A stretch of DNA of 64,000 nt, from positions 22,521 to 86,520 of the forward strand of contig JACDNV010000010.1 of assembly GCA_017656425.1 (NCBI GenBank). Direction: 5' to 3'. The position numbers and the translations under genes were made by a program. The notes beneath the pieces were generated by a model. That model had not been told where the DNA came from, searched no databases, and saw only the letters and a program-made list of their open reading frames with translations. This DNA comes from Candidatus Neomarinimicrobiota bacterium. GTDB lineage: Bacteria; Fidelibacterota; UBA2242; B5-G15. The number at the start of each line of letters is the position of its first letter. Position 1 is the stretch's first letter. This document shows, piece by piece, positions 1-64,000 of the stretch.

Positions 1-641
1 CATCACCGGTTGTGGATGAAGAATTACGCAAAAAAATGGGTGAGACAGCGGTAAAAATTGCAAAGAGTGTAGGATATAAGAGTGCTGGCACAGTTGAGTT
101 CTTACTTGATGAGGATAAGAATTTTTACTTTATGGAGATGAATACAAGAGTTCAGGTTGAGCATCCTGTGACTGAAATGGTTACAGGGGTAGATATAGTA
201 AAGGAACAGTTGAGAATAGCGAGTGGTGAGAGAATCCCAGAATGGTATAGTAATATTAAATCACATGGGCATGCCATAGAATGCAGAATCAATGCAGAGG
301 ATCCAGTAAATAATTTTAGGCCATCACCAGGTCATATATTTTCATTTCATGCCCCAGGTGGTCCGGGGACTAGAATGGACACCCATGTCTATGCTGGATA
401 TACCATACCACCTCATTATGATTCATTACTTGCAAAGTTAATAACTCACGGAAAAGATAGGGGAGAAGCTATCACACGTATGAAAAGGGCTCTTGAGGAG
501 ACTATTTTTGAAGGAATACGTACAACTATTCCATTTCATATGGCAATATTGAAGGATGAAAATTTTATTAAAGGGAATTTTAATATAGAATTTTTAAATA
601 GTTTTAAATTTAAACTGGAAGAAATATTGGAGGAGGTTTAG
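1..641 (+). CDS. accC: Biotin carboxylase, C-terminal part (5' truncated)
   Basis: Biotin carboxylase carboxylates the biotin of BCCP with ATP and bicarbonate, the first half of acetyl-CoA carboxylase (or a related acyl-CoA carboxylase). The reading frame is open from base 3 and has no start in the window, so the N-terminal half lies upstream. The visible part contains the ATP-grasp signature FYFMEMNTRVQVEHPVTE followed by the C-terminal domain (ECRINAEDP, PGGPGTRMDTH). The frame ends TAG at 639-641, three bases before gcvH, and the gcvH ribosome binding site lies inside its last codons. Identification as AccC rather than a pyruvate or propionyl carboxylase subunit is by sequence feel only. 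Confidence 0.9.
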   Translation, partial: SPVVDEELRKKMGETAVKIAKSVGYKSAGTVEFLLDEDKNFYFMEMNTRVQVEHPVTEMVTGVDIVKEQLRIASGERIPEWYSNIKSHGHAIECRINAEDPVNNFRPSPGHIFSFHAPGGPGTRMDTHVYAGYTIPPHYDSLLAKLITHGKDRGEAITRMKRALEETIFEGIRTTIPFHMAILKDENFIKGNFNIEFLNSFKFKLEEILEEV

Positions 642-644
642 ATA

Positions 645-1019
645 ATGAACATACCTAAAAACTTAAAGTATACGAAAGATCACGAATGGGTGCTTATAGA
701 AGATGGTGTTGCGACTATTGGTATTACCGATTACGCTCAAAATGAACTTGGGGATATAGTATATGTAGAATTGCCCGAAGTCGGGAAGCTGGTTACAAAA
801 GGGGATGCTGTGTCGACAATTGAAGCCGTAAAAACAGTTGCTGATGTTTATTCGCCTCTTTCAGGTGAAGTGAATGAAGTAAATGAAACGCTAGCAGATA
901 CGGCAGAGATTATTAACAAGGATCCATATGGAGAAGGCTGGATATTTAAATTGAAAATATCTAATAAAGATGAAATAAATGATTTATTAACTGCAGAAGA
1001 TTATAAAAAATTACTTTGA
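645..1019 (+). CDS. gcvH: Glycine cleavage system H protein
   Basis: GcvH is the lipoyl carrier that shuttles the aminomethyl group between the P, T and L proteins of glycine cleavage. At 124 aa it has the normal length. The lipoylated lysine is K63 in the context IEAVKTVADVYSPL, and the N-terminal KYTKDHEWV is typical. A strong GGAGGAGG site around 629-636 precedes the ATG. It sits between accC and the glycine decarboxylase subunit gene gcvPA, which starts one base after its stop, so the two are co-transcribed. Confidence 0.95.
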   Translation: MNIPKNLKYTKDHEWVLIEDGVATIGITDYAQNELGDIVYVELPEVGKLVTKGDAVSTIEAVKTVADVYSPLSGEVNEVNETLADTAEIINKDPYGEGWIFKLKISNKDEINDLLTAEDYKKLL

Positions 1020-1020
1020 T

Positions 1021-2358
1021 ATGAAATATATTCCAAATACTCCAGAAACTGAGCTGGAAATCCTTAAAGAAATTGGTTACAATTCTTTCGAAGAGTTGAT
1101 TAGATTTATTCCAGAGAATTTAAAAAAGACCTGCAATATAAACTTGCCTGATGCTCATTCTGAATTAGAGATAGTAAAATTGGTTCAAAATATTGCAAAA
1201 AAAAACCTGAATACAGAGAATTATATATCTTTCCTGGGTTGTGGAGTTTATGATCATTATGTCCCAGCTGTAATTGATGATTTAATATCTCGCTCTGAAT
1301 TCTACACTGCCTATACACCTTATCAGTCAGAAGTGAGTCAGGGTACTTTACAATCAATCTATGAATATCAATCGCTTATATGTGAGTTAATGGGGATGGA
1401 GATTTCCAATGCTTCTATGTACGATGGAGCAACAGCTATATCAGAAGCTATATTTATGTCATGTAATATTACAGGGAAAGGGAGGGCGGTTATCTCTTCT
1501 CTGCTTAATCCCTTTTATATCGAAGTTATAAAGACCTATGCTGAGGGTCGTGGAATGGAAATATCGTTCTTAGGTGAGGATAATGGATCGACAGATTTTA
1601 ATGATATTGAAAATATTTCAAGAGATTCTGCTTGCCTTGTTATTCAGAGTCCAAACTATCTTGGTACTATTGAAAAAATAAATGGATTAAAGTCGAAATT
1701 GGATAAAAATACGTTACTGATACTGGTTGTTGATCCAATATCGCTTGGAATTTTAAAAAGTCCGGGTGAGCTGGGTGCTGATATTGCAGTGGCAGAAGGG
1801 CAAAGCTTAGGTATTCATCAGTCATTCGGAGGACCATTCTTGGGAGTATTGACAGCGAGAAAAGAATTTATCAGATACATGCCTGGAAGAATTGCTGGAG
1901 CTACGGAGGATATAAAGGGCAGACGTGCATATACACTGGTATTGCAAACAAGAGAACAGCATATAAGAAGAGAAAAAGCAACATCCAATATTTGTACTAA
2001 TCAGGCACTTATGGCTTTATCAGCTTGCATATATTTATCATTACTAGGGAAAAGTGGTATTAGGAAAGTTGGCGAGCTTTGCATAAAGAAAAGCCATTAT
2101 TTATATGATAAAATAATTCAACTCAAGGGTTTTAAATCAGTGTATAACAAACCATTTTTCAAAGAATTTGTAATTTCCACTCCAGCAAAACCAAAAGAAA
2201 TAATAAAAGCGGCATTGGGGGAGGGATTCTTTGCTGGAGTGGAATTGGAAAAATTTGATAAAAATAGAGAAAATCAAATTCTATTAGCTGTGACTGAAAA
2301 AAGAAGCAAAGAGGAGATGGATCAATTTATTTCTTTTCTTAGAAAATTTGAAAGTTGA
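1021..2358 (+). CDS. gcvPA: Glycine dehydrogenase (decarboxylating) subunit 1
   Basis: This is the N-terminal-type half of the split P protein, the PLP-dependent glycine decarboxylase. At 445 aa it matches the usual length of subunit 1. Characteristic stretches are FLGCGVYDHYVPAV, YTPYQSEVSQGTLQ, ASMYDGATA and the segment RAYTLVLQTREQHIRREKAT. The catalytic PLP lysine is in subunit 2, so this protein cannot work alone. No gcvPB or gcvT follows here; the next gene is unrelated, so the partners must be encoded elsewhere. The stop overlaps the region in which the next gene starts. Confidence 0.93.
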   Translation: MKYIPNTPETELEILKEIGYNSFEELIRFIPENLKKTCNINLPDAHSELEIVKLVQNIAKKNLNTENYISFLGCGVYDHYVPAVIDDLISRSEFYTAYTPYQSEVSQGTLQSIYEYQSLICELMGMEISNASMYDGATAISEAIFMSCNITGKGRAVISSLLNPFYIEVIKTYAEGRGMEISFLGEDNGSTDFNDIENISRDSACLVIQSPNYLGTIEKINGLKSKLDKNTLLILVVDPISLGILKSPGELGADIAVAEGQSLGIHQSFGGPFLGVLTARKEFIRYMPGRIAGATEDIKGRRAYTLVLQTREQHIRREKATSNICTNQALMALSACIYLSLLGKSGIRKVGELCIKKSHYLYDKIIQLKGFKSVYNKPFFKEFVISTPAKPKEIIKAALGEGFFAGVELEKFDKNRENQILLAVTEKRSKEEMDQFISFLRKFES

Positions 2359-2359
2359 T

Positions 2360-3112
2360 ATGGATGTCTATAATTATTTGTTAAAAGTAAAAGAGCGAAA
2401 GGGAGCTGGTTACCTTATACTGGTTGATCCAGACACTAGGAAGGATAGTGATTTAGAAAAATTCGTTAAGCTAATTAATGAAAGTGATGTTGATGCGGTT
2501 CTTGTAGGTGGGAGTTTGTTGTTTGATTCAGATTTTCAAGAGTGTGCAAGGATAGTCAAGAGTGCAAGCAATATACCTGTTATCATTTTCCCAGGTTCTG
2601 TTAAGCAGATTTCCGGGTATGCTGATGCGATTTTATTTATTTCTCTTATTAGTGGGAGAAATCCCTACTATCTTTTTGGTGAGCATGTGATTGCAGCACC
2701 GGTAATTAAACGATTGGGTATTGAGGCAATTTCGACAGGTTATATGCTTATAGAATCAGGTAGAATGACAACTGCAGAATATATGAGTAATACAAAACCA
2801 TTGCCATCTGACAAACCAGAAATTGCGGCGGCTCATGCCCTAGCTGCCCAGTATATGGGGATGAAAATGATTTATCTTGAAGCTGGAAGTGGTGCTGAAA
2901 ATTCAGTACCTAACGAGATGGTCGAGATTGTTAGCCGGTATGTGGAAATTCCTGTAATTGTAGGGGGTGGAATAAGAGATCCTGAGACTGCAAAGGAGAA
3001 GGTTGAGTCCGGAGCAAGTTTCGTAGTTACTGGCAATGTGCTTAATGATAATTCTAATCTAAGTTTGATAAAAGAATTTGCTGATGCGATTCATGTAAAA
3101 GGAAATAAATAA
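2360..3112 (+). CDS. Geranylgeranylglyceryl phosphate synthase family protein (PcrB/GGGPS-like)
   Basis: This is a TIM-barrel prenyltransferase-type protein of about 250 aa. Family members join a polyprenyl diphosphate to glycerol 1-phosphate, giving ether-lipid precursors; group II enzymes occur in some Bacteroidetes. Supporting segments are LILVDPDTRK near the N-terminus, DAVLVGGSLL, STGYMLIESG, KMIYLEAGSGA and the phosphate-binding VIVGGGIRDPETA. I place the start at ATG 2360, just after the gcvPA stop; an in-frame TTG at 2348 would add four residues and overlap gcvPA. Its stop overlaps the gmhA start (TAATG). The actual prenyl chain length and whether the cell makes ether lipids are unknown. 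Confidence 0.85.
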   Translation: MDVYNYLLKVKERKGAGYLILVDPDTRKDSDLEKFVKLINESDVDAVLVGGSLLFDSDFQECARIVKSASNIPVIIFPGSVKQISGYADAILFISLISGRNPYYLFGEHVIAAPVIKRLGIEAISTGYMLIESGRMTTAEYMSNTKPLPSDKPEIAAAHALAAQYMGMKMIYLEAGSGAENSVPNEMVEIVSRYVEIPVIVGGGIRDPETAKEKVESGASFVVTGNVLNDNSNLSLIKEFADAIHVKGNK

Positions 3113-3693
3113 TGATTGATAATATGAGAAATGAAATAAAATCACAATTGCTGGATAGCGCTAAAGTGAAAAAACGTTTATCCGTAGAGTATTTAGATGT
3201 TATCGAAGAGGCTGCTGTAACATTATTAGATTGCATAAAGTCTGGTCATAAGGTTCTTTTATGTGGTAACGGTGGATCTGCAGCGGATGCTCAACATTTA
3301 GCTGCCGAGATGGTGGTTAGATTAAGGTTGGATAGAAAGCCTATCAGGGCTATTTCCCTTACTACCGATACAAGCCTTATTACAGCAATGACAAATGATT
3401 ATGGGTTCGAAGATCTCTTTGCGAGGCAGGTAGAAGCATTAGGTGATGAAGGAGATGTACTTATTGGAATTACCACAAGCGGTAATTCAGAAAATGTAAT
3501 AAGAGCTGTCAAGAAGGCAAAACAGATGGGTTTAAAAAGTATAGTTTTGACAGGCAAAGGGGGCGGCAGGATAAATAATCTGGCTGATATTATGATAATT
3601 GTGCCATCAAATGATGTACAAAGAATACAGGAATCCCATATAACCATTGGTCATATTTTGTGTGATATAATGGAAAAGGGTCTTTTTGGCTGA
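3112..3693 (+). CDS. gmhA: Phosphoheptose (sedoheptulose 7-phosphate) isomerase
   Basis: GmhA converts sedoheptulose 7-phosphate to D-glycero-D-manno-heptose 7-phosphate, the first step to the heptose of LPS inner core or S-layer glycans. The 193-aa protein has the SIS-domain hallmarks LLCGNGGSAADAQHLAAEMV, SLTTDTSLITA, GITTSGNSENV and the C-terminal ESHITIGHILCDI. It is coupled to the preceding gene through a TAATG overlap. With the other envelope genes it supports a diderm cell plan. Confidence 0.93.
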   Translation: MIDNMRNEIKSQLLDSAKVKKRLSVEYLDVIEEAAVTLLDCIKSGHKVLLCGNGGSAADAQHLAAEMVVRLRLDRKPIRAISLTTDTSLITAMTNDYGFEDLFARQVEALGDEGDVLIGITTSGNSENVIRAVKKAKQMGLKSIVLTGKGGGRINNLADIMIIVPSNDVQRIQESHITIGHILCDIMEKGLFG

Positions 3694-3714
3694 TATCGAA
3701 GATGGACTTATTTA

Positions 3715-4605
3715 ATGCAAAAAGTATTAAAAGAATTTTTAAACTATTTGAAAATTGAAAGAAAGCTTTCTGATAATACAATTTCTTCATATAAAATAGA
3801 TTTAGAACGATATGTAAAATACCTCAAAGATATAGGAATAAATAGCTTTTCTTTAATTACAACTTTAACAATACAGAATTATTTAAAATTATTATCAGAG
3901 ATAGGGTTAATGTCTTCAAGTATAGCAAGGAATATCAGTTCTATAAGAACTTTCCACCGTTTTCTTGTGGATGAGGGTGTAACAGATAAAGATCCATCAG
4001 AGCTTGTACAGAGTCCAAAGCTCCCTAAGAAGTTACCTACCGTATTAACAATTCAAGAAATTGATCAGATATTTCAGCAAATTGATACATCTACACATAT
4101 AGGTTTGCGTGATAAGGCGATTATTGAAACTCTCTATTCTACGGGAATAAGGGTATCGGAACTGACAGGTATGAGAACTGGGGACATATTCTGGGAAGAA
4201 AATGTGATCAGAATCATTGGTAAGGGTTCAAAAGAGAGATTTGTACCTTTTGGTGAGAAAGCGAAAGTAGATTTACACAGATATATCGAGACAACAAGAA
4301 GATTCTATACAAGAAAAAGGGTGAGTAAAGATTATTTATTCTTAAATTTTAGGGGTGAACCATTGACGAGAATTGGAGTCTGGAAGTTGATAAAAAAATA
4401 TGTGAAAATGGCAGGCATTAAAAAGAAAATTAGCCCTCATGTATTCAGACATTCATTTGCTACCCACCTTATTGAGGGTGGAGCTGACATTAGGGCTGTT
4501 CAGGAAATGCTCGGGCATGCAGATATATCGACAACTCAAATATACACTCATCTGGATAGAAAATATTTAATGGAAGTACACAAAAAATATCATCCGAGGT
4601 GGTAA
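3715..4605 (+). CDS. Tyrosine recombinase, XerD-like
   Basis: At 296 aa it has the size of chromosomal Xer recombinases, which resolve chromosome dimers at dif. An N-terminal SAM-like core-binding domain (about 1-90) is followed by the catalytic domain. All catalytic residues are present: R146 (TGIRVSEL), K170 (GKGSKERF), H242 and R245 (HVFRHSFATHL), H268 (LGHADISTTQ) and the nucleophile Y277. The ending (STTQIYTH, HKKYHPRW) is closer to XerD than XerC. It sits in a housekeeping run with no integrase neighbours, so I read it as the resident Xer enzyme rather than a mobile element integrase. Confidence 0.9.
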   Translation: MQKVLKEFLNYLKIERKLSDNTISSYKIDLERYVKYLKDIGINSFSLITTLTIQNYLKLLSEIGLMSSSIARNISSIRTFHRFLVDEGVTDKDPSELVQSPKLPKKLPTVLTIQEIDQIFQQIDTSTHIGLRDKAIIETLYSTGIRVSELTGMRTGDIFWEENVIRIIGKGSKERFVPFGEKAKVDLHRYIETTRRFYTRKRVSKDYLFLNFRGEPLTRIGVWKLIKKYVKMAGIKKKISPHVFRHSFATHLIEGGADIRAVQEMLGHADISTTQIYTHLDRKYLMEVHKKYHPRW

Positions 4606-4608
4606 GTT

Positions 4609-5244
4609 ATGAATTTACAGGAGATTATACTTTTAATTCCCCCAATATTACTTGCATTGACATTTCATGAGTATATGCATGGCTATGTAGCGTATAAATT
4701 AGGTGATCCTACCCCAAAGATGGCTGGAAGGCTAAGTCTTAATCCATTAATACATCTTGATCCGTTGGGAACAATAATGTTATTCATCGTTCGTTTTGGG
4801 TGGGCAAGACCAGTTCCAGTTAATCCTTCCTACTTTCGCGATCCAAAAAGAGGAATGTTATATACGTCTCTGGCAGGTCCATCTGCAAATATGGTAATTG
4901 CTCTGTTAAGTGGTTTATTCTTGAGAATATTAAGGGGAGGATTTTTGGAATTTCTCCCCGATCAGATTTTAAAGCCTATTGCTATAATGACTATTCTCAG
5001 TATTCAAATAAATGTCGCACTGGCGATTTTTAATCTTCTTCCAATACCACCCTTGGATGGTTCAAAAATATTTTTCAGTTTACTACCAAAAAGGTATGAA
5101 GAAGTAGCATTTAAATATGAAAGATATGGTTCAATAATTCTATTTGGTATAATTATGATAAGCTGGGGAACGGGTATTTCGATATTTGGTGCTATTATTT
5201 ATCCTTTTGTTGATTTTTTTACGAGACTATTTGGAGGTATTTAA
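4609..5244 (+). CDS. Site-2 protease family (M50) membrane metalloprotease
   Basis: This is an intramembrane zinc metalloprotease-like protein of the short M50 group, 211 aa. The zinc-binding HExxH is H20-E21-Y22-M23-H24, followed by GYVAYKLGDPTPKMAGRLSLNP. The third ligand motif NLLPIPPLDGSK lies toward the C-terminus. Several hydrophobic helices surround these motifs. It begins three bases after the recombinase stop. The substrate is unknown. No PDZ domain is present, unlike RseP. Confidence 0.9.
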   Translation: MNLQEIILLIPPILLALTFHEYMHGYVAYKLGDPTPKMAGRLSLNPLIHLDPLGTIMLFIVRFGWARPVPVNPSYFRDPKRGMLYTSLAGPSANMVIALLSGLFLRILRGGFLEFLPDQILKPIAIMTILSIQINVALAIFNLLPIPPLDGSKIFFSLLPKRYEEVAFKYERYGSIILFGIIMISWGTGISIFGAIIYPFVDFFTRLFGGI

Positions 5245-5245
5245 A

Positions 5246-5422
5246 ATGGTATTAAATCGCCTTTTCCGTCAAAAGGTGAGAGGGTATTTTGAAGGCAGGC
5301 GATTTCGTTTCAGACGCATTACCCATGATACCAAGAGAATGACACGACCTATGTGGTGGCTAATTGCTATGGCTTTAATTGTGCTTGCGTTGATATATTA
5401 TCTCAATAAGATTGCCAGATAG
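5246..5422 (+). CDS. Small single-pass membrane protein
   Basis: This is a 58-aa protein of unknown function. The first 35 residues are very basic (RLFRQKVRGYFEGRRFRFRR) and residues 36-53 form one hydrophobic helix (MWWLIAMALIVLALIYYL). I chose ATG 5246 because it follows the protease stop by one base and has GGAGG at 5234-5238. A longer in-frame reading from 5186 would only add a piece overlapping the protease. The basic segment would face the cytoplasm in a positive-inside topology. It probably belongs to the same transcript as the protease. Confidence 0.7.
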   Translation: MVLNRLFRQKVRGYFEGRRFRFRRITHDTKRMTRPMWWLIAMALIVLALIYYLNKIAR

Positions 5423-5449
5423 TTTTATGAGTAGGGAGTCCTTCGTACC

Positions 5450-6487
5450 ATGGTTCAGCTTGTTGAGTGTATACCGAATATTAGTGAAGGTAGAGAAAAG
5501 GCAGCCATTGATAAAATAGTAAATGCAATAAAATCTGTTAATGGGGTATATGTACTGGATGTCTATTCAGATCAGGACACAAATAGAACAGTAATTACGT
5601 TTGTTGGGAATATTGACGGTATTTTTAAGGCTTCATTCGACTGTATAAAAAAGGCAATTGAATTGATTGATATGAGGTTTCACAACGGTATTCATCCTCG
5701 GATAGGGGCGGTTGATGTATTTCCTATTGTTCCGATTACCGGGGTGAGTATCAACAAATGTATTGAGGTGAGTCATAGGCTTGCAAAAATGGTTTCTGAT
5801 GAGTTAGATATACCCGTCTATTTATATGAGAAATCGGCTCAATTTCCACAACGAGTTAAACTGGAAAATATTCGAAGAGGGGGTTATGAAAAATTGGCCG
5901 AGAAGATAATAAAACCTGAGTGGTATCCTGATTATGGTAAGCCAGTTTTTGTTCCAAAAAGTGGTGCAATTGTAATGGGTGTAAGGGAACCTCTTATCGC
6001 TTATAATATAAATCTTAACACAAAAGATAAAAGGATAGCGGATGAAATTGCTGGTGAGATTAGGGAAAGTGGAAACGCTATAAATCAGTTAGCTGAAGGA
6101 AATAAGAGAAGACCTGGTTTATTTAAAAGTGTAAAAGCCATTGGATGGTATAGAGAGGAGCTGGGCATTACCCAGGTTTCAACAAATATTACCGATTATA
6201 GGATTGCTCCTCTGCATAAAGTATATCTTGAGGTTGAGAGGAAGGCAAAAGAAAAAGGGGTAGAGTTGTTTGGTTCGGAGATTGTTGGTCTGGTACCAAA
6301 GGAAGCTATAATCTCAGCGGGATTATACTTCCTCGGAAAGAGCAATGAGGAGAAAAATAGTATTCAAGAAAAAGAAATAATAAATGCTGCAGTAAAAGGT
6401 CTCTGTTTGAATAAGTGGAATATGTTTAAACCTGAGGAAAAAATTCTCGAATATAAAATTGAGAAAATAACTGGTATTAAAATTTAA
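5450..6487 (+). CDS. ftcD: Glutamate formimidoyltransferase
   Basis: The enzyme transfers the formimino group of formiminoglutamate to tetrahydrofolate in histidine degradation, or serves formyl transfer to folate. The protein opens LVECIPNISEGR and carries NGIHPRIGAVDVFPIVP, QVSTNITDY and VGLVPKEA, all typical. At 345 aa it holds the two formiminotransferase domains plus a tail, without the cyclodeaminase domain of the animal bifunctional enzyme. No histidine-utilisation genes are adjacent, so the pathway role is not set by context. Confidence 0.9.
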   Translation: MVQLVECIPNISEGREKAAIDKIVNAIKSVNGVYVLDVYSDQDTNRTVITFVGNIDGIFKASFDCIKKAIELIDMRFHNGIHPRIGAVDVFPIVPITGVSINKCIEVSHRLAKMVSDELDIPVYLYEKSAQFPQRVKLENIRRGGYEKLAEKIIKPEWYPDYGKPVFVPKSGAIVMGVREPLIAYNINLNTKDKRIADEIAGEIRESGNAINQLAEGNKRRPGLFKSVKAIGWYREELGITQVSTNITDYRIAPLHKVYLEVERKAKEKGVELFGSEIVGLVPKEAIISAGLYFLGKSNEEKNSIQEKEIINAAVKGLCLNKWNMFKPEEKILEYKIEKITGIKI

Positions 6488-6501
6488 AGTATAGGGGCAT
6501 T

Positions 6502-8265
6502 TTGCCAAATATAAAGATTTTACCTGAGACATTAACAAATAAAATAGCGGCTGGTGAGGTTGTTCAGAGACCTTCATCTGTTGTGAAAGAACTTATAGAA
6601 AATTCCATTGATGCTGGTGCTACCGAAATAAATGTTATTATAAAAAATGGTGGCAGGTCACTTATACAGGTTGTTGACAATGGTAGTGGAATGGATAAAG
6701 ATGATCTACTGCTTGCCTTTGAAAGATATGCTACTAGTAAGATATACACCGAGAAAGATTTATATAATATCAAAACTCTTGGTTTTAGGGGTGAGGCACT
6801 TGCAAGTATCGCATCAGTGTCGATGGTAGAAGCAATATCCGGAATAAAAGGTGAAGAAGAAGCTCATAGACTTGAAGTAGTTGGAGGTACCTTTAAAAAG
6901 ATAGAGCCTTGCCCTAATATAGGTGGTACATCGATAAGTGTTAAAAATTTGTTTTTTAACGTTCCCGCAAGAAGAAAGTTTTTGAAATCCGCCGAGGTTG
7001 AGTTCAGACATATCATTGGTATATTTAGAAAATTCACTTTGTCATTTCCTGAATTGATGTTCACTTTGGTTCATAATGAAAGGGAAATTTATATCTTACA
7101 TGCGGAGAATTTGCTTGATAGAATTGGCAACCTTTTTTCAAAGGATTATGTTGACAATTTAATTGAGGTTAATGATGGAAATGAAGTTTTTTCTATAACA
7201 GGTTATATAGGGAATCTAAATTTACTGAGAAATCGTAGAGGGGAACAATTTTGGTTTGTGAATGGAAGATATATTGTTAACAGAACATTGAATAATGCTG
7301 TATTGGGTGCTTATTCACCATTGATATCGGGTGAAGAATACCCTTTTTATTGTCTAAAATTATCAATAGAGCCGTTTCAGGTTGATGTTAATGTTCATCC
7401 TTCTAAAATGGAAATAAAATTCAAAGATGAGTACAATATTTATAACCAGATAAAAAATATACTTGCTAAGTATGTAAATAAGCTAAGAGAAAAACTTCCA
7501 GGTTTTGATTATATCCCTATAACTGATTTTTATAAAAAAGAAAAGGAGATGGGAAAAATCTTAACGAACGGTATTAAGAAAGAATCAGACAGACAGGGGT
7601 CTTTTTTGGAGGCTATTCGAAAAAGTACTCCTGACTGGAAAGAGAGGGCACGAAAATTTTCTGAGGTGATAAGAAGAGAGGAGGAGCAGCCAGGGGAAGT
7701 TGGAATACCGGTTTTTCAATTTGCAAAAAGGTATATCATTACACAGACTAAAAGTGGTATTATTATAATAGATCAACATGTTGCTCATGAGCGTATACTT
7801 TATGAAGAAGCTTATAATTCAATAAAAGAAAAAAACTGGAAATCTCAGCAGCTTCTGTTTCCACAGGTAGTGGAATTAACATATGAGGATTATTCTATTT
7901 TACTTGAAATACTTCCATACCTTGAAAAGATAGGTTTTAAATTGAGAGATTTTGGTAAAAATGCTGTGATTGTAGAGGCTGTCCCTGCAGGTATGAGATG
8001 GGGTATAGAATCAACTATAATAAAGGAGATAATAGATGGCTATCTCGAGAATAAAAAAGATGAACCAAGTGCAACTAAAAATGTTATTGCTTCTTATTCA
8101 TGTAAAGCAGCAATCAAATCTGGCGATAAATTGACTGAAGAAGAAATGATAACCCTTGTTAATAAGCTATTTATGACAAACAATCCTTATTTTTGTCCTC
8201 ATGGTAGACCAATTATAGTAAATTTGACCATTGATGAAATCGATAAAAGATTTGGTAGAAAATAA
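6502..8265 (+). CDS. mutL: DNA mismatch repair protein MutL
   Basis: MutL couples mismatch recognition by MutS to strand incision. The N-terminal GHKL ATPase has NKIAAGEVVQRP, ENSIDAGAT, DNGSGM and TLGFRGEALASI. The C-terminal domain has an endonuclease-type motif DQHVAHERILYEE from D424 (consensus DQHA-x2-E-x4-E) together with SCKAAIKSGD and FCPHGRPI. This should therefore be a nicking MutL as in organisms lacking MutH. The start is TTG 6502, preceded by AGGGG; no ATG or GTG fits because homology begins right after it. The 587-aa length is normal. Confidence 0.95.
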   Translation: MPNIKILPETLTNKIAAGEVVQRPSSVVKELIENSIDAGATEINVIIKNGGRSLIQVVDNGSGMDKDDLLLAFERYATSKIYTEKDLYNIKTLGFRGEALASIASVSMVEAISGIKGEEEAHRLEVVGGTFKKIEPCPNIGGTSISVKNLFFNVPARRKFLKSAEVEFRHIIGIFRKFTLSFPELMFTLVHNEREIYILHAENLLDRIGNLFSKDYVDNLIEVNDGNEVFSITGYIGNLNLLRNRRGEQFWFVNGRYIVNRTLNNAVLGAYSPLISGEEYPFYCLKLSIEPFQVDVNVHPSKMEIKFKDEYNIYNQIKNILAKYVNKLREKLPGFDYIPITDFYKKEKEMGKILTNGIKKESDRQGSFLEAIRKSTPDWKERARKFSEVIRREEEQPGEVGIPVFQFAKRYIITQTKSGIIIIDQHVAHERILYEEAYNSIKEKNWKSQQLLFPQVVELTYEDYSILLEILPYLEKIGFKLRDFGKNAVIVEAVPAGMRWGIESTIIKEIIDGYLENKKDEPSATKNVIASYSCKAAIKSGDKLTEEEMITLVNKLFMTNNPYFCPHGRPIIVNLTIDEIDKRFGRK

Positions 8266-9190
8266 GATAGTGCCAGTAATTACAGGACCTACTGCAATAG
8301 GAAAGACTGACGTTGGTATAGCTATAGCTAAAAAAATTAATGGTGAGATTATCTCGGTTGATTCCCGCCAGATTTACAAAGGTTTAGATATTGGGACTTC
8401 GAAACCAACATTAAGGCAACAATCCGAAATCTCACATCATCTTATAGATTTACTTGAGATTGAAGAAAAGATAAGTGCAGGCAGATGTAGAGAGCTTGCC
8501 AATGAAGCAATAAAGGGTATTTTTTCCAGAGGCAAAATACCAATATTAGTTGGTGGTGCGGGATTATACATAAAAGCAATTGTAAAAGGACTATTTAAAA
8601 GCAGTAGGACTGATCAGTTAATCAGAGAAGAGATAAGACAGGAATTAAAAAAACGCGGTAATATTTATTTGTATAACAAACTTGTGGACATTGATCCTGA
8701 TTATGCACTGAAAATTCATATAAATGATGCAAAACGTATAACAAGGGCACTGGAACTTTATAAAATGACAGGTAAAAAACCCAGTGAACTTTTTAAGGAG
8801 GGATCGGTCACCTTACCGTATAATTTTAGAATATTCATTTTAAATACAAAAAGGGATTATCTATATGATAGGATAAATAAAAGAGTTGATTTAATGATTC
8901 AGGAAGGATTAATTGATGAGGTAAGGAGTTTTTTGAAGCAGGGGAAAAGAAGTCATCTTGAATATTTATTAACTCTGGGCTATAAAGAGGTCATTCATTA
9001 TCTGGATAATAAATGTACGAAAGAGGAGATGATAGAAAATTTGAAAAAGAATACAAGGCAATATGCTAAAAGGCAGTTGACTTGGTTCAGACATCAGCTT
9101 GATGGCAAATGGATTGATGTGAAACCAGGAGAAGAGCCTGTGCAGGTGGCTGATAGAATTTTAAAAATTTTAATAGATGCAGAAAACTAA
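8234..9190 (+). CDS. miaA: tRNA dimethylallyltransferase
   Basis: MiaA prenylates A37 of tRNAs reading UNN codons. The P-loop is TGPTAIGKT near the N-terminus, followed by ISVDSRQIYKGLDIGTSKP, VGGAGLYIKAI and the C-terminal TLGYKEV and KRQLTWFRHQ. The start is uncertain. ATG 8234 overlaps mutL by 32 bases, whereas GTG 8270 lies just after the mutL stop and would begin right at the conserved PVITGPTA. Neither has a convincing ribosome binding site. The mutL-miaA order is common in bacteria. Confidence 0.93.
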   Translation: MKSIKDLVENKIVPVITGPTAIGKTDVGIAIAKKINGEIISVDSRQIYKGLDIGTSKPTLRQQSEISHHLIDLLEIEEKISAGRCRELANEAIKGIFSRGKIPILVGGAGLYIKAIVKGLFKSSRTDQLIREEIRQELKKRGNIYLYNKLVDIDPDYALKIHINDAKRITRALELYKMTGKKPSELFKEGSVTLPYNFRIFILNTKRDYLYDRINKRVDLMIQEGLIDEVRSFLKQGKRSHLEYLLTLGYKEVIHYLDNKCTKEEMIENLKKNTRQYAKRQLTWFRHQLDGKWIDVKPGEEPVQVADRILKILIDAEN

Positions 9191-9221
9191 TAGATTTTAT
9201 TATTTTATTAGAATAAATTCT

Positions 9222-9353
9222 ATGATGAAAATGATCATAAGCCGCGGATTCAAAAGGAAAATTATTGAAGCGGAAGAGTGGGATAAGAAATTTTCAAATA
9301 CCCCACACTTTCGAATTCTTATTAAAAAAGATAACCATAGAAGACAAATTTAA
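9222..9353 (+). CDS. Possible 43-aa peptide in the pyrR leader
   Basis: A short open frame starts ATG ATG at 9222 and ends TAA at 9351-9353; the product is basic (KKDNHRRQI at the end). The stop codon lies at the base of a terminator hairpin just upstream of pyrR. It could be a leader peptide, a small protein of the miaA transcript, or chance. I recognise no family, and no clear ribosome binding site precedes it. Confidence 0.3.
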   Translation: MMKMIISRGFKRKIIEAEEWDKKFSNTPHFRILIKKDNHRRQI

Positions 9354-9379
9354 TCCACCTTTTAAGGTGGATTTTTTTT
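9352..9379 (+). terminator. Intrinsic terminator, possibly the pyr attenuator
   Basis: AATCCACC (9352-9359) pairs perfectly with GGTGGATT (9366-9373) around a TTTTAA loop and runs into eight Ts. It ends 15 bases before the pyrR start, so it either closes the mutL-miaA transcript or serves as an attenuator for the pyrimidine operon. I could not identify a convincing anti-terminator or PyrR-binding loop. Confidence 0.8.
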
Positions 9380-9394
9380 AATTGGAGAGAAGAT

Positions 9395-9949
9395 ATGAAT
9401 GAGAGGGTTAAATTAAAAGTAGCCGATGAAAATAGTATAAACAGAACAATTACAAGGCTTACCCATGAGATACTTGAGAAAAATAAAGGTATATACAATC
9501 TGGTAATCGTGGGCATAAGGACAAGAGGAGAGTATATTGCAAAGAGGGTTGCCGAGAAAATAGAGAAAATTGAGAACGTTAAAATGCAGATAGGAGTGCT
9601 TGATGTGGTGCTTTACCGGGATGATCTAAGATTAAGAACGAAAATACCAAAAGTACAGATAAGCGATATTCCATTCGAAATTGATGATAAGACTGTTGTA
9701 TTGGTTGATGATGTAATCTATACTGGCAGGACTACACGTGCAGCACTCGATGCTTTAGTTGATTACGGTAGACCTGCGAAGATACAGTTAGCGGTTCTTG
9801 TTGATCGTGGTGGTAGGGAGATGCCAATTTGCCCTGATTATATAGGTATGAAGTTACCAGTATCTGTTGGTGAGGAAGTCAGAGTTAAAGTAAAAGAAGT
9901 AGACGGTGAAGATGGAGTTTTTATAGTGGAGGTGGTAGATGAGTCTTAG
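9395..9949 (+). CDS. pyrR: Bifunctional pyr operon regulator / uracil phosphoribosyltransferase
   Basis: PyrR binds pyr mRNA in response to UMP/UTP and often has uracil phosphoribosyltransferase activity. At 184 aa it has the family length. The PRPP-binding loop is VVLVDDVIYTGRTTRAAL, and the N-terminal TRLTHEILEKNKG and LVDRGGREMPICPDYIG are typical. GGAG precedes the ATG. It heads pyrR-pyrB-pyrC and overlaps pyrB by 11 bases. The terminator directly upstream suggests regulation by attenuation. Confidence 0.94.
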   Translation: MNERVKLKVADENSINRTITRLTHEILEKNKGIYNLVIVGIRTRGEYIAKRVAEKIEKIENVKMQIGVLDVVLYRDDLRLRTKIPKVQISDIPFEIDDKTVVLVDDVIYTGRTTRAALDALVDYGRPAKIQLAVLVDRGGREMPICPDYIGMKLPVSVGEEVRVKVKEVDGEDGVFIVEVVDES

Positions 9950-10865
9950 TATAGAGCATTTGTTAGGATTAGATGGTGTGCCAAAGGAAGATATAGAGGC
10001 GATACTTGAAACAGCATTTTCATTTAGAGAGGTTCTAGAAAGACCTATAAAAAAGGTGCCCTCACTTCAGGGTAAAACAGTCGTAAATCTATTTTTTGAA
10101 CCATCAACTAGGACAAGGCTATCCTTTGAAATAGCTGAAAAGAGACTGTCGGCTGATATTATAAACTTTTCGGCAAGTGTGAGCAGTTTGGAAAAGGGTG
10201 AAAGTTTAAAAGATACAGTACAGAATATACTAGCCATGAAGGTTGATGGAATAGTAATAAGGCATTCGGACCCTGGTGCCGCAAAACTACTTACAAAATT
10301 TGTAGATGCCGCAGTAATAAATGCTGGAGATGGGACTCATGAGCATCCCACACAGGCTTTACTTGATATGATGTCGATAAAGGAAAAGCTGGGTACACTT
10401 GAGGATATTAATGTAGCAATAGTTGGAGACATAAAGCACAGTAGAGTTGCTCTTTCGAATATATTTGGATTAAAAACAATGGGAGCCAATGTGTTTTTGT
10501 GTGGACCTCCCACGTTTATTCCTGTAGGAGTTGAGACCCTTGGTGTACGTGTTTTAAAGGATATTGATGAGGTTCTGGAAATTGCAGATGTAGTAAATGT
10601 TTTGAGAATTCAGAGAGAGAGACAGGGTAGGGGATATATCCCATCTTTGAGGGAATACAGAGCTCGTTTTGGATTGACGAAAGAAAGGCTTGATAAAATA
10701 AAAAGGAGGCTTGTCATTATGCATCCTGGTCCTATGAACAGAGGTGTAGAGATAGATTCTGAAGTTGCTGAAAGCGAGCACTCAATTATATTGCATCAAG
10801 TTCTGAATGGAGTAGCGGTAAGGATGGCAGTGTTGTTTCTACTACTTGGTGGAAAGAAGGAGTAA
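9939..10865 (+). CDS. pyrB: Aspartate carbamoyltransferase catalytic subunit
   Basis: PyrB condenses carbamoyl phosphate and aspartate, the second step of de novo pyrimidine synthesis. The carbamoyl-phosphate motif FFEPSTRTRLSFE, the segment GDGTHEHPTQALLD and the C-terminal MHPGPMNRGVEI are present; the 308-aa length is standard. It starts inside the end of pyrR and is followed at once by pyrC. No pyrI regulatory subunit is seen, as is usual for the PyrR-regulated type. Confidence 0.96.
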   Translation: MSLSIEHLLGLDGVPKEDIEAILETAFSFREVLERPIKKVPSLQGKTVVNLFFEPSTRTRLSFEIAEKRLSADIINFSASVSSLEKGESLKDTVQNILAMKVDGIVIRHSDPGAAKLLTKFVDAAVINAGDGTHEHPTQALLDMMSIKEKLGTLEDINVAIVGDIKHSRVALSNIFGLKTMGANVFLCGPPTFIPVGVETLGVRVLKDIDEVLEIADVVNVLRIQRERQGRGYIPSLREYRARFGLTKERLDKIKRRLVIMHPGPMNRGVEIDSEVAESEHSIILHQVLNGVAVRMAVLFLLLGGKKE

Positions 10866-10869
10866 AAAA

Positions 10870-12171
10870 ATGAAAATAAAAAAATTAGAAAAGAAGGTTT
10901 TATTAAAAAATGGTCTGGTAGTTGATTTTGACAATCGTGATTTTATTAAAAAAGACATTTTAATAATAGATGGAAAAATTAGAGAAATAAAGGAAAGTAT
11001 CAATGTGGGCGATGATTATAAGGTTTATGATTTGAAAGGATATGTAATATCCCCAGGATTTATAGACGTGCATGTGCATTTTAGAGAGCCGGGTTATGAA
11101 AATGCGGAGACGCTTGAGACAGGGTCAAAAGCCGCGCTGGCAGGTGGCTTTTCACATGTTTTTTGTATGCCGAATACAGAGCCTCCGATTGACAATGCGG
11201 AGATGGTAAAATATGTTTATGAAAGGTCAGAATCACTCCCTATCAACATTTATCCAATAGCTGCTATAACAAAGGGGAGGAAGGGACAGGAGATAACAGA
11301 GATGGCAGAGATTGCCGAGTTTGGTGCAATGGCTTTTTCGGACGATGGTAGTTATGTCCAGAATCCACTGGTTATGAGATTAGCAATGGAATATTCAAAG
11401 CTTGTCAATCGACCAATTGTTGATCATGCTGAAGATGAATTGTTAAAAGATAATGGTGTTATGAATGAAAGTGAAGTCTCTACGAGACTAGGACTTAAAG
11501 GAAATCCAGCTGTTGCGGAAGAGATTGCAGTTTATAGAGACATAGCTCTGGCTAAATTCACAGGTGCGCATATACATATTGCTCATGTTACAACCGCAAA
11601 AGCTGTTGAGTTAATAAGGAAAGCAAAAGCAGAGGGCGTCAAGGTTACAGCGGAGGTTACTCCACATCACTTAGTGTTAACAGAAGACTATATGATTGAT
11701 TTTGATGCCAATGGGAAAGTGCAACCTCCTCTGAGAAACAAAAAAGATGTGGAAGCGCTTATTGAAGGATTGAAAGATGGTACGATTGATATAATTGCAA
11801 CTGATCATGCGCCACACCCCATAGAAACCAAAGAAACGACAATAAATGAAGCTTCAAGTGGTATGATAGGGCTTGAATCTGCATTTGGATTACTCGTTAC
11901 GCACCTTGTGCATGAACGAAAGATTCCATTGATAGATATACTTGAAAAAATTACGATTAATCCAATGAAAATTTTTAATATACCAGCATCTGGTATTGAA
12001 GTGGGCAAAGAAGCCAACGTAACCATATTTGATTCCGATGAGTGGTGGATATTCAAAAGGGAAAATATTTATTCAAAATCATATAACACTCCCTTTATCG
12101 GTTGTGAATTGTTAGGTAAAGTAAAGCATGTAATAAACAAGAATTTTATCTCAATTATGGATAATGAATAA
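10870..12171 (+). CDS. pyrC: Dihydroorotase
   Basis: PyrC cyclises N-carbamoyl aspartate to dihydroorotate. The metal-binding DVHVHFREPGYE, the carbamylated-lysine region and TDHAPHPIETKE mark the long class I form of about 430 aa usually found beside pyrB. I set the start at ATG 10870, which has AGGAG at 10857-10862 with good spacing; a TTG at 10846 would extend back into pyrB. It ends the pyrimidine operon. Confidence 0.95.
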   Translation: MKIKKLEKKVLLKNGLVVDFDNRDFIKKDILIIDGKIREIKESINVGDDYKVYDLKGYVISPGFIDVHVHFREPGYENAETLETGSKAALAGGFSHVFCMPNTEPPIDNAEMVKYVYERSESLPINIYPIAAITKGRKGQEITEMAEIAEFGAMAFSDDGSYVQNPLVMRLAMEYSKLVNRPIVDHAEDELLKDNGVMNESEVSTRLGLKGNPAVAEEIAVYRDIALAKFTGAHIHIAHVTTAKAVELIRKAKAEGVKVTAEVTPHHLVLTEDYMIDFDANGKVQPPLRNKKDVEALIEGLKDGTIDIIATDHAPHPIETKETTINEASSGMIGLESAFGLLVTHLVHERKIPLIDILEKITINPMKIFNIPASGIEVGKEANVTIFDSDEWWIFKRENIYSKSYNTPFIGCELLGKVKHVINKNFISIMDNE

Positions 12172-12272
12172 TAGTTTTCTGAGTTATCTTTTATTTTTTT
12201 AATATTTAACTAATATAACTTCTGGTTTAATTACCTTAGGTTTAATTCAAGAAATAGTTGAATAGAGGCCTA

Positions 12273-12300
12273 TTTACAAAAAGTTTACATAAAATTTACT
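12273..12300 (+). promoter_or_regulatory. Pho-box-like triple direct repeat upstream of pstS
   Basis: Three hexamers TTTACA (12273-12278), TTTACA (12284-12289) and TTTACT (12295-12300) recur every 11 bases, i.e. one helical turn. This resembles the TT(A/C/T)ACA repeats bound by PhoP-type regulators in Bacillus. It lies about 70 bases before pstS, a natural place for phosphate control. No phoB/phoR gene is in the window, so the regulator is inferred. Confidence 0.6.
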
Positions 12301-12368
12301 CTTATTTAATACTCATTTTGTTAAATACGATGTAATTTCACAGTTCTGATGAAAAATGAGAGGAAGTT

Positions 12369-13397
12369 ATGAAAAAACTGATTATAGTTACAATTTTAAT
12401 CTTATCAGTCTTTTTTAGAGCAAATCCTGCCGATCTTATAGGAGCAGGAGCCACATTTCCATATCTATTGTATTCGAAAATGTTCAGTGAATATAAGAAG
12501 CAATATGGAATAAAAGTCAATTACCAGGCAATTGGTTCTGGAGGGGGCGTAAGGCAGATAAGGGAAAAGACTGTTGATTTTGGTGCTTCAGATGCGTTTT
12601 TGAGTGATGAAGAAATGAAAATGTTTTCCGATGAGGTAGTCCACATCCCTATATGTGCTGGTGCTGTAGTGATTACCTATAATCTACCTGGGAATCCAGA
12701 GTTAAAACTTTCCCAGGATGTTATAGCGGATATATTTCTTGGAAAGATAACAAAATGGAATGATCCGAAGATACAAAAGTTGAATCCAGAGGTTAAGTTG
12801 CCCAATCTAAAGGTTTTAGTTGTGCACAGGTCTGATGGTAGTGGTACGACATATATTTTTAGCGATTATCTAAGTAAGATTAGTAAGGAGTGGAAAAAGA
12901 AAGTCGGTGCCGGTAAGTCTTTGCGATGGCCTGTTGGGGTTGGAGCAAAAGGTAATTCTGGTGTTACAGGGATGATAAAACAAATCCCTGGTACTATAGG
13001 CTATGTAGAGTTTGCTTATGCTTTACAGAATCGGTTGCCGATAGCACTTATTAAAAATAAAAGTGGCAAATTCATAAAACCCTCTATTGAAACAGTAAAA
13101 TTATCTGCGGAAACTAAGCTACCAGATGATATGAGAGTATCCCTTACAGATACAGATGCACCTGAAGGATATCCTATCACCGGCTTTACATGGTTAATTG
13201 TCTACAAAGAATTAAAGAATGGTGGTTTAACATATGAAAAAGCGAAAGAGCTGATAAATCTTCTCTGGTGGATGGTCCATGATGGACAAAAGTATACAGT
13301 AAATTTACATTATGCTCCTCTTTCTGATTTAGCTCAAAAAAAAGCAGAAATTATACTAAGGTCAATAACTTATGAGGGTAAAAAATTACTTGACTAA
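12369..13397 (+). CDS. pstS: Phosphate ABC transporter, substrate-binding protein
   Basis: PstS is the periplasmic phosphate binder that feeds PstCAB. An N-terminal signal peptide (KKLIIVTILILSVFF, about 1-21) precedes LIGAGATFPYLLY, YQAIGSGGGVRQI, VHRSDGSGTT and VEFAYAL, all standard. Length is 342 aa. The gene opens pstSCAB-phoU and has AGAGGAAG before the ATG. The Pho-box-like repeats upstream suggest induction by phosphate limitation. No lipobox cysteine is seen, so it is probably soluble in the periplasm. Confidence 0.95.
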   Translation: MKKLIIVTILILSVFFRANPADLIGAGATFPYLLYSKMFSEYKKQYGIKVNYQAIGSGGGVRQIREKTVDFGASDAFLSDEEMKMFSDEVVHIPICAGAVVITYNLPGNPELKLSQDVIADIFLGKITKWNDPKIQKLNPEVKLPNLKVLVVHRSDGSGTTYIFSDYLSKISKEWKKKVGAGKSLRWPVGVGAKGNSGVTGMIKQIPGTIGYVEFAYALQNRLPIALIKNKSGKFIKPSIETVKLSAETKLPDDMRVSLTDTDAPEGYPITGFTWLIVYKELKNGGLTYEKAKELINLLWWMVHDGQKYTVNLHYAPLSDLAQKKAEIILRSITYEGKKLLD

Positions 13398-13412
13398 GAT
13401 TAGCAGGATTAG

Positions 13413-14282
13413 ATGAATATCGATAAAATTTTCAAAGCTGGATTATTTTTGGCTGGTTTTATAACGATGCTACTGATTATTGCTTCTTTTATATCTCTAT
13501 TGATTGAAAGTATACCTGCTATAAAAGCCTTTGGGATAAGATTTTTAACCTCATCGACCTGGGATCCAGTTTTAGAAGAATTTGGATTTTTACCATTTTT
13601 TATCGGGACGTTATTAACATCCATTATGGCACTTCTGATATCTATTCCCTTTTCTCTTGCTGTATCTCTTTTTCTTAGTGAGTATTTTAAATCAGGGATA
13701 ATAAGTAAAATATTGAATTATGCAACCGACTTGCTTTCTGGAATACCATCGGTAATATATGGATTCTGGGGTCTATTTGTGCTGATGCCTGTCGTTAGAT
13801 ATATTGAAATGAAATTGGGGATAATTCCATACGGAGTTGGAATATTAACTGCTTCATTAATCCTATCAATTATGATAATTCCTTTCTCTTCTTCTGTGGC
13901 AAGAGAGGTTATAAGGCTTGTTCCTAGTGATATAAAAGAAGCTGCATATTCTATGGGAGCGACCCATTTTGAAGTTATAAGAAAAATTATCCTTCCCTAT
14001 TCAAAATCTGGTATATTTGCCGGTATAATGCTTGCATTTGGCAGGGCTCTTGGTGAAACAATGGCGGTTACTATGGTTATTGGGAATGCAAATAGAATTC
14101 CCAAATCTCTTTTTGAACCAGGGAATACTCTTGCTTCGGTAATTGCTAATGAATTTGCTGAAGCTTCCAGCGATATTCATCTTAGTGCATTAATAGAGCT
14201 TGGTTTACTTCTTTTCATTGTTACTCTTATTATAAATTTTGCCGGGAGTCTTGTAATTAAGAGGTTTGAAATTGAAAAATAA
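13413..14282 (+). CDS. pstC: Phosphate ABC transporter permease PstC
   Basis: This is an inner-membrane permease of the high-affinity phosphate importer, 289 aa, with about six hydrophobic helices. Family segments are LLSGIPSVIYGFWGLFVLMP and the EAA-type loop around KEAAYSMGATHFEVIRKI, followed by GRALGETMAVTMVIGN. It starts 15 bases after pstS and overlaps pstA. Confidence 0.95.
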   Translation: MNIDKIFKAGLFLAGFITMLLIIASFISLLIESIPAIKAFGIRFLTSSTWDPVLEEFGFLPFFIGTLLTSIMALLISIPFSLAVSLFLSEYFKSGIISKILNYATDLLSGIPSVIYGFWGLFVLMPVVRYIEMKLGIIPYGVGILTASLILSIMIIPFSSSVAREVIRLVPSDIKEAAYSMGATHFEVIRKIILPYSKSGIFAGIMLAFGRALGETMAVTMVIGNANRIPKSLFEPGNTLASVIANEFAEASSDIHLSALIELGLLLFIVTLIINFAGSLVIKRFEIEK

Positions 14283-15114
14283 TATAGGGAAAAGAATATT
14301 TTTAAACCATTTGTTTAAGGTGCTGATAATATCTCTATCTCTATTTACAATTATCCCATTATTTTTAATTCTATATCACATAGTAAAAAACGGCATAAGT
14401 GTTATTGATTTTGAATTTTTTATAAGATTGCCCAAACCACCAGGAGAGGAAGGCGGGGGAATTTTACATTCACTTGTTGGGACTTTAATCCTTGTTATAA
14501 TAGCTTTCATTATTGCTACTCCATTGGGGATATTTACCGGTGTTTTTCTGGCTGAAGTTAAAGACAGGTTTAGTAACAATTTAAGATTTTTAATAAATAT
14601 AATACAGGGAATCCCATCGATTGTGATAGGAATCCTCGTTTACATCTGGATTGTTATTCCAATGGGTGGTTTTAGTGCATTTGCAGGTGGTGTCGCATTA
14701 GCGATTATGATGCTGCCAGTGGTAATTAAATCAACAGAAGAAACTATAAAGATGATTCCTGATACATTGAAGGAGGCCTCCTATTCTCTTGGAGTTAACT
14801 ATACACGGACAATATTAAAAGTGGTAATTCCCTCGGGATTTGGTGGTATAGCCTCTGGATTAATTGTAGCTATATCAAGAGTTGCTGGTGAAACCGCTCC
14901 GCTTTTGTTCACTGCCTTTGGTAGTTCATTTTTGAATGTTAATCCTTTTAAACCTATTGATGCATTGCCCTTGCTTGTATTTAACTATGCAATGAGCCTT
15001 TATGAAAGCTGGCATCGCATCGCCTGGGGAGCATCTTTTGTATTACTGGTATTTGTTTTAATTCTTAATGTTCTTGTAAAAATTGCAGGAGCGAAATGGA
15101 GAACACGGTTTTAA
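14266..15114 (+). CDS. pstA: Phosphate ABC transporter permease PstA
   Basis: This is the second permease of the phosphate importer. It shows [19 protein letters not shown], the loop [18 protein letters not shown] and [17 protein letters not shown]. The start is taken as TTG 14266, which overlaps pstC by 17 bases; a second TTG lies at 14272 and no ATG is available. About 282 aa, six hydrophobic helices. It overlaps pstB by 19 bases, so the operon is tightly coupled. Confidence 0.93.
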
Positions 15115-15857
15115 GGATTGAAAATCTCTTTGCTGGTTATAATGATAGTGGATGGATATTGAAAGATATTAATCTATCAATCTATAAGAATAGGGTTACA
15201 ACTATTATGGGACCTTCGGGGTGTGGCAAGACAACACTGATAAGGTGTATAAACCGCATGCACGAACTGACTGATGGAGCAATGGCAAAGGGTGAAATTT
15301 ATCTGGATAATGAAAATATTTTTGAGATAAATCCTATACTTCTTAGAAGAAGAATCGGGATGGTGTTCCAAAGACCAAATCCATTTCCTACTATGAGCAT
15401 ATATGATAATGTTATTTCGGGCTATATTCTGAATGGGTTAAAACTTTCCAAGAGAGAAAAAGATGAAATTGTGGAGGATGCTTTAAGGAAGGCATTTCTA
15501 TGGGATGAGGTAAAGGATGTGCTTCATAGAAAAGGGACTTTTTTATCTGGTGGACAGCAGCAGAGATTATGTATAGCGAGAGCGCTTGCTATGAAACCTG
15601 AGATAATCCTTCTTGATGAACCAACTTCTGCACTTGATCCAAAAGCTACGGCAATGATTGAGGAGTTGATTGTGGATTTAAAAAATAATGTGACAGTGTT
15701 GTTGGTAACTCATAACATAGCCCAAGCAGCAAGGGTTTCCGATTATACAGCCTTTTTATATCTTGGAAACCTTATAGAGTATGGAGAGACCCAGAAACTA
15801 TTCACTGTACCGAAGGATAAAAGAACAGAAGAATATTTAACTGGAAAATTTGGTTAA
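15096..15857 (+). CDS. pstB: Phosphate ABC transporter ATP-binding protein
   Basis: This is the ATPase of the phosphate importer, 253 aa. Walker A is GPSGCGKTT, the signature is [16 protein letters not shown], Walker B is [14 protein letters not shown] and the switch histidine lies in [15 protein letters not shown]. The PstB-typical [17 protein letters not shown] is present. The ATG lies within the last codons of pstA. Confidence 0.96.
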
Positions 15858-15889
15858 TAGAGGTTATTTTTGTATTTGCGAGAGATGAT

Positions 15890-16549
15890 ATGGTTAATAA
15901 AGAATTAAATTTATTAATAGAAGAAATTATTGAATATTCCCACCTTATAATAGATATGGTGGAAGGTAGTGTGAAGGGGCTCGTTGAAAAAAATAGAGAT
16001 ATTTTAACAAAAGTAATTGATGATATGGAGAGTCGAGCGAATGCATATGAAATAGAAATAGACAGAAATTGTGCTGAATTTATTGTCAAGTATCAACCTC
16101 GAGCTATCGATCTCAGAACGGTTTTAATGATTCTCAAAATGAATAATGATCTTGAAAGAATGGGAGACCATGCTGTAAATGCCAGTGAGAGTGCACTGTT
16201 TTTGATCCAAAGACCTGAAGTGAAACCTCTGATAGATATTCCAAGGATGGCTGAGATTTCGGTTAAGATGCTGAAAGATGCAGTTAAAGCATTTGTTAAC
16301 GGAGATATAGGGCTTGCTAAGACTGTATGTGAACGAGATGATATTGTAGATAATTTGGCTGATCAGGTCTTAAGGGAGCTATTGACTTACATGGCTTCAG
16401 ATCCTTCTACTATTGAGAGATCCCTTCATTTGTTGCGTGTTTCCAGTAATCTTGAAAGAATTGCTGATCTATCGACAAATATTTCAGAGGATGTTGTTTT
16501 TATTGTCTCGGGAAAAGTAATTAAACATCACGAAAGTGAAATAGAATAG
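15890..16549 (+). CDS. phoU: Phosphate signalling protein PhoU
   Basis: PhoU is a helical protein that modulates PstSCAB and phosphate-sensing kinases. The 219-aa protein has the duplicated three-helix PhoU domains, each with a metal-binding E/DxxxD-type segment: NNDLERMGDHAVNASE in the first and SSNLERIADLSTNISEDV in the second. It follows pstB by 32 bases and closes the phosphate operon. Confidence 0.94.
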   Translation: MVNKELNLLIEEIIEYSHLIIDMVEGSVKGLVEKNRDILTKVIDDMESRANAYEIEIDRNCAEFIVKYQPRAIDLRTVLMILKMNNDLERMGDHAVNASESALFLIQRPEVKPLIDIPRMAEISVKMLKDAVKAFVNGDIGLAKTVCERDDIVDNLADQVLRELLTYMASDPSTIERSLHLLRVSSNLERIADLSTNISEDVVFIVSGKVIKHHESEIE

Positions 16550-16656
16550 ATATATTTATTTTTTCTATCTTGGACTTTTATGAAATCACTTTCCTCTTAT
16601 ATCTTGTGATAGACTGATTAAAATTTTATATTTTAACAAATATATGTGAGGGAATT

Positions 16657-19476
16657 ATGGATGTAAGAAAATTGTGTGCTGCCGCTTTGATAGTGATAAT
16701 AGTTTTTCTTAATGCCTGTAATGTTGGTAATAGAAATATCGAAATGATTAAAAATGGCGTAGTTGTTAAAATCGATAGTCTCAATATAAAAATACAGTTT
16801 TATTCAGATAATATAGTAAGGGTTGTGAAATGGTTTCCATCGGGAACTGATAAGAAATTGAGTCTATCAGTGGTTGTTACCAGAATCCCCCGCGTTAAAT
16901 ATCGAATGGAAAAAGATAGTGAAAAAATATCCATTGAAACATCAGCAATGACGTTGAAAATTAATAGAAAAAATGGTAGTATCGTTTACGGTAATAATGA
17001 TGGGAAGACCATTTTAGCTGAGTTCGGGCGTCCTGTATTTGAGCCATTCAAAGATCAATACGAGAATTCATTTCATATTTCACAGAAGTTTATTCTTAAC
17101 GATGCCGATGGTATATATGGTCTTGGCCAGCATCAGTATGGTTACATGAATTATAGAGGTAAAAAGGTGGTCTTGGTTCAGTCAAATACAGATGCTGTTA
17201 ATCCGTTTCTAATATCCACTGGAAATTTTGGGATGTTATGGGATAATTATAGTAAGACCATTTTTGAAGATAAGGAGCAATACATGCAAATGTGGTCTGA
17301 TGTTGGAGATAATATAGATTATTATTTCATTTGCGGCAAAAGTATGGACGATGTGATAAAAGGCTATAGATACCTGACTGGAGATGCTCCTCTTTATGGT
17401 AAGTGGGTTTATGGTTATTGGCAGAGTAAAGAACATTATGATACTCAAGAAGAAATACTCAGTGTAGCGAGGAAGTATCGTAAGTTAAAGATACCAATTG
17501 ATAACATAATACAGGATTGGAGATACTGGGGGGATAATGACAAATGGAGCGGTATGGTTTTTGATCCTGTTCGATATCCCGATCCCGATACTATGGTAAG
17601 GGAGCTTCATGATTTGAATTTTCATCTTATGATTTCCATTTGGCCCGGATTGGGACAAAACACTGAAATATATAAAGAAATGAAGAAGTATGGATATTTA
17701 TATGATATTGTTGGATGGGCAAACTTCAAGTATTATGACGCCTTCAACCCAGCTGCCAATGATATTTACTGGAAGTATTTGAAAAAAGGGTTATACGATA
17801 AGGGAATTGATGCATTCTGGATTGATTCCACAGAGCCAGATATTGTGAATGCTACAACAAAAGAATCACAGGAATATGAAATGAAGAAAGTTGGAAAATG
17901 TTATCTTGGTTCATGGGCGAGATACCTGAATGCTTATTCGCTTGTAATGATGGACGCATTATATAAAAAGCTTAGAAATGTAACAGACAGAAAGAGAGTT
18001 TATCTATTAACTCGATCTGCATTTGCAGGACAGCAGCGAACAGCTGCTACTACCTGGTCCGGTGATATAGGAGCGAGCTGGGATATTTACAGGAAGCAGA
18101 TCTCAGCTGGATTGAATTTTTGCATGTCAGGGATTCCTTATTGGACTTTTGATATAGGAGCTTTTGTCATTGGTGCTTATGGGGGTGTATTTATCAATGG
18201 AGGGAAAGATCCTTCATATCAGGAGTTATATACCAGGATGTTTCAATTTGGTGCATTTTGTCCAATATTTCGTGCTCACGGTTCTGAGACACCCAGAGAG
18301 ATATGGGAATTTGGAGAGTTTACAGATATACTAATAAAATTTGTCAATCTAAGATATCGCTTACTTCCATATATTTATTCCCTTGCATGGAAAGTTACAT
18401 CTGAAGGGTATACCTATATGAGGGGCTTGGCAATGGATTTTCCTGATGACCTTGATACCTATGATATTGATGATGAATATATGTTTGGCCCGTCGATGCT
18501 TATCTGCCCTGTTACAACTTATATGTATTATAAACCACCAGAACATAGTATCCTAATAACACCTGAACATTTTATGACTAAGGATGGTGAGCGAGGAGTG
18601 CTTGCTAAATATTTTATTGATTCCGATTTTAAAATCCAATCGCATACTCAGATAGAACCTTGCATTAACCATATGTGGTATACAGGAAGGCCAGAATATA
18701 TGACCGATTCCGCTTTTTCTGTAATATGGGAAGGATACCTAATTCCCAATGAGACAGGTAAACATCAATTTCACTTGATTAGCTATGACTATAAGAACAT
18801 TTATATCAATGGAAGAAAATTGGATTATGTTTATACAAGTGTAGAGCAGTATACAGAACCGATTTTTCTCAAATCAGGTAAAAAATATGATTTTCGATTA
18901 GAACTACAGAATAGATCTACGGGTGCAGCGAAAATGAAACTTTATTGGAAAACACCAAGTATATTCACTCGTGAGAAGCAAAATGTAGAGCGGTTTAAGA
19001 TTCGAAATGTGTACTTACCACGGAGTAATCTATGGTATGATTTCTGGACAGGCAATGTTTATCAGGGTGGTCAGATGATTGTTGCCGAAGCTCCTATTGA
19101 CAAAATACCGATATATATAAAAGCTGGCTCTATTTTGCCTATGGGACCATTTATTGAATTTGCTGACCAAAAACCTGCTGATCCAATTGAAATTAGAATT
19201 TATCCTGGTAAAGACAGTAGATTTACATTATATGAAGATGAAGGCGATGGGTACAATTATGAAATGGGTATATATTCGACGATAGATTTTATATGGGATG
19301 ATGAAAATAAAACATTAACAATCGATAAAAGGAAAGGTAGCTACCCTGGAATGCTTAAAGAGAGAACATTCAATGTAGTTATTGTGGTACCGGGTAAAGG
19401 TGTAGGTGTCGAAGAGACAAAAAACCCAACAAAAACTATAAAATATAAAGGGAAAAGATTGATTGTGAGATTTTAA
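16657..19476 (+). CDS. GH31 family glycosidase lipoprotein with PA14 domain (alpha-xylosidase/alpha-glucosidase type)
   Basis: This is a 939-aa lipoprotein: the signal peptide ends in the lipobox LNAC (about residues 18-21), so it should be anchored in a membrane facing the periplasm or outside. The GH31 catalytic barrel carries the nucleophile D390 in FWIDSTEPD and the acid/base D470 in TTWSGDIGASWD. A PA14-like beta-sandwich (about residues 645-775, AKYFIDSDF to KLYWKTPS) sits after the barrel, followed by the distal C-terminal beta domain (GSILPMGPF, YEDEGDGYNYEMG). PA14 insertions are known in GH31 alpha-xylosidases, though in the characterised one I recall it precedes the barrel. Substrate is therefore a guess. 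It is a single gene with its own upstream region. Confidence 0.88.
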   Translation: MDVRKLCAAALIVIIVFLNACNVGNRNIEMIKNGVVVKIDSLNIKIQFYSDNIVRVVKWFPSGTDKKLSLSVVVTRIPRVKYRMEKDSEKISIETSAMTLKINRKNGSIVYGNNDGKTILAEFGRPVFEPFKDQYENSFHISQKFILNDADGIYGLGQHQYGYMNYRGKKVVLVQSNTDAVNPFLISTGNFGMLWDNYSKTIFEDKEQYMQMWSDVGDNIDYYFICGKSMDDVIKGYRYLTGDAPLYGKWVYGYWQSKEHYDTQEEILSVARKYRKLKIPIDNIIQDWRYWGDNDKWSGMVFDPVRYPDPDTMVRELHDLNFHLMISIWPGLGQNTEIYKEMKKYGYLYDIVGWANFKYYDAFNPAANDIYWKYLKKGLYDKGIDAFWIDSTEPDIVNATTKESQEYEMKKVGKCYLGSWARYLNAYSLVMMDALYKKLRNVTDRKRVYLLTRSAFAGQQRTAATTWSGDIGASWDIYRKQISAGLNFCMSGIPYWTFDIGAFVIGAYGGVFINGGKDPSYQELYTRMFQFGAFCPIFRAHGSETPREIWEFGEFTDILIKFVNLRYRLLPYIYSLAWKVTSEGYTYMRGLAMDFPDDLDTYDIDDEYMFGPSMLICPVTTYMYYKPPEHSILITPEHFMTKDGERGVLAKYFIDSDFKIQSHTQIEPCINHMWYTGRPEYMTDSAFSVIWEGYLIPNETGKHQFHLISYDYKNIYINGRKLDYVYTSVEQYTEPIFLKSGKKYDFRLELQNRSTGAAKMKLYWKTPSIFTREKQNVERFKIRNVYLPRSNLWYDFWTGNVYQGGQMIVAEAPIDKIPIYIKAGSILPMGPFIEFADQKPADPIEIRIYPGKDSRFTLYEDEGDGYNYEMGIYSTIDFIWDDENKTLTIDKRKGSYPGMLKERTFNVVIVVPGKGVGVEETKNPTKTIKYKGKRLIVRF

Positions 19477-19620
19477 TAGTTAATATGAATTTTATTTCAA
19501 TGTCGAATCTATTGAATGACGGGGATTATGAAATCTCAGAAAAAAATTGCTTTTTTATATTTGTGCATTTAAAATTAATTTATAGATAGTATAATTCTAA
19601 GATATGATAAAGAATAAGAC

Positions 19621-20889
19621 ATGGGATTAATTTTAGAGAAAAAATATATAGATGAAAGTTGGGATTTTGAAGATGCGAATACAAAAACTCTAACCCATTG
19701 TTTTCATAACTATCCTGCAATGATGATTCCTCAGGTTGCAGCAAGACTTATAGAAAAATATGGGAGAAATGCAGATCTATTATTTGATCCTTATTGTGGT
19801 ACAGGAACATCATTGGTAGAGGCAAATATGAGAAATATTAATGCTATTGGAACAGATTTAAATCCACTTGCTCGTTTAATTGCTAAAGCCAAAACCACTC
19901 CAATAAGTATTGAAATACTCGATCTATACCTGAAGGACTTTTATGATTTGATTTTCAATTTACGATTTGGAATAAAAAAATATACTCACTTTGACATACC
20001 TGTATTTGATAATATCGATTATTGGTTTACCGATGATGTTCAAAAGAAATTAGCAATTTTAAAACATTATATTGATAACATAGATAACGAACCTATAAAA
20101 AACTTTTTTTTGGTAGCTTTTAGTGAAACTGTTAGGGAAAGTTCTTTAACCAGAAATGGTGAATTCAAACTTTATAGAATTGCAGAAAAGGATATCAAAA
20201 CCTTTAATCCCGATGTATATGGAATTATGGAGAGTAAACTATCTAGAAATAGGAAAGGTTTAATTGAGTTTTTGAATAATAAGCAAAATAATTCTACTTC
20301 ACAAATTTGTTGTTTTAATACAGTTTACAATATTCCCGAAGAAATATTGCCAAACGATTCTGTAGATATAGTTGTAACATCGCCTCCTTATGGAGATTCT
20401 CGAACAACAGTTGCTTATGGTCAGTTTTCTAGGTTGGCCAATCAATGGTTAGGTTTTGAAACAGCTTCAAAATTAGATAACGAATTGATGGGAGGTAAAA
20501 AACCCAAAGAAATAGGAAAATTTGGAATTAAAATCATTGATGAAACAATAGAGCAAGTTGGTAACAAAGATGAAAAAAGAGTAAAAGATGTTTATTCTTT
20601 TTATAAGGATTATTTGGCTTCTATAAATAACATTTCCAAGGTAATAAAAAAGAATGGATTTGCATGTTTTGTGGTTGGAAACCGAAGAGTCAAATCTATA
20701 ACTTTGCCCACAGATGAAATAACATCTGAAATTTTTAAAATTAATGGATTTCACCATATTGAAACAATAATTAGAAGGATTCCTAATAAAAGAATGCCAT
20801 TAAAAAATAGCCCAACGAATATAAAAGGAGAAAAGGATTCTACAATGAATTATGAATATATTGTTGTTATGCAAAAGGTCGAAAATTAA
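19621..20889 (+). CDS. DNA (amino) methyltransferase of a type II restriction-modification system
   Basis: This is a 422-aa AdoMet-dependent methyltransferase. The AdoMet motif I is DPYCGTGTSLVEA (56-68), and the catalytic motif IV is TSPPYGDS (253-260). An SPPY tetrad is typical of N4-cytosine methyltransferases but not exclusive to them. About 190 residues separate the two motifs, presumably including target recognition. The cognate endonuclease gene follows 15 bases later. Enzymes paired with MvaI/BcnI nucleases protect CCWGG or CCSGG, but the site here cannot be read from the protein. Confidence 0.88.
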   Translation: MGLILEKKYIDESWDFEDANTKTLTHCFHNYPAMMIPQVAARLIEKYGRNADLLFDPYCGTGTSLVEANMRNINAIGTDLNPLARLIAKAKTTPISIEILDLYLKDFYDLIFNLRFGIKKYTHFDIPVFDNIDYWFTDDVQKKLAILKHYIDNIDNEPIKNFFLVAFSETVRESSLTRNGEFKLYRIAEKDIKTFNPDVYGIMESKLSRNRKGLIEFLNNKQNNSTSQICCFNTVYNIPEEILPNDSVDIVVTSPPYGDSRTTVAYGQFSRLANQWLGFETASKLDNELMGGKKPKEIGKFGIKIIDETIEQVGNKDEKRVKDVYSFYKDYLASINNISKVIKKNGFACFVVGNRRVKSITLPTDEITSEIFKINGFHHIETIIRRIPNKRMPLKNSPTNIKGEKDSTMNYEYIVVMQKVEN

Positions 20890-20904
20890 AAAAGGTACTT
20901 GTAT

Positions 20905-21603
20905 ATGAATTTGAAAGAATTAACTAATAGATTGCAAAATATAAGTGATATGGGATATATAAGAGCTTTAAGAAGAGGGAGCACAGGAATCGGTTATACT
21001 TTTGAGTCACTGTTTGGATTAGAGGAGACAAATATTCCAATTCCTGATATAGGAGGAAGGGTTGAAATAAAAACGACTCGCAAAGATAGTTCGTCGCTTG
21101 TTACGCTTTTTACCTTTAATAGAGGTGTTTGGTTAAGGAAACAAAAAGAAATTATAGAACAATTTGGTTATGAGGATAAAAACGGAAGGAAAGCTTTAAA
21201 ATCAACAATATTTTTTAATAGACCAAATTCTTTGGGATTAATTATAGAAATTGACGAAAGTAAAAAAGTAATAAGACTATTGTCTTCCAATGATATTTTG
21301 TTGGCAGAATGGGATATCTATGTTGTAGTCGGAGTTTTTTCTTCAAAATTAAGTCGATTATTGTTTGTTCTAGCTGATAGGCGTGCTGTTCAAGGTCATG
21401 AGGAGTTTCACTTTAATGAAGCCTACCTTTTAACAGAACCAAATCCAAGAAACTTTATAGATGCCATTAAAAATTCACTTGTTGGGATTGATTTAAGAAT
21501 GCATTTGAAAGAAAATGAAACGGTTAGAAATAGAGGAACGGGTTTTAGAATAAGAGAAAAGGATATTTATGAGCTTTATGGGAATAGACGTAGATTGTTG
21601 TAA
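20905..21603 (+). CDS. Type II restriction endonuclease, MvaI/BcnI family
   Basis: This is a nuclease of about 232 aa resembling MvaI and BcnI, monomeric enzymes that nick the two strands in succession. Supporting segments are RGSTGIGYTFESLFGLEE, the PD-(D/E)xK-like core IPDIGGRVEIKTTRK, LVTLFTFNRG, and the C-terminal GTGFRIREKDIYELYG, which matches MvaI in pattern and position. I place the start at ATG 20905; a TTG two codons earlier is possible. It is coupled to the methyltransferase gene, which precedes it, so protection comes first. Confidence 0.85.
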   Translation: MNLKELTNRLQNISDMGYIRALRRGSTGIGYTFESLFGLEETNIPIPDIGGRVEIKTTRKDSSSLVTLFTFNRGVWLRKQKEIIEQFGYEDKNGRKALKSTIFFNRPNSLGLIIEIDESKKVIRLLSSNDILLAEWDIYVVVGVFSSKLSRLLFVLADRRAVQGHEEFHFNEAYLLTEPNPRNFIDAIKNSLVGIDLRMHLKENETVRNRGTGFRIREKDIYELYGNRRRLL

Positions 21604-21815
21604 CTTGATTTAATTTGATTTTTGATGTTCAATATTTAATCAAGGTTATTAATCTTCATCTTTAGTAATGTAAATTTAATTTTACCTGATAAGAGAATAT
21701 ATAAGAATAAATAAGATAGATTTAAAATTACCTCCTAATTTGCTAAAAAAATCTTGATTATGACCTCGAGTAATTGTAAGTTTTTTGGCTTTTTAATTAT
21801 TAAGGTGAATGATAT

Positions 21816-22265
21816 ATGAGTAAGAAAATGTTTAAAACATATTTTCCAAAAAGGGATGATATAAAGCGCGAATGGGTGTTAGTAGATGCCGAGGGTAAAA
21901 GCCTTGGTAGGTTGGCGAGTAAAATAGCAAGTATTTTAAGAGGTAAGAATAAGCCTTATTTTAGCCCACATCTTGATACAGGTGATTTTGTAGTAGTGAT
22001 TAATGCAGATAAAGTGAGATTGACAGGTAAAAAAGCTAGTCAGAAAACCTACTTTAAGCATTCAGGATATCTTGGTGGGTGGAGGCAGATCCCTTTTAAA
22101 GAGATGTTAGCCAAGCATCCAGAGAGAATAATAAAACATGCTGTTTGGGGGATGTTACCAAAAAATAGATTGGGAAGGAAAATTTTTAAGAAATTAAAGG
22201 TTTATTCTGGAACTGAGCATCCCCACCAGGCTCAAAAACCCCAAGAAATAGAAATAGAAGGGTAA
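21816..22265 (+). CDS. rplM: 50S ribosomal protein L13
   Basis: Ribosomal protein L13, 149 aa, with [36 protein letters not shown] and the [19 protein letters not shown] signature. It begins a translation gene block rplM-rpsI-rpsB-tsf-pyrH-frr. The roughly 210 bases upstream contain no gene and should carry the promoter. The start is ATG preceded by AAGGTG. Confidence 0.97.
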
Positions 22266-22271
22266 TATCTA

Positions 22272-22664
22272 ATGTCTGTTGAGGAATATGTAGCTACAGG
22301 TAGAAGAAAAACATCTGTCGCAAGGCTTAGAATGAAGCCAGGAAGCGGTAAATTTATTGTAAATGGAAAGCCTGTGGAAGAATATTTTACCCGTGTAGAT
22401 CATAGAAGTAGGGTTATACAGCCATTCAAGGTTACAAATTTGTTTGGAAAGTTTGACGTCAGGGTAAAGGTTAGTGGTGGTGGTATAACAGGACAAACTG
22501 ATGCTGTAAGGCATGCTGTTGCAAGAGCACTTGAGAAATATGATCCGGAATTGAGGAAGATATTGAAACCTGCTGGTTTATTATCAAGGGATCCAAGAGT
22601 AAAAGAGAGAAAGAAGTACGGTTTAAGAGGTGCAAGGCGTGCATTTCAGTTTTCTAAACGATAA
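22272..22664 (+). CDS. rpsI: 30S ribosomal protein S9
   Basis: Ribosomal protein S9, 130 aa. It opens EEYVATGRRKTSVARLRM and ends KKYGLRGARRAFQFSKR, the C-terminal tail that reaches the P-site tRNA. GGGITGQTDAVRHAVARAL is the family core. It begins six bases after rplM. Confidence 0.98.
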   Translation: MSVEEYVATGRRKTSVARLRMKPGSGKFIVNGKPVEEYFTRVDHRSRVIQPFKVTNLFGKFDVRVKVSGGGITGQTDAVRHAVARALEKYDPELRKILKPAGLLSRDPRVKERKKYGLRGARRAFQFSKR

Positions 22665-22686
22665 TATTTTAAATTAGGGTTTGTGT

Positions 22687-23460
22687 ATGGCAGAGATAAC
22701 ATTTGAAACGTTATGGAAAGCTGGAGCGCATTTTGGGCATCTAAAGAGTAAATGGAATCCCAAAATGCGGGATTATATATTTGCAGAGAAAAATAAGATA
22801 CATATAATTGATCTAAAGAAAACCCAGAAGTGTCTTGAGGATGCGTTGAGATTTATTCGGGAAACGGTAAGAAATGGTGGGACTGTTCTATTTGTGGGTA
22901 CAAAAAAGCAAGCAAAGGAAGTTGTTCAAAAAGAAGCTGATAGATGTGGAATGTTTTATGTAGTCGAAAGGTGGCTTGGTGGTACTCTCACGAATTTCCA
23001 AACGATAAAAAAAAGTATAAAGAGGCTGCAGGAGCTTGAAGAGCTTAAAAAGACTGGTTACGGTGAATCTTATACTAAAAAAGAGAGATTGATGCTGGAA
23101 AGGGAGAGGGAAAAATTAGCTATCTTGCATCGTGGTATCCGTGATATGAAATTTTTACCAGACGTGCTGGTTGTTGTAGATGAAGCCCATGAGAGAACCG
23201 CGGTTTTAGAAGCAAATAGACTTGCTATTCCAGTAGTTGCGATTGTAGATACCAATGGGGATCCTACATTAGTGGATTATCCCATTCCAGCGAATGACGA
23301 TTCAATACAAACTATACAGTTAATGGTAGGCAAGATTGCCGATGCTATAATAGAAGCAAAAGGCTCAAGTTTTGTAGATGAAGGACAAACAAAAGAAAGT
23401 GTCCACGAAGAGAGTGTAGAAAAACAGGAGCAGGCACAGGGGATGGAAGATGAAAATTGA
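22687..23460 (+). CDS. rpsB: 30S ribosomal protein S2
   Basis: Ribosomal protein S2, about 257 aa. Family segments include [40 protein letters not shown] and [13 protein letters not shown]. The tail is acidic. I chose ATG 22687 because family proteins start MAEI; TTG 22681 would add two residues. The end overlaps tsf by 11 bases. Confidence 0.97.
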
Positions 23461-24049
23461 TGTTGAATTAGTGAAAAAGCTTCGTGATATGACAGGCAGT
23501 GGAGTAATGGACTGCAAAGGGGCTTTGAAAGAAGCTGATGGTGATATAGAAAAAGCTGTAGAAATTCTGCGCAAAAAAGGAATAGCAAAAGCGGAGAAGA
23601 AAGCAGGGAGAGAAGTGAAGGAAGGTCTTATCTGGTCATACATTCATCCCGGTAATAAGATAGGAGTTTTGGTGGAAGTTAACTGTGAGACAGATTTTGT
23701 TGCTAGGACAGATGATTTTAAGAATTTCACAAAAGATATAGCAATGCAAATTGCGGCGACAAATCCTCTTGCTATTACAAGGGAAGATATTGATCCAAAA
23801 ATCATTGAAAAAGAGAAGGAAATCTATGCTGAGCAAGCAAAAGCTCAGGGTAAGCCTGAAGCTGTTATAGAAAAAATAGTTGAGGGAAGACTGGAAAAAT
23901 ATTTTCAGGAAGCTTGTTTAATGGAGCAGCCTTTTGTAAAAGACCCTCAGAAGACAATAAAAGATTACCTGACGGAAATGGTAGCAAAGCTTGGCGAGAA
24001 TATAGTCATATCAAGGTTTGTAAGATTCCAGCTTGGCGTTTACGAATAA
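23450..24049 (+). CDS. tsf: Elongation factor Ts (short form)
   Basis: EF-Ts regenerates EF-Tu-GTP. At 199 aa it is the short form, as in Thermus, rather than the roughly 280-aa E. coli type. The N-terminal [19 protein letters not shown] and the core [19 protein letters not shown] are present, and the end [15 protein letters not shown] leads into the C-terminal helix. It starts within the last codons of rpsB, giving the usual rpsB-tsf coupling. Confidence 0.97.
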
Positions 24050-24066
24050 TATAAATTAAAAAAATA

Positions 24067-24786
24067 ATGACAAAACCAATTTTTAAGCGTGTAATATTGA
24101 AATTCTCTGGTGAAGCGCTTGGTGGTAAAAAACATAACGGTATTGATCCTGAGATTACAGAATATATTGTTGAAGAGATAAAGTCAATAAAGGAGTTGGG
24201 GACGAAGGTTGGTATAGTTGTTGGTGGTGGGAATTTCATACGTGGTGTAAATTCCGAAGGTACAGGGCTTTTAAGAATTACTGCAGACTATATGGGAATG
24301 ATGGCTACCATAATGAATGCCCTTGCACTCAGAGATTTTTTCAGGAAAAAGGGGATAGAAGCTGTAGTTACATCCGCTATAAATGTTGAAAATGTTACAG
24401 TTCCTCTTTTTATAGATAAGTTGAATGTGGAATTGGATAAAGGGAAAGTCTTAATTTTTGCTGGTGGTACAGGTAGGCCTTTTGTTAGTACTGATACAGC
24501 GGCAGCTATACGGGCATGTGAGTTTTCGGCTGATGCAATAATAAAAGGCACAAAAGTTGACGGTATTTATGATAAAGATCCCGAAGTTTATCCTGATGCG
24601 ACATTTATACAGGATATTACATTTAATGATGTTCTTAAAAAAGGTTTAAATGTTATGGATATGACAGCTTTTGCAATGTGTCAGACGTATAACATTCCTG
24701 TTATTATTTATAATATGAATAAAAGAGGTTATTTAAAAAGAATAATAACTGGTGAGAAGCTTGGTAGTATAATTCATGGGGTATAA
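24067..24786 (+). CDS. pyrH: UMP kinase
   Basis: UMP kinase of the amino-acid-kinase fold, 239 aa, making UDP from UMP. Family segments are RVILKFSGEALGG, GIVVGGGNFIRG, MGMMATIMNALALRD, IFAGGTGRPFVSTDTAAA and KVDGIYDKDP. It lies between tsf and frr, a conserved order. Confidence 0.97.
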   Translation: MTKPIFKRVILKFSGEALGGKKHNGIDPEITEYIVEEIKSIKELGTKVGIVVGGGNFIRGVNSEGTGLLRITADYMGMMATIMNALALRDFFRKKGIEAVVTSAINVENVTVPLFIDKLNVELDKGKVLIFAGGTGRPFVSTDTAAAIRACEFSADAIIKGTKVDGIYDKDPEVYPDATFIQDITFNDVLKKGLNVMDMTAFAMCQTYNIPVIIYNMNKRGYLKRIITGEKLGSIIHGV

Positions 24787-24788
24787 AT

Positions 24789-25346
24789 ATGCTGGATGAG
24801 ATATTAAAAGATGCCGAAGAAAGAATGAAAAAAAGTGTTGAGAATACCAGACATGAGCTTTTAACAATTAGGACAGGTAGAGCTACTCCTACTCTATTAG
24901 ATGGAATAAAAGTTGAGTATTATGGCTCTATGGTACCTTTAAGGCAAATAGCAAATGTTGTGACTCCTGAAGCGAGGTTAATAGTTGTAAATCCCTTTGA
25001 TAGGTCGGCACTGGCGTCTATTGAGAAAGCCATTATTCAGGCAAATCTTGGATTAAATCCAATGAATGATGGTAATGTTATTCGGATACCTATACCTCCT
25101 CTGACTGAGGAAAGAAGGAAAGAACTGGTAAAAATCGTTCATAAGCTTGCGGAGGATGGAAGAGTTGCAATTAGAAATATAAGAAGAGATGCAAATGATA
25201 TGATTAAGGAACTGAAAACAAACCATGAAATATCCGAGGATGAGGCAGAGCTCTATCTTGAAAAAGTACAGAAATTGACTGATAAATATATAGAAGAGAT
25301 AAATTCAATGTTAAAGAGCAAAGAAAAAGAACTTATGGAAAATTAA
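24789..25346 (+). CDS. frr: Ribosome recycling factor
   Basis: Frr splits post-termination ribosomes together with EF-G. The 185-aa helical protein contains RTGRATPTLLDGIKVEYYG, NVVTPEARLIVVNPFD and IPIPPLTEERRKELVK. It starts two bases after pyrH and ends the ribosomal block; nrdJ converges from the other strand. Confidence 0.97.
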   Translation: MLDEILKDAEERMKKSVENTRHELLTIRTGRATPTLLDGIKVEYYGSMVPLRQIANVVTPEARLIVVNPFDRSALASIEKAIIQANLGLNPMNDGNVIRIPIPPLTEERRKELVKIVHKLAEDGRVAIRNIRRDANDMIKELKTNHEISEDEAELYLEKVQKLTDKYIEEINSMLKSKEKELMEN

Positions 25347-25402
25347 AATTTTATTTATAGATATAAATTTTATAATAATTCCCTTTTCGTGTGTATTTTT
25401 TA

Positions 25403-27796
25403 TTAGCATTTTGACCATCCGCACATGGGACATGTCAGGCATCCGCTTTCGTGATAAACGGTAGTGCCACACTCTGGACATGTAGTTATTAATTTTTTGT
25501 TATCTGTATTACTGGAATGATCGTCGCCAATCTTTGCATCGAGCTGTTGCAATTCTATTGGACTATTATGTAGTTCAATACCATTCTTCCCATTTCCACT
25601 TACATTTTTATTCTGTTTTTCTTTTTCATTAATATACCATTCAAGGGATTTGGCAATGGCATCGGGTGTTGAAAGTATAACTTCGCCGTTTTCCCATACG
25701 GGACTTGGCCCACCAATACCTTTCAACTGCTTTATAATATCTTTTACATCAATTCCTGATCTCAGAGCAAGGGAAATTAATCTTCCGATTGCCTCAGATT
25801 CTTCCTGAGCCTGGCTTCCTGCCTTACCTATATTTGTAAAGACCTCACATAATCCGTATTCATCTTCATTTATTGTTATATACAAGTTACCTGAGCCAGT
25901 TTTTACCCTTTTTGTTATTCCCTTTGTTACGGTAGGTCTTGTCCGGGGATGAATCTTATGGGGTTTAGATGATTCTTTTTTATGTTCTTTTTTCTTGCCG
26001 ATATATAATACCTGCTGATCCTTGCTTCCATCTCTATAAATGGTTATACCCTTACAGCCAAGTTCATAAGCAAGCATGTATGCTTTTTTTACATCTTCTA
26101 CCGATGATTCTTTTCTGAAATTACATGTCTTGCTTACGGCATTATCTGTGTATTTCTGGAAAGCAGCCTGCATTCTGACGTGCCATTCTGGGGAAATATC
26201 ATGGGCGGTTACAAATACCTCTTTAATCCATTTGGGTATCTCAGGTATATTCTGTATCGATCCTTTTTTTTCTATTCTTTCCATGAGTTCGCTTGTATAT
26301 ATGTTTTCTTCGCGGCATGCTTCCTCAAAATATGGATTTATATAGAGAAGATTGGTCCCATTCATTACACTTTTAGTATAAACAAGTGAGAATAAAGGTT
26401 CTATGCCGCTTGAACATTCTGCGATCATAGAAATAGTACCTGTTGGGGCAATTGTTGTAACGGTAGCATTTCTTAATTTTGGACCGTCAGGATAAAAAAT
26501 GCTCTCTTTCCATTCAGGAAATGTTCCTCTTTCTTTTGCTAAATCAATGCTTTTTAACTTTGCTACCTCACTGATGAATTTCATTACTTTTTCTGCAATT
26601 TCGAGCGATTTGTCTGAATTATACGGTATACGTAATTTTATAAGCATATCAGCGAAACCCATTATTCCGAGACCAATTTTTCTTGTTTTTTTAACCATTT
26701 CTTCAATTTTCTTTATAGGAAATTTGTTGATATCTATGACATTATCAAGGAAATGCACTGCTTTTTCTACCACTTCTGCCAGTCTATCAAAGTCTATACT
26801 ATCATTAACAACAAAATTAGCGAGGTTAATTGAACCAAGATTGCATGATTCATATGGCAACAGGGGTTGTTCGCCACATGGGTTTGTTGCTTCTATCTGA
26901 CCCAACTTTGGAGTAGGGTTGTGTTCATTTATCTTGTCAATAAAAATAATACCAGGGTCTCCACACTTCCAGGCATTTTCTGTAATTAAATTAAAAACTT
27001 CTCTTGCATTTAATTTACCTGATACTTTACCATCCTTTGGGTTAATTAGCTCGTAATCTTCTCCCTTTTTGACTTTTTCCATAAATTCATTTGTTACAGC
27101 AACTGATATATTGAAATTGCTAAGCTCATTTGGGTCAAGTTTGCAGTTAATAAATTCGATAATATCAGGATGGTCGACCCTTAAAATGCCCATATTGGCT
27201 CCGCGCCTTGTGCCACCCTGCTTTACAGCTTCTGTTGCTGAGTTATAAACTTTCATAAAAGAGACTGGACCACTTGCTACTCCATTTGTAGACCTTACTA
27301 TACTATTTTTTGGTCTTATTCTTGAAAAAGAAAATCCTGTTCCACCACCACTTTTGTGAATAAGTGCAGTATCTTTCAACGTCTGAAATATTGATTCCAT
27401 TGAATCTTCTATTGGCAATACAAAACAGGCAGCAAGTTGACCGAGCTCTCTTCCAGCATTCATTAAGGTTGGAGAGTTTGGCATGAAGTCTTTATTTGCC
27501 ATTAAGTTGTAAAAATCAATGATTGTCTTTTTTACTTCATCTTTGGAAGCATTGTATAGAAAATCTACTTTACCGATCGTGCTCGCTACTCGCCACAGCA
27601 TATCCTCAGGTGTTTCGATGATATTACCGTTACTATCCTTTTTAAGATATCGGCGCTGAAGCACTTCCATTGCATTCCTTGAAAAATGAGGTTCTAACAG
27701 AGTTCCATTACCATAGAATTCATTTCTATCTATCGTAATTTCAGTTAACTCTCCCATTGACATTTCCCCCATTATTGTTTCCCTATTTTTACCCAC
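25403..27796 (-). CDS. nrdJ: Vitamin B12-dependent (class II) ribonucleotide reductase
   Basis: This makes deoxyribonucleotides with adenosylcobalamin and needs no oxygen. The protein of up to 797 aa shows MPNSPTLMNAGRELGQLAACFV, KSGGGTGFSFSRIRP, the catalytic NPCGEQPLLPYESCNLG, and APTGTISMIAECSSGIEP. The C-terminal CPECGTTVYHESGC and CPMCGWSKC supply redox and zinc-type cysteines. The start is uncertain among GTG 27796 and internal ATGs; the ATG 13 codons in follows GGGGG and looks best. An NrdR-box-like palindrome lies about 50 bases upstream. No cobalamin riboswitch is evident. Confidence 0.95.
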   Translation of the reverse strand: MGKNRETIMGEMSMGELTEITIDRNEFYGNGTLLEPHFSRNAMEVLQRRYLKKDSNGNIIETPEDMLWRVASTIGKVDFLYNASKDEVKKTIIDFYNLMANKDFMPNSPTLMNAGRELGQLAACFVLPIEDSMESIFQTLKDTALIHKSGGGTGFSFSRIRPKNSIVRSTNGVASGPVSFMKVYNSATEAVKQGGTRRGANMGILRVDHPDIIEFINCKLDPNELSNFNISVAVTNEFMEKVKKGEDYELINPKDGKVSGKLNAREVFNLITENAWKCGDPGIIFIDKINEHNPTPKLGQIEATNPCGEQPLLPYESCNLGSINLANFVVNDSIDFDRLAEVVEKAVHFLDNVIDINKFPIKKIEEMVKKTRKIGLGIMGFADMLIKLRIPYNSDKSLEIAEKVMKFISEVAKLKSIDLAKERGTFPEWKESIFYPDGPKLRNATVTTIAPTGTISMIAECSSGIEPLFSLVYTKSVMNGTNLLYINPYFEEACREENIYTSELMERIEKKGSIQNIPEIPKWIKEVFVTAHDISPEWHVRMQAAFQKYTDNAVSKTCNFRKESSVEDVKKAYMLAYELGCKGITIYRDGSKDQQVLYIGKKKEHKKESSKPHKIHPRTRPTVTKGITKRVKTGSGNLYITINEDEYGLCEVFTNIGKAGSQAQEESEAIGRLISLALRSGIDVKDIIKQLKGIGGPSPVWENGEVILSTPDAIAKSLEWYINEKEKQNKNVSGNGKNGIELHNSPIELQQLDAKIGDDHSSNTDNKKLITTCPECGTTVYHESGCLTCPMCGWSKC

Positions 27797-27848
27797 ACCA
27801 TACTAAAAATAATATAGAAATAAAATTACCAATTTGCAATACAATATT

Positions 27849-27864
27849 ATACAATATTTTGTAT
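27849..27864 (-). promoter_or_regulatory. NrdR-box-like palindrome upstream of nrdJ
   Basis: The 16-bp site ATACAATATTTTGTAT matches the published NrdR-box pattern (acaCwAtATaTwGtgt) at about 13 positions. It lies about 53 bases upstream of the nrdJ start. NrdR represses ribonucleotide reductase genes in most bacteria. A second, weaker ATACAATATT stretch overlaps it at 27839-27848, but a clear pair of boxes one or three turns apart is not seen. Confidence 0.5.
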
Positions 27865-28014
27865 TTGAACTAATAAAGATAACAATTACTTGTATTTTTT
27901 AAGTATTCGATTAGCTTATCTAAATTAGTTAAAAATGGTCTTAGAACAATGTGCTTAAAATGATTTTTAATATTTTTTATCATTTCTTAAATTTATTATA
28001 ATGATTTTTGATAA

Positions 28015-28085
28015 GCGGGTGTAGTTCAGTGGTAGAACACCAGCTTCCCAAGCTGGATACGAGGGTTCGATTCCCTTCACCCGCT
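28015..28085 (+). tRNA. tRNA-Gly (anticodon CCC)
   Basis: The cloverleaf closes well: acceptor GCGGGTG with CACCCGC, anticodon stem CCAGC/GCTGG with loop TTCCCAA giving anticodon CCC, and T-arm GAGGG-TTCGATT-CCCTT. It resembles the E. coli tRNA-Gly(CCC). The discriminator is T and the CCA end is not encoded. Confidence 0.96.
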
Positions 28086-28133
28086 CGATTTTCCCTCTTT
28101 GTAATTTTAAAACAAAATTAAAGTATGAATTAA

Positions 28134-29423
28134 ATGGTTAAAATATTAAAGATTGAAATGGATAGCATTGCAATGAAAGTTGGAATTTTACCGGGTGATT
28201 TCCTTGTTTCCATAAATGGACACGAGATAAATGATTTAATAGACCTGAAGTACTACGTTGCTGATGAAACAATTAATGTGAGGACAAAACGGGATGGGCA
28301 ATTTATTGATTATGAAATAGAGAAGGATTATGATGATGAGCTCGGTATAGTTATTGAAGATTTTGAAGTTAGATCATGTAATAATAATTGTATTTTCTGT
28401 TTCGCAATGCAAAATCCTCCTGGCCTTAGAAAAGCATTATATTTTAAGGATGAGGATTATAGACTTTCCTTTTTATATGGTAATTATATAACGATGACAA
28501 ATCTTGAAGAATCTGATCTTGAACGCATAGTGCGTATGAGATTATCTCCATTATATATTTCAGTACATGCAACAGATAAGAATCTGAGGAAAAAGATTTT
28601 TCAACGGGACAGTGATGATTATCTTTTTGATAAATTGGACTATTTAATGCGAGGCGAGATAGAGCTTCATGCTCAAATTGTTTTAATGCCAGGGATAAAT
28701 GATGGAGAAGCCTTAGAGAAAACAATTTCTGATTTATATCATTATAAAAGTTCAATCAAATCAGTGGCTATAGTTCCAGTGGGACTGACTAAATTTAGAA
28801 AAAACAGATACAAACTGACACCTGTTGACTCTGAATACGCAAGGAAGCTAATAAGGTGTTCAAAAAATTGGACAAAAAATTATTTTAATTCGGAGGGGAA
28901 TAAATTTGTCTACTTATCAGATGAGATTTTTCTTCTGGCAAATAGGACTATACCAGTTTCAAGTTATTATGGTTTCTATTATCAATTGGATAATGGTGTA
29001 GGACTGACCAGATATATGCTGGATGAGTTCAGGAAGATAATCAAAAAATTACCGAAGAAAATCAAAGGTAATAAGAGGGCATTATTTGTAACGGGAGTAC
29101 TTGCAAGATCAGTACTTAATAATTACGTAATATCCTATTTGAATACTATTGATGGATTACATGTTGATACTGTAAGTGTTATTAATAATTTTTTTGGCGA
29201 TTCTATAACTGTTTCGGGTTTGTTGGCAGGTGTAGATATTGTAGAACAGTTGAAGGATATTGTAAATAGTTATGACGTGATAGTTTTACCGCCCCGGTGT
29301 ATAAATGAAGATTGCTTATTCATAGATGATATGACCATAGAAGATATTGAACGGGAATTGGGCAAAAAAGTAATTGTTTTTAACGAAAATTTTTTTGATT
29401 TAATAAATCATGTCCAGAAATAG
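28134..29423 (+). CDS. DUF512 radical SAM protein with N-terminal PDZ-like domain
   Basis: This is a 429-aa protein of the conserved, functionally unassigned DUF512 family. Residues 1-70 look like a PDZ domain (SIAMKVGILPGDFLVSINGH). The iron-sulfur cysteines are C82, C86 and C89 in CNNNCIFCF, an unusual Cx3Cx2C spacing match for radical SAM proteins. GLRKALYFKDEDYRLSFLYG and ISVHATD follow. In many genomes this gene is next to der, as here, where the two overlap by 14 bases. Substrate and reaction are unknown. Confidence 0.9.
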   Translation: MVKILKIEMDSIAMKVGILPGDFLVSINGHEINDLIDLKYYVADETINVRTKRDGQFIDYEIEKDYDDELGIVIEDFEVRSCNNNCIFCFAMQNPPGLRKALYFKDEDYRLSFLYGNYITMTNLEESDLERIVRMRLSPLYISVHATDKNLRKKIFQRDSDDYLFDKLDYLMRGEIELHAQIVLMPGINDGEALEKTISDLYHYKSSIKSVAIVPVGLTKFRKNRYKLTPVDSEYARKLIRCSKNWTKNYFNSEGNKFVYLSDEIFLLANRTIPVSSYYGFYYQLDNGVGLTRYMLDEFRKIIKKLPKKIKGNKRALFVTGVLARSVLNNYVISYLNTIDGLHVDTVSVINNFFGDSITVSGLLAGVDIVEQLKDIVNSYDVIVLPPRCINEDCLFIDDMTIEDIERELGKKVIVFNENFFDLINHVQK

Positions 29424-30726
29424 TCCAATTGTTGCAATAGTTGGACGTCCCAATGTGGGAAAATCTACCTTATTTAATAGATTAATAAAAAAGAGAAGAG
29501 CTATAGTTCACTCTGAAGCTGGGATAACCAGAGATAGGATTAGTGAAATAGTTACCTGGGGTGGCAATAGGTTTGTCCTTGTCGATACTGGTGGGTATAG
29601 TACTGATGAAAATGTAATTTCTAAGGCTATCAGGAAGCAGGTGGAGTTTGCAGTTAATGAGGCAGATCTTATACTATTTATTGTGGATGTGAAGAGTGGA
29701 ATTGTTTCTGAGGATAGAGAAGTAGCGAGTTTGTTACGGAAATCGGGAAAGGAAGTGATATTGGTTGTGAATAAGGTTGATAATGAGAAACTTCAAAATG
29801 ATGTAGTTGAATTTTATGAGCTTGGTTTTGACGAACCCGTTTTAATCTCTGCTCTTCATGGCTCAAATACGGGTGATTTGCTGGATTTAATTATTAAGAA
29901 ACTACCATTTGTAACAGCAGATAAAGAGATAGATGAGAATAAAATTAAACTTACAATAGTGGGTATGCCGAATGTAGGGAAATCATCGATATTAAACGCA
30001 CTATTAGGTAAAGAAGTTAGTATAATAACAGAGATACCGGGAACGACGAGAGATACTGTGGACACGACTGTCAAGTATTATGGAAACGAGATAGTATTGA
30101 TAGATACTGCTGGACTTAGAAAGAAAAGCGCTGTAAAGAGTGATATAGAGTTTTACAGTGCAATTAGAACAATTCAAGCAATAGAAAGATGTGACATTGC
30201 GGCTGTTGTAATTGATGCTGTTAAAGGTATAGGGGTAAATGATATAAATATCATTCGAAAGGTTATCGAGAAAGGAAAAGGAATGATGATTATTGTAAAT
30301 AAATGGGATTTGATCGAGAAAAAACATGACACTATGGATATATATAAAAAAAATTTAATAAGTAGATTAAATATATTAAAAGATTATCCAATACTTTTTA
30401 CATCGGCTATTACAAAAAAGAGAATATTTCAAATATATCCTACTGCACTGCAAATATATGAAAATCTAACAAGGCGCATTCCAACAAGTAAACTGAACGA
30501 TAGCATACTTCAGATAATAAAAGCAATGCCTCCTCCTTCCTATAAAGGTAAATTTATTCATATAAAATATGTAACCCAGATTAAACAAGCCCCTCCTGTT
30601 TTCGTCTTCTTTTGCAATGAGCCAAGAGGAATAAAAGAAAACTATAGAAAATTTTTAGAGAATAAAATAAGGGAAATATGTGATTTTATGGGCGTTCCAA
30701 TAAAGTTACTTTTTAGAGGGAAATAG
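29410..30726 (+). CDS. der: Ribosome-associated GTPase Der (EngA)
   Basis: This is a tandem-GTPase assembly factor for the 50S subunit. Two G domains are plain: the first with GRPNVGKSTLFNRL and DTGGYS, the second with GMPNVGKSSILNALLG and DTAGLRKKS, followed by NKWDL. A KH-like C-terminal domain ends the 438-aa protein. It overlaps the DUF512 gene. Confidence 0.96.
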   Translation: MSRNSPIVAIVGRPNVGKSTLFNRLIKKRRAIVHSEAGITRDRISEIVTWGGNRFVLVDTGGYSTDENVISKAIRKQVEFAVNEADLILFIVDVKSGIVSEDREVASLLRKSGKEVILVVNKVDNEKLQNDVVEFYELGFDEPVLISALHGSNTGDLLDLIIKKLPFVTADKEIDENKIKLTIVGMPNVGKSSILNALLGKEVSIITEIPGTTRDTVDTTVKYYGNEIVLIDTAGLRKKSAVKSDIEFYSAIRTIQAIERCDIAAVVIDAVKGIGVNDINIIRKVIEKGKGMMIIVNKWDLIEKKHDTMDIYKKNLISRLNILKDYPILFTSAITKKRIFQIYPTALQIYENLTRRIPTSKLNDSILQIIKAMPPPSYKGKFIHIKYVTQIKQAPPVFVFFCNEPRGIKENYRKFLENKIREICDFMGVPIKLLFRGK

Positions 30727-30728
30727 AT

Positions 30729-32375
30729 TTGTCTTTTAAAAATGTGATCTTTATATGTTTGTTTTCATTATCCACCATTTATTCCACTTCACTTTTAGAG
30801 CAATTGGGTATTGACGAGAGGGAGTTAACGAGTTTTAATAGTAAGGATGACCTGGGTTTAATAGCGTATATAAATAAGAAAGGATTATATAAAATATCAT
30901 CTCGTCCACAGCTACCCGAATATATACTGAGTACTGATGGACATTTTAAAATACATTATACAACTACAGGTCAGGATTCTGTAAGTATAGATGATAAAGA
31001 TAATAATGGGATACCTGATTATATAGATGAGGTGTCCAGGACAGCGGAAAGGGCCTATAGACTTCTTATTGATACACTTGGCTTTGAACCTCCGCCTATT
31101 GATGGTGTAGATGGAGATGAGATTGATATATATGTAAGAAATTTAAAAGGGAATTATTACGGAATAACCTGGCCTGAAAATGCGGTAACTTCAACTAAGC
31201 GTGAGTATGATTATACTTCTTACCTGGAAATAGACAATGACTATTCAGAGACGGCATACAATACAAAGGGGATTGATGCACTTCATGTTACAATATCTCA
31301 TGAATTTTTTCATATGGTACAATTGGGGTATAATTGGTATCAGTCAAATAATGTTGACCAAACGAATGGAGATACGTTTTTTTTAGAGTGGTGCTCCGTT
31401 TGGTTTGAGGAAAGAGCATATCCTGAAGCCAATGATTATTTGAACTATTTAGGACAATTTTTTTATTTCCCATATAAATCAGTCTGGGATAATAGTTATA
31501 GCTATTCTCTGGGTATTTTTTTACGATATGTTTTTGATTTATATGGAGAGAAGATAATAAAAGAGATATGGGATAAGATCGGTGAGAATAAGTATGCCAT
31601 GGATGCATTTAATGAGATAATGAGTGGTTATAATACAAATATGGCTGAGCTATGGAATGGATTTTTTTATAAAATATATTATTCAAATAATAAATATGAT
31701 CCAGATAGGTCACTTTGTGCTGATGCGAAGTTCTTTCCTCCTTTGAATTATTCTTTTGTTGGTAACTTTTTTAACAGGGATACTATCTGTATAGGTAAGA
31801 GAGTCAACAGATATGCGACTTTACCTGTACTTCTGACATTTAACGATAGGTGTATTATTCAAATTACTGATATTAGTAAAAATTTTGAACTTACAATCTT
31901 CGGGTATTTGATTGATAGATATTTGAAGGATGATATATTCGGGGTTATTGGAAATTCAAGGTATTTTCCCCTTGGATGGTTTGGTTCTCATGATACTCTT
32001 GCATTTTTTATAACTAACACAAGTCTGGATAGCAGTATTTCTGTTTCTTTTAATGCATTGGCAATACCAGAAGGTGTTGAAATTTCTAGTGAAATAACAA
32101 AGATTTATCCGAACCCGTTATTTACAGATGATTCTCGATTAAGTATCGAATTATTTTCCGATAATAGTTATGATAAAGTTAGTGTGAATTTATTTGATAT
32201 ACTGGGTAGAAAAGTATATTCCAGATATATTGAAAAAGATATCGAGTTGGGTATAAATATCATTGATATAGATATTAGCGAATTTACTAAAATAAACCTA
32301 TCATCGGGTGTTTATATAGTTCATGTGAAACTGGGGGAAAATAATATTTATAAAAAAGTAACATTTCTGAGGTAG
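30729..32375 (+). CDS. Secreted metallopeptidase-like protein with type IX secretion C-terminal domain
   Basis: This 548-aa protein has a signal peptide (NVIFICLFSLSTIYS). Its middle part carries the zinc-type motif H191-E192-F-F-H195 (ISHEFFHMVQLGYNW), in the style of the MXAN_6640-type putative metalloproteases; a calcium-loop-like DDKDNNGIPDYIDE precedes it. The last ~90 residues (KIYPNPLF, NLFDILGRKVYS, LSSGVYIVHVKLGENN, KVTFLR) form a typical type A type IX sorting domain. The start is TTG 30729 with GAGGG upstream. It should be exported across the outer membrane if a T9SS is present. Substrate and proteolytic activity are unproven. Confidence 0.85.
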   Translation: MSFKNVIFICLFSLSTIYSTSLLEQLGIDERELTSFNSKDDLGLIAYINKKGLYKISSRPQLPEYILSTDGHFKIHYTTTGQDSVSIDDKDNNGIPDYIDEVSRTAERAYRLLIDTLGFEPPPIDGVDGDEIDIYVRNLKGNYYGITWPENAVTSTKREYDYTSYLEIDNDYSETAYNTKGIDALHVTISHEFFHMVQLGYNWYQSNNVDQTNGDTFFLEWCSVWFEERAYPEANDYLNYLGQFFYFPYKSVWDNSYSYSLGIFLRYVFDLYGEKIIKEIWDKIGENKYAMDAFNEIMSGYNTNMAELWNGFFYKIYYSNNKYDPDRSLCADAKFFPPLNYSFVGNFFNRDTICIGKRVNRYATLPVLLTFNDRCIIQITDISKNFELTIFGYLIDRYLKDDIFGVIGNSRYFPLGWFGSHDTLAFFITNTSLDSSISVSFNALAIPEGVEISSEITKIYPNPLFTDDSRLSIELFSDNSYDKVSVNLFDILGRKVYSRYIEKDIELGINIIDIDISEFTKINLSSGVYIVHVKLGENNIYKKVTFLR

Positions 32376-32376
32376 T

Positions 32377-32958
32377 ATGTATAATGAGATTGTAAATGAG
32401 GTTGAATATACCGAAAAAATTGTTGATTCGAAATTTCTCGGTTATGTTTATAAAATACAGACTAAAAATGAGGGTTATGGTAAAATAGAAAAGGTAAAGA
32501 AAATGCATCCAAAAGCTACTCATGTATGCTGGGCAATGCGATACTTGGACCAAGATACCGGACAATTGTATTATTATTTTGATGATGCGGGAGAACCTTC
32601 TGGTACAGCAGGTAAACCTATATTAAAAGTACTGAGTAACAGGGGTTTAGTAAATTTGATCTGCATTGTTGTTAGGTATTTTGGCGGAACAAAACTTGGT
32701 AAAGGGGGACTGATAAGAGCATACAGTAATATAACGACAAGAACCGTAGAGAAGGCGGGAATTACTGCGTATGAGAAAATAATAAAAGATTGTTTTTACG
32801 TTGGTTATAAAGAACTGCCCAATATTGTAAATATATTAAGGTCTAACAATCTAGATTATAACCTAGATTATAAAGAGGATGTGGTAAAGATTACAACTGA
32901 GATAAAAGAATCTTTGTATAAGAAATTAAAAAATAAACTGAGTGTGTTATCAAAATAA
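32377..32958 (+). CDS. YigZ/IMPACT family protein
   Basis: This is a 193-aa protein of the YigZ (UPF0029, Impact N-terminal) family, whose bacterial role is not well defined though nucleic acid or ribosome association has been proposed. The signature segments DDAGEPSGTAGKPIL and VVRYFGGTKLGKGGLIRAY are intact, and a DUF1949-like C-terminal part follows. It begins one base after the peptidase gene. A structured RNA begins immediately after its stop. Confidence 0.92.
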   Translation: MYNEIVNEVEYTEKIVDSKFLGYVYKIQTKNEGYGKIEKVKKMHPKATHVCWAMRYLDQDTGQLYYYFDDAGEPSGTAGKPILKVLSNRGLVNLICIVVRYFGGTKLGKGGLIRAYSNITTRTVEKAGITAYEKIIKDCFYVGYKELPNIVNILRSNNLDYNLDYKEDVVKITTEIKESLYKKLKNKLSVLSK

Positions 32959-32963
32959 AAGAT

Positions 32964-33127
32964 CCTGCAATGGCAAAGTGAGATTAACTGGAACCCAGCT
33001 TAGTCACGGTGGGTGCCTCCCGAGCGGTTCAAGCTTCCTCGACGAAGAGGCCTGCTTTCCGCGCCCGGAGTTGAGCTCCCTTTCTTGTGGTGTTGGTCCC
33101 AGCAATACAGCACTTTGCCATTGCAGG
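32964..33127 (+). ncRNA. Rod-shaped structured RNA, 6S RNA-like architecture
   Basis: A GC-rich island of 164 bases stands out from its AT-rich surroundings and folds into one long rod. The ends pair perfectly over 17 bp (32964-32980 with 33111-33127). A second helix is 32988-32995 (CTGGAACC) with 33095-33102 (GGTCCCAG). A roughly 15-base bubble on each side follows, then GGG/CCC (33011-33013, 33078-33080), CTCC/GGAG (33017-33020, 33067-33070), GCGG/CCGC (33024-33027, 33059-33062), AAGC/GCTT and a CCTC/GAGG hairpin tip. Closing stem, central bubble and terminal stem-loop match the layout of 6S RNA, which binds RNA polymerase. I see no SRP, RNase P or tmRNA signatures. Strand is chosen from gene context; the palindromic fold alone does not decide it. 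Confidence 0.6.
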
Positions 33128-33904
33128 AAGCTCTATTTATTCATTCTGTTTTCAATTACCGCAAATTTAATATAAGTAGTCTACTACATAACATCAAGAG
33201 GTATTTTAAGTTTCCTAATATTTTTTATACATGTGTAAATGTTTATACTTGTACAAAAGCATTTATAGGTTCATTCAATTTAAAGAGATAATTATAAAAG
33301 TGGAGTTGACTAAATTCGAGTTTGGATAAACATTAATAAAATATTTATTGTTTCTAAAGCCATTAATTAAGGAAATTTTAATTAAAAAGAGTGTTAGAAA
33401 AATTTAATTATATAGTGATAAAGAACTAAGAAAAGTTTGAGAAATTTGATATTGTTGGAGATAATATCAAATGTATGGTAATAGGATATATAAGAGGTGA
33501 ATTTAATTGCAGAAATTTAAAAGCAGATTTTTAACAAAATAATATATACCGGGTGACAAAGGGTGGTTATATATTAGATGCCGATATTTCTATATATACG
33601 CTCGATTATACATCCTGGAAAGAGAGCATTATGGCAGGAAAGCCCTTAAGAGAAATTTTTAGGATAGTTATAAATAATATTTGAGTCTCATTTAAAAATG
33701 TGATTATAGTTAGTGATAATATAAACACTGATAGAATGGTACGATTAATCCTGGTATGAGCACATGTCTGGTAAAAACAGATAAATATTGATGTATTTAA
33801 TAAAGCCATGATAAAGTCTCAATTTATCCTTGATTCTATAAAAAGTCTTAAAGATATTATCGATTGCTAAATTGTATGATCATGCACAGAGGAGGGTGTG
33901 AGTG
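33128..33904. other. AT-rich intergenic stretch without a recognised gene
   Basis: About 780 bases with no convincing coding sequence. A 9-bp inverted repeat with a 9-base loop lies at 33445-33471 (TTTGATATT / AATATCAAA) without a T run. A 43-codon open frame from GTG 33553 to 33684, after which the same frame stays readable past one stop, may be a gene remnant, but I recognise no family. The end carries GGAGG at 33891-33895 for the next gene. Confidence 0.5.
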
Positions 33905-35116
33905 ATGAGGAAATTATTGATTGTATTTTTAATTATAGGAAATTTGGTTTTCCCACAGAAATTTGAAAAGCTGGCATTAACTCCACCAATGGGTTGGAAT
34001 AGCTGGAATACTTTTGGTATGAATATTAATGAAAAAGTAATAAAAGAAGTAGCTGATGCTATGGTTGAATATGGATTACTTGATGCTGGATACGAATATG
34101 TTGTTATTGATGACGGATGGGCGAATGAGAGAGATAGTTTAGGATTTATTGTACCTGACCCTGAAAAATTTCCATCGGGAATGAAAGCGCTTGCTGATTA
34201 TGTTCATTCAAAGGGTCTAAAATTTGGGATTTATTCTTGTGCGGGCTGGAAAACCTGCGGCGGCAGACCAGGATCGAGGGGATATGAGTTCCAGGATGCG
34301 ATTAAATATGCTGAGTGGGGTGTTGACTATTTAAAATATGATTGGTGTTATACCGACTCAAGAGATGCAAAGGATGCTTATACTATTATGAGAAATGCTT
34401 TATTTAAAGCAGGTAGACCAATTGTCTTCAGTATTTGTGAATGGGGAACAAATAAACCATGGGAATGGGCAAAAGATATCGGTCATTTATGGAGAACTAC
34501 AGGTGATATTATAAAGGATAATCCAAGCTTTGATGGTGTGGTGAACCACGGTTCATGGAAATCATGGGGAGTGATGAGAATTGCTGATATGACCGAACCC
34601 TTGAGACAATATGCAGGACCCGATCACTGGAATGATCCGGATATGCTTGTAGTTGGGATGGGCATGACAGAAGCAGAGGATAGAGCCCATTTTTCACTCT
34701 GGTGTATGATGGCAGCTCCATTATTTGCCGGTAACGATGTAAGAAATATGTCCCAGACCACGATTGAAATATTGACTAATAAGGAAGTAATAGCGGTGGA
34801 TCAGGATTTTCTGGGAATACCGGGGTTTAGATTTAGGCAGGAAAATGGAATAGAGGTTTGGTATAGACCACTAAATGGTGAAGATTGGGCTGTTTTATTT
34901 TTAAATAGGAGTCTTGAAACTAAAGATATTTTTTGGGATTGGAGAAAAAATTATACATGGGATGGCATATCCCAAAGGTCCTTTGATTGTAATAAAACTA
35001 CTTATTCGATTAGGGATTTATGGGAGCACAAAAATATAGGAACAACGGAAAAACCATTCAGAAGAAAACTTATATCCCATGATGTTGCAATGTTACGATT
35101 AATACCTGAAAAATAA
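33905..35116 (+). CDS. Alpha-galactosidase, GH27 family
   Basis: This is a GH27 retaining glycosidase of 403 aa that releases terminal alpha-galactose (or related residues). An N-terminal hydrophobic signal (MRKLLIVFLIIGNLVF) indicates export. It starts LTPPMGWNSWNTFG, with VIDDGW, the nucleophile D146 in LKYDWCY and the acid/base D201 in WRTTGDI. Conserved cysteines and HWNDPDMLVVG follow. I prefer ATG 33905 over GTG 33902 because of GGAGG at nine bases. The C-terminal beta domain (LNRSLETKDI, DLWEHKN) is complete. Galactomannan or galactoside breakdown would fit the GH130 gene downstream. Confidence 0.92.
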   Translation: MRKLLIVFLIIGNLVFPQKFEKLALTPPMGWNSWNTFGMNINEKVIKEVADAMVEYGLLDAGYEYVVIDDGWANERDSLGFIVPDPEKFPSGMKALADYVHSKGLKFGIYSCAGWKTCGGRPGSRGYEFQDAIKYAEWGVDYLKYDWCYTDSRDAKDAYTIMRNALFKAGRPIVFSICEWGTNKPWEWAKDIGHLWRTTGDIIKDNPSFDGVVNHGSWKSWGVMRIADMTEPLRQYAGPDHWNDPDMLVVGMGMTEAEDRAHFSLWCMMAAPLFAGNDVRNMSQTTIEILTNKEVIAVDQDFLGIPGFRFRQENGIEVWYRPLNGEDWAVLFLNRSLETKDIFWDWRKNYTWDGISQRSFDCNKTTYSIRDLWEHKNIGTTEKPFRRKLISHDVAMLRLIPEK

Positions 35117-35170
35117 TAATTTGAAAAATTCTATTGTAGTGTTTAATTTAGATGCCGATTTTTGTAAAAT

Positions 35171-35245
35171 GGGCGCTTAGCTCAGCTGGTATAGAGCGCC
35201 GCCCTTACAAGGCGGAGGTCATCCGTTCGAGTCGGATAGCGCCCA
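35171..35245 (+). tRNA. tRNA-Val (anticodon TAC)
   Basis: Acceptor GGGCGCT pairs with AGCGCCC; D-arm GCTC/GAGC; anticodon stem CCGCC/GGCGG with loop CTTACAA giving TAC; T-arm ATCCG-TTCGAGT-CGGAT. Discriminator A; no encoded CCA. Confidence 0.96.
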
Positions 35246-35420
35246 CAAATTTTTTACACCCAGATATTTATAATGGATTAATTATTTAATACTTGTCTAC
35301 AAATACATATATAATTGTGAAGTATATACGATTATGTAAATACAAATTTTTAGTTAAATTATTAGTAGGTTTAGAGATAGGTTAGTTTCGATATTGCTTA
35401 GGATTGAGAGGGTTTGTTGA

Positions 35421-36485
35421 ATGAAAATAGCTATGATGAGCCTGTGGAATGCTGCTAATGGACCTTCTATTCATGCGGAATTGGTTGGTCGGTCATGGGT
35501 AGAGCTTGGTCATAAATTAATAGTATTTTCAGCAATTGAACATCCAGATGCCAGACCAACCGGGCAAATGGATGAGGAGTACGTTATAAGAAATTTTTCT
35601 GTGAAAAATGTGCATCCATATACACGGGCTTCTTATTTTGATCCCAGTTCAATTTTTGAAAGCAACTATGAAGTTTTTGTAGCTCAAAATGTGGAGAGGC
35701 TACCTGCGGAGAAACTGTTAGAGATATGGCATAATATTAAGGAAAAGGCAAAGACAATAATGGTTGTACACGAAGGGAAAGCTCCTGATGATCCACTTTA
35801 CTATAAATTCGATTGGGATGCTATCGTATGTTTCGATGATAGGTATAGGGAGTTCCTTGTCAAATACTGGAGTGAGGAGATAATTCATAAGATACCTTAT
35901 CCATATGCTCCATATAAACCAGGAGATAAAATAAAGGCAAGGCAGAAGTTGGGATTGAAACATAATCAAAAAATTGTATTTTCCTTTGGTTTTCGTGCTG
36001 ACGATATTTTACCCGTTTTACCTGCTTTAAAGAAATTAAGCAGTGATTTTGATTTAAAATACTTAGTGGTATTAAATCCTGAATGTAATTGGAAAATTGT
36101 TGATGAGCAAAGGAAAGAATATGATTTTCTTGATTTAAAAATAAAAGCATTAGCCATTGATGAAATATATACTTATCTATATGCTTCTGATGCACTGCTA
36201 ATACATAGGGAAAGCAATAAAAAATATAAGGCTGTAATTTCAAGTACTGTGTGCCAGGTGCTCGGGGCGGGGTGTCCAATAGTCTTTCATGATTCAAATT
36301 ACATTGAAACTTATGGTAATGAAATTATTAAATATAAAGACAGTGAGGATCTTGTTGAGAAGTTGAAGAAACTTTTTGTCGAAGGTTTTGATAGAGAAAT
36401 TGTAAAGAAATTCCTGGAGAAAAATAACTGTTATGAAGTTGCTAAGAGATTTATAAATATTTTTAAGGGTTTATTGGAGGGATGA
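35421..36485 (+). CDS. Glycosyltransferase (GT-B fold, GT4-like)
   Basis: This is a 354-aa cytoplasmic protein with a glycosyltransferase layout. The N-terminal half (KIAMMSLWNAANGPSIHAELV, LGHKLIVFSAIE) resembles acceptor-binding Rossmann folds. The C-terminal half has LGLKHNQKIVFSFGF, a donor-domain strand pattern, and VISSTVCQVLGAGCPIVFHDS, where EX7E-type enzymes carry the nucleotide-sugar site. The classical pair of glutamates is not clear. The gene is four bases upstream of the GH130 phosphorylase gene and translated with it, suggesting mannoside or other glycan turnover. Donor and acceptor are unknown. Confidence 0.7.
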   Translation: MKIAMMSLWNAANGPSIHAELVGRSWVELGHKLIVFSAIEHPDARPTGQMDEEYVIRNFSVKNVHPYTRASYFDPSSIFESNYEVFVAQNVERLPAEKLLEIWHNIKEKAKTIMVVHEGKAPDDPLYYKFDWDAIVCFDDRYREFLVKYWSEEIIHKIPYPYAPYKPGDKIKARQKLGLKHNQKIVFSFGFRADDILPVLPALKKLSSDFDLKYLVVLNPECNWKIVDEQRKEYDFLDLKIKALAIDEIYTYLYASDALLIHRESNKKYKAVISSTVCQVLGAGCPIVFHDSNYIETYGNEIIKYKDSEDLVEKLKKLFVEGFDREIVKKFLEKNNCYEVAKRFINIFKGLLEG

Positions 36486-36488
36486 ATT

Positions 36489-37661
36489 ATGGAAAGAATG
36501 AAAATTGAATTGAAAAACTTTGATGATGGTGAAATTATAAAATTTGGTGGCGAATACTACATGTTTAAGCTAAACAGTTTTAATGGAAATCCTGTTGTAA
36601 AACCTGAAGATCTTGGGCTTGTCTGGCAAGATAAGGACGAAGTAAAAATTGGGGCAGTGTTTAATGGAGGTGCAGATATTTTTGATAATAAGGTGATTTT
36701 AACGCCTCGTTGTCATAGGGGTTATTATAAAACGAAATGGTTTGATCCAAAATTGGGTTTTGAAAGAACGATACTTGAAAACTACATTTCAGAGGTATGG
36801 ATGTTGGAAAGTGAGGATGGAATTAATTTTAAAGTGAGGGATGATGTCGTAATAAAGGGTGACGGAACCGAACATGGAGATTTTATGTATGGAATTGAGG
36901 ATATAAGGATTATAAAGACAAAGGGGAAATATCTATTAATATTAATAGGGTGTGGTAAGGTAAAACCACCTTTTAAAGGTGAAAACGCCGACAGAGTTGC
37001 TATATATAGTACCGAAGACTTTAATAAAATTGAATATCATGGCATTATCTCATCGTTTGATTCAAGAAATGCAATATTACTTGAACATGATAAAGGTTAT
37101 TATATGTTTTTGCGATTTCATCCAAATATATATCTGGTAAAATTTGATGACCTTGATGTACTATTAGAACCAAAAGTAAATAAGGAGTTCTGGGATAATG
37201 TATATGAACATAAAGAAAGATATTTCTTCCTTGGAATAGGGGACTATCCACACGAAAAAGAGAAAATTGGTCCTGGTACTCAGTTGATTTTAACGAATGA
37301 GGGATGGTTATTTATTTATCATGCTGTCGGCAGAATCGATAAAGAGATATGTCGGCAATATGGATTAAATGAGGGTATTGATAGAGGATATAGCGTTAAT
37401 ATTGCACTTTTAGATTATGATAATCCAGCGAGAATAATAGCGCGTTCGAAGTTTCCGTTTTATATCCCGGGTAAACCATACGAACTTTATGGGGATACAG
37501 ATTATCCGGTTGACGTTCCTGCGGTCGTTTTTCCTATGGGGGCGTTTGCTATTGAAAATAAGCTATTTATTTATGCAGGTAGTGGGGATAAATACGAAAT
37601 TCTTTTGAGTTGCGATGTTGAAATGCTTGTGGATTTTATGTGCAGGTATTACAGGAGATAA
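36489..37661 (+). CDS. GH130 family beta-mannoside phosphorylase-like protein
   Basis: GH130 enzymes phosphorolyse beta-1,4-linked mannosides or mannosyl-glucose with inversion, conserving energy as mannose 1-phosphate. The 390-aa protein shows the five-bladed propeller pattern and the motifs FNGGADIFDNKVILTPRCHRG, the active-site GIEDIRI with D138 as likely proton donor, IGPGTQLILTNEGWLFIYHA and the C-terminal PVDVPAVVFPMGA. It has no signal peptide, so substrates must enter the cell. It is paired with the glycosyltransferase upstream. Confidence 0.85.
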   Translation: MERMKIELKNFDDGEIIKFGGEYYMFKLNSFNGNPVVKPEDLGLVWQDKDEVKIGAVFNGGADIFDNKVILTPRCHRGYYKTKWFDPKLGFERTILENYISEVWMLESEDGINFKVRDDVVIKGDGTEHGDFMYGIEDIRIIKTKGKYLLILIGCGKVKPPFKGENADRVAIYSTEDFNKIEYHGIISSFDSRNAILLEHDKGYYMFLRFHPNIYLVKFDDLDVLLEPKVNKEFWDNVYEHKERYFFLGIGDYPHEKEKIGPGTQLILTNEGWLFIYHAVGRIDKEICRQYGLNEGIDRGYSVNIALLDYDNPARIIARSKFPFYIPGKPYELYGDTDYPVDVPAVVFPMGAFAIENKLFIYAGSGDKYEILLSCDVEMLVDFMCRYYRR

Positions 37662-37743
37662 GAAGGGAAGAGGTGTTTTATTGCAATAAAAATTATTATT
37701 TCAAAAGTGATAGAATTTTTTTAAATTGTAAGGCAATTTGATC

Positions 37744-37816
<73 letters not shown>

Positions 37817-38463
37817 AAAAATTAATTAAAAATGTGGAGTGTAGAATTAAGGATTAGAAGAAAAGTATATTTTCTAATTGCCTGTTATTCCAAATTTAAT
37901 AACTGCACATTATTCATTTTCAATCTATAATTGAAAAAGGTTGTGGGTTCTCTCATGGGATCTTCGGGTGGGTTTTTTGATCCCTTCTGAAGATATTACA
38001 ACTCTACAGGTAAAGTTACAGTTTAGATATTGTTTGGATGGGATGTGATATATGTTATAAGGAGTCAAGAGTGATATATATAAACTGGTCAGATCAATTA
38101 CATTAACACATTAATTATCATGTGTACTCAGACTTAATGATACAGGATTGATTATCTCTATATGTTCAATGTTACCATAATAAATTAAAATTTTAATTAT
38201 GAAAGACTTATGGAATATAATTTCTGCGATAGCTGTGCTTTTTTAATTGCCACCTTTAAATCAATCGATTTTATTGCTCTCTATTATATGCATGGTTTTT
38301 CAAATAAATTAACAAAAAAATCCTTGACAAAAAAAACAGTTTAGTAAAATTAATTCAAGTTATAAAGGGGCAGAGAAAATTGTGGGGATGTGGGTTGGCG
38401 TTATATGAAACTATGATGTCGGATTAATAGTCCGACGGAAAAAAGAGAGAGGAGGGATTAGTC
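37817..38463. other. Intergenic region between tRNA-fMet and the peptide cluster
   Basis: Nearly 650 bases without a gene. Two mutually exclusive short stems overlap at 37957-37994: GGGATC/GATCCC (37957-37962 with 37979-37984) and ATCTTC/GAAGAT (37960-37965 with 37989-37994). The rest is AT-rich. A promoter-like pair is at 38324-38350, and an untranslated leader of about 100 bases precedes the peptide gene, ending in GGAGGG. Confidence 0.5.
38324..38350 (+). promoter_or_regulatory. Sigma70-type promoter of the peptide cluster
   Basis: A perfect -35 hexamer TTGACA (38324-38329) is followed after 15 bases by TAAAAT (38345-38350). The spacer is short, but no other strong pair is nearby. Transcription would start near 38357 and give a leader of about 100 bases before the precursor peptide. 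Confidence 0.55.
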
Positions 38464-38667
38464 GTGAAAAGATTAGTATTCATTCTATTCCTAATTTTGT
38501 TATTATCGTTTACGTTTGTACCATTATCAAATGCTTGGGTTGCTATGAGTGTTGCATTGAAACTACCTGATCCAATGAGTCAACTTGGATTTGGAATGGT
38601 AGGTGTTTATTGGGGTTATGTAGCAGGCCTAGCCTCCGGTTTGGCAGGAGCAATTGTTGCAGCATAA
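38464..38667 (+). CDS. Sec-type precursor of a hydrophobic peptide, bacteriocin-like
   Basis: This is a 67-aa protein with a clear signal peptide: basic start, hydrophobic core (LVFILFLILLLSFTFV) and SNA before residue 25. Cleavage there leaves a 43-residue core rich in Gly, Ala and aromatic residues (QLGFGMVGVYWGYVAG, then GLASGLAGAIVAA) with few charges. The start is GTG 38464 behind a strong GGAGGG. It heads a cluster with a SpoIIM/DUF95-like protein, further membrane proteins and an ABC ATPase, an arrangement typical of circular bacteriocins. The peptide matches no family I can name, and cyclisation is a hypothesis. It might instead be a signalling peptide or small membrane protein. Confidence 0.7.
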   Translation: MKRLVFILFLILLLSFTFVPLSNAWVAMSVALKLPDPMSQLGFGMVGVYWGYVAGLASGLAGAIVAA

Positions 38668-39209
38668 TTATAGCAAAAAAATCCTTTTTAGTAAAAATTA
38701 TTAAATTAAGTTTTAGAACAAGAATTTGTTTTGCCTTTCTGCTGTTCGCTTTTGGATTATTAGTAAGTGGGTTTATTAAAATAGGTATTCATGAAGATTT
38801 AGTAATTCAGAAAAAAATTGATATTAATAGTAATACTCTGTTTGTAAGAATTTTTGTTAATAATTTATTAGTAATACTGATCAATATTTCGGGATGCTAT
38901 ATATTTGGATTAACTCCAATATTTTCACTTATTTCCAATGGATTTTTTATAGGATTCTGGTTAAAATTTGCCATGTTAAATATCGAAAACTGGCACATTT
39001 TTTTATTAAAAAAATTTATGCCGCACAGTATTGAAATCATTGGGATCATATTAAGCGGAGCAATTGGTATAAAGGGAGTAAAAAGATTCTACATAAAAAG
39101 TTTCAATCCATCTATTGAACTAACGGAGAGTAAATTTGAAATAATTTTTTCAATATTAATAATTACACTATCAGCTTTAATCGAGGCTTATGTATCTGCA
39201 AAATTATAA
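38610..39209 (+). CDS. SpoIIM/DUF95-like membrane protein
   Basis: This is a polytopic membrane protein whose core resembles the SpoIIM (stage II sporulation M, DUF95) family: FVRIFVNNLLVILINISG, YIFGLTPIFSLISNGFFIG and PHSIEIIGIILSGAIGIKG. Family members recur in circular bacteriocin loci, where they help maturation or export. The start is a problem: the only conventional start codon in frame is ATG 38610, inside the precursor gene in another frame, giving an odd, non-conserved N-terminus. After the precursor stop at 38665-38667 only ATA or ATT codons are available. Homology begins near 38740, so the true N-terminus is uncertain. Confidence 0.65.
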   Translation: MGLCSRPSLRFGRSNCCSIIIAKKSFLVKIIKLSFRTRICFAFLLFAFGLLVSGFIKIGIHEDLVIQKKIDINSNTLFVRIFVNNLLVILINISGCYIFGLTPIFSLISNGFFIGFWLKFAMLNIENWHIFLLKKFMPHSIEIIGIILSGAIGIKGVKRFYIKSFNPSIELTESKFEIIFSILIITLSALIEAYVSAKL

Positions 39210-39783
39210 GGATTTATTTGGTAAACTTTTGGACAGGTATAAATACTTCGGTATCTTATTTCCTATTTTAGTTTCTATGTTATCTATTATTAATGTTGCT
39301 CTTATTTCAGGAAAGATTAGAAGTGCTCAATTCGATTATTATTTTAAACCTTTTTTCTACATTACAATATTTAACATACCCTTTACTATTCTTATTCTGT
39401 GGTTACTTATGACGTCTCTCTTGAATTTCATTGATAATATTTTGATGCAATTAGACGAAGAAAAAAATTTCTCCAGGCTTTTTCTGGGGATTGGTTACGG
39501 TTTCATATTTTTCTTTCTTTCTCAATTTTATACTTTTTACCTGTTCAAATTTAAAATTGGTGACATTTTAGAAATAAATGGTTTGACCGGATTGGTTAGT
39601 CAATATGGATTTAATAAAATAAATACAATTGCGTTTTTTCTTTTTAGCCTGTGGTGTGTATTTATAAACAGAATAATTTATAGAACAAAAATATATATAG
39701 ACGTTTTGATATTGGTTCTTATTAATTCTTTGTATTTCTTCCTAAGTTTATTACGATCATTATGGCAAAATACATTAAGTTGA
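39190..39783 (+). CDS. Polytopic membrane protein of the peptide cluster
   Basis: This is a 197-aa protein with about five hydrophobic helices (for example ILFPILVSMLSIINVALI and PFTILILWLLMTSLLNFI). I recognise no family with confidence; the general look recalls Yip1-type or DUF95-associated membrane proteins. Its ATG overlaps the SpoIIM-like gene by 20 bases and its end overlaps the next gene by 22, so the products are probably made together and may form one complex. Confidence 0.65.
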   Translation: MYLQNYKDLFGKLLDRYKYFGILFPILVSMLSIINVALISGKIRSAQFDYYFKPFFYITIFNIPFTILILWLLMTSLLNFIDNILMQLDEEKNFSRLFLGIGYGFIFFFLSQFYTFYLFKFKIGDILEINGLTGLVSQYGFNKINTIAFFLFSLWCVFINRIIYRTKIYIDVLILVLINSLYFFLSLLRSLWQNTLS

Positions 39784-40259
39784 TTATATATTGCATTAAA
39801 TATAATCTTAGAAAAAATTACAACAATGAAACATTCTTTGATTCATTTTACAGAAATTTGATATTTTACTCGACATGGATAACTGTAGTATTTATGCTGT
39901 ATTTGTTTAAGGTATATAATAGATCACTTCTTCAGATATTTATTTATGCATTGATAATTTTTATAATATTCTTACTGAATAGATGGAAATCAAAATCTCT
40001 TCGTTTACCATTTATATCCATAGCGTTTCTACCTAAAGGTAAAAGGTTTTTAATATTTTACGAAATATTAATTAATATATTTTCGCTATCTTTTATTTCA
40101 AGTGCTTTAATTTCTCTTTTATTTCCTCTGTATAACGACATCCCCTTTTCCCTTTTATTAATAATATTAGCCAATGTAATTTCTATAACTACATTAGTCA
40201 TAAGGAGAAAGTCCGAAGGATCTCTTTTGAGAAATGAAATTTATAGATTTTATTATTAA
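39762..40259 (+). CDS. Membrane protein of the peptide cluster
   Basis: This is a 165-aa protein with about four hydrophobic segments (IFIYALIIFIIFLLN, LLLIILANVISITTLV) and a basic C-terminus. Family unknown. Overlapping reading frames on both sides tie it to the cluster. By position it may be one half of an ABC export permease whose other half is the next gene, or an immunity protein. Confidence 0.6.
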   Translation: MAKYIKLIIYCIKYNLRKNYNNETFFDSFYRNLIFYSTWITVVFMLYLFKVYNRSLLQIFIYALIIFIIFLLNRWKSKSLRLPFISIAFLPKGKRFLIFYEILINIFSLSFISSALISLLFPLYNDIPFSLLLIILANVISITTLVIRRKSEGSLLRNEIYRFYY

Positions 40260-40944
40260 GGAAACACATAGATGTAATTATCTTAGAAAATCCTATTATC
40301 TTATGATGGTATTATTACTTTTTCTGATTTCAATGGGTATATTAAAAGTATTCACTCCACTTTTAACAAGTTTACCCGAGGAGATTGTTGTCTGTATGTC
40401 TCCTTTTATCCCGTACTCTATCTGCCTTTTTTTATTTAATACGTTTTTACCAACAAAATCAAGGTCGATAGCTTTCTGGCTAACAGTGCCATATGGATTC
40501 CATTATATCTTCAGGAGATCGTTTTTATATTCTCTTATTATATACTCTTTATTTTCTTTATTATTAGCTTTATTGTGGGGTTTTTCTTCCTATATATGCA
40601 TAAGTACTCTGATTATATATAATATCTGGCTTTTTTCCTGCCTGGTTTTGATTGTTTATTTACAGCCAATAGATCCGTATAGCAAATTATTTTATAAATT
40701 AAATTTCAGGATTGCCGGGTATAATCTTTTGAATTCATTTCCAGCAATTTCATATATGTATTCTGTATATCTTTTGATTATGTTAAAAAAAGAGACTTTA
40801 GAGGTATATCTAAATAGATATGAAAGTGCAATAATTGTGTCATTGTTCTTATTTTCTATACTGAATACTTATCTAATCTTACTTTTATCAAGAAAGTATG
40901 TATTAAACAACAAAAGTAGAATATTTGTGAGGATGAAATTATGA
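40234..40944 (+). CDS. Putative ABC transporter permease of the peptide cluster
   Basis: This is a 236-aa protein with about six hydrophobic segments and little else recognisable (LYSLFSLLLALLWGFSSY region, LFLFSILNTYLILLLS near the end). It ends four bases into the ABC ATPase gene (ATGA overlap), so it is the best candidate for the membrane partner of that ATPase. It may export the mature peptide or give self-protection. Confidence 0.6.
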   Translation: MKFIDFIIKETHRCNYLRKSYYLMMVLLLFLISMGILKVFTPLLTSLPEEIVVCMSPFIPYSICLFLFNTFLPTKSRSIAFWLTVPYGFHYIFRRSFLYSLIIYSLFSLLLALLWGFSSYICISTLIIYNIWLFSCLVLIVYLQPIDPYSKLFYKLNFRIAGYNLLNSFPAISYMYSVYLLIMLKKETLEVYLNRYESAIIVSLFLFSILNTYLILLLSRKYVLNNKSRIFVRMKL

Positions 40945-41585
40945 TAAGTTTGTCAAGTCTGTATTATAAAATTGGAAATTTTGAATTAAAGATACCTGAG
41001 CTAATTTTTGCAAAGGGTAAGATATATAAAATAAAAGGTGGGAATGGCTCCGGGAAAACAACGCTACTCAGACTCATATGTGGATTATATAGACAAAACT
41101 CTGGCAGAATTGAAATCTTCGGAGCAAGCAATCAAGATGAAAATTGGTTATATAGGGCAGGAATATACTTGGACGAAAGTTTCCTGATTGACTATTTGAC
41201 TCCTCTTGAGTTTCTAAATTTTAAGGGTTTATTTTATAAAATAAAACCAGTAGTAATAGATAAATTTTCAAACGAAATTAATGAATCCATTTCATATAAG
41301 CTTTTTTCTAACGAGAAACTAATAAGGGAATTGTCGCAAGGAAATAAAAAGAAAGTTGGTATTTACTCTTCATTTATGCACGATCCTGAAATATTAATCT
41401 TCGATGAACCATTTGAAGGGCTGGATGAAAAAGGACGGTTTCTCTTGATTAAATTATTAAGTGAAAAAATTTGCGATAGAATAGGTATTATCACTGTACA
41501 TCATGAGGTAGATTTAAAGGGTTCTATTAAGGAAGGTGAGATTGTGGAATTAGAGATGAAAAATGGTTCACTGAGTTATAGCTAA
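40941..41585 (+). CDS. ABC transporter ATP-binding protein
   Basis: This is a 214-aa ATPase. Walker A is KGGNGSGKTTLLRL, the signature is LSQGNKKKVG (Q in place of the usual S/G, as in many export ATPases), Walker B with D-loop is EILIFDEPFEGLDE, and the switch histidine lies in ITVHHEVD. The size fits peptide or antibiotic exporters with separate permeases. It closes the cluster started by the precursor peptide. Confidence 0.88.
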   Translation: MISLSSLYYKIGNFELKIPELIFAKGKIYKIKGGNGSGKTTLLRLICGLYRQNSGRIEIFGASNQDENWLYRAGIYLDESFLIDYLTPLEFLNFKGLFYKIKPVVIDKFSNEINESISYKLFSNEKLIRELSQGNKKKVGIYSSFMHDPEILIFDEPFEGLDEKGRFLLIKLLSEKICDRIGIITVHHEVDLKGSIKEGEIVELEMKNGSLSYS

Positions 41586-41634
41586 ATTATATAATCAGTT
41601 TCAGGTGATAGTTCAGTGTGAACAATATTGAGAT

Positions 41635-42441
41635 TCACATTAATGAGCTGTCCAAAAATAGCATTACGAAAAATCCAATAAAAAAGGAAAAAGTAATAAG
41701 GATTTCATTTTCCTGCTTTTTGTAAATTTCAGGTATCATTTCCTTTATTGTTACATATAGCATTGCGCCACCTGCAAATCCAAGACCATATGGTAACAAA
41801 AATGAAAAATATTTAAAAAATATGGCACCAACAACTGCCATAACCAGTTCAGAAAATCCACTTAAAACGCCAATCAGTATAGGGACAATTCTCTTGCCTG
41901 TTATCATTGCCATTGGTAACGCTATTACAGTTCCCTCAGGTATGTCCTGAATTCCAATTGCGAGAGCAGTCAATAATCCCAATCTTTTATCAAAGGCAAT
42001 AGAGGTTCCCACTGCCAGCCCTTCGGGTAAGTTATGGATTATCACCGCCAGTGTTATTAGCCAGACCACTTTTATTTTTTCTTTATATTCATCACTTCCT
42101 TCGTAGCCTTTTAATATGTGTTCATGAGGGACATTCTTTTCTATGAAATATATCAGCAATATTCCCAAAACTATTCCGATCCCGACTGGATAAAATTTCC
42201 CTGCCTTTTCTATGCCAGGGAGAATAAGACTTGTAAAGCTCGCTACGATCATGACACCCGCGGCAAAAGATAGACTTACCTCAGTTCCCTTTGATGACAT
42301 CTTAGTAGAGAAAATTGCGAACAGTGCTCCAAGTGAGGTAAGTCCCATAACCAGCAGTCCAGCATATAGTGAAATTAATATTATATTGCCGGATGCGATT
42401 TTAATTACATTGTTAACAAGTCCCTGAAATAATCCTTCCAT
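41635..42441 (-). CDS. ZIP family metal transporter
   Basis: This is a divalent metal (usually zinc) transporter of 268 aa with about eight membrane helices. The helix IV motif HNLPEGLAVGTSIA and helix V motif QDIPEGTVIAL are present; the latter has QD where many members have HE. A short loop with histidine (NVPHEHILKGYEGSDE) lies between. It is convergent with the peptide cluster and monocistronic. Confidence 0.9.
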   Translation of the reverse strand: MEGLFQGLVNNVIKIASGNIILISLYAGLLVMGLTSLGALFAIFSTKMSSKGTEVSLSFAAGVMIVASFTSLILPGIEKAGKFYPVGIGIVLGILLIYFIEKNVPHEHILKGYEGSDEYKEKIKVVWLITLAVIIHNLPEGLAVGTSIAFDKRLGLLTALAIGIQDIPEGTVIALPMAMITGKRIVPILIGVLSGFSELVMAVVGAIFFKYFSFLLPYGLGFAGGAMLYVTIKEMIPEIYKKQENEILITFSFFIGFFVMLFLDSSLM

Positions 42442-42628
42442 ATAATATACCCTCGCATTTTTTTAAATATAATTAAACAAAGCAAAAATAAAAAATATTT
42501 GTAAAAAGGTTTCATTGTCTTTTAAATGAGATAAAGTTAAAGCAGAATATAATTCGGGTATTCCCAATTTCTATGCAATCAATTTGAGTATATTTGAATA
42601 GGATGGAAAGAAATTATATATGCCCGTC

Positions 42629-43011
42629 GTTTCGAGCGTCAGCGAAGCAGCCTGCCCCCTCACTGTCGTTGCGAGCGTAAGCGAAGCAATCTGCACTGAA
42701 AGAGTGCGCCAGTAACAGCTATGGGTTGCTTTTCCATACTGTCCTCTGTTTTTCAGGTTAGATTGCCACGTCGCTCACTGGCGTTCGCTCCTCGCAATGA
42801 CGTGGCAGGGTCCCCCACACCCGTCGTTGCGAGCGTAAGCGAAGCAATCTGCACTGAAAGAGTGCGCCAGTAACAGCTATGGGTTGCTTTTCCATACTGT
42901 CCTCTGTTTTTCAGGTTAGATTGCCACGTCGCTCACTATTGTTCGCTCCTCGCAATGACGTGGCAGGGTCCCCCATACCCGTCGTTGCGAGCGTAAGCGA
43001 AGCAATCTGCC
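42629..43011. repeat. GC-rich palindromic repeat in tandem copies of 158 bp
   Basis: GTCGTTGCGAGCG recurs at 42665, 42823 and 42981, an exact period of 158 bases; a diverged start copy lies at 42629. Each full unit begins with the GTCGTTGCGAGCGTAAGCGA arm and ends with an inverted, related arm (ATTGCCACGTCGCTCAC ... CTCGCAATGACGTGGCA), so each unit can fold into a long imperfect hairpin. The two full units differ by only a few bases. The pattern is like the dispersed TTGCGAGGAGCG / GACGTGGCAATC elements seen in many bacteria, and is far richer in GC than the surroundings. The rest of 42442-43133 is AT-rich and holds the phosphoketolase ribosome binding site (AGGAGGAG). Confidence 0.9.
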
Positions 43012-43133
43012 ATGAAAGAGCACCCATCAGTTAGCAGGTTTTATCTAAAAATACATATCCAGTTTACTTTATTCATATTGCTTTAATCGAAAATAGGTTT
43101 TACTTTATAGCAAATTGATAGGAGGAGATAATA

Positions 43134-45506
43134 ATGGAAAGTAAACTTAATGAATACTGGAAAGCTTGCTGTTATTTGTCTGTGGGTATGATATATTTAC
43201 TTGACAATCCGTTACTTAAAGAATCATTAAAACCTGAGCATATAAAGAGAAGAATTCTTGGTCACTGGGGAGCGAGTCCAGGACTTAGTTTTGTATATGT
43301 CCATTCAAACAGAGTAATTAACAAATACGATATAAACGCAATTTTTATAGCTGGTCCCGGTCACGGAGCTCCAGGTGTAATCTCTCCTGTTTATCTTGAA
43401 GGTAGATTGAGTGAAATATACCCTAGGTTCAGTCAGAATGAAGAGGGAATGAGGAATCTTTTTAAGTCATTCTCATTCCCGGGTGGGTTTGGTTCTCACT
43501 GCACACCTGAGCTTCCTGGGTCAATACAAGAGGGCGGAGAACTCGGTTATGCCATTTCTCACGCTTACGGTGCCGTTTTTGATAACCCTGATTTAATAGC
43601 AATAACTGTTGTAGGAGATGGTGAAGCAGAGACTGGTCCTCTGGCAACATCGTGGCATTCGAATAAATTTTTGAATCCAGCCAGAGATGGTATAGTTCTG
43701 CCAGTATTACTTCTGAATGGCTATAAAATTAATAATCCAACGCTACTCTCGAGGATAGATAATGGCGAGTTGATTTCTCTTTTTAAAGGATACGGATACG
43801 AACCCTTATTGGTTGAGGGAGAAGACCCAATGGAGGTTCATGGTAAAATGGTGACAGCTATGGATTCAGCTATCGAGATGATAAAGAATATAAAAGATGA
43901 TGCAAAATCGGGAAAAGCTACTTCCAGGCCCGCTTATCCAATGATAATACTTCGAACTCCAAAAGGCTGGACAGCTCCTAAAAAAGTTAATGGTAAATAC
44001 ATAGAAGGATACTGGAGAGCGCATCAGGTTCCGTTTTCCGATGCTAAGACAAATCCTGAACATCTCGAAATTCTCGAGGAGTGGTTGCAGAGTTACGAAC
44101 CAAAAAAGTTGTTTGACAAAAGTGGTAAACTTCGAGATGATCTGGCTTTGTTAGCGCCTAAAGGGGAAAAGAGAATGAGTGCAAATCCCCATGCCAATGG
44201 TGGATTATTACGAAAGGCTTTGAAGCTTCCCGATCCTATTAATTTTGCTGTTGGAATTAAAGAAAGAATAAAAACAAAAAAGGAAAATACTCGCCCACTT
44301 GGGGAATTCTTAAAAGAGGTAATAAAGCTAAATCGTGATAGATTCAGAGTCTTTGGTCCTGATGAAACAAAATCAAATAGATTGGATGCAACTTTTGAAT
44401 TTGGTAAAGCATGGATGGCAAATACATACCCTGTCGATGAAGATGAAGGATATCTGTCACCTGATGGTAGAGTTATGGAAATGTTATCTGAACATACTAT
44501 AGAGGGTTGGCTTGAAGGGTATCTATTGACAGGTAGACATGGATTTTTAAATACATATGAAGGTTTTGCACCTATAATATCTTCAATGGTCAGCCAGTTT
44601 GGGAAATGGATTGATATATCTACAGATGTACCATGGAGAGCACCTATTTCATCGCTCAATTTACTTCTCACTTCAGTTGTTTGGAGACAGGATCATAATG
44701 GATTTACCCATCAGGACCCGGGATTTATTAACTCTATAGTAGATAAATGGCCTAATATTGTAAGGGTATATTTTCCACCTGATGCAAACACACTTCTCTG
44801 GACAGTGTGGCATGGGCTTCAGGTTACAAATAGAATTAATATCATTGTAATTGATAAGCAAAATCATCCTCAATATTTGAATGTGGATGAGGCGTTCAAG
44901 CATGCAACAAAAGGAATTGGAATCTGGGATTTTATTTCCAGTTATGTTGATGAGGAACCAGATGTTGTGATTGCAAGCTGTGGAGACATACCAACAAAGG
45001 AAGCCATAGGGGCGGTAGCTTTACTGAAAGAACATTTTCCTGATTTGAAAATAAGATTTGTCAATGTTTTAAACTTAATGGTACTTACTCCAAACTGGGA
45101 ACATCCCGATGGATTAACTGACCGAGAATTTGATTCATATTTCACCAAGGATAAACCAGTAATTTTCAATTTTCATGGTTATCCGTGGCTTATTCACCGA
45201 TTAGCTTATAAAAGGACCAATCATAAAAATTTCCACGTTAGAGGATATAGGGAAAATAGAAAGATCGGGATTGATTCCACGTATCTTACCACATTTTTAA
45301 AGGGTAGAGGTGGAATAACCACTCCAATGCAGTTAGCTATTATGAACCAGATTGACAGATTCAGTATTGCTATGGATGTAATAGATAGGGTTCCAAAGCT
45401 TCAGGGTAAGGGTGATACGTTCAAGGATAAATTAAAAGACATGCAAATAGATGCGCTGGAGTATGCCTATAAGGAAGGAGTGGATAAAAAGGAATTCGGA
45501 GTATAG
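43134..45506 (+). CDS. xfp: Xylulose-5-phosphate/fructose-6-phosphate phosphoketolase
   Basis: This is a thiamine-diphosphate enzyme splitting xylulose 5-phosphate (and often fructose 6-phosphate) with phosphate to acetyl phosphate and a triose or tetrose phosphate. The 790-aa length is typical. Segments include GHWGASPGLSFVYVH, GPGHGAPGVISPVYLEG, the cofactor motif VVGDGEAETGPLATSWH, GFTHQDPGFI and the C-terminal RGGITTPMQLAIMNQIDR. It is a single gene with AGGAGGAG before the ATG and is unrelated to the CRISPR genes after it. Confidence 0.95.
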   Translation: MESKLNEYWKACCYLSVGMIYLLDNPLLKESLKPEHIKRRILGHWGASPGLSFVYVHSNRVINKYDINAIFIAGPGHGAPGVISPVYLEGRLSEIYPRFSQNEEGMRNLFKSFSFPGGFGSHCTPELPGSIQEGGELGYAISHAYGAVFDNPDLIAITVVGDGEAETGPLATSWHSNKFLNPARDGIVLPVLLLNGYKINNPTLLSRIDNGELISLFKGYGYEPLLVEGEDPMEVHGKMVTAMDSAIEMIKNIKDDAKSGKATSRPAYPMIILRTPKGWTAPKKVNGKYIEGYWRAHQVPFSDAKTNPEHLEILEEWLQSYEPKKLFDKSGKLRDDLALLAPKGEKRMSANPHANGGLLRKALKLPDPINFAVGIKERIKTKKENTRPLGEFLKEVIKLNRDRFRVFGPDETKSNRLDATFEFGKAWMANTYPVDEDEGYLSPDGRVMEMLSEHTIEGWLEGYLLTGRHGFLNTYEGFAPIISSMVSQFGKWIDISTDVPWRAPISSLNLLLTSVVWRQDHNGFTHQDPGFINSIVDKWPNIVRVYFPPDANTLLWTVWHGLQVTNRINIIVIDKQNHPQYLNVDEAFKHATKGIGIWDFISSYVDEEPDVVIASCGDIPTKEAIGAVALLKEHFPDLKIRFVNVLNLMVLTPNWEHPDGLTDREFDSYFTKDKPVIFNFHGYPWLIHRLAYKRTNHKNFHVRGYRENRKIGIDSTYLTTFLKGRGGITTPMQLAIMNQIDRFSIAMDVIDRVPKLQGKGDTFKDKLKDMQIDALEYAYKEGVDKKEFGV

Positions 45507-45690
45507 GAATCCCAGTTTAAAAAATTTTCTATAGGTATATTTTGTATTCGGAATTTTGTAAACTTCGATGAATGTAAAATAGAAATAGTTAAATAAACTT
45601 TTAAATAAAATAACATTTTTATTTGTAAAAATTTTTATTGTTTTAGAAAAAAATTAATTTAAATTACATACAAATGTTGAAAGAGTAACG

Positions 45691-46446
45691 GTGAGAATAA
45701 AAGTAACTCTGTTCGCTAATGATTTGATCAGGTTAAATTTTAAATACAACCTGTATATACGGAATCTTATCTATACTATCCTACCGGAAAGATATTCAGA
45801 ATTTCTTCATAATGTGGGATTTAAGTATGAAAAGAGGAATTTCAAATTGTTTACCTTTTCCAAAGTATATGGTAAATACTTCAATGAGAGAGATAAAAAA
45901 TTTAAAGATGAACTTGTCTTTGATTCCGAGATACATTTTTATATAGCAAGTCCTATAACAAAAATTCTTCAATATATAGCAAGTTCGATGGTAAAGAGGG
46001 AGTCTTTTAAATTAGGTAAGAATAAGTTATATCTTAAATCGATAGAGGTATATAATATACAGTCATTTGATGGCGATGTAACTATAAAGATGCTATCCCC
46101 TATGACAATAAGGAGTACTCTTTATAAAAAAGATGGATCGAGAAAAACCTACTATTATACTCCATATGAAGAAGAGTTTAGTAGGAAAATGACAGAAAAC
46201 CTCAGGAAAAAGTACTATCTGGTAAATGGTAAGCTCTCAGACGGAAATGTTGAAATTACTCCATTAAAAAATTATCGTGAGAAAGTGATATTAGGCGATA
46301 AAGATTATGTAATAAAAGCCTGGGACGGTGTTTATAGGTTAACAGGTGATCCGGAATTAATTTCACTCTCCTACGATGCCGGACTTGGTGAAAAAAATAG
46401 TCAGGGATTTGGAATGTGGGAAGTGTGGAGGGGGAAGAATGATTGA
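45691..46446 (+). CDS. cas6: CRISPR RNA endoribonuclease Cas6
   Basis: Cas6 cuts the precursor CRISPR RNA within each repeat, leaving an 8-nt 5' handle. The 251-aa RAMP protein ends in the glycine-rich loop GLGEKNSQGFGMWEV typical of the family. The start is GTG 45691. It is the first gene of the type I-B operon and the only Cas6 visible, so it likely supplies crRNA to the Cmr complex as well. The operon's upstream 180 bases are AT-rich and hold no gene. Confidence 0.92.
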   Translation: MRIKVTLFANDLIRLNFKYNLYIRNLIYTILPERYSEFLHNVGFKYEKRNFKLFTFSKVYGKYFNERDKKFKDELVFDSEIHFYIASPITKILQYIASSMVKRESFKLGKNKLYLKSIEVYNIQSFDGDVTIKMLSPMTIRSTLYKKDGSRKTYYYTPYEEEFSRKMTENLRKKYYLVNGKLSDGNVEITPLKNYREKVILGDKDYVIKAWDGVYRLTGDPELISLSYDAGLGEKNSQGFGMWEVWRGKND

Positions 46447-48232
46447 AGCAATAAGGGGGATTGGAAAATATTCTTTAAAAAGGAAAAATATTGATCCTGA
46501 CGATATAATCTCCATATTAACAGAAAATCCTGTAAATAATGACAATCAGAATGCTATAGAAATTGATTTCGAAACAAAAAATAACGGACTTAAATACTGT
46601 CAAGTATTAACAAATAAAGCAGATAGCTTGAATTACAGAAAGTATTTATATAAGCCAAAGGCCGCTGCTGGTGCCAATTATACACCAACATGTTTAATCA
46701 GTGGTAAGGGTATTGAGGTAACATTTCATAACCGAATCATAAATTGGGCGTCAGGAAATGTAAATAGAAAAGGTATTGTAGGTATGCTTGCAAAATCAAT
46801 AATTGAAAACAAAGATAATATCTTTAACGATCTAATTAAAAAAGATAAAGAATTAGATCTAACTGGGTGTATTTTGACTATAAAAATTAACGGTAGTTAT
46901 TTGGGTGACTTAAAGGAATTTAGAGAATATCTTATAAATAATTATTATGAAAATAAATCAAAAATCTCTAATAATAAAGGTACTTGTAGCATATGTGGGA
47001 GTCAAGGATTTGTTATGGGCAATATTAAACCATGGAATTTTTATAGTCTTGATAAACCCGGATATATAGCTTCAGGATTTCAATCAAAATATGGCTGGAG
47101 AAATTTCCCAGTTTGTAAAAAATGTGGTTTATATTTAGAAGAAGGTAAGAAACACGTTGAAGATAATTTGAGCTTTAGATTTGCCAGAATACCTTACTTT
47201 TTAATACCAAAATCATTGTTAAATAAAGAAGAGTTACTAGAAGAATGTCTGGATTTTATTGAGTATGACCGAGTAAAGCAAGTAAAGATGAAAGATTTGA
47301 AGAAACTTGCTGATGATGAAGATGAGATACTTGACTTTGCCAGCGAATTAAACGATCAGATTTCTTTTGACTTTTTATTCTACGAGAAAGTACAACAAAA
47401 ATTCTCTATTATTTTATATTTACAAGATATATTGCCTTCATCAATTAAGGAATTGATAAAAAATAAGGAAGAAATTGAAAAATATTGGATTTTTCATAAT
47501 GCATATAAAGAAAAGGACGAATTGAAAAATGTAGAGTTTAACTTTGCCAATTTAAAGTATATCATTGGAGATACAACAATTTTCCTAAACATAGTGGAAA
47601 AGGTGTTTAAGAGAAGGCCTATCGACTATTATTATCTATTAAGCTTGATATTAAACACTTTAAGAGCGATTTTTGTCAATCCAGATTTTTCATATACTAA
47701 ACCTACAACATTGAAGTCATGGCAGACGTTAATGTATATAAATAGACTTGGTCTTTTTGTAAGTAAAAATGTAGGAGGAGATGGAAAAATGTCTTTAAAT
47801 GTAATTAACAATGAGATAAGGGAAAAAATCGATAAGTTTTTTGATACCTTTAAAGAGACATTCGATACTGACGCGAAAAAAGCGGTATTCCTAACAGGAG
47901 TTTTAGTTCAATTTTTACTAAATATCCAGAAACAGGATAGAGGCTCAGATCCATTTAGAAAGAGAATAAAAGGATTAAAAATGAGCAAGCAAGATATAAT
48001 CAAAATTTTCCCTGAGGCTCAAAATAAACTGGAAGAGTACAATAAGAATTATTACAAACAGCTAGAAGAAATAATAGCTGAGTATTTTATTAAGGCAGGT
48101 AATGAATGGAACTTAAAAGATGATGAATTGAACTTTTATTTTCTTTTAGGAATGGATTTAAGTGATGCAAAAGATGAGAATGGGCAATCTTTATTTAAGA
48201 GTGTGAAGGTTGAAGAAGAAACAACGATTTAA
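46439..48232 (+). CDS. cas8b: Type I-B Cascade large subunit Cas8b (TM1802/Csh1 type)
   Basis: This is a large subunit of the I-B Cascade complex, 597 aa, involved in PAM recognition. The zinc-finger-like segment has C183 and C186 (TCSICGSQGF) and C226 and C229 (PVCKKCGLYLEEGKK), characteristic of TM1802-type proteins. I place the start at ATG 46439, with GGAGGGGG upstream; it overlaps cas6 by eight bases. The rest is helical and poorly conserved. Confidence 0.88.
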   Translation: MIEAIRGIGKYSLKRKNIDPDDIISILTENPVNNDNQNAIEIDFETKNNGLKYCQVLTNKADSLNYRKYLYKPKAAAGANYTPTCLISGKGIEVTFHNRIINWASGNVNRKGIVGMLAKSIIENKDNIFNDLIKKDKELDLTGCILTIKINGSYLGDLKEFREYLINNYYENKSKISNNKGTCSICGSQGFVMGNIKPWNFYSLDKPGYIASGFQSKYGWRNFPVCKKCGLYLEEGKKHVEDNLSFRFARIPYFLIPKSLLNKEELLEECLDFIEYDRVKQVKMKDLKKLADDEDEILDFASELNDQISFDFLFYEKVQQKFSIILYLQDILPSSIKELIKNKEEIEKYWIFHNAYKEKDELKNVEFNFANLKYIIGDTTIFLNIVEKVFKRRPIDYYYLLSLILNTLRAIFVNPDFSYTKPTTLKSWQTLMYINRLGLFVSKNVGGDGKMSLNVINNEIREKIDKFFDTFKETFDTDAKKAVFLTGVLVQFLLNIQKQDRGSDPFRKRIKGLKMSKQDIIKIFPEAQNKLEEYNKNYYKQLEEIIAEYFIKAGNEWNLKDDELNFYFLLGMDLSDAKDENGQSLFKSVKVEEETTI

Positions 48233-48251
48233 TAAATATGGGGAGGAAAAA

Positions 48252-49166
48252 ATGTCAGAATTATTAAAAAATAGGCATGAAATTTTATTTTTATACGATG
48301 TAAAAGATGCGAATCCGAATGGTGATCCCGCTGATGAAAATAAGCCAAGGATTGATGAGGAAACTGGAGTCAATATCGTAACCGATGTAAGGTTGAAGCG
48401 TACTATTAGAGATTATCTGTGTGATTATAAAGGATTAACAGTTTTTGTTAAAGAAGTTAGAAAAGATTCAGGAGACCTTGAAACAAAGGAGGAAAGATTA
48501 GATGAATTAAAGATAAATAGTCCCAGTGATTTGCTTGATAAGTGCATCGATATAAGGTTATTTGGGGCAACAGCAGCTATAAAAAACAAGACTATAACAT
48601 TTACTGGTCCTGTACAGTTTAGATTTGGAAGATCTTTGCATTCTGTAAAAATTGATTATGTTAAGGGAACAACAGTTATGCCATCAAAGGAATCAAAAAA
48701 ACAGGGGACTTTTACCGAATGTTATATCGTACCTTACTCTCTAATAGCATTTTATGGTATTGCGAATGAAAACCTTGCTAAAATCTCTAAAATGACAGAA
48801 GAAGATCACATGTTGCTACTCGAAGCCATGTGGAATGGTACAAAAAATTTAATTTCCCGTAGTAAAGTTGGACATATGCCAAGGTTACTAATAGATATTG
48901 AATTTAAAGAAAACAATTACCATATAGGAGATCTTGACAAATTGGTAAAAATAAACTCTGATTATGATTACGAAGAAATAAGAGATATTTCTGACTTGTC
49001 ATTGAATGTTGGTAATCTATTGGATGTAATTAAAAATAATAGCACTAAAATTCATAGAATAAGAGTTTCCTTTGATAAGAGATTAAATGTTGTTCCTAGA
49101 GATTCTTGGGCAAATCTTTCTTCCTATACGGGAATAGATAATATCGAATTTTTAGCATTTGATTAA
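48252..49166 (+). CDS. cas7: Type I-B Cascade backbone protein Cas7 (Csh2)
   Basis: This is a backbone subunit binding crRNA along its length, 304 aa. The N-terminal YDVKDANPNGDPADENKPR and VTDVRLKRTIRDYL are the standard Csh2 opening. I chose ATG 48252 because GGGGAGG precedes it; an in-frame upstream start at 48210 would overlap cas8b. Located between cas8b and cas5 as expected. Confidence 0.94.
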   Translation: MSELLKNRHEILFLYDVKDANPNGDPADENKPRIDEETGVNIVTDVRLKRTIRDYLCDYKGLTVFVKEVRKDSGDLETKEERLDELKINSPSDLLDKCIDIRLFGATAAIKNKTITFTGPVQFRFGRSLHSVKIDYVKGTTVMPSKESKKQGTFTECYIVPYSLIAFYGIANENLAKISKMTEEDHMLLLEAMWNGTKNLISRSKVGHMPRLLIDIEFKENNYHIGDLDKLVKINSDYDYEEIRDISDLSLNVGNLLDVIKNNSTKIHRIRVSFDKRLNVVPRDSWANLSSYTGIDNIEFLAFD

Positions 49167-49181
49167 TTAGCGGGTCCAATT

Positions 49182-49952
49182 ATGAAAATTTTAGCATTTG
49201 ATATTTGGGGAGATTGGGCTCTGTTTAAGAAATTTTACACTACTGCCTCGCCACTCACTTTTCATTTTCCACCTATAACGACATTAAAAGGGATCGTAGG
49301 TGCGATATTAGGATTATCTAACAATCCAAAAGATAATAACTTTTATTTGGAAATTTTAGGAGACTATTTATTCGGGATACAAATTATCAAACCTATAAAA
49401 ACTTATAGAATGGGATATAATTGGATAGAAACAAAAAAGGCAAAATATATGCAAATCATGCCTCCTGAAAAAAGCAGATATCAAACAATTATTGAAACTT
49501 TGAAAGATCCTTATTATCGTGTGTATGTTGGTTCGAAAGAGGAAAGCTCGTTTTGGGATAAATTAGTAGAATTAATCAAAAATCATAAAAGTATATTTAC
49601 TCCATTTTTAGGTATTTCTGAACATATTGCTGAATTTAAATATGTTGGTTTATATAATGTTGATAAAATAGAAAATTCTTTAAAGAAATTTGTTTCAATC
49701 TCGTCGGTAGTTAGTATAGATGGTATTGATGATATAAGTGATTTTTTAAAAATTGAATCAGGTAAGGTGTACCAGCGAGATAAAATCCCCGTTGAGATGG
49801 ATAATAATCGAAAAGTTACAAAATATTCTACCGTTTTATATGAAATGAATGGTAGAGATCTAATTATAAAATTAAAAAAATACTGGCAGTTGGAAAATGG
49901 AATCAGAATATATTTATTCGAAAATAAAATGGATATCCCATCCTCCCGATAA
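49182..49952 (+). CDS. cas5: Type I-B Cascade protein Cas5
   Basis: Cas5 caps the 5' handle of the crRNA. The 256-aa RAMP protein opens KILAFDIWGDWALFKKFYTT and LTFHFPPITTLKGIVGAILG, the usual Cas5 start with its glycine-rich turn. The end overlaps the cas3 reading frame by 56 bases. Confidence 0.92.
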   Translation: MKILAFDIWGDWALFKKFYTTASPLTFHFPPITTLKGIVGAILGLSNNPKDNNFYLEILGDYLFGIQIIKPIKTYRMGYNWIETKKAKYMQIMPPEKSRYQTIIETLKDPYYRVYVGSKEESSFWDKLVELIKNHKSIFTPFLGISEHIAEFKYVGLYNVDKIENSLKKFVSISSVVSIDGIDDISDFLKIESGKVYQRDKIPVEMDNNRKVTKYSTVLYEMNGRDLIIKLKKYWQLENGIRIYLFENKMDIPSSR

Positions 49953-52248
49953 AAAATGGATAGAACATTCATTGAAAGTTGAAGAACTATCTAAAAAATT
50001 TTTAAAAGATTTACCTGATTGCATAAATGTATTGTTACCCAAGAAAGTATGGCAAATATTGTTAAGTAATATTTCATTTTTCCATGATATAGGGAAAGGG
50101 ACAAAATATTTTCAGGATTATATTGTTTCTGAAAACAAAGTTAAAACAGAATTGTCGAATCATTCGCTTTTATCATCCTTAGTGACTTATTGGATTGTCG
50201 AAAAATTATTAGAACCAATATTTAGAGATAGTAATTTAATCAAGCTTTATTCTTTTATTGCCTTTCTAGTAGTTAGATATCACCACGGTGATTTGCAAAA
50301 TCCTAAAACATCTATTTTGTTAGAACAAAATCAAATATCTTTAATAAGAAAGCAATGGGAATCAATAGACAAAGATGTTATAAACTTATTATTAAATTTT
50401 AGAAATGTTCCATTATCATATGATGAAATAGAAATGAGAATAAAAACACTTCCGGAATCATTTAAAATTAAAAAAGTGATTATCAAATTTTTAATCAATA
50501 ATAAAAGATTAGATTACTATTTTATAATAAATATTTTATACTCTATACTTGTAGATGCAGATAAACTTGCTGCCGGGCTAAATTTTGTTCCCGAACAAAA
50601 TCTTGAAATACCTGAAAATATTATAGATATATACAGAGAAATGAGAGGTTGGACGAAAAGTACAGAATTTTTTGATGAATTGAGAAACAATGCATATAAA
50701 GAGGTAATAAATTCAATAAGTGATATTGATAATAAAAATATATTTAGCATTCAGCTTCCTACTGGGTTTGGTAAAACATTTACTTCTCTATCTTTTGCTA
50801 TAAAATTGCTTAAGAAAAAAAGATTAAAGAGAATTATTTATTGTCTACCATTTACTTCAATTATAGATCAGAATTATCATGAGATTCAAAAGATGTTTGA
50901 AACAGTTTTAAAAAGGGAAGTTGACGCTTCATTTCTTTTAAAACACCATCACTTAAGCGAATTATTTTTTAAATATGATGATAGAGAATTTTCATATTCA
51001 GAATCTCAGCTATTAACTGAGAGCTGGCATAGTAAAGTTATTGTTACAACATTTGTTCAATTATTCCACACGTTAATAGGGTATAAGAATAGGGCATTAA
51101 AAAAGTTTCATCGATTATTAAATAGTGTGATAATCCTTGATGAAGTACAGTCAATACCAATAAAATATTGGAAAGTGATTGGAGAGATGCTTAGCTTTCT
51201 TTCTGGAAATTTGAATTGCAACATCATTTTAGTAACTGCCACTCAGCCTAAAATTTTGCCAGAAGAGAAAGTGTTGAAATTGGCAAATTCAGAAAAGTAT
51301 TTTAAAAGTATAAATAGAACTCATTTGAAAATAAATATACAAAATAACATGAATGTCAATCAATTAGTTGAATATGTAAAAGCACATTCAACTGGTAAGA
51401 AAAAGATAATAGTTGTTTTGAATACAATAAAAGTTTCTGCAGATTTTTATTCCAAGACAAAAAATTCTTTTAAAAATGCATACTATTTGTCATCTTATAT
51501 TATTCCAAAACAAAGATTGGAAATATTAAGACATATTAATAGATTGGATGAATATTATTTAGTTTCAACTCAAATTATCGAAGCGGGTGTAAATCTTGAT
51601 GCAGATATATTATTTAGAGATTTTGCTACAATGGATTCAATTAATCAGGTAGCCGGACGCTGTAATAGATTTAATATGAAAAGTGCTGGAGAAGTACATG
51701 TTTTTAAATTGGAGGATAATGAAAGAGGAAGGTTAGTTGCATCTTATATTTATGATATATCATTACTGGACATTACAGAGAAGACATTTATAAATAAAAC
51801 AAAATATGAAGAGAAAGAATTCTTATATCTTTGTGATTGCTACTATGATAAATTATTGAGTTTTAATTCTATGGAGTCTGAGAAAATTCTTGATTCAATA
51901 AAGAAATTGAAATATACTGATGATGATTATGCTATATCGACTTTTAAATTAATTGATGAAAATTACGAAAAATTCGATGTATTCATTGAATATGATTCTG
52001 AAGCAGAAAATATTTGGGAAAGATACTATTCATTAAACGAAATAAAGGACTTTTGGAAAAAACATGAAGAATACCTTAAAATAAAAAACAAATTACAGAA
52101 CTATATAATAAGTGTTAATTCGAAAGACCTTGAACTAAACAAACCGCCCTTAGTTAACGGTATTTACTATGTTTCAAGAAACCAGTTAGATGAGTATTAT
52201 GATATAGAAACAGGGTTTAAAAAAATTAGCTCGGCGAGTATATGGTAG
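49897..52248 (+). CDS. cas3: Cas3 helicase-nuclease
   Basis: This is the effector nuclease of type I interference, with HD nuclease and helicase in one 783-aa chain. The HD domain shows H24 region (WIEHSLKVEELSKKF) and H63-D64 (FFHDIGKGTKYF). The helicase has Walker A LPTGFGKTFTSLSFA near residue 288, Walker B ILDEVQSIP near 414, VTATQP, and motif VI NQVAGRCNRF. The start at ATG 49897 lies within cas5 but is needed to include the first conserved histidine region. It begins the nuclease part of the operon. Confidence 0.95.
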   Translation: MESEYIYSKIKWISHPPDKKWIEHSLKVEELSKKFLKDLPDCINVLLPKKVWQILLSNISFFHDIGKGTKYFQDYIVSENKVKTELSNHSLLSSLVTYWIVEKLLEPIFRDSNLIKLYSFIAFLVVRYHHGDLQNPKTSILLEQNQISLIRKQWESIDKDVINLLLNFRNVPLSYDEIEMRIKTLPESFKIKKVIIKFLINNKRLDYYFIINILYSILVDADKLAAGLNFVPEQNLEIPENIIDIYREMRGWTKSTEFFDELRNNAYKEVINSISDIDNKNIFSIQLPTGFGKTFTSLSFAIKLLKKKRLKRIIYCLPFTSIIDQNYHEIQKMFETVLKREVDASFLLKHHHLSELFFKYDDREFSYSESQLLTESWHSKVIVTTFVQLFHTLIGYKNRALKKFHRLLNSVIILDEVQSIPIKYWKVIGEMLSFLSGNLNCNIILVTATQPKILPEEKVLKLANSEKYFKSINRTHLKINIQNNMNVNQLVEYVKAHSTGKKKIIVVLNTIKVSADFYSKTKNSFKNAYYLSSYIIPKQRLEILRHINRLDEYYLVSTQIIEAGVNLDADILFRDFATMDSINQVAGRCNRFNMKSAGEVHVFKLEDNERGRLVASYIYDISLLDITEKTFINKTKYEEKEFLYLCDCYYDKLLSFNSMESEKILDSIKKLKYTDDDYAISTFKLIDENYEKFDVFIEYDSEAENIWERYYSLNEIKDFWKKHEEYLKIKNKLQNYIISVNSKDLELNKPPLVNGIYYVSRNQLDEYYDIETGFKKISSASIW

Positions 52249-52354
52249 ATAATTATAAGCAATTTTGTTTTTTTTGAATTTTTAATAGGTTAAAAAATAG
52301 TATTGTTTAATTATATTTTTAGAAACGGCGAGAATAAATAGTTTATGGGATAAA

Positions 52355-52858
52355 ATGACATTTCAATCTACTATTTATGCTACCCTCATCTGGTATTATT
52401 ACATCTGTCCACGTGAGGTTTGGCTTATGTCCAGACAGCTTACGCCTTCGCAGGATAATCCCTTTATTGACATTGGAAGATATATTTCAGAGGAAGCATA
52501 TAAAAGAGAAAGAAAAGAAATTCGTATTGAAAACATTGTAATAGACCTGCTAAGAAAAGAGGGGGATAATGTTGTAATCTGTGAAGTTAAGAAAAGTTCT
52601 CGTTTTGAAAAAAGTGCAAAGATGCAGCTTGCTTATTATCTCTTAAGATTAAAAAAACTTGGTATCTCTGCTACCGGGGAGCTTCTTTTTCCGAAAGAAA
52701 AGAAAAAGGTCTCTGTAACTCTAACAAAAGAGATTGAGGAAGAACTAATTTCTGCACAAAGACAGATAAAGTCAATCATTCAGATGGAATTGCCACCGCC
52801 AGTTCGGAGAATAAAATTTTGCTCAAAATGTGGTTATCGTGAGTTTTGCTGGTCATGA
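52355..52858 (+). CDS. cas4: CRISPR adaptation exonuclease Cas4
   Basis: Cas4 trims prespacers and selects PAM-containing ones together with Cas1-Cas2. At 167 aa it has the four iron-sulfur cysteines: C18 (YYYICPREVW) and C156, C159, C165 (CSKCGYREFC). The RecB-like nuclease core is around VVICEVKKSS. Its stop overlaps the cas1 start (ATGA). Confidence 0.93.
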   Translation: MTFQSTIYATLIWYYYICPREVWLMSRQLTPSQDNPFIDIGRYISEEAYKRERKEIRIENIVIDLLRKEGDNVVICEVKKSSRFEKSAKMQLAYYLLRLKKLGISATGELLFPKEKKKVSVTLTKEIEEELISAQRQIKSIIQMELPPPVRRIKFCSKCGYREFCWS

Positions 52859-53880
52859 AACGCACTATTTATATATTTTCCGATGGAGAAATTAAGCGAA
52901 AGGGGAATACTTTATATTTTGAAAATGAAAGTGGTAAAAAATATATCCCTGTCGAAAATTGTAATGAGATATTAATATTTGGAGAAGTATCTTTTAATAA
53001 AAAACTTTTAGAATTTTTATCTCAGCATGAGATAATTCTGCATTATTTCAGCCATTATGGATATTATATGGGTTCTTTTTATCCAAGGGAACATTATAAT
53101 TCAGGGTATATGATAATAAAACAGGCTGAACATTATCTTGATAAAAACAAGAGATTTAATCTCGCAAAAAAATTTGTACATGGCGCAATAGAAAATATGC
53201 TTAAAGTACTGCAGTATTACAATAGAAGGGGTAAAAATCTTGAATCGAATATCACGTCAATAGAGGATCTAAAAGGAAATATAAATGAAATTAAAACAGA
53301 TGAGGAACAAGATCCAATATTTCAACTTATGGCTGTTGAAGGGAATATAAGGGAAATATATTATAAATCTTTTAATAAAATAATTGAAAATAATGATTTT
53401 AAGTTTGAAACTCGTTCAAGGAGACCACCCAAATCCAGAATAAATGCTTTAATCAGTTTTAGTAATTCATTGGTATATACTGTCGTTCTTTCTGAAATTT
53501 ATAAAACCCATCTTGATCCCAGAGTAGGTTATCTTCATAGTAGTAATTTTAGAAGATTTTCTTTAAATCTTGATATAGCTGAAGTTTTTAAACCAATAAT
53601 TGGGGATAGAACCATATTTTCTCTTATCAACAGGAGAGTACTAAATCATAATATGTTTTTAAGTGAGTTAAGTAACGAAAAAGTTGGAGGGATTGTCTTA
53701 AATGATAAAGGAAGAAGAGTATTTGTTGAGGAATTTGATAATAGAATGAAAAATACAATAAAACATAAAACACTGAAAAGAAATGTATCATACCGACAGC
53801 TGATATTGCTTGAGGCTTATAAAATTCAAAAACATCTGATGGGAGAAAAAGAATATGAGCCTTTTGTAGCTCAGTGGTAA
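52855..53880 (+). CDS. cas1: CRISPR integrase Cas1
   Basis: Cas1 is the spacer integrase, 341 aa. The metal ligands are E162 (AVEGNIRE), H228 (GYLHSSNFRRFS) and E243 (LDIAEVFKPIIGDR). The start is ATG 52855, overlapping the cas4 stop by four bases. It lies between cas4 and cas2, the I-B order. Confidence 0.96.
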   Translation: MKRTIYIFSDGEIKRKGNTLYFENESGKKYIPVENCNEILIFGEVSFNKKLLEFLSQHEIILHYFSHYGYYMGSFYPREHYNSGYMIIKQAEHYLDKNKRFNLAKKFVHGAIENMLKVLQYYNRRGKNLESNITSIEDLKGNINEIKTDEEQDPIFQLMAVEGNIREIYYKSFNKIIENNDFKFETRSRRPPKSRINALISFSNSLVYTVVLSEIYKTHLDPRVGYLHSSNFRRFSLNLDIAEVFKPIIGDRTIFSLINRRVLNHNMFLSELSNEKVGGIVLNDKGRRVFVEEFDNRMKNTIKHKTLKRNVSYRQLILLEAYKIQKHLMGEKEYEPFVAQW

Positions 53881-53898
53881 ACATTATAGGGGGCAACG

Positions 53899-54162
53899 TT
53901 GTATGTAATACTTGTTTATGATGTTGGAGAAAAAAGGGTAGCAAAAACCTTAAAGACATGCAGGAAATACCTACATTGGGTTCAAAATTCTGTATTTGAA
54001 GGAGAGATAACGAATGCCAATCTTGTCCGATTAAAGGGGGAATTAAAAAGAATTATAAAAAAAGAAGAAGATTCGGTTGTGATATATCAATTTAGGACTT
54101 TAAACTATAGTACGCGCGAGATACTAGGACAGGAGAAGGGTGGAGAAAAATATATATTATAA
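53899..54162 (+). CDS. cas2: CRISPR adaptation protein Cas2
   Basis: This is an 87-aa ferredoxin-fold partner that bridges Cas1 dimers. It opens YVILVYDVGEKRVAKTLK with the usual first-strand aspartate D8, and ends LGQEKGGEKYIL. The start is TTG 53899 with AGGGGG upstream; no ATG is in frame. The leader and array follow after about 165 bases. Confidence 0.94.
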   Translation: MYVILVYDVGEKRVAKTLKTCRKYLHWVQNSVFEGEITNANLVRLKGELKRIIKKEEDSVVIYQFRTLNYSTREILGQEKGGEKYIL

Positions 54163-54327
54163 TCTGTCGACCTACGATAGTGTAAAAAAACCAGGGGTTC
54201 GACAGAAATCCTCTCGTCGAGAGCTCTAATTTTTAAGTGGTAATTTTTCTTGCCCTTAATTTTATGATAGATCATTTTATAGTAAGAATTCGACGATTAT
54301 TTGAAAATTGATAGAATTATAAAATAG
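54163..54327 (+). promoter_or_regulatory. CRISPR leader
   Basis: This is the 165-base AT-rich region between cas2 and the first repeat. It contains a CTCTCGTCGAGAG hairpin near 54210 and repeated TCGAC/GTCGA cores, then AT-rich sequence up to the array. I take it as the leader because it adjoins cas2, the repeats end ATTGAAAC in this orientation (the usual crRNA handle), and repeat decay is at the far end. The promoter and integration anchor must lie here. Confidence 0.75.
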
Positions 54328-57300
54328 GTTTTAAGCCTACCTATGAGGAATTGAAACACTCTTGGTCAAATTCTGGTATGGATAAATCCAATTGTTTTAA
54401 GCCTACCTATGAGGAATTGAAACTTCCTCTCCTGCTACGGGAGAGGTAGCGATTTTTGACCGTTTTAAGCCTACCTATGAGGAATTGAAACTCTTGTATA
54501 TTCTTATAATGATAATTTTGGTTTACATGTTTTAAGCCTACCTATGAGGAATTGAAACGAAGATGAGAACGAGGTAAATAACTATGATAAATTGGGTTTT
54601 AAGCCTACCTATGAGGAATTGAAACATTACTGGGAGTTGAATGAAAGATTTAAGAGATTTTTGTTTTAAGCCTACCTATGAGGAATTGAAACGTTTTTCA
54701 TGTTCTTTCATTTTATTCCTCACTAATTGAGTTTTAAGCCTACCTATGAGGAATTGAAACTGTGTTTTTTTCATTTTATCTGCCTTTTTTAATATAGTTT
54801 TAAGCCTACCTATGAGGAATTGAAACGTAGGACAAATTCACGATTCAATTTTAATTGATGTTAAGTTTTAAGCCTACCTATGAGGAATTGAAACGCAGAA
54901 CAGAAAGAAAATAAACTAAAGATTTCAGATGTTTTAAGCCTACCTATGAGGAATTGAAACCTATCGCTCTATACTTCTCTCCATTCCATTCACCTAGTTT
55001 TAAGCCTACCTATGAGGAATTGAAACGAGATAGGTGATAAAGGATATATGAAGCAATTTATTTACGTTTTAAGCCTACCTATGAGGAATTGAAACACCTC
55101 CGAACTTCAGACTTCACTTTTACCAAATATTGTTTTAAGCCTACCTATGAGGAATTGAAACAAGATTCCTGAAACCTTAGAATTGATAAGACAGGAAGTT
55201 TTAAGCCTACCTATGAGGAATTGAAACATTAGTTGTTCTTTCGATTTGTATCCCGCATAAACACGTTTTAAGCCTACCTATGAGGAATTGAAACCCTATT
55301 TCTGCATACTCACCATATATGGAATTTCTGGTTTTAAGCCTACCTATGAGGAATTGAAACTAAATCCTCTTGTTCATACCAACTACCATCAACAGGGGTT
55401 TTAAGCCTACCTATGAGGAATTGAAACACGAAATTGTTAAGAAAGTAAGTGTTGTAGACTTGAGTTTTAAGCCTACCTATGAGGAATTGAAACCTATCTA
55501 ATTCCTTAGGATTAACATCAATTAAAATGTTTTAAGCCTACCTATGAGGAATTGAAACTGTCCTGAATGACTTTTTTCTTATGATTTTCCCAGTTGTTTT
55601 AAGCCTACCTATGAGGAATTGAAACTCAAACTTCATAATATTAAAACTGAAAAAAGGAAAAGGTTTTAAGCCTACCTATGAGGAATTGAAACTCATCAGG
55701 AGGAGATTTGAAACCCCCCATTCCGTAAGGGTTTTAAGCCTACCTATGAGGAATTGAAACAGTATACCGAGAGTATTAAAGCCAACATAATTCCTAGTTT
55801 TAAGCCTACCTATGAGGAATTGAAACTGACTATGAATTAGAAAATCGAGTAAAAGTATTATCGTTTTAAGCCTACCTATGAGGAATTGAAACAAATTTTT
55901 ATTATGTTATCTATTTTTCTTTGGTTATCGTTTTAAGCCTACCTATGAGGAATTGAAACGAAGGTGCTATTGGTATATTGAAATCCTCATATAATTGTTT
56001 TAAGCCTACCTATGAGGAATTGAAACTCGTTCCACCTGAAATACTCTTTTTTTCAGTCCCTGGTTTTAAGCCTACCTATGAGGAATTGAAACCAGGTGTT
56101 CCAAATCGAAATTATATTCTGTTTCATACAGTTTTAAGCCTACCTATGAGGAATTGAAACTCAACAACTTTTTCTCCAGTTCCCCGGAGGAATATGGTTT
56201 TAAGCCTACCTATGAGGAATTGAAACTTGAATACCTTTATCATTTGCATAATCACCTATTGTGTTTTAAGCCTACCTATGAGGAATTGAAACATGAAAGA
56301 ATTCAAAGATATAGCAGTTAAGATCGATGTTTTAAGCCTACCTATGAGGAATTGAAACCCAGTGCTTGCAGTCTTTATTATCTTATTAGCACCGTTTTAA
56401 GCCTACCTATGAGGAATTGAAACCCTTAATAGTTTCTTTTTTGAAATTCATTTTACTCTGTTTTAAGCCTACCTATGAGGAATTGAAACCTTTTCAAAGA
56501 CCAGGGGCTGGTGCAAAATTTTTTGAGTTTTAAGCCTACCTATGAGGAATTGAAACATAGTATAAGTTCCATCTCCATTATTAGTTATTGTTCCAGTTTT
56601 AAGCCTACCTATGAGGAATTGAAACCCTGTATCTATTTGAGAAATAACTCCACTATCACTTACGTTTTAAGCCTACCTATGAGGAATTGAAACCCCTCCT
56701 TCTGGGAATTCGTTCAACGGTATTGTGATGTTTTAAGCCTACCTATGAGGAATTGAAACCGTCCCAAGCTATATTCCCTTGAGCCAAACTACCAGGTTTT
56801 AAGCCTACCTATGAGGAATTGAAACTGATTTGATTTTAGATATTTGCTTTCTAACGGATTCTGTTTTAAGCCTACCTATGAGGAATTGAAACATTTCTTA
56901 AAGGAATCTAAGAAATACGAAAACGTTTGTTTTAAGCCTACCTATGAGGAATTGAAACAGTGAAAAATTGGACAACATAGCTGAAAAATTAGAAGTTTTA
57001 AGCCTACCTATGAGGAATTGAAACCTTTGGAGTTCCATTTCAATCCTAACCATTCAATGGTTGTTTTAAGCCTACCTATGAGGAATTGAAACCTTTGGAG
57101 TTCCATTTCAATCCTAACCATTCAATGGTTGTTTTAAGCCTACCTATGAGGAATTGAAACCTTCTCTCGGTGCAGCATATTATATGTATAATGATATGTT
57201 TTAAGCCTACCTATGAGGAATTGAAACTGTGTAGTGAAGCTGTTATTATATACGAAAATGATGGTTTTAAGCCTACCTATGAGGAATTGAAACATAAACA

Positions 57301-60294
57301 TCACATTTAGGATAAGTCCATACAAACCCTGTTTTAAGCCTACCTATGAGGAATTGAAACAATTATGGACAAGAAGGAACTCCAACTCTTGATGCTGGGT
57401 TTTAAGCCTACCTATGAGGAATTGAAACAATATTTTGGGAAATATAAAAAAGCACCTTTTAATCTTCGTTTTAAGCCTACCTATGAGGAATTGAAACGAA
57501 TATGTGTGGTTTCGTGGGCTATAGATTCCAATAGTTTTAAGCCTACCTATGAGGAATTGAAACTCCTCTTGGCGGTCATATTCATTTTAGTATTCCGCCG
57601 TTTTAAGCCTACCTATGAGGAATTGAAACACAAAAGATGTTATTAATGTAAATAGTGAAGGCGGGGTTTTAAGCCTACCTATGAGGAATTGAAACAAATC
57701 ATAATAATTTTGGGTACTGCAGATTGTATTAGTTTTAAGCCTACCTATGAGGAATTGAAACACTATGTTATCAAATTGTTTTAATAACGTTTAATAAGTT
57801 TTAAGCCTACCTATGAGGAATTGAAACACCTGAATTATATTACTTGGAGGACCAAAATGAGAGGTTTTAAGCCTACCTATGAGGAATTGAAACGCTAAAA
57901 TTCCAACAATAAACAATTTGTATGGATGTGTTTTAAGCCTACCTATGAGGAATTGAAACTGGTTTTTATTTTGCCATAATTTTAATTCTAATTTTGTTTT
58001 AAGCCTACCTATGAGGAATTGAAACTATGCAATCTTGAACAATTCAAATAGTTTATCCCCAAGTTTTAAGCCTACCTATGAGGAATTGAAACAGATTCGT
58101 TCCAGATATAAAGATTACGAAGCTATCAAAGTTTTAAGCCTACCTATGAGGAATTGAAACTTGGTTCTTTTTTATTCTTTTCCCAGCTAATAACCCAAAG
58201 TTTTAAGCCTACCTATGAGGAATTGAAACAATGCTACTACCTATGGTCAGATTTGTAAATCTTTGGGTTTTAAGCCTACCTATGAGGAATTGAAACCCTC
58301 TCTGTCTTCATATTCCCCTTCGGGAATTTCAAGTTTTAAGCCTACCTATGAGGAATTGAAACTCCTCTTTAACAGAAGATTTTAATAAAGATGAAATAAG
58401 TTTTAAGCCTACCTATGAGGAATTGAAACCAAAAGGTTCTTTTCCAGAGTGAGAAACGGTCAAAGTTTTAAGCCTACCTATGAGGAATTGAAACCCCAAT
58501 TTCTGTTTAGGATACCATCCATTCTTCATTGTTTTAAGCCTACCTATGAGGAATTGAAACATAGATAATAAACTACGTGTAACACATCCAAGACATTCGT
58601 TTTAAGCCTACCTATGAGGAATTGAAACCCTATTTCTGCATACTCACCATATATGGAATTTCTGCGTTTTAAGCCTACCTATGAGGAATTGAAACCATTT
58701 TTGAGGCTCTATCAGTTGAAATGCATACTGGAGTTTTAAGCCTACCTATGAGGAATTGAAACCAGTTTATAAAGGTTATGGTGATCCTACGAAGAAAGAG
58801 GTTTTAAGCCTACCTATGAGGAATTGAAACTATATTCTTTTATCAATTCCTTCGGTTTGACTTTTTCGTTTTAAGCCTACCTATGAGGAATTGAAACCCA
58901 CAAAATATGTCCCTTTCCCCTCCAGTTTCCCTAAGTTTTAAGCCTACCTATGAGGAATTGAAACCTGTATAGTATATGATGAATCACGGAAAGGTAGTAT
59001 AGGTTTTAAGCCTACCTATGAGGAATTGAAACGAAAACTTTTTATATAACTGGATTTCATTTCCTCTAAAGTTTTAAGCCTACCTATGAGGAATTGAAAC
59101 ACTTAGGCTCTCATCAGTTTCCTTTTTTATTCTTATTGTTTTAAGCCTACCTATGAGGAATTGAAACTCAAAAGGACGTGATGGAGCTCGTTTAATATAT
59201 GGTATGTTTTAAGCCTACCTATGAGGAATTGAAACGGAGGACCTTAAAATGGCAAAAGTAGAGTACTCAGCAGTTTTAAGCCTACCTATGAGGAATTGAA
59301 ACTATACTAAAGCGTATTTTTCGTCTTCAATTATAGCACGTTTTAAGCCTACCTATGAGGAATTGAAACATGACTGGGTTGACAATTCATCTGAGAATGT
59401 GAGTAGTTTTAAGCCTACCTATGAGGAATTGAAACTCTGATAGAATTCATAAGTGTCCTAAATGTGGAATTGGTTTTAAGCCTACCTATGAGGAATTGAA
59501 ACACCCAATCTTTGACTTTATAGAAGTTGTATCCGATGTTTTAAGCCTACCTATGAGGAATTGAAACGCAGTTAGATTATAATTTCCTAAATCAACGTCT
59601 TGGTTTTAAGCCTACCTATGAGGAATTGAAACAGAAGGAAAAGGATTGGATTAAAGTTTTTCCAGAAAGGTTTTAAGCCTACCTATGAGGAATTGAAACT
59701 GGTATAGTTTTTGTAAGCATACCATAGGAAATTGTGTTTTAAGCCTACCTATGAGGAATTGAAACGAAGCTTGGAGTTTGGTAAATAATATCAAGGATTA
59801 TTTGTTTTAAGCCTACCTATGAGGAATTGAAACCAAATACTTCTTACTTTTAATATCAGGTATCTTATGTTTTAAGCCTACCTATGAGGAATTGAAACAC
59901 TGTTGCCCTAAATCTGTCCATGTAAGGCCGTAGTGTTTTAAGCCTACCTATGAGGAATTGAAACTACGATGTGGGAGTAAATTGGACTGATTTAGGACAG
60001 GTTTTAAGCCTACCTATGAGGAATTGAAACGTTTTAAGGCTTTTATTCCAGCTTCGCAAACCTGCGTTTTAAGCCTACCTATGAGGAATTGAAACCCTGA
60101 TTCAATATCTGATCTTAATATTATTCGTTATGTTTTAAGCCTACCTATGAGGAATTGAAACGAGGAAATTAGAAAAATATCTAAAGAGGGAACTATGGTT
60201 TTAAGCCTACCTATGAGGAATTGAAACATTTTCGGCACAAACTTATTTATTGGAAAAATACTTTGTTTTAAGCCTACCTATGAGGAAATGCAAA
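54328..60294 (+). CRISPR. CRISPR array A, 90 repeats of 30 bp
   Basis: I count 90 copies of a 30-base repeat that begins GTTTTAAGCC and ends ATTGAAAC, spaced about 66-68 bases apart, giving 89 spacers of about 35-38 bases. All copies appear identical until the last (60265-60294), where the 3' end TTGAAAC has changed to ATGCAAA, as expected at the leader-distal end. Two adjacent spacers are identical (57025-57062 and 57093-57130), and one spacer sequence recurs far apart with a one-base longer version (55295-55330 and 58629-58665). The ATTGAAAC end predicts the 8-nt crRNA handle. The count was made by eye. Confidence 0.97.
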
Positions 60295-60373
60295 AAGCGA
60301 GCAAGCTATCAAACCAGTCTCTTTGAGACCCTCCGAAGGAGTTCTATCGAACCTTCGGGGCAAGCCAGCAAGC
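60295..60373 (+). repeat. 79-bp double-hairpin element, copy 1
   Basis: This sequence sits directly after the degenerate last repeat of array A and recurs at 61625-61703 after array B with three differences. It contains GTCTC-TTT-GAGAC and a strong bulged hairpin, CCGAAG-ga-GTTC-TATC-GAAC-CTTCGG, and ends GCCAGCAAGC. It is much richer in GC than most spacers. It could be a small palindromic repeat element or a terminator for array transcripts. Confidence 0.85.
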
Positions 60374-60462
60374 AAGTAAAGTTGTATTGCTATCTTTGAG
60401 GAAAATATAAACAGTGAACAAGCTAAAAAGCTTGCAAGCCTTTAAGCCTGCTAGCTATTAAG
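60374..60462 (+). repeat. Decayed CRISPR repeats between the arrays
   Basis: Traces of the CRISPR repeat can be read here. 60379-60412 ends CTTTGAGGAAAATATAAAC, close to the repeat's 3' half. Near 60440 CTTTAAGCCTGCTAGCTAT resembles its 5' half. I infer an old, eroded part of the array around the hairpin element. Confidence 0.6.
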
Positions 60463-61624
60463 GTTTTAAGCCTACCTATGAGGAATTGAAGCCCAAATTA
60501 TTAAACGATATTTTGTCGAGTAATTTGTGTTTTAAGCCTACCTATGAGGAATTGAAACGAAGCATAATCCCTATCGAAATAGAGAATAGAGAAGTTTTAA
60601 GCCTACCTATGAGGAATTGAAACACCAATCCCAATCTTTTTTATGAAAAAGGCTTTTTCCTAGTTTTAAGCCTACCTATGAGGAATTGAAACTTACACCA
60701 CCTAATATACTTTTAACAGAACATCCCCTTGTTTTAAGCCTACCTATGAGGAATTGAAACTCTAATGGATTGTATGAAGTTGAAATAAAACTAAAAGGTT
60801 TTAAGCCTACCTATGAGGAATTGAAACCTTCATAATTCTGGAGAGTATCACTTTCGAAATCAGCGTTTTAAGCCTACCTATGAGGAATTGAAACTCACTT
60901 ATCCAAGTCCCTGATCGCATATGTCGATTAGTTTTAAGCCTACCTATGAGGAATTGAAACACCATAATTATCCCTCCTTTCTAATTTGCATTATATGTTT
61001 TAAGCCTACCTATGAGGAATTGAAACTCGCCTGAATATCCATTTTCAAAATATATATAATCTGTTTTAAGCCTACCTATGAGGAATTGAAACTTTGCACC
61101 GTCCATTTTTCAGCATTTACCTCGATTTCGTTTTAAGCCTACCTATGAGGAATTGAAACACAGGTTCTCCCCTAGCAAACCTACTGCCATAGCTATGAGT
61201 TTTAAGCCTACCTATGAGGAATTGAAACTCAGGTAAAGAACGTTTAATCTGGTCTTTGTATTTTTCAAGTTTTAAGCCTACCTATGAGGAATTGAAACTT
61301 CTGCTTCTTTCCGTGATTTGCAATGAAAGAGAGCGTTTTAAGCCTACCTATGAGGAATTGAAACTCTCATCATATGACGATAAAACTGCATTTGTTGAAT
61401 GTTTTAAGCCTACCTATGAGGAATTGAAACTTGAAAACAAATAGTGCCTCTAAGTGATTCACACCGTTTTAAGCCTACCTATGAGGAATTGAAACATATA
61501 AACGTGAATGCCCGCAGGATAATATTCATTGTTTTAAGCCTACCTATGAGGAATTGAAACTTATCCTAATGATTAGGATTTACTATCCTATCGTGTTTTA
61601 AGCCTACCTATGAGGAATTGAAAC
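60463..61624 (+). CRISPR. CRISPR array B, 18 repeats of 30 bp
   Basis: Eighteen repeats of the same 30-base sequence give 17 spacers. The first repeat (60463-60492) has G for A at position 29 (TTGAAGC); the others appear intact, including the last at 61595-61624. There is no cas-side leader of its own, only the 168 bases of element and decayed repeats after array A, so this is probably the older end of one array cut off by an insertion or rearrangement. A copy of the 79-bp element follows at once. Confidence 0.95.
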
Positions 61625-61728
61625 AAGCGAGCAAGCTATCAAGCCCGTCTCTATGAGACCCTCCGAAGGAGTTCTATCGAACCTTCGGGGCAAGCCAGCA
61701 AGCTTTTAAGCTTACATATGAAATGAGT
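61625..61728 (+). repeat. 79-bp double-hairpin element, copy 2, and a decayed repeat
   Basis: 61625-61703 repeats the element at 60295-60373 with 76 of 79 bases the same. It is followed at 61702-61728 by GCTTTTAAGCTTACATATGA, a clear degenerate form of the CRISPR repeat start. The element therefore occupies the place of a spacer between a good repeat and a decayed one. Confidence 0.8.
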
Positions 61729-61738
61729 CAGAAAAGTA

Positions 61739-61766
61739 TTGACAAATAAGAAAAATATATTATATT
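61739..61766 (+). promoter_or_regulatory. Sigma70-type promoter downstream of the array
   Basis: TTGACA (61739-61744), a 16-base spacer and TATATT (61761-61766) make the best-looking promoter in the window. It faces the small basic protein gene, giving a leader of about 45 bases with AAGGAGGT. Confidence 0.75.
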
Positions 61767-61816
61767 TTAAAGTGTTCGAGTATGGAAGAATATAGTGTTG
61801 ATAAGGAGGTATAAGA

Positions 61817-61972
61817 GTGACAGGTAAAACAAGTAATAGGGGTTTTCTCTATTTGTTAGCAAGAATTCTGGGAGATATAAATGCAATATTAAAAGGAAAA
61901 TCAGGTAAAAGAATTATACGCCGTCAAGCTGGCAAAATTGCAGGTAGAGGTATGAGAAAATTGCTTAAATGA
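61817..61972 (+). CDS. Small basic protein between CRISPR array and cmr operon
   Basis: This is a 51-aa protein starting GTG 61817 behind AAGGAGGT (61803-61810) and a strong promoter. The N-terminal part is moderately hydrophobic (RGFLYLLARILGDINAILKG) and the rest is strongly basic with glycine spacing (GKRIIRRQAGKIAGRGMRKL). This looks like a nucleic-acid or membrane-binding helix. Small proteins of this pattern occur in other bacteria and phages, but I know no function. The remaining ~290 bases up to cmr1 are AT-rich with no further gene seen. Confidence 0.7.
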   Translation: MTGKTSNRGFLYLLARILGDINAILKGKSGKRIIRRQAGKIAGRGMRKLLK

Positions 61973-62260
61973 TTATGATAAAAAAATTAGAATGGGAAAC
62001 CGGAATTGGATTATGCATTGCTATGCACATCGTGCTTTTATGATGAGAGAACTTATCAAAATAAAAAATACACAATATTTTAATCATACTATTTCTTATT
62101 TATACTTAAAATGCAGGTTATAAATTATTAAAAAGCATTATCTATTTTCTTACTTTGAAATTAATAATTTTTATTTTTTTCGTCTTAAGAATCTGGAGAG
62201 ATTTTTAAAGATAAAAAAACAAATCTATAAAAAGTGTTAAACACATGATGGAGATAAAAC

Positions 62261-63562
62261 ATGTATACTACAAAATTTAAATGTAGTGTTGTAACACCAA
62301 TGTTTATGTCAGGTGCAGACAAAAGGACACCTGAGTTGAGACCATCGGAATTTAAGGGCATGATGAGGTTCTGGTGGAGAGCAGCTAAGGCGGAAAACGA
62401 TATTACAAAACTTAGAGAGGAAGAGGCTGAAATATTTGGTGGAACAGGTGAAAGTGAGGGAAAGAGTAAGGTAAATATAAAGATTGTTTGTGATAGAGAA
62501 ATGTTAAAAAAATTTTCCGGTATGAACTTGAAGAACGATTACAACCTACAATGGAGTTATGGTAAACATTCAGGCATTGGATACATTTTATATTCAACAG
62601 TATTACGAAATAGTGAGCGGGGATTTATAAAGGATGGGTTTTCATTTGATTTTATTTTATCATCAATGGATGAAAAAACTTTTAAGCAGACCATTGCTTC
62701 TTTCTGGCTTACAATCTATCTTGGTGGACTTGGAACGAGGGCAAGAAGAGGTGGAGGATGCTTATCTGTTAAAGAAAAAGCTGGAGAAACTTTTGGATTA
62801 AGCTTTGTGCCTGAAGGAAATAATTCGCTTAAAAATTGGTTAATAGAGAATTTTAATAGGGCACAGGAAATGATTGGTGGCAAAGCAAAAGATTTTTGCT
62901 ATTCTTACAGTAATTTAAGTATTTCAAGAGTTATGTTGAGTAACAAATCATTTAGAGATTGGAAAGAGACTCTTAACGATATAGGTTCACTTTACTCCAA
63001 TTTTAGGTTAAAAAACAGAAACAAAATTTTTTTAACAGGAGCGTTTGGATTACCCGTAATGCATAGAAACACCAAAATAGTTGCTGCTAGATTAGGCAAC
63101 AGGCTAAAATTAAACCGCAGATCAAGTCCTATAATTATTAAAGTTATGAAATTTAATAACAATTATTATTGGATGGCTATTAGATTAGCAGGGGAATTTT
63201 TGCCACCAGGTATTGTATTGATATCCAGAGATAGAAGAACCCAAAAACCGGAGTATAATTTAATTGATGAATTCTGGAACTTGTTAAAAAGAAAAGGAGA
63301 AGAAATTATTCTTTCTATACCAGAGAAACTTTTAAAAACAGTAGAGAAGATCAAAAAAACTAATCCAGATAAAATAGTTCTATTTGGTTCAAAGGCAAGG
63401 GGTGATTTTTATGAAAAATCGGATATAGATATAGCTGTATATGGTGAATACCCAGACGATATTGAGGGAAATATTGATATAGTAAATATTGCTAAAGCTG
63501 ATCAAAAGCTAAAAGAGAAAATTGAAAGAGAAGGAATTAGCCTTTATGAGCGAAAGACTTAA
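62261..63562 (+). CDS. cmr1: Cmr1 fused to a minimal nucleotidyltransferase (MNT) domain
   Basis: Residues 1 to about 325 are a complete Cmr1, the RAMP subunit at the 3' end of the type III-B effector: TTKFKCSVVTPMFMSGAD, LRPSEFKGMMRFWWRA, AEIFGGTGE, then GGLGTRARRGGG and SPIIIKVMKF in the second half. Residues about 355-433 are an MNT antitoxin-type domain: GSKARGDFYEKSDIDIAV holds the motif G376-S377-x10-D388-x-D390, the third acidic residue is D406 (GNIDIVN), and it ends in the usual EREGISLYERK. All catalytic residues are intact. The next gene is a HEPN protein, the normal partner of MNT, overlapping by 17 bases. A Cmr1-MNT fusion is not known to me. Confidence 0.9.
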   Translation: MYTTKFKCSVVTPMFMSGADKRTPELRPSEFKGMMRFWWRAAKAENDITKLREEEAEIFGGTGESEGKSKVNIKIVCDREMLKKFSGMNLKNDYNLQWSYGKHSGIGYILYSTVLRNSERGFIKDGFSFDFILSSMDEKTFKQTIASFWLTIYLGGLGTRARRGGGCLSVKEKAGETFGLSFVPEGNNSLKNWLIENFNRAQEMIGGKAKDFCYSYSNLSISRVMLSNKSFRDWKETLNDIGSLYSNFRLKNRNKIFLTGAFGLPVMHRNTKIVAARLGNRLKLNRRSSPIIIKVMKFNNNYYWMAIRLAGEFLPPGIVLISRDRRTQKPEYNLIDEFWNLLKRKGEEIILSIPEKLLKTVEKIKKTNPDKIVLFGSKARGDFYEKSDIDIAVYGEYPDDIEGNIDIVNIAKADQKLKEKIEREGISLYERKT

Positions 63563-63947
63563 AGCAATTTTTATAGACTTCGAAAGGACTTATAGGAATC
63601 TGATAGAAGCTACTAATAATGCCAAAACAGATTTGGAAATAGATGGCGCAATAAAAAGATTTGAATTATGTTATGAGCTTGCGTGGAAGATTATAAAGGA
63701 ATATTTAGCTAATCTTGGTATTATATGCAAAAATCCTAGAGATTGCTTTAAGTATGCTTATCAAAATGGCCTTATAAATGACGAAAATGTATGGCTTGAG
63801 ATGATAGGAGTAAGGAATCAGCTTGTCCATACATACACATCAGAACAATCAAGAGAAGTTTTTGAGAAAATGAGAAGTAAATACATAGAGGCATTTGAAA
63901 ACCTTTATATTTCTATAAAAAAGGGAGTAAATGATGTGGAATATTAA
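63546..63947 (+). CDS. HEPN-domain protein, HI0074-type toxin partner of MNT
   Basis: This is a 133-aa protein of the nucleotidyltransferase-substrate-binding (HI0074/KNTase C-like, HEPN) group. The toxin motif is intact: R90-N-Q-L-V-H95-T-Y97, i.e. Rx4HxY. In the studied HEPN-MNT pair, R and H form the RNase site and the tyrosine is adenylylated by MNT. Other family segments are IDGAIKRFELCYELAWKIIK and NPRDCFKYAYQNGLI. I start at ATG 63546; TTG 63522 would lie deeper in cmr1. It overlaps both the Cmr1-MNT gene and cmr2, so it is translated as part of the Cmr operon. Confidence 0.88.
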   Translation: MSERLKAIFIDFERTYRNLIEATNNAKTDLEIDGAIKRFELCYELAWKIIKEYLANLGIICKNPRDCFKYAYQNGLINDENVWLEMIGVRNQLVHTYTSEQSREVFEKMRSKYIEAFENLYISIKKGVNDVEY

Positions 63948-64000
63948 ACTAAAACAATTTCTCCACGATCCTGTTGATAAATGTTTTGGTATTCAAGGTC
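63931..64000 (+). CDS. cmr2: Cas10/Cmr2, N-terminal fragment (runs off the window)
   Basis: The frame starts with tandem ATGs at 63931 and 63934, inside the end of the HEPN gene, and is open to the window edge. The residues MWNIKLKQFLHDPVDKCFGI match the start of Cmr2, where LHDP belongs to the degenerate HD-like N-terminal region. Cmr2 is the large Cas10 subunit that makes cyclic oligoadenylate and cleaves DNA in type III systems. Only about 22 residues are visible. Confidence 0.75.
   Translation, partial: MMWNIKLKQFLHDPVDKCFGIQG

Follow-up and report, generated by a model that had tools for sequence, protein, structure and literature searches.

A six-gene cluster in the window (the whole 64,000-nt stretch of DNA that was analysed) is read with moderate confidence as a bacteriocin-type cluster organised like circular-bacteriocin loci. 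It would export a hydrophobic peptide made with a Sec-like leader, and/or confer immunity to it. All six genes face the same way on the + strand, in a head-to-tail array spanning 38464-41585, and form one tight run in the ORF listing. A sequence-only reading had placed a 67-aa peptide, a SpoIIM-like protein, three polytopic membrane proteins and an ABC ATPase here, and all were found at those coordinates. From the SpoIIM gene onward successive genes overlap by 4 to 26 nt. The G+C content from SpoIIM to TM3 is 24-27% compared to 34% for the window. The run is not a product of chance because it recurs in a second genome (locus L011), where the leader is conserved and the peptide gene differs in length by a single in-frame codon indel. 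The features are as follows.

38318 to 38463, + strand: region resembling a promoter, with a 5' untranslated leader; it is conserved in alignments with L011 and with an orphan copy in the window's own genome (G000, contig C4)
38464 to 38667, + strand: gene for the 67-aa precursor peptide (GTG/ATG start, Shine-Dalgarno sequence, conserved in L011), comprising a Sec-like leader of residues 1-24 that would end in SNA before W and a core of residues 25-67
38697 to 39209, + strand: SpoIIM (PF01944/DUF95) membrane protein by Pfam, with the start codon between about 38682 and 38706
39190 to 39783, + strand: TM1, polytopic membrane protein of 197 aa, from hydrophobic segments
39762 to 40259, + strand: TM2, polytopic and strongly cationic (+14) membrane protein of 165 aa, from hydrophobic segments
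40234 to 40944, + strand: TM3, polytopic cationic (+14) membrane protein of 236 aa, from hydrophobic segments
40941 to 41585, + strand: ABC ATPase (PF00005)
41635 to 42441, - strand: ZIP metal transporter, a convergent neighbour (PF02535, 1.1e-21)

The host is a diderm, as had been claimed: five Omp85 matches were found in its genome. To our knowledge circular-bacteriocin loci come almost only from Firmicutes.

The precursor leader (residues 1-24, MKRLVFILFLILLLSFTF) has the layout of a textbook n-h-c signal peptide with small residues at -3 (S) and -1 (A). P20 would be at position -4 if the cut falls after N23. The predicted cleavage site lies between SNA and W, or between N and A, and would leave a core of 43-44 residues. 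In charge this core is neutral to acidic, and its hydrophobicity is very high (GRAVY 1.0-1.1). The division into a Sec-like leader and a 43-residue core had been proposed beforehand; the contrast between the two parts is seen in L011 and the site of cleavage is a prediction. AlphaFold, run from two sequences, gave two helices broken at PDP with a mean pLDDT of 72 (about 60 in the second helix). The predicted shape is a two-helix hairpin of modest confidence with no saposin fold, and a single helix in the modelled core is long enough to span a membrane. The precursor matched no Pfam or NCBIfam family, no plasmid sequence and no PHROG, with a trace of GTA_holin_3TM at E 0.11. Judged by sequence, it belongs to no known family. 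Circular-class cores have 58 residues and more, and the core, called short for the class beforehand, would indeed be so if cut as predicted (43-44 residues vs about 58-71). Published cores have 61 (PMC11409674) and 71 residues (PMC8534725). The likening of the GLAGAIVAA end to gassericin fails, as the L011 homologue ends in ASVAVGL.

The second gene encodes a true PF01944 protein (Pfam profile search: E 3.6e-14, 53.4 bits, cut-off 26.9), in line with the DUF95 assignment of the sequence-only reading. The L011 protein matched at 1.8e-14. The start given in that reading, TTG 38610, is unlikely, as L011 has TAA in that frame just past the peptide gene. No ATG, GTG or TTG start is common to both genomes. 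Given these two observations, translation of the gene is predicted to begin downstream of about 38682, possibly from a non-AUG codon (ATT 38697 or 38700, for example). A frameshift fusion of peptide and SpoIIM was excluded by the same in-frame stop.

SpoIIM was above the cut-off in one of 245 phylum genomes, the window's own. Sub-threshold "SpoIIM" matches in two others (G020 and G022) were unrelated 342-aa membrane proteins, and a Ciceribacter plasmid match was not a SpoIIM gene. A profile from the SpoIIMs of seven circular-bacteriocin clusters aligned full length at 26.9 bits, through the NN, NG and PH...E positions. These clusters were AS-48 (L048), L. innocua (L054), gassericin A (L049), plantacyclin (L050), L. 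paracasei (L051), P. larvae (L052) and S. simulans (L047). Query sequences for AS-48, a gassericin-like peptide and garvicin ML served only to find database records, and it is these records that were used. In a tblastn search of 7.3 Gb of plasmid sequence the only places covering most of SpoIIM were on two S. simulans plasmids (E 0.9), where the unannotated SpoIIMs are inside a "putative cyclic bacteriocin" cluster. Pairwise hhalign against the S. simulans SpoIIM gave 3.5e-7. Common descent of SpoIIM within the bacteriocin branch is compatible with these matches but not proven by them, the comparison set being SpoIIMs of bacteriocin clusters only. SpoIIM homology alone does not discriminate, because PF01944 is also present in many control genomes outside bacteriocin loci. 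No relatives of SpoIIM or TM1 were found in viral contigs.

The ABC ATPase matched PF00005 at 1.7e-20. Its nearest NCBIfam models were CcmA, DrrA and lantibiotic-protection ATPases, all below cut-off. Identity to the ATPases of the AS-48, gassericin and S. simulans clusters was 25-32%, which is not specific. Prevotella and Bacteroides plasmid matches to the ATPase were rejected as relatives of the locus; they adjoin DUF5687 genes and have ordinary neighbours. TM1, TM2 and TM3 had no significant family in Pfam, NCBIfam, PHROGs or PADLOC, and no match of the membrane proteins to a known unrelated transporter, gliding or sporulation system, the outcome named beforehand as counting against a bacteriocin, arose in these four collections. 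A Yip1 trace in TM1 was far below cut-off both here (E 0.097) and in L011 (E 0.12). TM1 and TM3 did not match the membrane proteins of the reference clusters. TM2 is hydrophobic as well as cationic, like the small immunity proteins of circular-bacteriocin clusters, but at 165 aa it is larger and it has no family assignment. TM3 is possibly a permease; its structure model (pLDDT 44) was too poor for a structure search. Among the cluster genes there is no peptidase, ligase or recognised immunity protein.

When 84,980 species genomes were scanned by pattern, a method that detects close relatives only so that distant ones may exist, one relative was found. This was contig QNBN01000143.1 from a MAG labelled Spirochaetes bacterium B62_G9, which has the complete six-gene set in unchanged order (L011). 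The peptide was in none of the other phylum genomes (245 in the set). TM1, TM2, TM3 and the ATPase are 94-96% identical between the two loci (dS 0.04-0.11). The L011 cluster is flanked by mutS, porV-like and NFACT genes, whose synonymous sites are saturated relative to their homologues in the window's genome. Because dS is low in the cluster and these flanking genes are saturated, the two lineages must have exchanged the cluster recently by horizontal transfer, along with the 3' end of the ZIP gene at the least. The ZIP gene has 98-100% nucleotide identity to L011 up to the end of the L011 contig, and its protein is 95% identical to that of L011 compared to 74% in a same-family genome (G001). 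The ZIP 3' end is inside the transferred block, but the gene is probably not a functional part of the cluster. In G001 the GH130 pair is conserved and then followed by other genes, with ZIP elsewhere, which ruled out a clean empty site there.

The peptide gene is preceded by AGGAGGG at 38450-38456, seven bases 5' of its GTG start. The sequence-only reading put the cluster behind one promoter. This is plausible, with TTGACA at 38324-38329 and TAAAAT 15 nt farther on kept in three loci; a promoter scan with 16-18 nt spacing listed none upstream of the peptide gene. The 5'UTR includes a hairpin (GTCGGA/TCCGAC at 38418-38436). It matched no Rfam family up to E 5, and a riboswitch reading of the common 5'UTR was rejected on this result and on covariation that is only weak in three sequences. 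About 150 bp spanning the promoter region and 5'UTR recur once in the same genome, on contig C4, with 87-89% identity. In all three loci the left edge of the homology is just upstream of TTGACA. The C4 copy adjoins mutS and then reaches a broken junction, with neither leader nor core following. A second functional copy at C4 was thus ruled out, as the promoter and UTR alone remain, and by its sequence this copy is a relic of the cluster's front. The intact cluster in L011 sits in the same mutS-porV-NFACT neighbourhood. Because the relic beside mutS and the intact L011 cluster share this neighbourhood, it is suggested that the cluster was lost from one site and regained elsewhere.

The divergence between the two copies is mosaic. 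Up to about 38860 identity to L011 drops to 60-80% in three parts: the 5'UTR where it forms the hairpin, the core, and SpoIIM residues 1-60. The leader is nearly unchanged inside this otherwise diverged front: 22 of its 24 residues are identical, compared to 17 of 43 in the core (Fisher p 2.5e-5). Both cores retain PDPMSQ, a YW pair and VAG. SpoIIM residues 1-60 are identical at 36 of 60 positions vs 106 of 113 in the rest of the protein (p 9e-8). The dN/dS of the core is 0.75, not above 1. The dS of the front segment is 0.47-0.58, with synonymous changes denser than in the rest (p 9e-11). Because synonymous changes are also far denser there, the front looks like an exchanged older allele, beyond mere faster protein evolution. 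The core and the N-terminal third of SpoIIM would have been swapped as one unit behind a fixed leader. Their coupling may reflect function, with the SpoIIM N-terminus recognising the core, or simple adjacency, between which two alleles cannot discriminate. Core hypervariability likewise rests on this one comparison of two alleles.

The locus has a bacteriocin-like look, owing to its horizontal transfer and to the contrast between leader and core. The precursor would be secreted through its signal-like hydrophobic leader and cut near SNA before W (or between N and A). In the product a PDP turn would link a short helix to one glycine-rich helix long enough to span a membrane, and the peptide would insert into or perforate the membranes of competitors. 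SpoIIM, the ATPase and TM1-TM3 would export the peptide and/or protect the producer, by analogy with proposals for the AS-48, gassericin A and leucocyclicin Q sets. Head-to-tail ligation by the same machinery is possible. The cluster would move between species, with the core and the N-terminal third of SpoIIM exchanged behind the fixed leader.

A linear version of this product deserves appreciable weight, at somewhat less than even probability. Here a Sec-exported hydrophobic peptide or bacteriocin, class II-like with a glycine-rich helix, would be cut by signal peptidase I between SNA and W with no circularisation, and SpoIIM, the membrane proteins and the ATPase would be a dedicated immunity or extraction transporter only. 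It falls within the bacteriocin reading as one version of it, and its confidence overlaps that of the best explanation. The n-h-c leader with small S and A at -3 and -1, the 43-44-residue core with its single modelled helix and the lack of a ligase or peptidase gene in the cluster all fit it. However, a SpoIIM gene beside a precursor otherwise marks circular loci (PMC8659200, PMC13289728), and the leaders of AS-48-type circular precursors are also long and hydrophobic with P at -4 (PMC5695211), as P20 would be here. A circular peptide that retains most of the leader, with a short MKR-type leader and a core of about 64 residues from LV, is improbable. The 67-aa total length would give a size fitting the circular class; leaders of just 2 residues are known (PMC6131525) and cerecyclin is cleaved after residue 4 (PMC8534725). 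Yet conservation covers residues 1-24 as one block, and the boundary of this block coincides with the signal-peptidase-like site.

Rather unlikely, in our view, is a reading in which a non-antagonistic SpoIIM-type ABC transporter, exporting lipids, cell-envelope components or antibiotics, would be paired with a regulatory peptide or a small membrane subunit. All of the downstream proteins are membrane proteins or the ATPase, whose nearest matches include CcmA and DrrA and, on plasmids, the DUF5687-linked ABC ATPases of Bacteroidota, and the wide occurrence of PF01944 outside bacteriocin loci is also compatible with such a transporter. It fits poorly because the conservation of a structural subunit is expected to be close to that of its partners, whereas the core is the least conserved part of the operon; the patchy presence and recent transfer also count against it. 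A phage- or defence-related, holin-like small membrane protein with accessory genes is very improbable. The GTA_holin_3TM trace would favour it, but the peptide has no PHROG match, PADLOC gives generic ABC matches only and no related loci were found among viral contigs. Holin and defence readings were rejected on these weak or absent matches.

The bacteriocin-type reading can be extended to a new SpoIIM-dependent mini-bacteriocin family, possibly circular, in a diderm lineage. In this extension, which we put forward as tentative, the core and SpoIIM N-terminus are co-exchanged behind a fixed leader. If true, the co-exchange implies that the SpoIIM N-terminus recognises the core and so sets export or immunity specificity. 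Whether SpoIIM acts in cyclisation, export or immunity is a matter not yet settled (PMC6131525), and the natural swap in otherwise near-identical operons is a ready-made domain-swap experiment on it. The locus would also be a lead to peptide antimicrobials from an uncultured diderm lineage.

The minimal gene set for circular bacteriocins is a precursor, SpoIIM and an ABC ATPase (PMC8534725, PMC8659200). SpoIIM with an ABC ATPase had been named as the hallmark of such loci; the trio is required in published searches and all three are present here. The circular reading itself stands in part: gene content and evolution favour it, and precursor homology, core size and modelled shape do not. The locus was not filed as a member of the class because precursor homology was looked for without success and the predicted core size and the modelled shape fit the class poorly. 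In a large survey a single Gram-negative circular-bacteriocin cluster was reported, in Novosphingobium (PMC5695211).

The plasmid-borne clusters of enterocin AS-48 and the L. innocua AS-48-like peptide share with this locus a long hydrophobic leader, P near the cleavage site, SpoIIM and an ABC ATPase. In contrast to them, the locus lacks the large B protein (about 560 aa), a recognised small immunity protein and a cationic saposin-like core. The cerecyclin cluster of Bacillus cereus (group 11) comprises a precursor, DUF95, an ATPase and a YIP1-family protein (PMC8534725). The sub-threshold Yip1 trace in TM1 is a likeness to the latter, although this link is below cut-off and cerecyclin has a leader of 4 aa and a core of 71 aa. 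The "putative cyclic bacteriocin" cluster of the S. simulans IVB6188 plasmid has the closest SpoIIM by coverage, with a shared PHSI(I)E motif. It differs in its annotated 73-aa precursor and 560-aa membrane protein, and its SpoIIM is 30% identical. Gassericin A and plantacyclin (group ii) have a leader-bearing hydrophobic precursor followed by SpoIIM and an ABC ATPase in a compact operon, as here. Their clusters include a permease of 212-214 aa and are on mobile DNA. The precursor here is unrelated to theirs in sequence, with a core of 43-44 and not 58 aa, and three unassigned membrane proteins are between SpoIIM and the ATPase in a diderm host. In charge and hydrophobicity the core is closer to group ii than to AS-48.

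The GH130 gene and the gene preceding it (window 35421-37661; L069 544-2780) are syntenic in G001, a genome of the same family. Downstream of the GH130 gene, the window and G001 carry different genes. A 6S RNA was predicted at window 32958-33132 on the minus strand with a score of 63.7 bits. A very long CRISPR array (Rfam CRISPR-DR2) occupies window 54328-61624 on the minus strand and contains just over 100 repeats of 30 nt with a period of approximately 66 nt.

An orphan copy of the cluster promoter and 5'UTR is present elsewhere in the window's own genome (G000).

L026 8090-8258 (G000 C4:163089-163257), minus strand: orphan promoter/5'UTR copy, adjoining mutS, with the coding junction broken.

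Upstream of this relic is the element CATTGCGAGCG...GCAATCT. It resembles the element CGTTGCGAGCGTAAGCGAAGCAATC of a 158 bp tandem repeat located directly behind the ZIP metal transporter gene (window 42647-43020). Other repeats, common to G000, lie to the left of the second cluster copy (L011). These elements and repeats are possible recombination sites of the island.

No ATG, GTG, or TTG start codon for SpoIIM common to the window's genome and L011 was found within window 38664-38710. SpoIIM may instead begin here at a codon other than AUG, or its start may be coupled to the stop of the peptide gene. The SpoIIM of the Staphylococcus simulans IVB6188 plasmid cluster, annotated as a putative cyclic bacteriocin, is likewise absent from the gene table of its record.

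What the first reader, a model, noticed from the sequence alone, without database searches (positions are those of the whole stretch)
62261..63947. HEPN-MNT toxin-antitoxin pair built into a type III-B operon, with the MNT antitoxin fused to Cmr1
Seen directly: one open frame encodes a full-length Cmr1 followed by an MNT domain with intact GSx10DxD and a third Asp (G376-S377, D388, D390, D406). The next gene, overlapping by 17 bases, encodes a HEPN protein with Rx4HxY (R90, H95, Y97), and it in turn overlaps cmr2. Known: MNT enzymes neutralise HEPN RNases by adenylylating the tyrosine of Rx4HxY. Inference: the Cmr complex carries the antitoxin enzyme, so assembly or target binding by the complex could control whether HEPN is modified. 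That would give an RNA-triggered toxin branch, or addiction to the CRISPR system, beside cyclic-oligonucleotide signalling. ATP used by the MNT domain could also link to Cas10 nucleotide chemistry.
Basis: partly seen in the sequence, partly recalled or inferred. Interest (0 to 1): 0.93.

Follow-up and report, generated by a model that had tools for sequence, protein, structure and literature searches.

The report
Toxin antidote fused to CRISPR protein
A bacterial CRISPR defence operon carries a probable RNA-cutting toxin whose antidote enzyme is fused to a structural CRISPR protein (Cmr1); the arrangement is real and recurs in distant bacteria, but a protein of the same design is already deposited in the Protein Data Bank.

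Summary
Window 62261-63562 is one frame encoding Cmr1 (TIGR01894) plus a C-terminal MNT domain with GSx10DxD and a third Asp. Gene 63546-63947 encodes an HI0074-type HEPN with RNQLVHTY (Rx4HxY) and overlaps cmr1 by 17 nt. It is not an assembly error. The same fusion followed by the same HEPN occurs in nine other genomes from Thermodesulfobacteriota, Bacillota and Acidobacteriota/Aminicenantes; eight of the ten fusions are intact, seven with full-length HEPN. The cmr-operon HEPNs form one clade (100/100), pointing to a single recruitment that then spread with Cmr1-MNT. MNT and HEPN are under strong purifying selection. Related Cmr1 proteins without MNT have no such HEPN. In one closed genome the intact pair survives with no other Cmr gene detected, so neutralisation probably does not need the assembled complex. 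Best reading: a type VII (HepT/MntA) toxin-antitoxin pair embedded in a type III-B operon, with Cmr1 carrying the antidote as a guard of cmr. RNA-triggered release is untested. Novelty is limited: PDB entries 9z7q, 9z7v and 9z7x contain a chain that its depositors named Cmr1-MntA, and the window protein matches it end to end. I found no paper describing it.

The parts
62261..63313 (+). Cmr1 (RAMP, double Cas7) moiety of the fusion, about residues 1-351
   Evidence: TIGR01894 and PF03787 matches; model residues 1-351 match A. fulgidus Cmr1 9l7c_A, Z 28.9, rmsd 2.8 over 294 residues
63314..63562 (+). MNT (MntA-like adenylyltransferase) domain at the C-terminus, GSx10DxD at G376-D390 and third Asp D406; no long C-terminal helix alpha4
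   Evidence: Pfam Polbeta and NTP_transf_2; motif intact in 8 of 8 fusions; predicted fold at high pLDDT
63546..63947 (+). HEPN (HI0074 / NTase_sub_bind family) RNase toxin candidate, Rx4HxY = R90, H95, Y97; ATG inside the end of cmr1
   Evidence: PF08780 4e-29; model matches AMPylated HEPN toxin 8xdj, Z 21.1, rmsd 1.2 over 126 residues
63931..64000 (+). start of cmr2 (cas10), HD-type N-terminus; cut by the end of the contig
   Evidence: sequence; same place and start as L006 cmr2 4596-7364, which matches TIGR02577 at 4.5e-81
54328..61750 (+). CRISPR array (30-nt repeat GTTTTAAGCCTACCTATGAGGAATTGAAAC, over 100 copies) between the type I locus and the cmr operon; end coordinate approximate
   Evidence: 104 copies found by repeat search
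45691..54162 (+). type I (I-B-like) cas locus upstream (cas6, cas8, cas7, cas5, cas3, cas4, cas1, cas2 by appearance)
   Evidence: ORFs; assignments by eye from the translations, not tested with profiles

Best explanation
This is a type VII (HepT/MntA, HEPN-MNT) toxin-antitoxin pair built into a type III-B operon. The antidote enzyme is the C-terminal domain of Cmr1. The MNT domain transfers AMP from ATP to Tyr97 of the HEPN protein and keeps that RNase silent. Because the antidote is translated as the tail of Cmr1 and the toxin is translated from within the end of the same frame, the toxin stays harmless while full-length Cmr1-MNT is made. If cmr1 is truncated, lost, shut off or its product destroyed, newly made or de-modified HEPN would act on RNA and arrest the cell. 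Shown here: the genes, conserved active sites, co-occurrence, single recruitment of HEPN, purifying selection, and persistence of the pair without other cmr genes. Inferred: the adenylylation (homology), the toxicity (homology) and the guarding role.
For: Catalytic motifs are intact in 8 of 8 fused MNT domains and 7 of 7 full-length HEPNs. HEPN lies directly behind the fusion with a 17-nt overlap in the window and L006, L007, L008, L014, L078 and L079, and 20 nt in L010. Related Cmr1 proteins without MNT (L011, L012, L015-L018, L034) run straight into cmr2 with no HEPN of this family. cmr-operon HEPNs are one clade, 100/100. dN/dS for L014 vs L078: MNT 0.03, HEPN 0.05, Cmr1 moiety 0.33. In G090, a single 2.36-Mb contig, Cmr1-MNT and HEPN are intact although cmr2-cmr6 are gone; the only other RAMP hits belong to a separate locus with long multi-RAMP proteins. 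Decay fits antidote logic: L008 has a truncated HEPN plus D406N in MNT; L009 has both broken; no intact HEPN was seen beside a clearly broken MNT. The closest solved HEPNs are adenylylated toxins.
Against: No activity was measured. Translational coupling through the 17-nt overlap would also lower HEPN when cmr1 is truncated, which weakens a simple addiction model. Only one orphan pair was found, and its cmr loss may be recent (98% identity to L013). The fused MNT lacks the alpha4 helix that gives S. oneidensis and A. flos-aquae MNT a second docking site, so its grip on HEPN may differ. In L. pneumophila HEPN the Rx4HxY Arg and His were dispensable for RNase activity (PMC11586414), so the motif does not prove the active site. 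Decay cases rest on MAGs and drafts.
Confidence: 0.58

Rival explanations
1. RNA-triggered branch: the assembled Cmr complex holds HEPN near the MNT domain, and target-RNA binding at the Cmr1 end changes MNT activity or access, so HEPN is switched on (or off) by RNA recognition, beside cyclic oligoadenylate signalling.
For: The fusion puts the antidote on a subunit of the RNA-sensing complex. The cmr operons stay complete in most members, with GGDD Cas10 and CARF genes. PDB entries 9z7q, 9z7v and 9z7x place a Cmr1-MntA chain in entries that also hold Cmr2 and Cmr3 chains.
Against: The pair stays intact in G090 without the other cmr genes, so it can exist without the complex. No HEPN chain turned up in those PDB entries. 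Nothing in the sequence shows a switch.
Confidence: 0.22
2. Incidental fusion: a mobile HEPN-MNT module inserted between cmr1 and cmr2, read-through joined MNT to Cmr1, and the pair now acts as an ordinary toxin-antitoxin module with no functional tie to CRISPR.
For: Stand-alone HepT/MntA modules and remnants lie beside other Cmr loci in Thermoanaerobacterales (L081, L007, L013, L079), so such modules do land there. Cmr1 works without MNT in close relatives.
Against: The fusion has kept its exact arrangement across at least three phyla at 44-56% identity to the window protein. A single HEPN clade travels with Cmr1-MNT. No case was seen with the two domains of this family split again.
Confidence: 0.13
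3. Domesticated pair: HEPN is only a substrate-binding subunit and Cmr1-MNT adds nucleotides to another target (a Cas protein, crRNA or target RNA).
For: HI0074-type proteins were first described as substrate-binding subunits of nucleotidyltransferases (PMC3710099). The fused MNT is minimal, without alpha4.
Against: Rx4HxY with its acceptor Tyr is invariant in 7 of 7 intact HEPNs, whereas HEPNs fused to nucleotidyltransferases as substrate domains usually lack the RNase residues (PMC3710099). The closest solved homologue is an AMPylated toxin.
Confidence: 0.07

Closest known systems
Cmr1-MntA chain of PDB entries 9z7q, 9z7v and 9z7x (type III-B Cmr complex)
   Same: Cmr1 with C-terminal MNT; the window protein aligns from residue 2 to 432, E 1.9e-105; entries also contain Cmr2 and Cmr3 chains
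   Different: Another organism's sequence; no HEPN chain found in those entries. Entry titles, text and any paper were not available here.
Type VII toxin-antitoxin HepT/MntA (S. oneidensis SO_3166/SO_3165; A. flos-aquae HEPN-MNT)
   Same: MNT gene 5' of HEPN, GSx10DxD and Rx4HxY motifs, class I pair by the definition in PMC7641770 (PF08780 with PF01909)
   Different: Antidote is a domain of Cmr1; no alpha4 helix; sits inside a cmr operon; scores below NCBIfam's cut-offs for both equivalogs
Legionella pneumophila HEPN-MNT (8xdj, 8xeh; PMC11586414)
   Same: Closest solved HEPN by fold (Z 21.1, rmsd 1.2 over 126 residues, 30% identity); its MNT also lacks alpha4
   Different: MNT is a separate small protein; its metal site is Q44/E47, and by the alignment the window HEPN has K37/E40 there
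CARF-HEPN effectors Csx1 and Csm6
   Same: HEPN RNase serving type III CRISPR
   Different: The window HEPN has no CARF domain; its probable control is covalent, by MNT, not by cyclic oligoadenylate
CreTA (RNA toxin-antitoxin guarding CRISPR loci, reviewed in PMC12737573)
   Same: Works like it, if the guard reading is right: loss of CRISPR function frees a toxin
   Different: Proteins, not small RNAs; antidote is a covalent modifier fused to a Cas subunit; not homologous

Membership tests
Type VII HepT/MntA (class I HEPN-MNT) toxin-antitoxin | MNT with GSx10DxD encoded next to a HEPN with Rx4HxY, PF01909 with PF08780 or PF01934 | tested here: met
Type VII HepT/MntA (class I HEPN-MNT) toxin-antitoxin | MNT gene upstream of HEPN in one operon | tested here: met
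   17-nt overlap in the window and six other loci, 20 nt in L010
Type VII HepT/MntA (class I HEPN-MNT) toxin-antitoxin | NCBIfam equivalog cut-offs for MntA (NF047752) and HepT (NF047751) | tested here: not met
   41.4 and 33.8 bits against a cut-off of 60 for each; the HEPN belongs to the sister subfamily HI0074 (99.5 bits, cut-off 55.8)
Type VII HepT/MntA (class I HEPN-MNT) toxin-antitoxin | HEPN is toxic and neutralised by adenylylation of the Rx4HxY tyrosine | not testable with these tools
   needs expression and labelling assays
Type III-B Cmr1 | Cmr1 family match and Cmr1 fold | tested here: met
   TIGR01894 58.3 bits, cut-off 28.65; fold match 9l7c_A and 4w8x
Type III-B Cmr1 | Encoded in a full cmr operon | tested here: inconclusive
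   contig ends in cmr2; C12 starts with cmr4-cmr5-cmr6; the orthologous L006 operon has cmr2 and cmr3 between
Cmr1-MntA (as named in PDB 9z7q) | Cmr1 with C-terminal MNT as one chain | tested here: met
   full-length alignment 2-432

The most novel reading that the evidence does not exclude
The Cmr complex is itself an RNA-regulated protein-modifying enzyme: target-RNA binding at the Cmr1 end changes AMP transfer to HEPN, giving type III-B a direct toxin branch that needs no second messenger.
Probability: 0.2. Interest if true: 0.85.

Novelty: new member of a known kind. Interest (0 to 1): 0.55.

Why it matters
Coupling a covalent toxin-antitoxin pair to a structural subunit of an RNA-guided complex would either make the CRISPR locus costly to lose or give the complex a toxin output separate from cyclic oligoadenylates. 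The family is compact (about 430 + 130 residues), comes from cultured thermophiles such as Thermodesulfobacterium thermophilum, Caldicoprobacter oshimai and Caldanaerobacter subterraneus, and includes an orphan pair that can be assayed without the complex, so the question can be tested directly.

Tried and rejected
Assembly artefact: rejected, because the same fusion occurs in nine other genomes. Other HEPNs of this family in the window genome: none. Viral and plasmid carriers: no fusion in IMG/VR, phages or plasmids. cmr2 elsewhere in the genome: not found with TIGR02577, PF12469 or the L006 protein, which fits an assembly gap between C10 and C12. Literature on Cmr1-MntA: no hit in the open library; subscription papers and preprints are not held. 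Fold search did not list 9z7q; that library stops at April 2026, which probably explains it. Cmr1 tree: the fusion needs three changes of state with weak inner support, so one gain with losses is likely but not shown. MNT tree too short to resolve. L013 is 98% identical to the intact L079 locus and its frames are broken by single-base indels, mostly in homopolymer runs, so I treat these as probable sequencing errors.

Full report
Observation. The window ends with a cmr operon start. ORF 62261-63562 is a 433-aa Cmr1 with a C-terminal MNT domain, and 63546-63947 is a HEPN gene starting inside the last codons of cmr1. Profiles support each part: Cmr1 TIGR01894 and RAMP PF03787, Polbeta and NTP_transf_2 for MNT, and NTase_sub_bind/HI0074 for HEPN. 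The genome's contig ends on the window's last base, in the first codons of cmr2. Contig C12 begins with a CARF-protein remnant followed by cmr4, cmr5 and cmr6. The missing middle most likely holds cmr2, cmr3 and CARF genes, as in L006; direct searches for cmr2 in the assembly found nothing.

Is it real and recurrent? Yes. A scan of genome contigs and whole-genome searches found the same fusion followed by the same HEPN in Thermodesulfobacterium thermophilum (L006), Caldicoprobacter oshimai (L007), Caldanaerobacter subterraneus (L014), a relative of it (G094, L078), a closed Thermoanaerobacter-like genome (G090, L079), an Aminicenantes MAG (L010) and an Acidobacteria MAG (L008, HEPN truncated). 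Two further genomes have broken frames: T. thermocopriae (L013) and a Bacillota MAG (L009). It is rare: 4 of 37 genomes in the Thermoanaerobacter class, 2 of 396 in the Acidobacteriota sample, 1 of 391 and 1 of 395 in two others, and only the window genome itself among 61 that included its relatives.

Anatomy. Across eight fusions G376, S377, D388 and D390 are invariant; D406 is Asn only in L008. HEPN R90, H95 and Y97 are invariant in seven full-length copies. S. oneidensis MntA uses D39, D41 and a third Asp, D71, to bind two Mg ions (PMC7641770); D406 holds the matching place by fold order (inference). AlphaFold2 gives a Cmr1 fold for residues 1-351 (best matches A. fulgidus and P. furiosus Cmr1) and a confident small MNT fold after it; helix alpha4 of larger MNTs is absent, as in L. 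pneumophila MNT (PMC11586414). The HEPN model fits the AMPylated L. pneumophila toxin with Z 21.1, rmsd 1.2 over 126 residues.

Evolution. HEPNs of cmr operons form one clade against five stand-alone HEPNs with full support (small sample). Cmr1 proteins lacking MNT run directly into cmr2 and have no HEPN of this family. For L014 against L078 dN/dS is 0.03 for MNT, 0.05 for HEPN and 0.33 for the Cmr1 moiety, so the pair is conserved at least as strictly as the CRISPR part. Decay is informative though thin: L008 has lost the end of HEPN, with Rx4HxY, and the third Asp of MNT; L009 has lost both frames; I saw no intact HEPN beside a clearly broken MNT. In L013 the pair stands before a cmr operon with no cmr1 of its own between cmr6 and cmr2, where L080 and L081 carry one, so Cmr1-MNT appears to serve a mosaic operon.

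The orphan. In G090 (one contig, 2,362,816 bases) Cmr1-MNT and HEPN are intact, but the following genes stop within a broken TIGR02710-like CARF gene and unrelated genes follow. The remaining RAMP hits in that genome lie 660 kb away, in a locus with long multi-RAMP proteins and its own GGDD Cas10. If HEPN is toxic, Cmr1-MNT must silence it there without the complex. This is the strongest point for the antidote reading and against the idea that assembly is needed. It is one case, 98% identical to L013, so the loss may be young.

Mechanism. I commit to an embedded HepT/MntA pair in which the MNT domain of Cmr1 adenylylates HEPN Tyr97, with guarding of the cmr locus as the most likely role. The enzymology is inferred from close families and I put it near 0.85; with the guard role included, 0.58. 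The 17-nt overlap couples toxin translation to cmr1 (inference) and partly undercuts simple addiction, because a cmr1 nonsense mutation would also reduce toxin. RNA-triggered control is not excluded (0.2) but has no direct support. A link to ATP use by Cas10 was not tested; Cas10 GGDD and CARF genes are kept in most fusion operons, with the HD motif variable.

What is known. The Protein Data Bank already holds a 438-residue chain named Cmr1-MntA in 9z7q, 9z7v and 9z7x, to which the window protein aligns end to end at E 1.9e-105. The same entries carry Cmr3 and Cas10/Cmr2 chains shared with 9arw. No HEPN chain from those entries matched the HEPN profile. I could not find a paper on it in the open library. 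The fusion is therefore not new as a kind.

Noticed in passing
L081 2787-3278 and 2384-2833 (minus); L007 6329-6604 and 6932-7315; L013 6667-6933; L079 about 9488-9667 (minus): Stand-alone MntA/HepT modules or remnants lie beside Cmr loci in several Thermoanaerobacterales; those in L081 score above NCBIfam cut-offs. Such modules repeatedly land next to cmr operons and could have seeded the fusion.
   Followed up: partly
L027 6968-7726: Thermodesulfobacterium hveragerdense has, at the place where L006 has Cmr1-MNT and HEPN, a shorter Cmr1 with a similar N-terminus and a different C-terminus, followed directly by cmr2: MNT and HEPN are both absent.
   Followed up: partly
L013 8752-10227; L079; L081 11870-13369 (minus): A 490-500 aa CARF gene (TIGR02710) heads a second cmr operon type; in G090 only a broken copy remains after the orphan pair.
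   Followed up: partly
L010 3553-4551 and 4539-5897: The Aminicenantes operon has two cmr1 genes in tandem, one plain (332 aa) and one fused to MNT.
   Followed up: no
L006 8487-9713 and 9710-10543: Two CARF-type genes (TIGR02619-like, the second like CRISPR ring nucleases) follow cmr3; the start of contig C12 in the window genome looks like the end of the second.
   Followed up: partly
window 54328-61750: A CRISPR array of over 100 repeats separates a type I-like cas locus from the cmr operon; one repeat-spacer unit is exactly duplicated (56995-57062 and 57063-57130).
   Followed up: no
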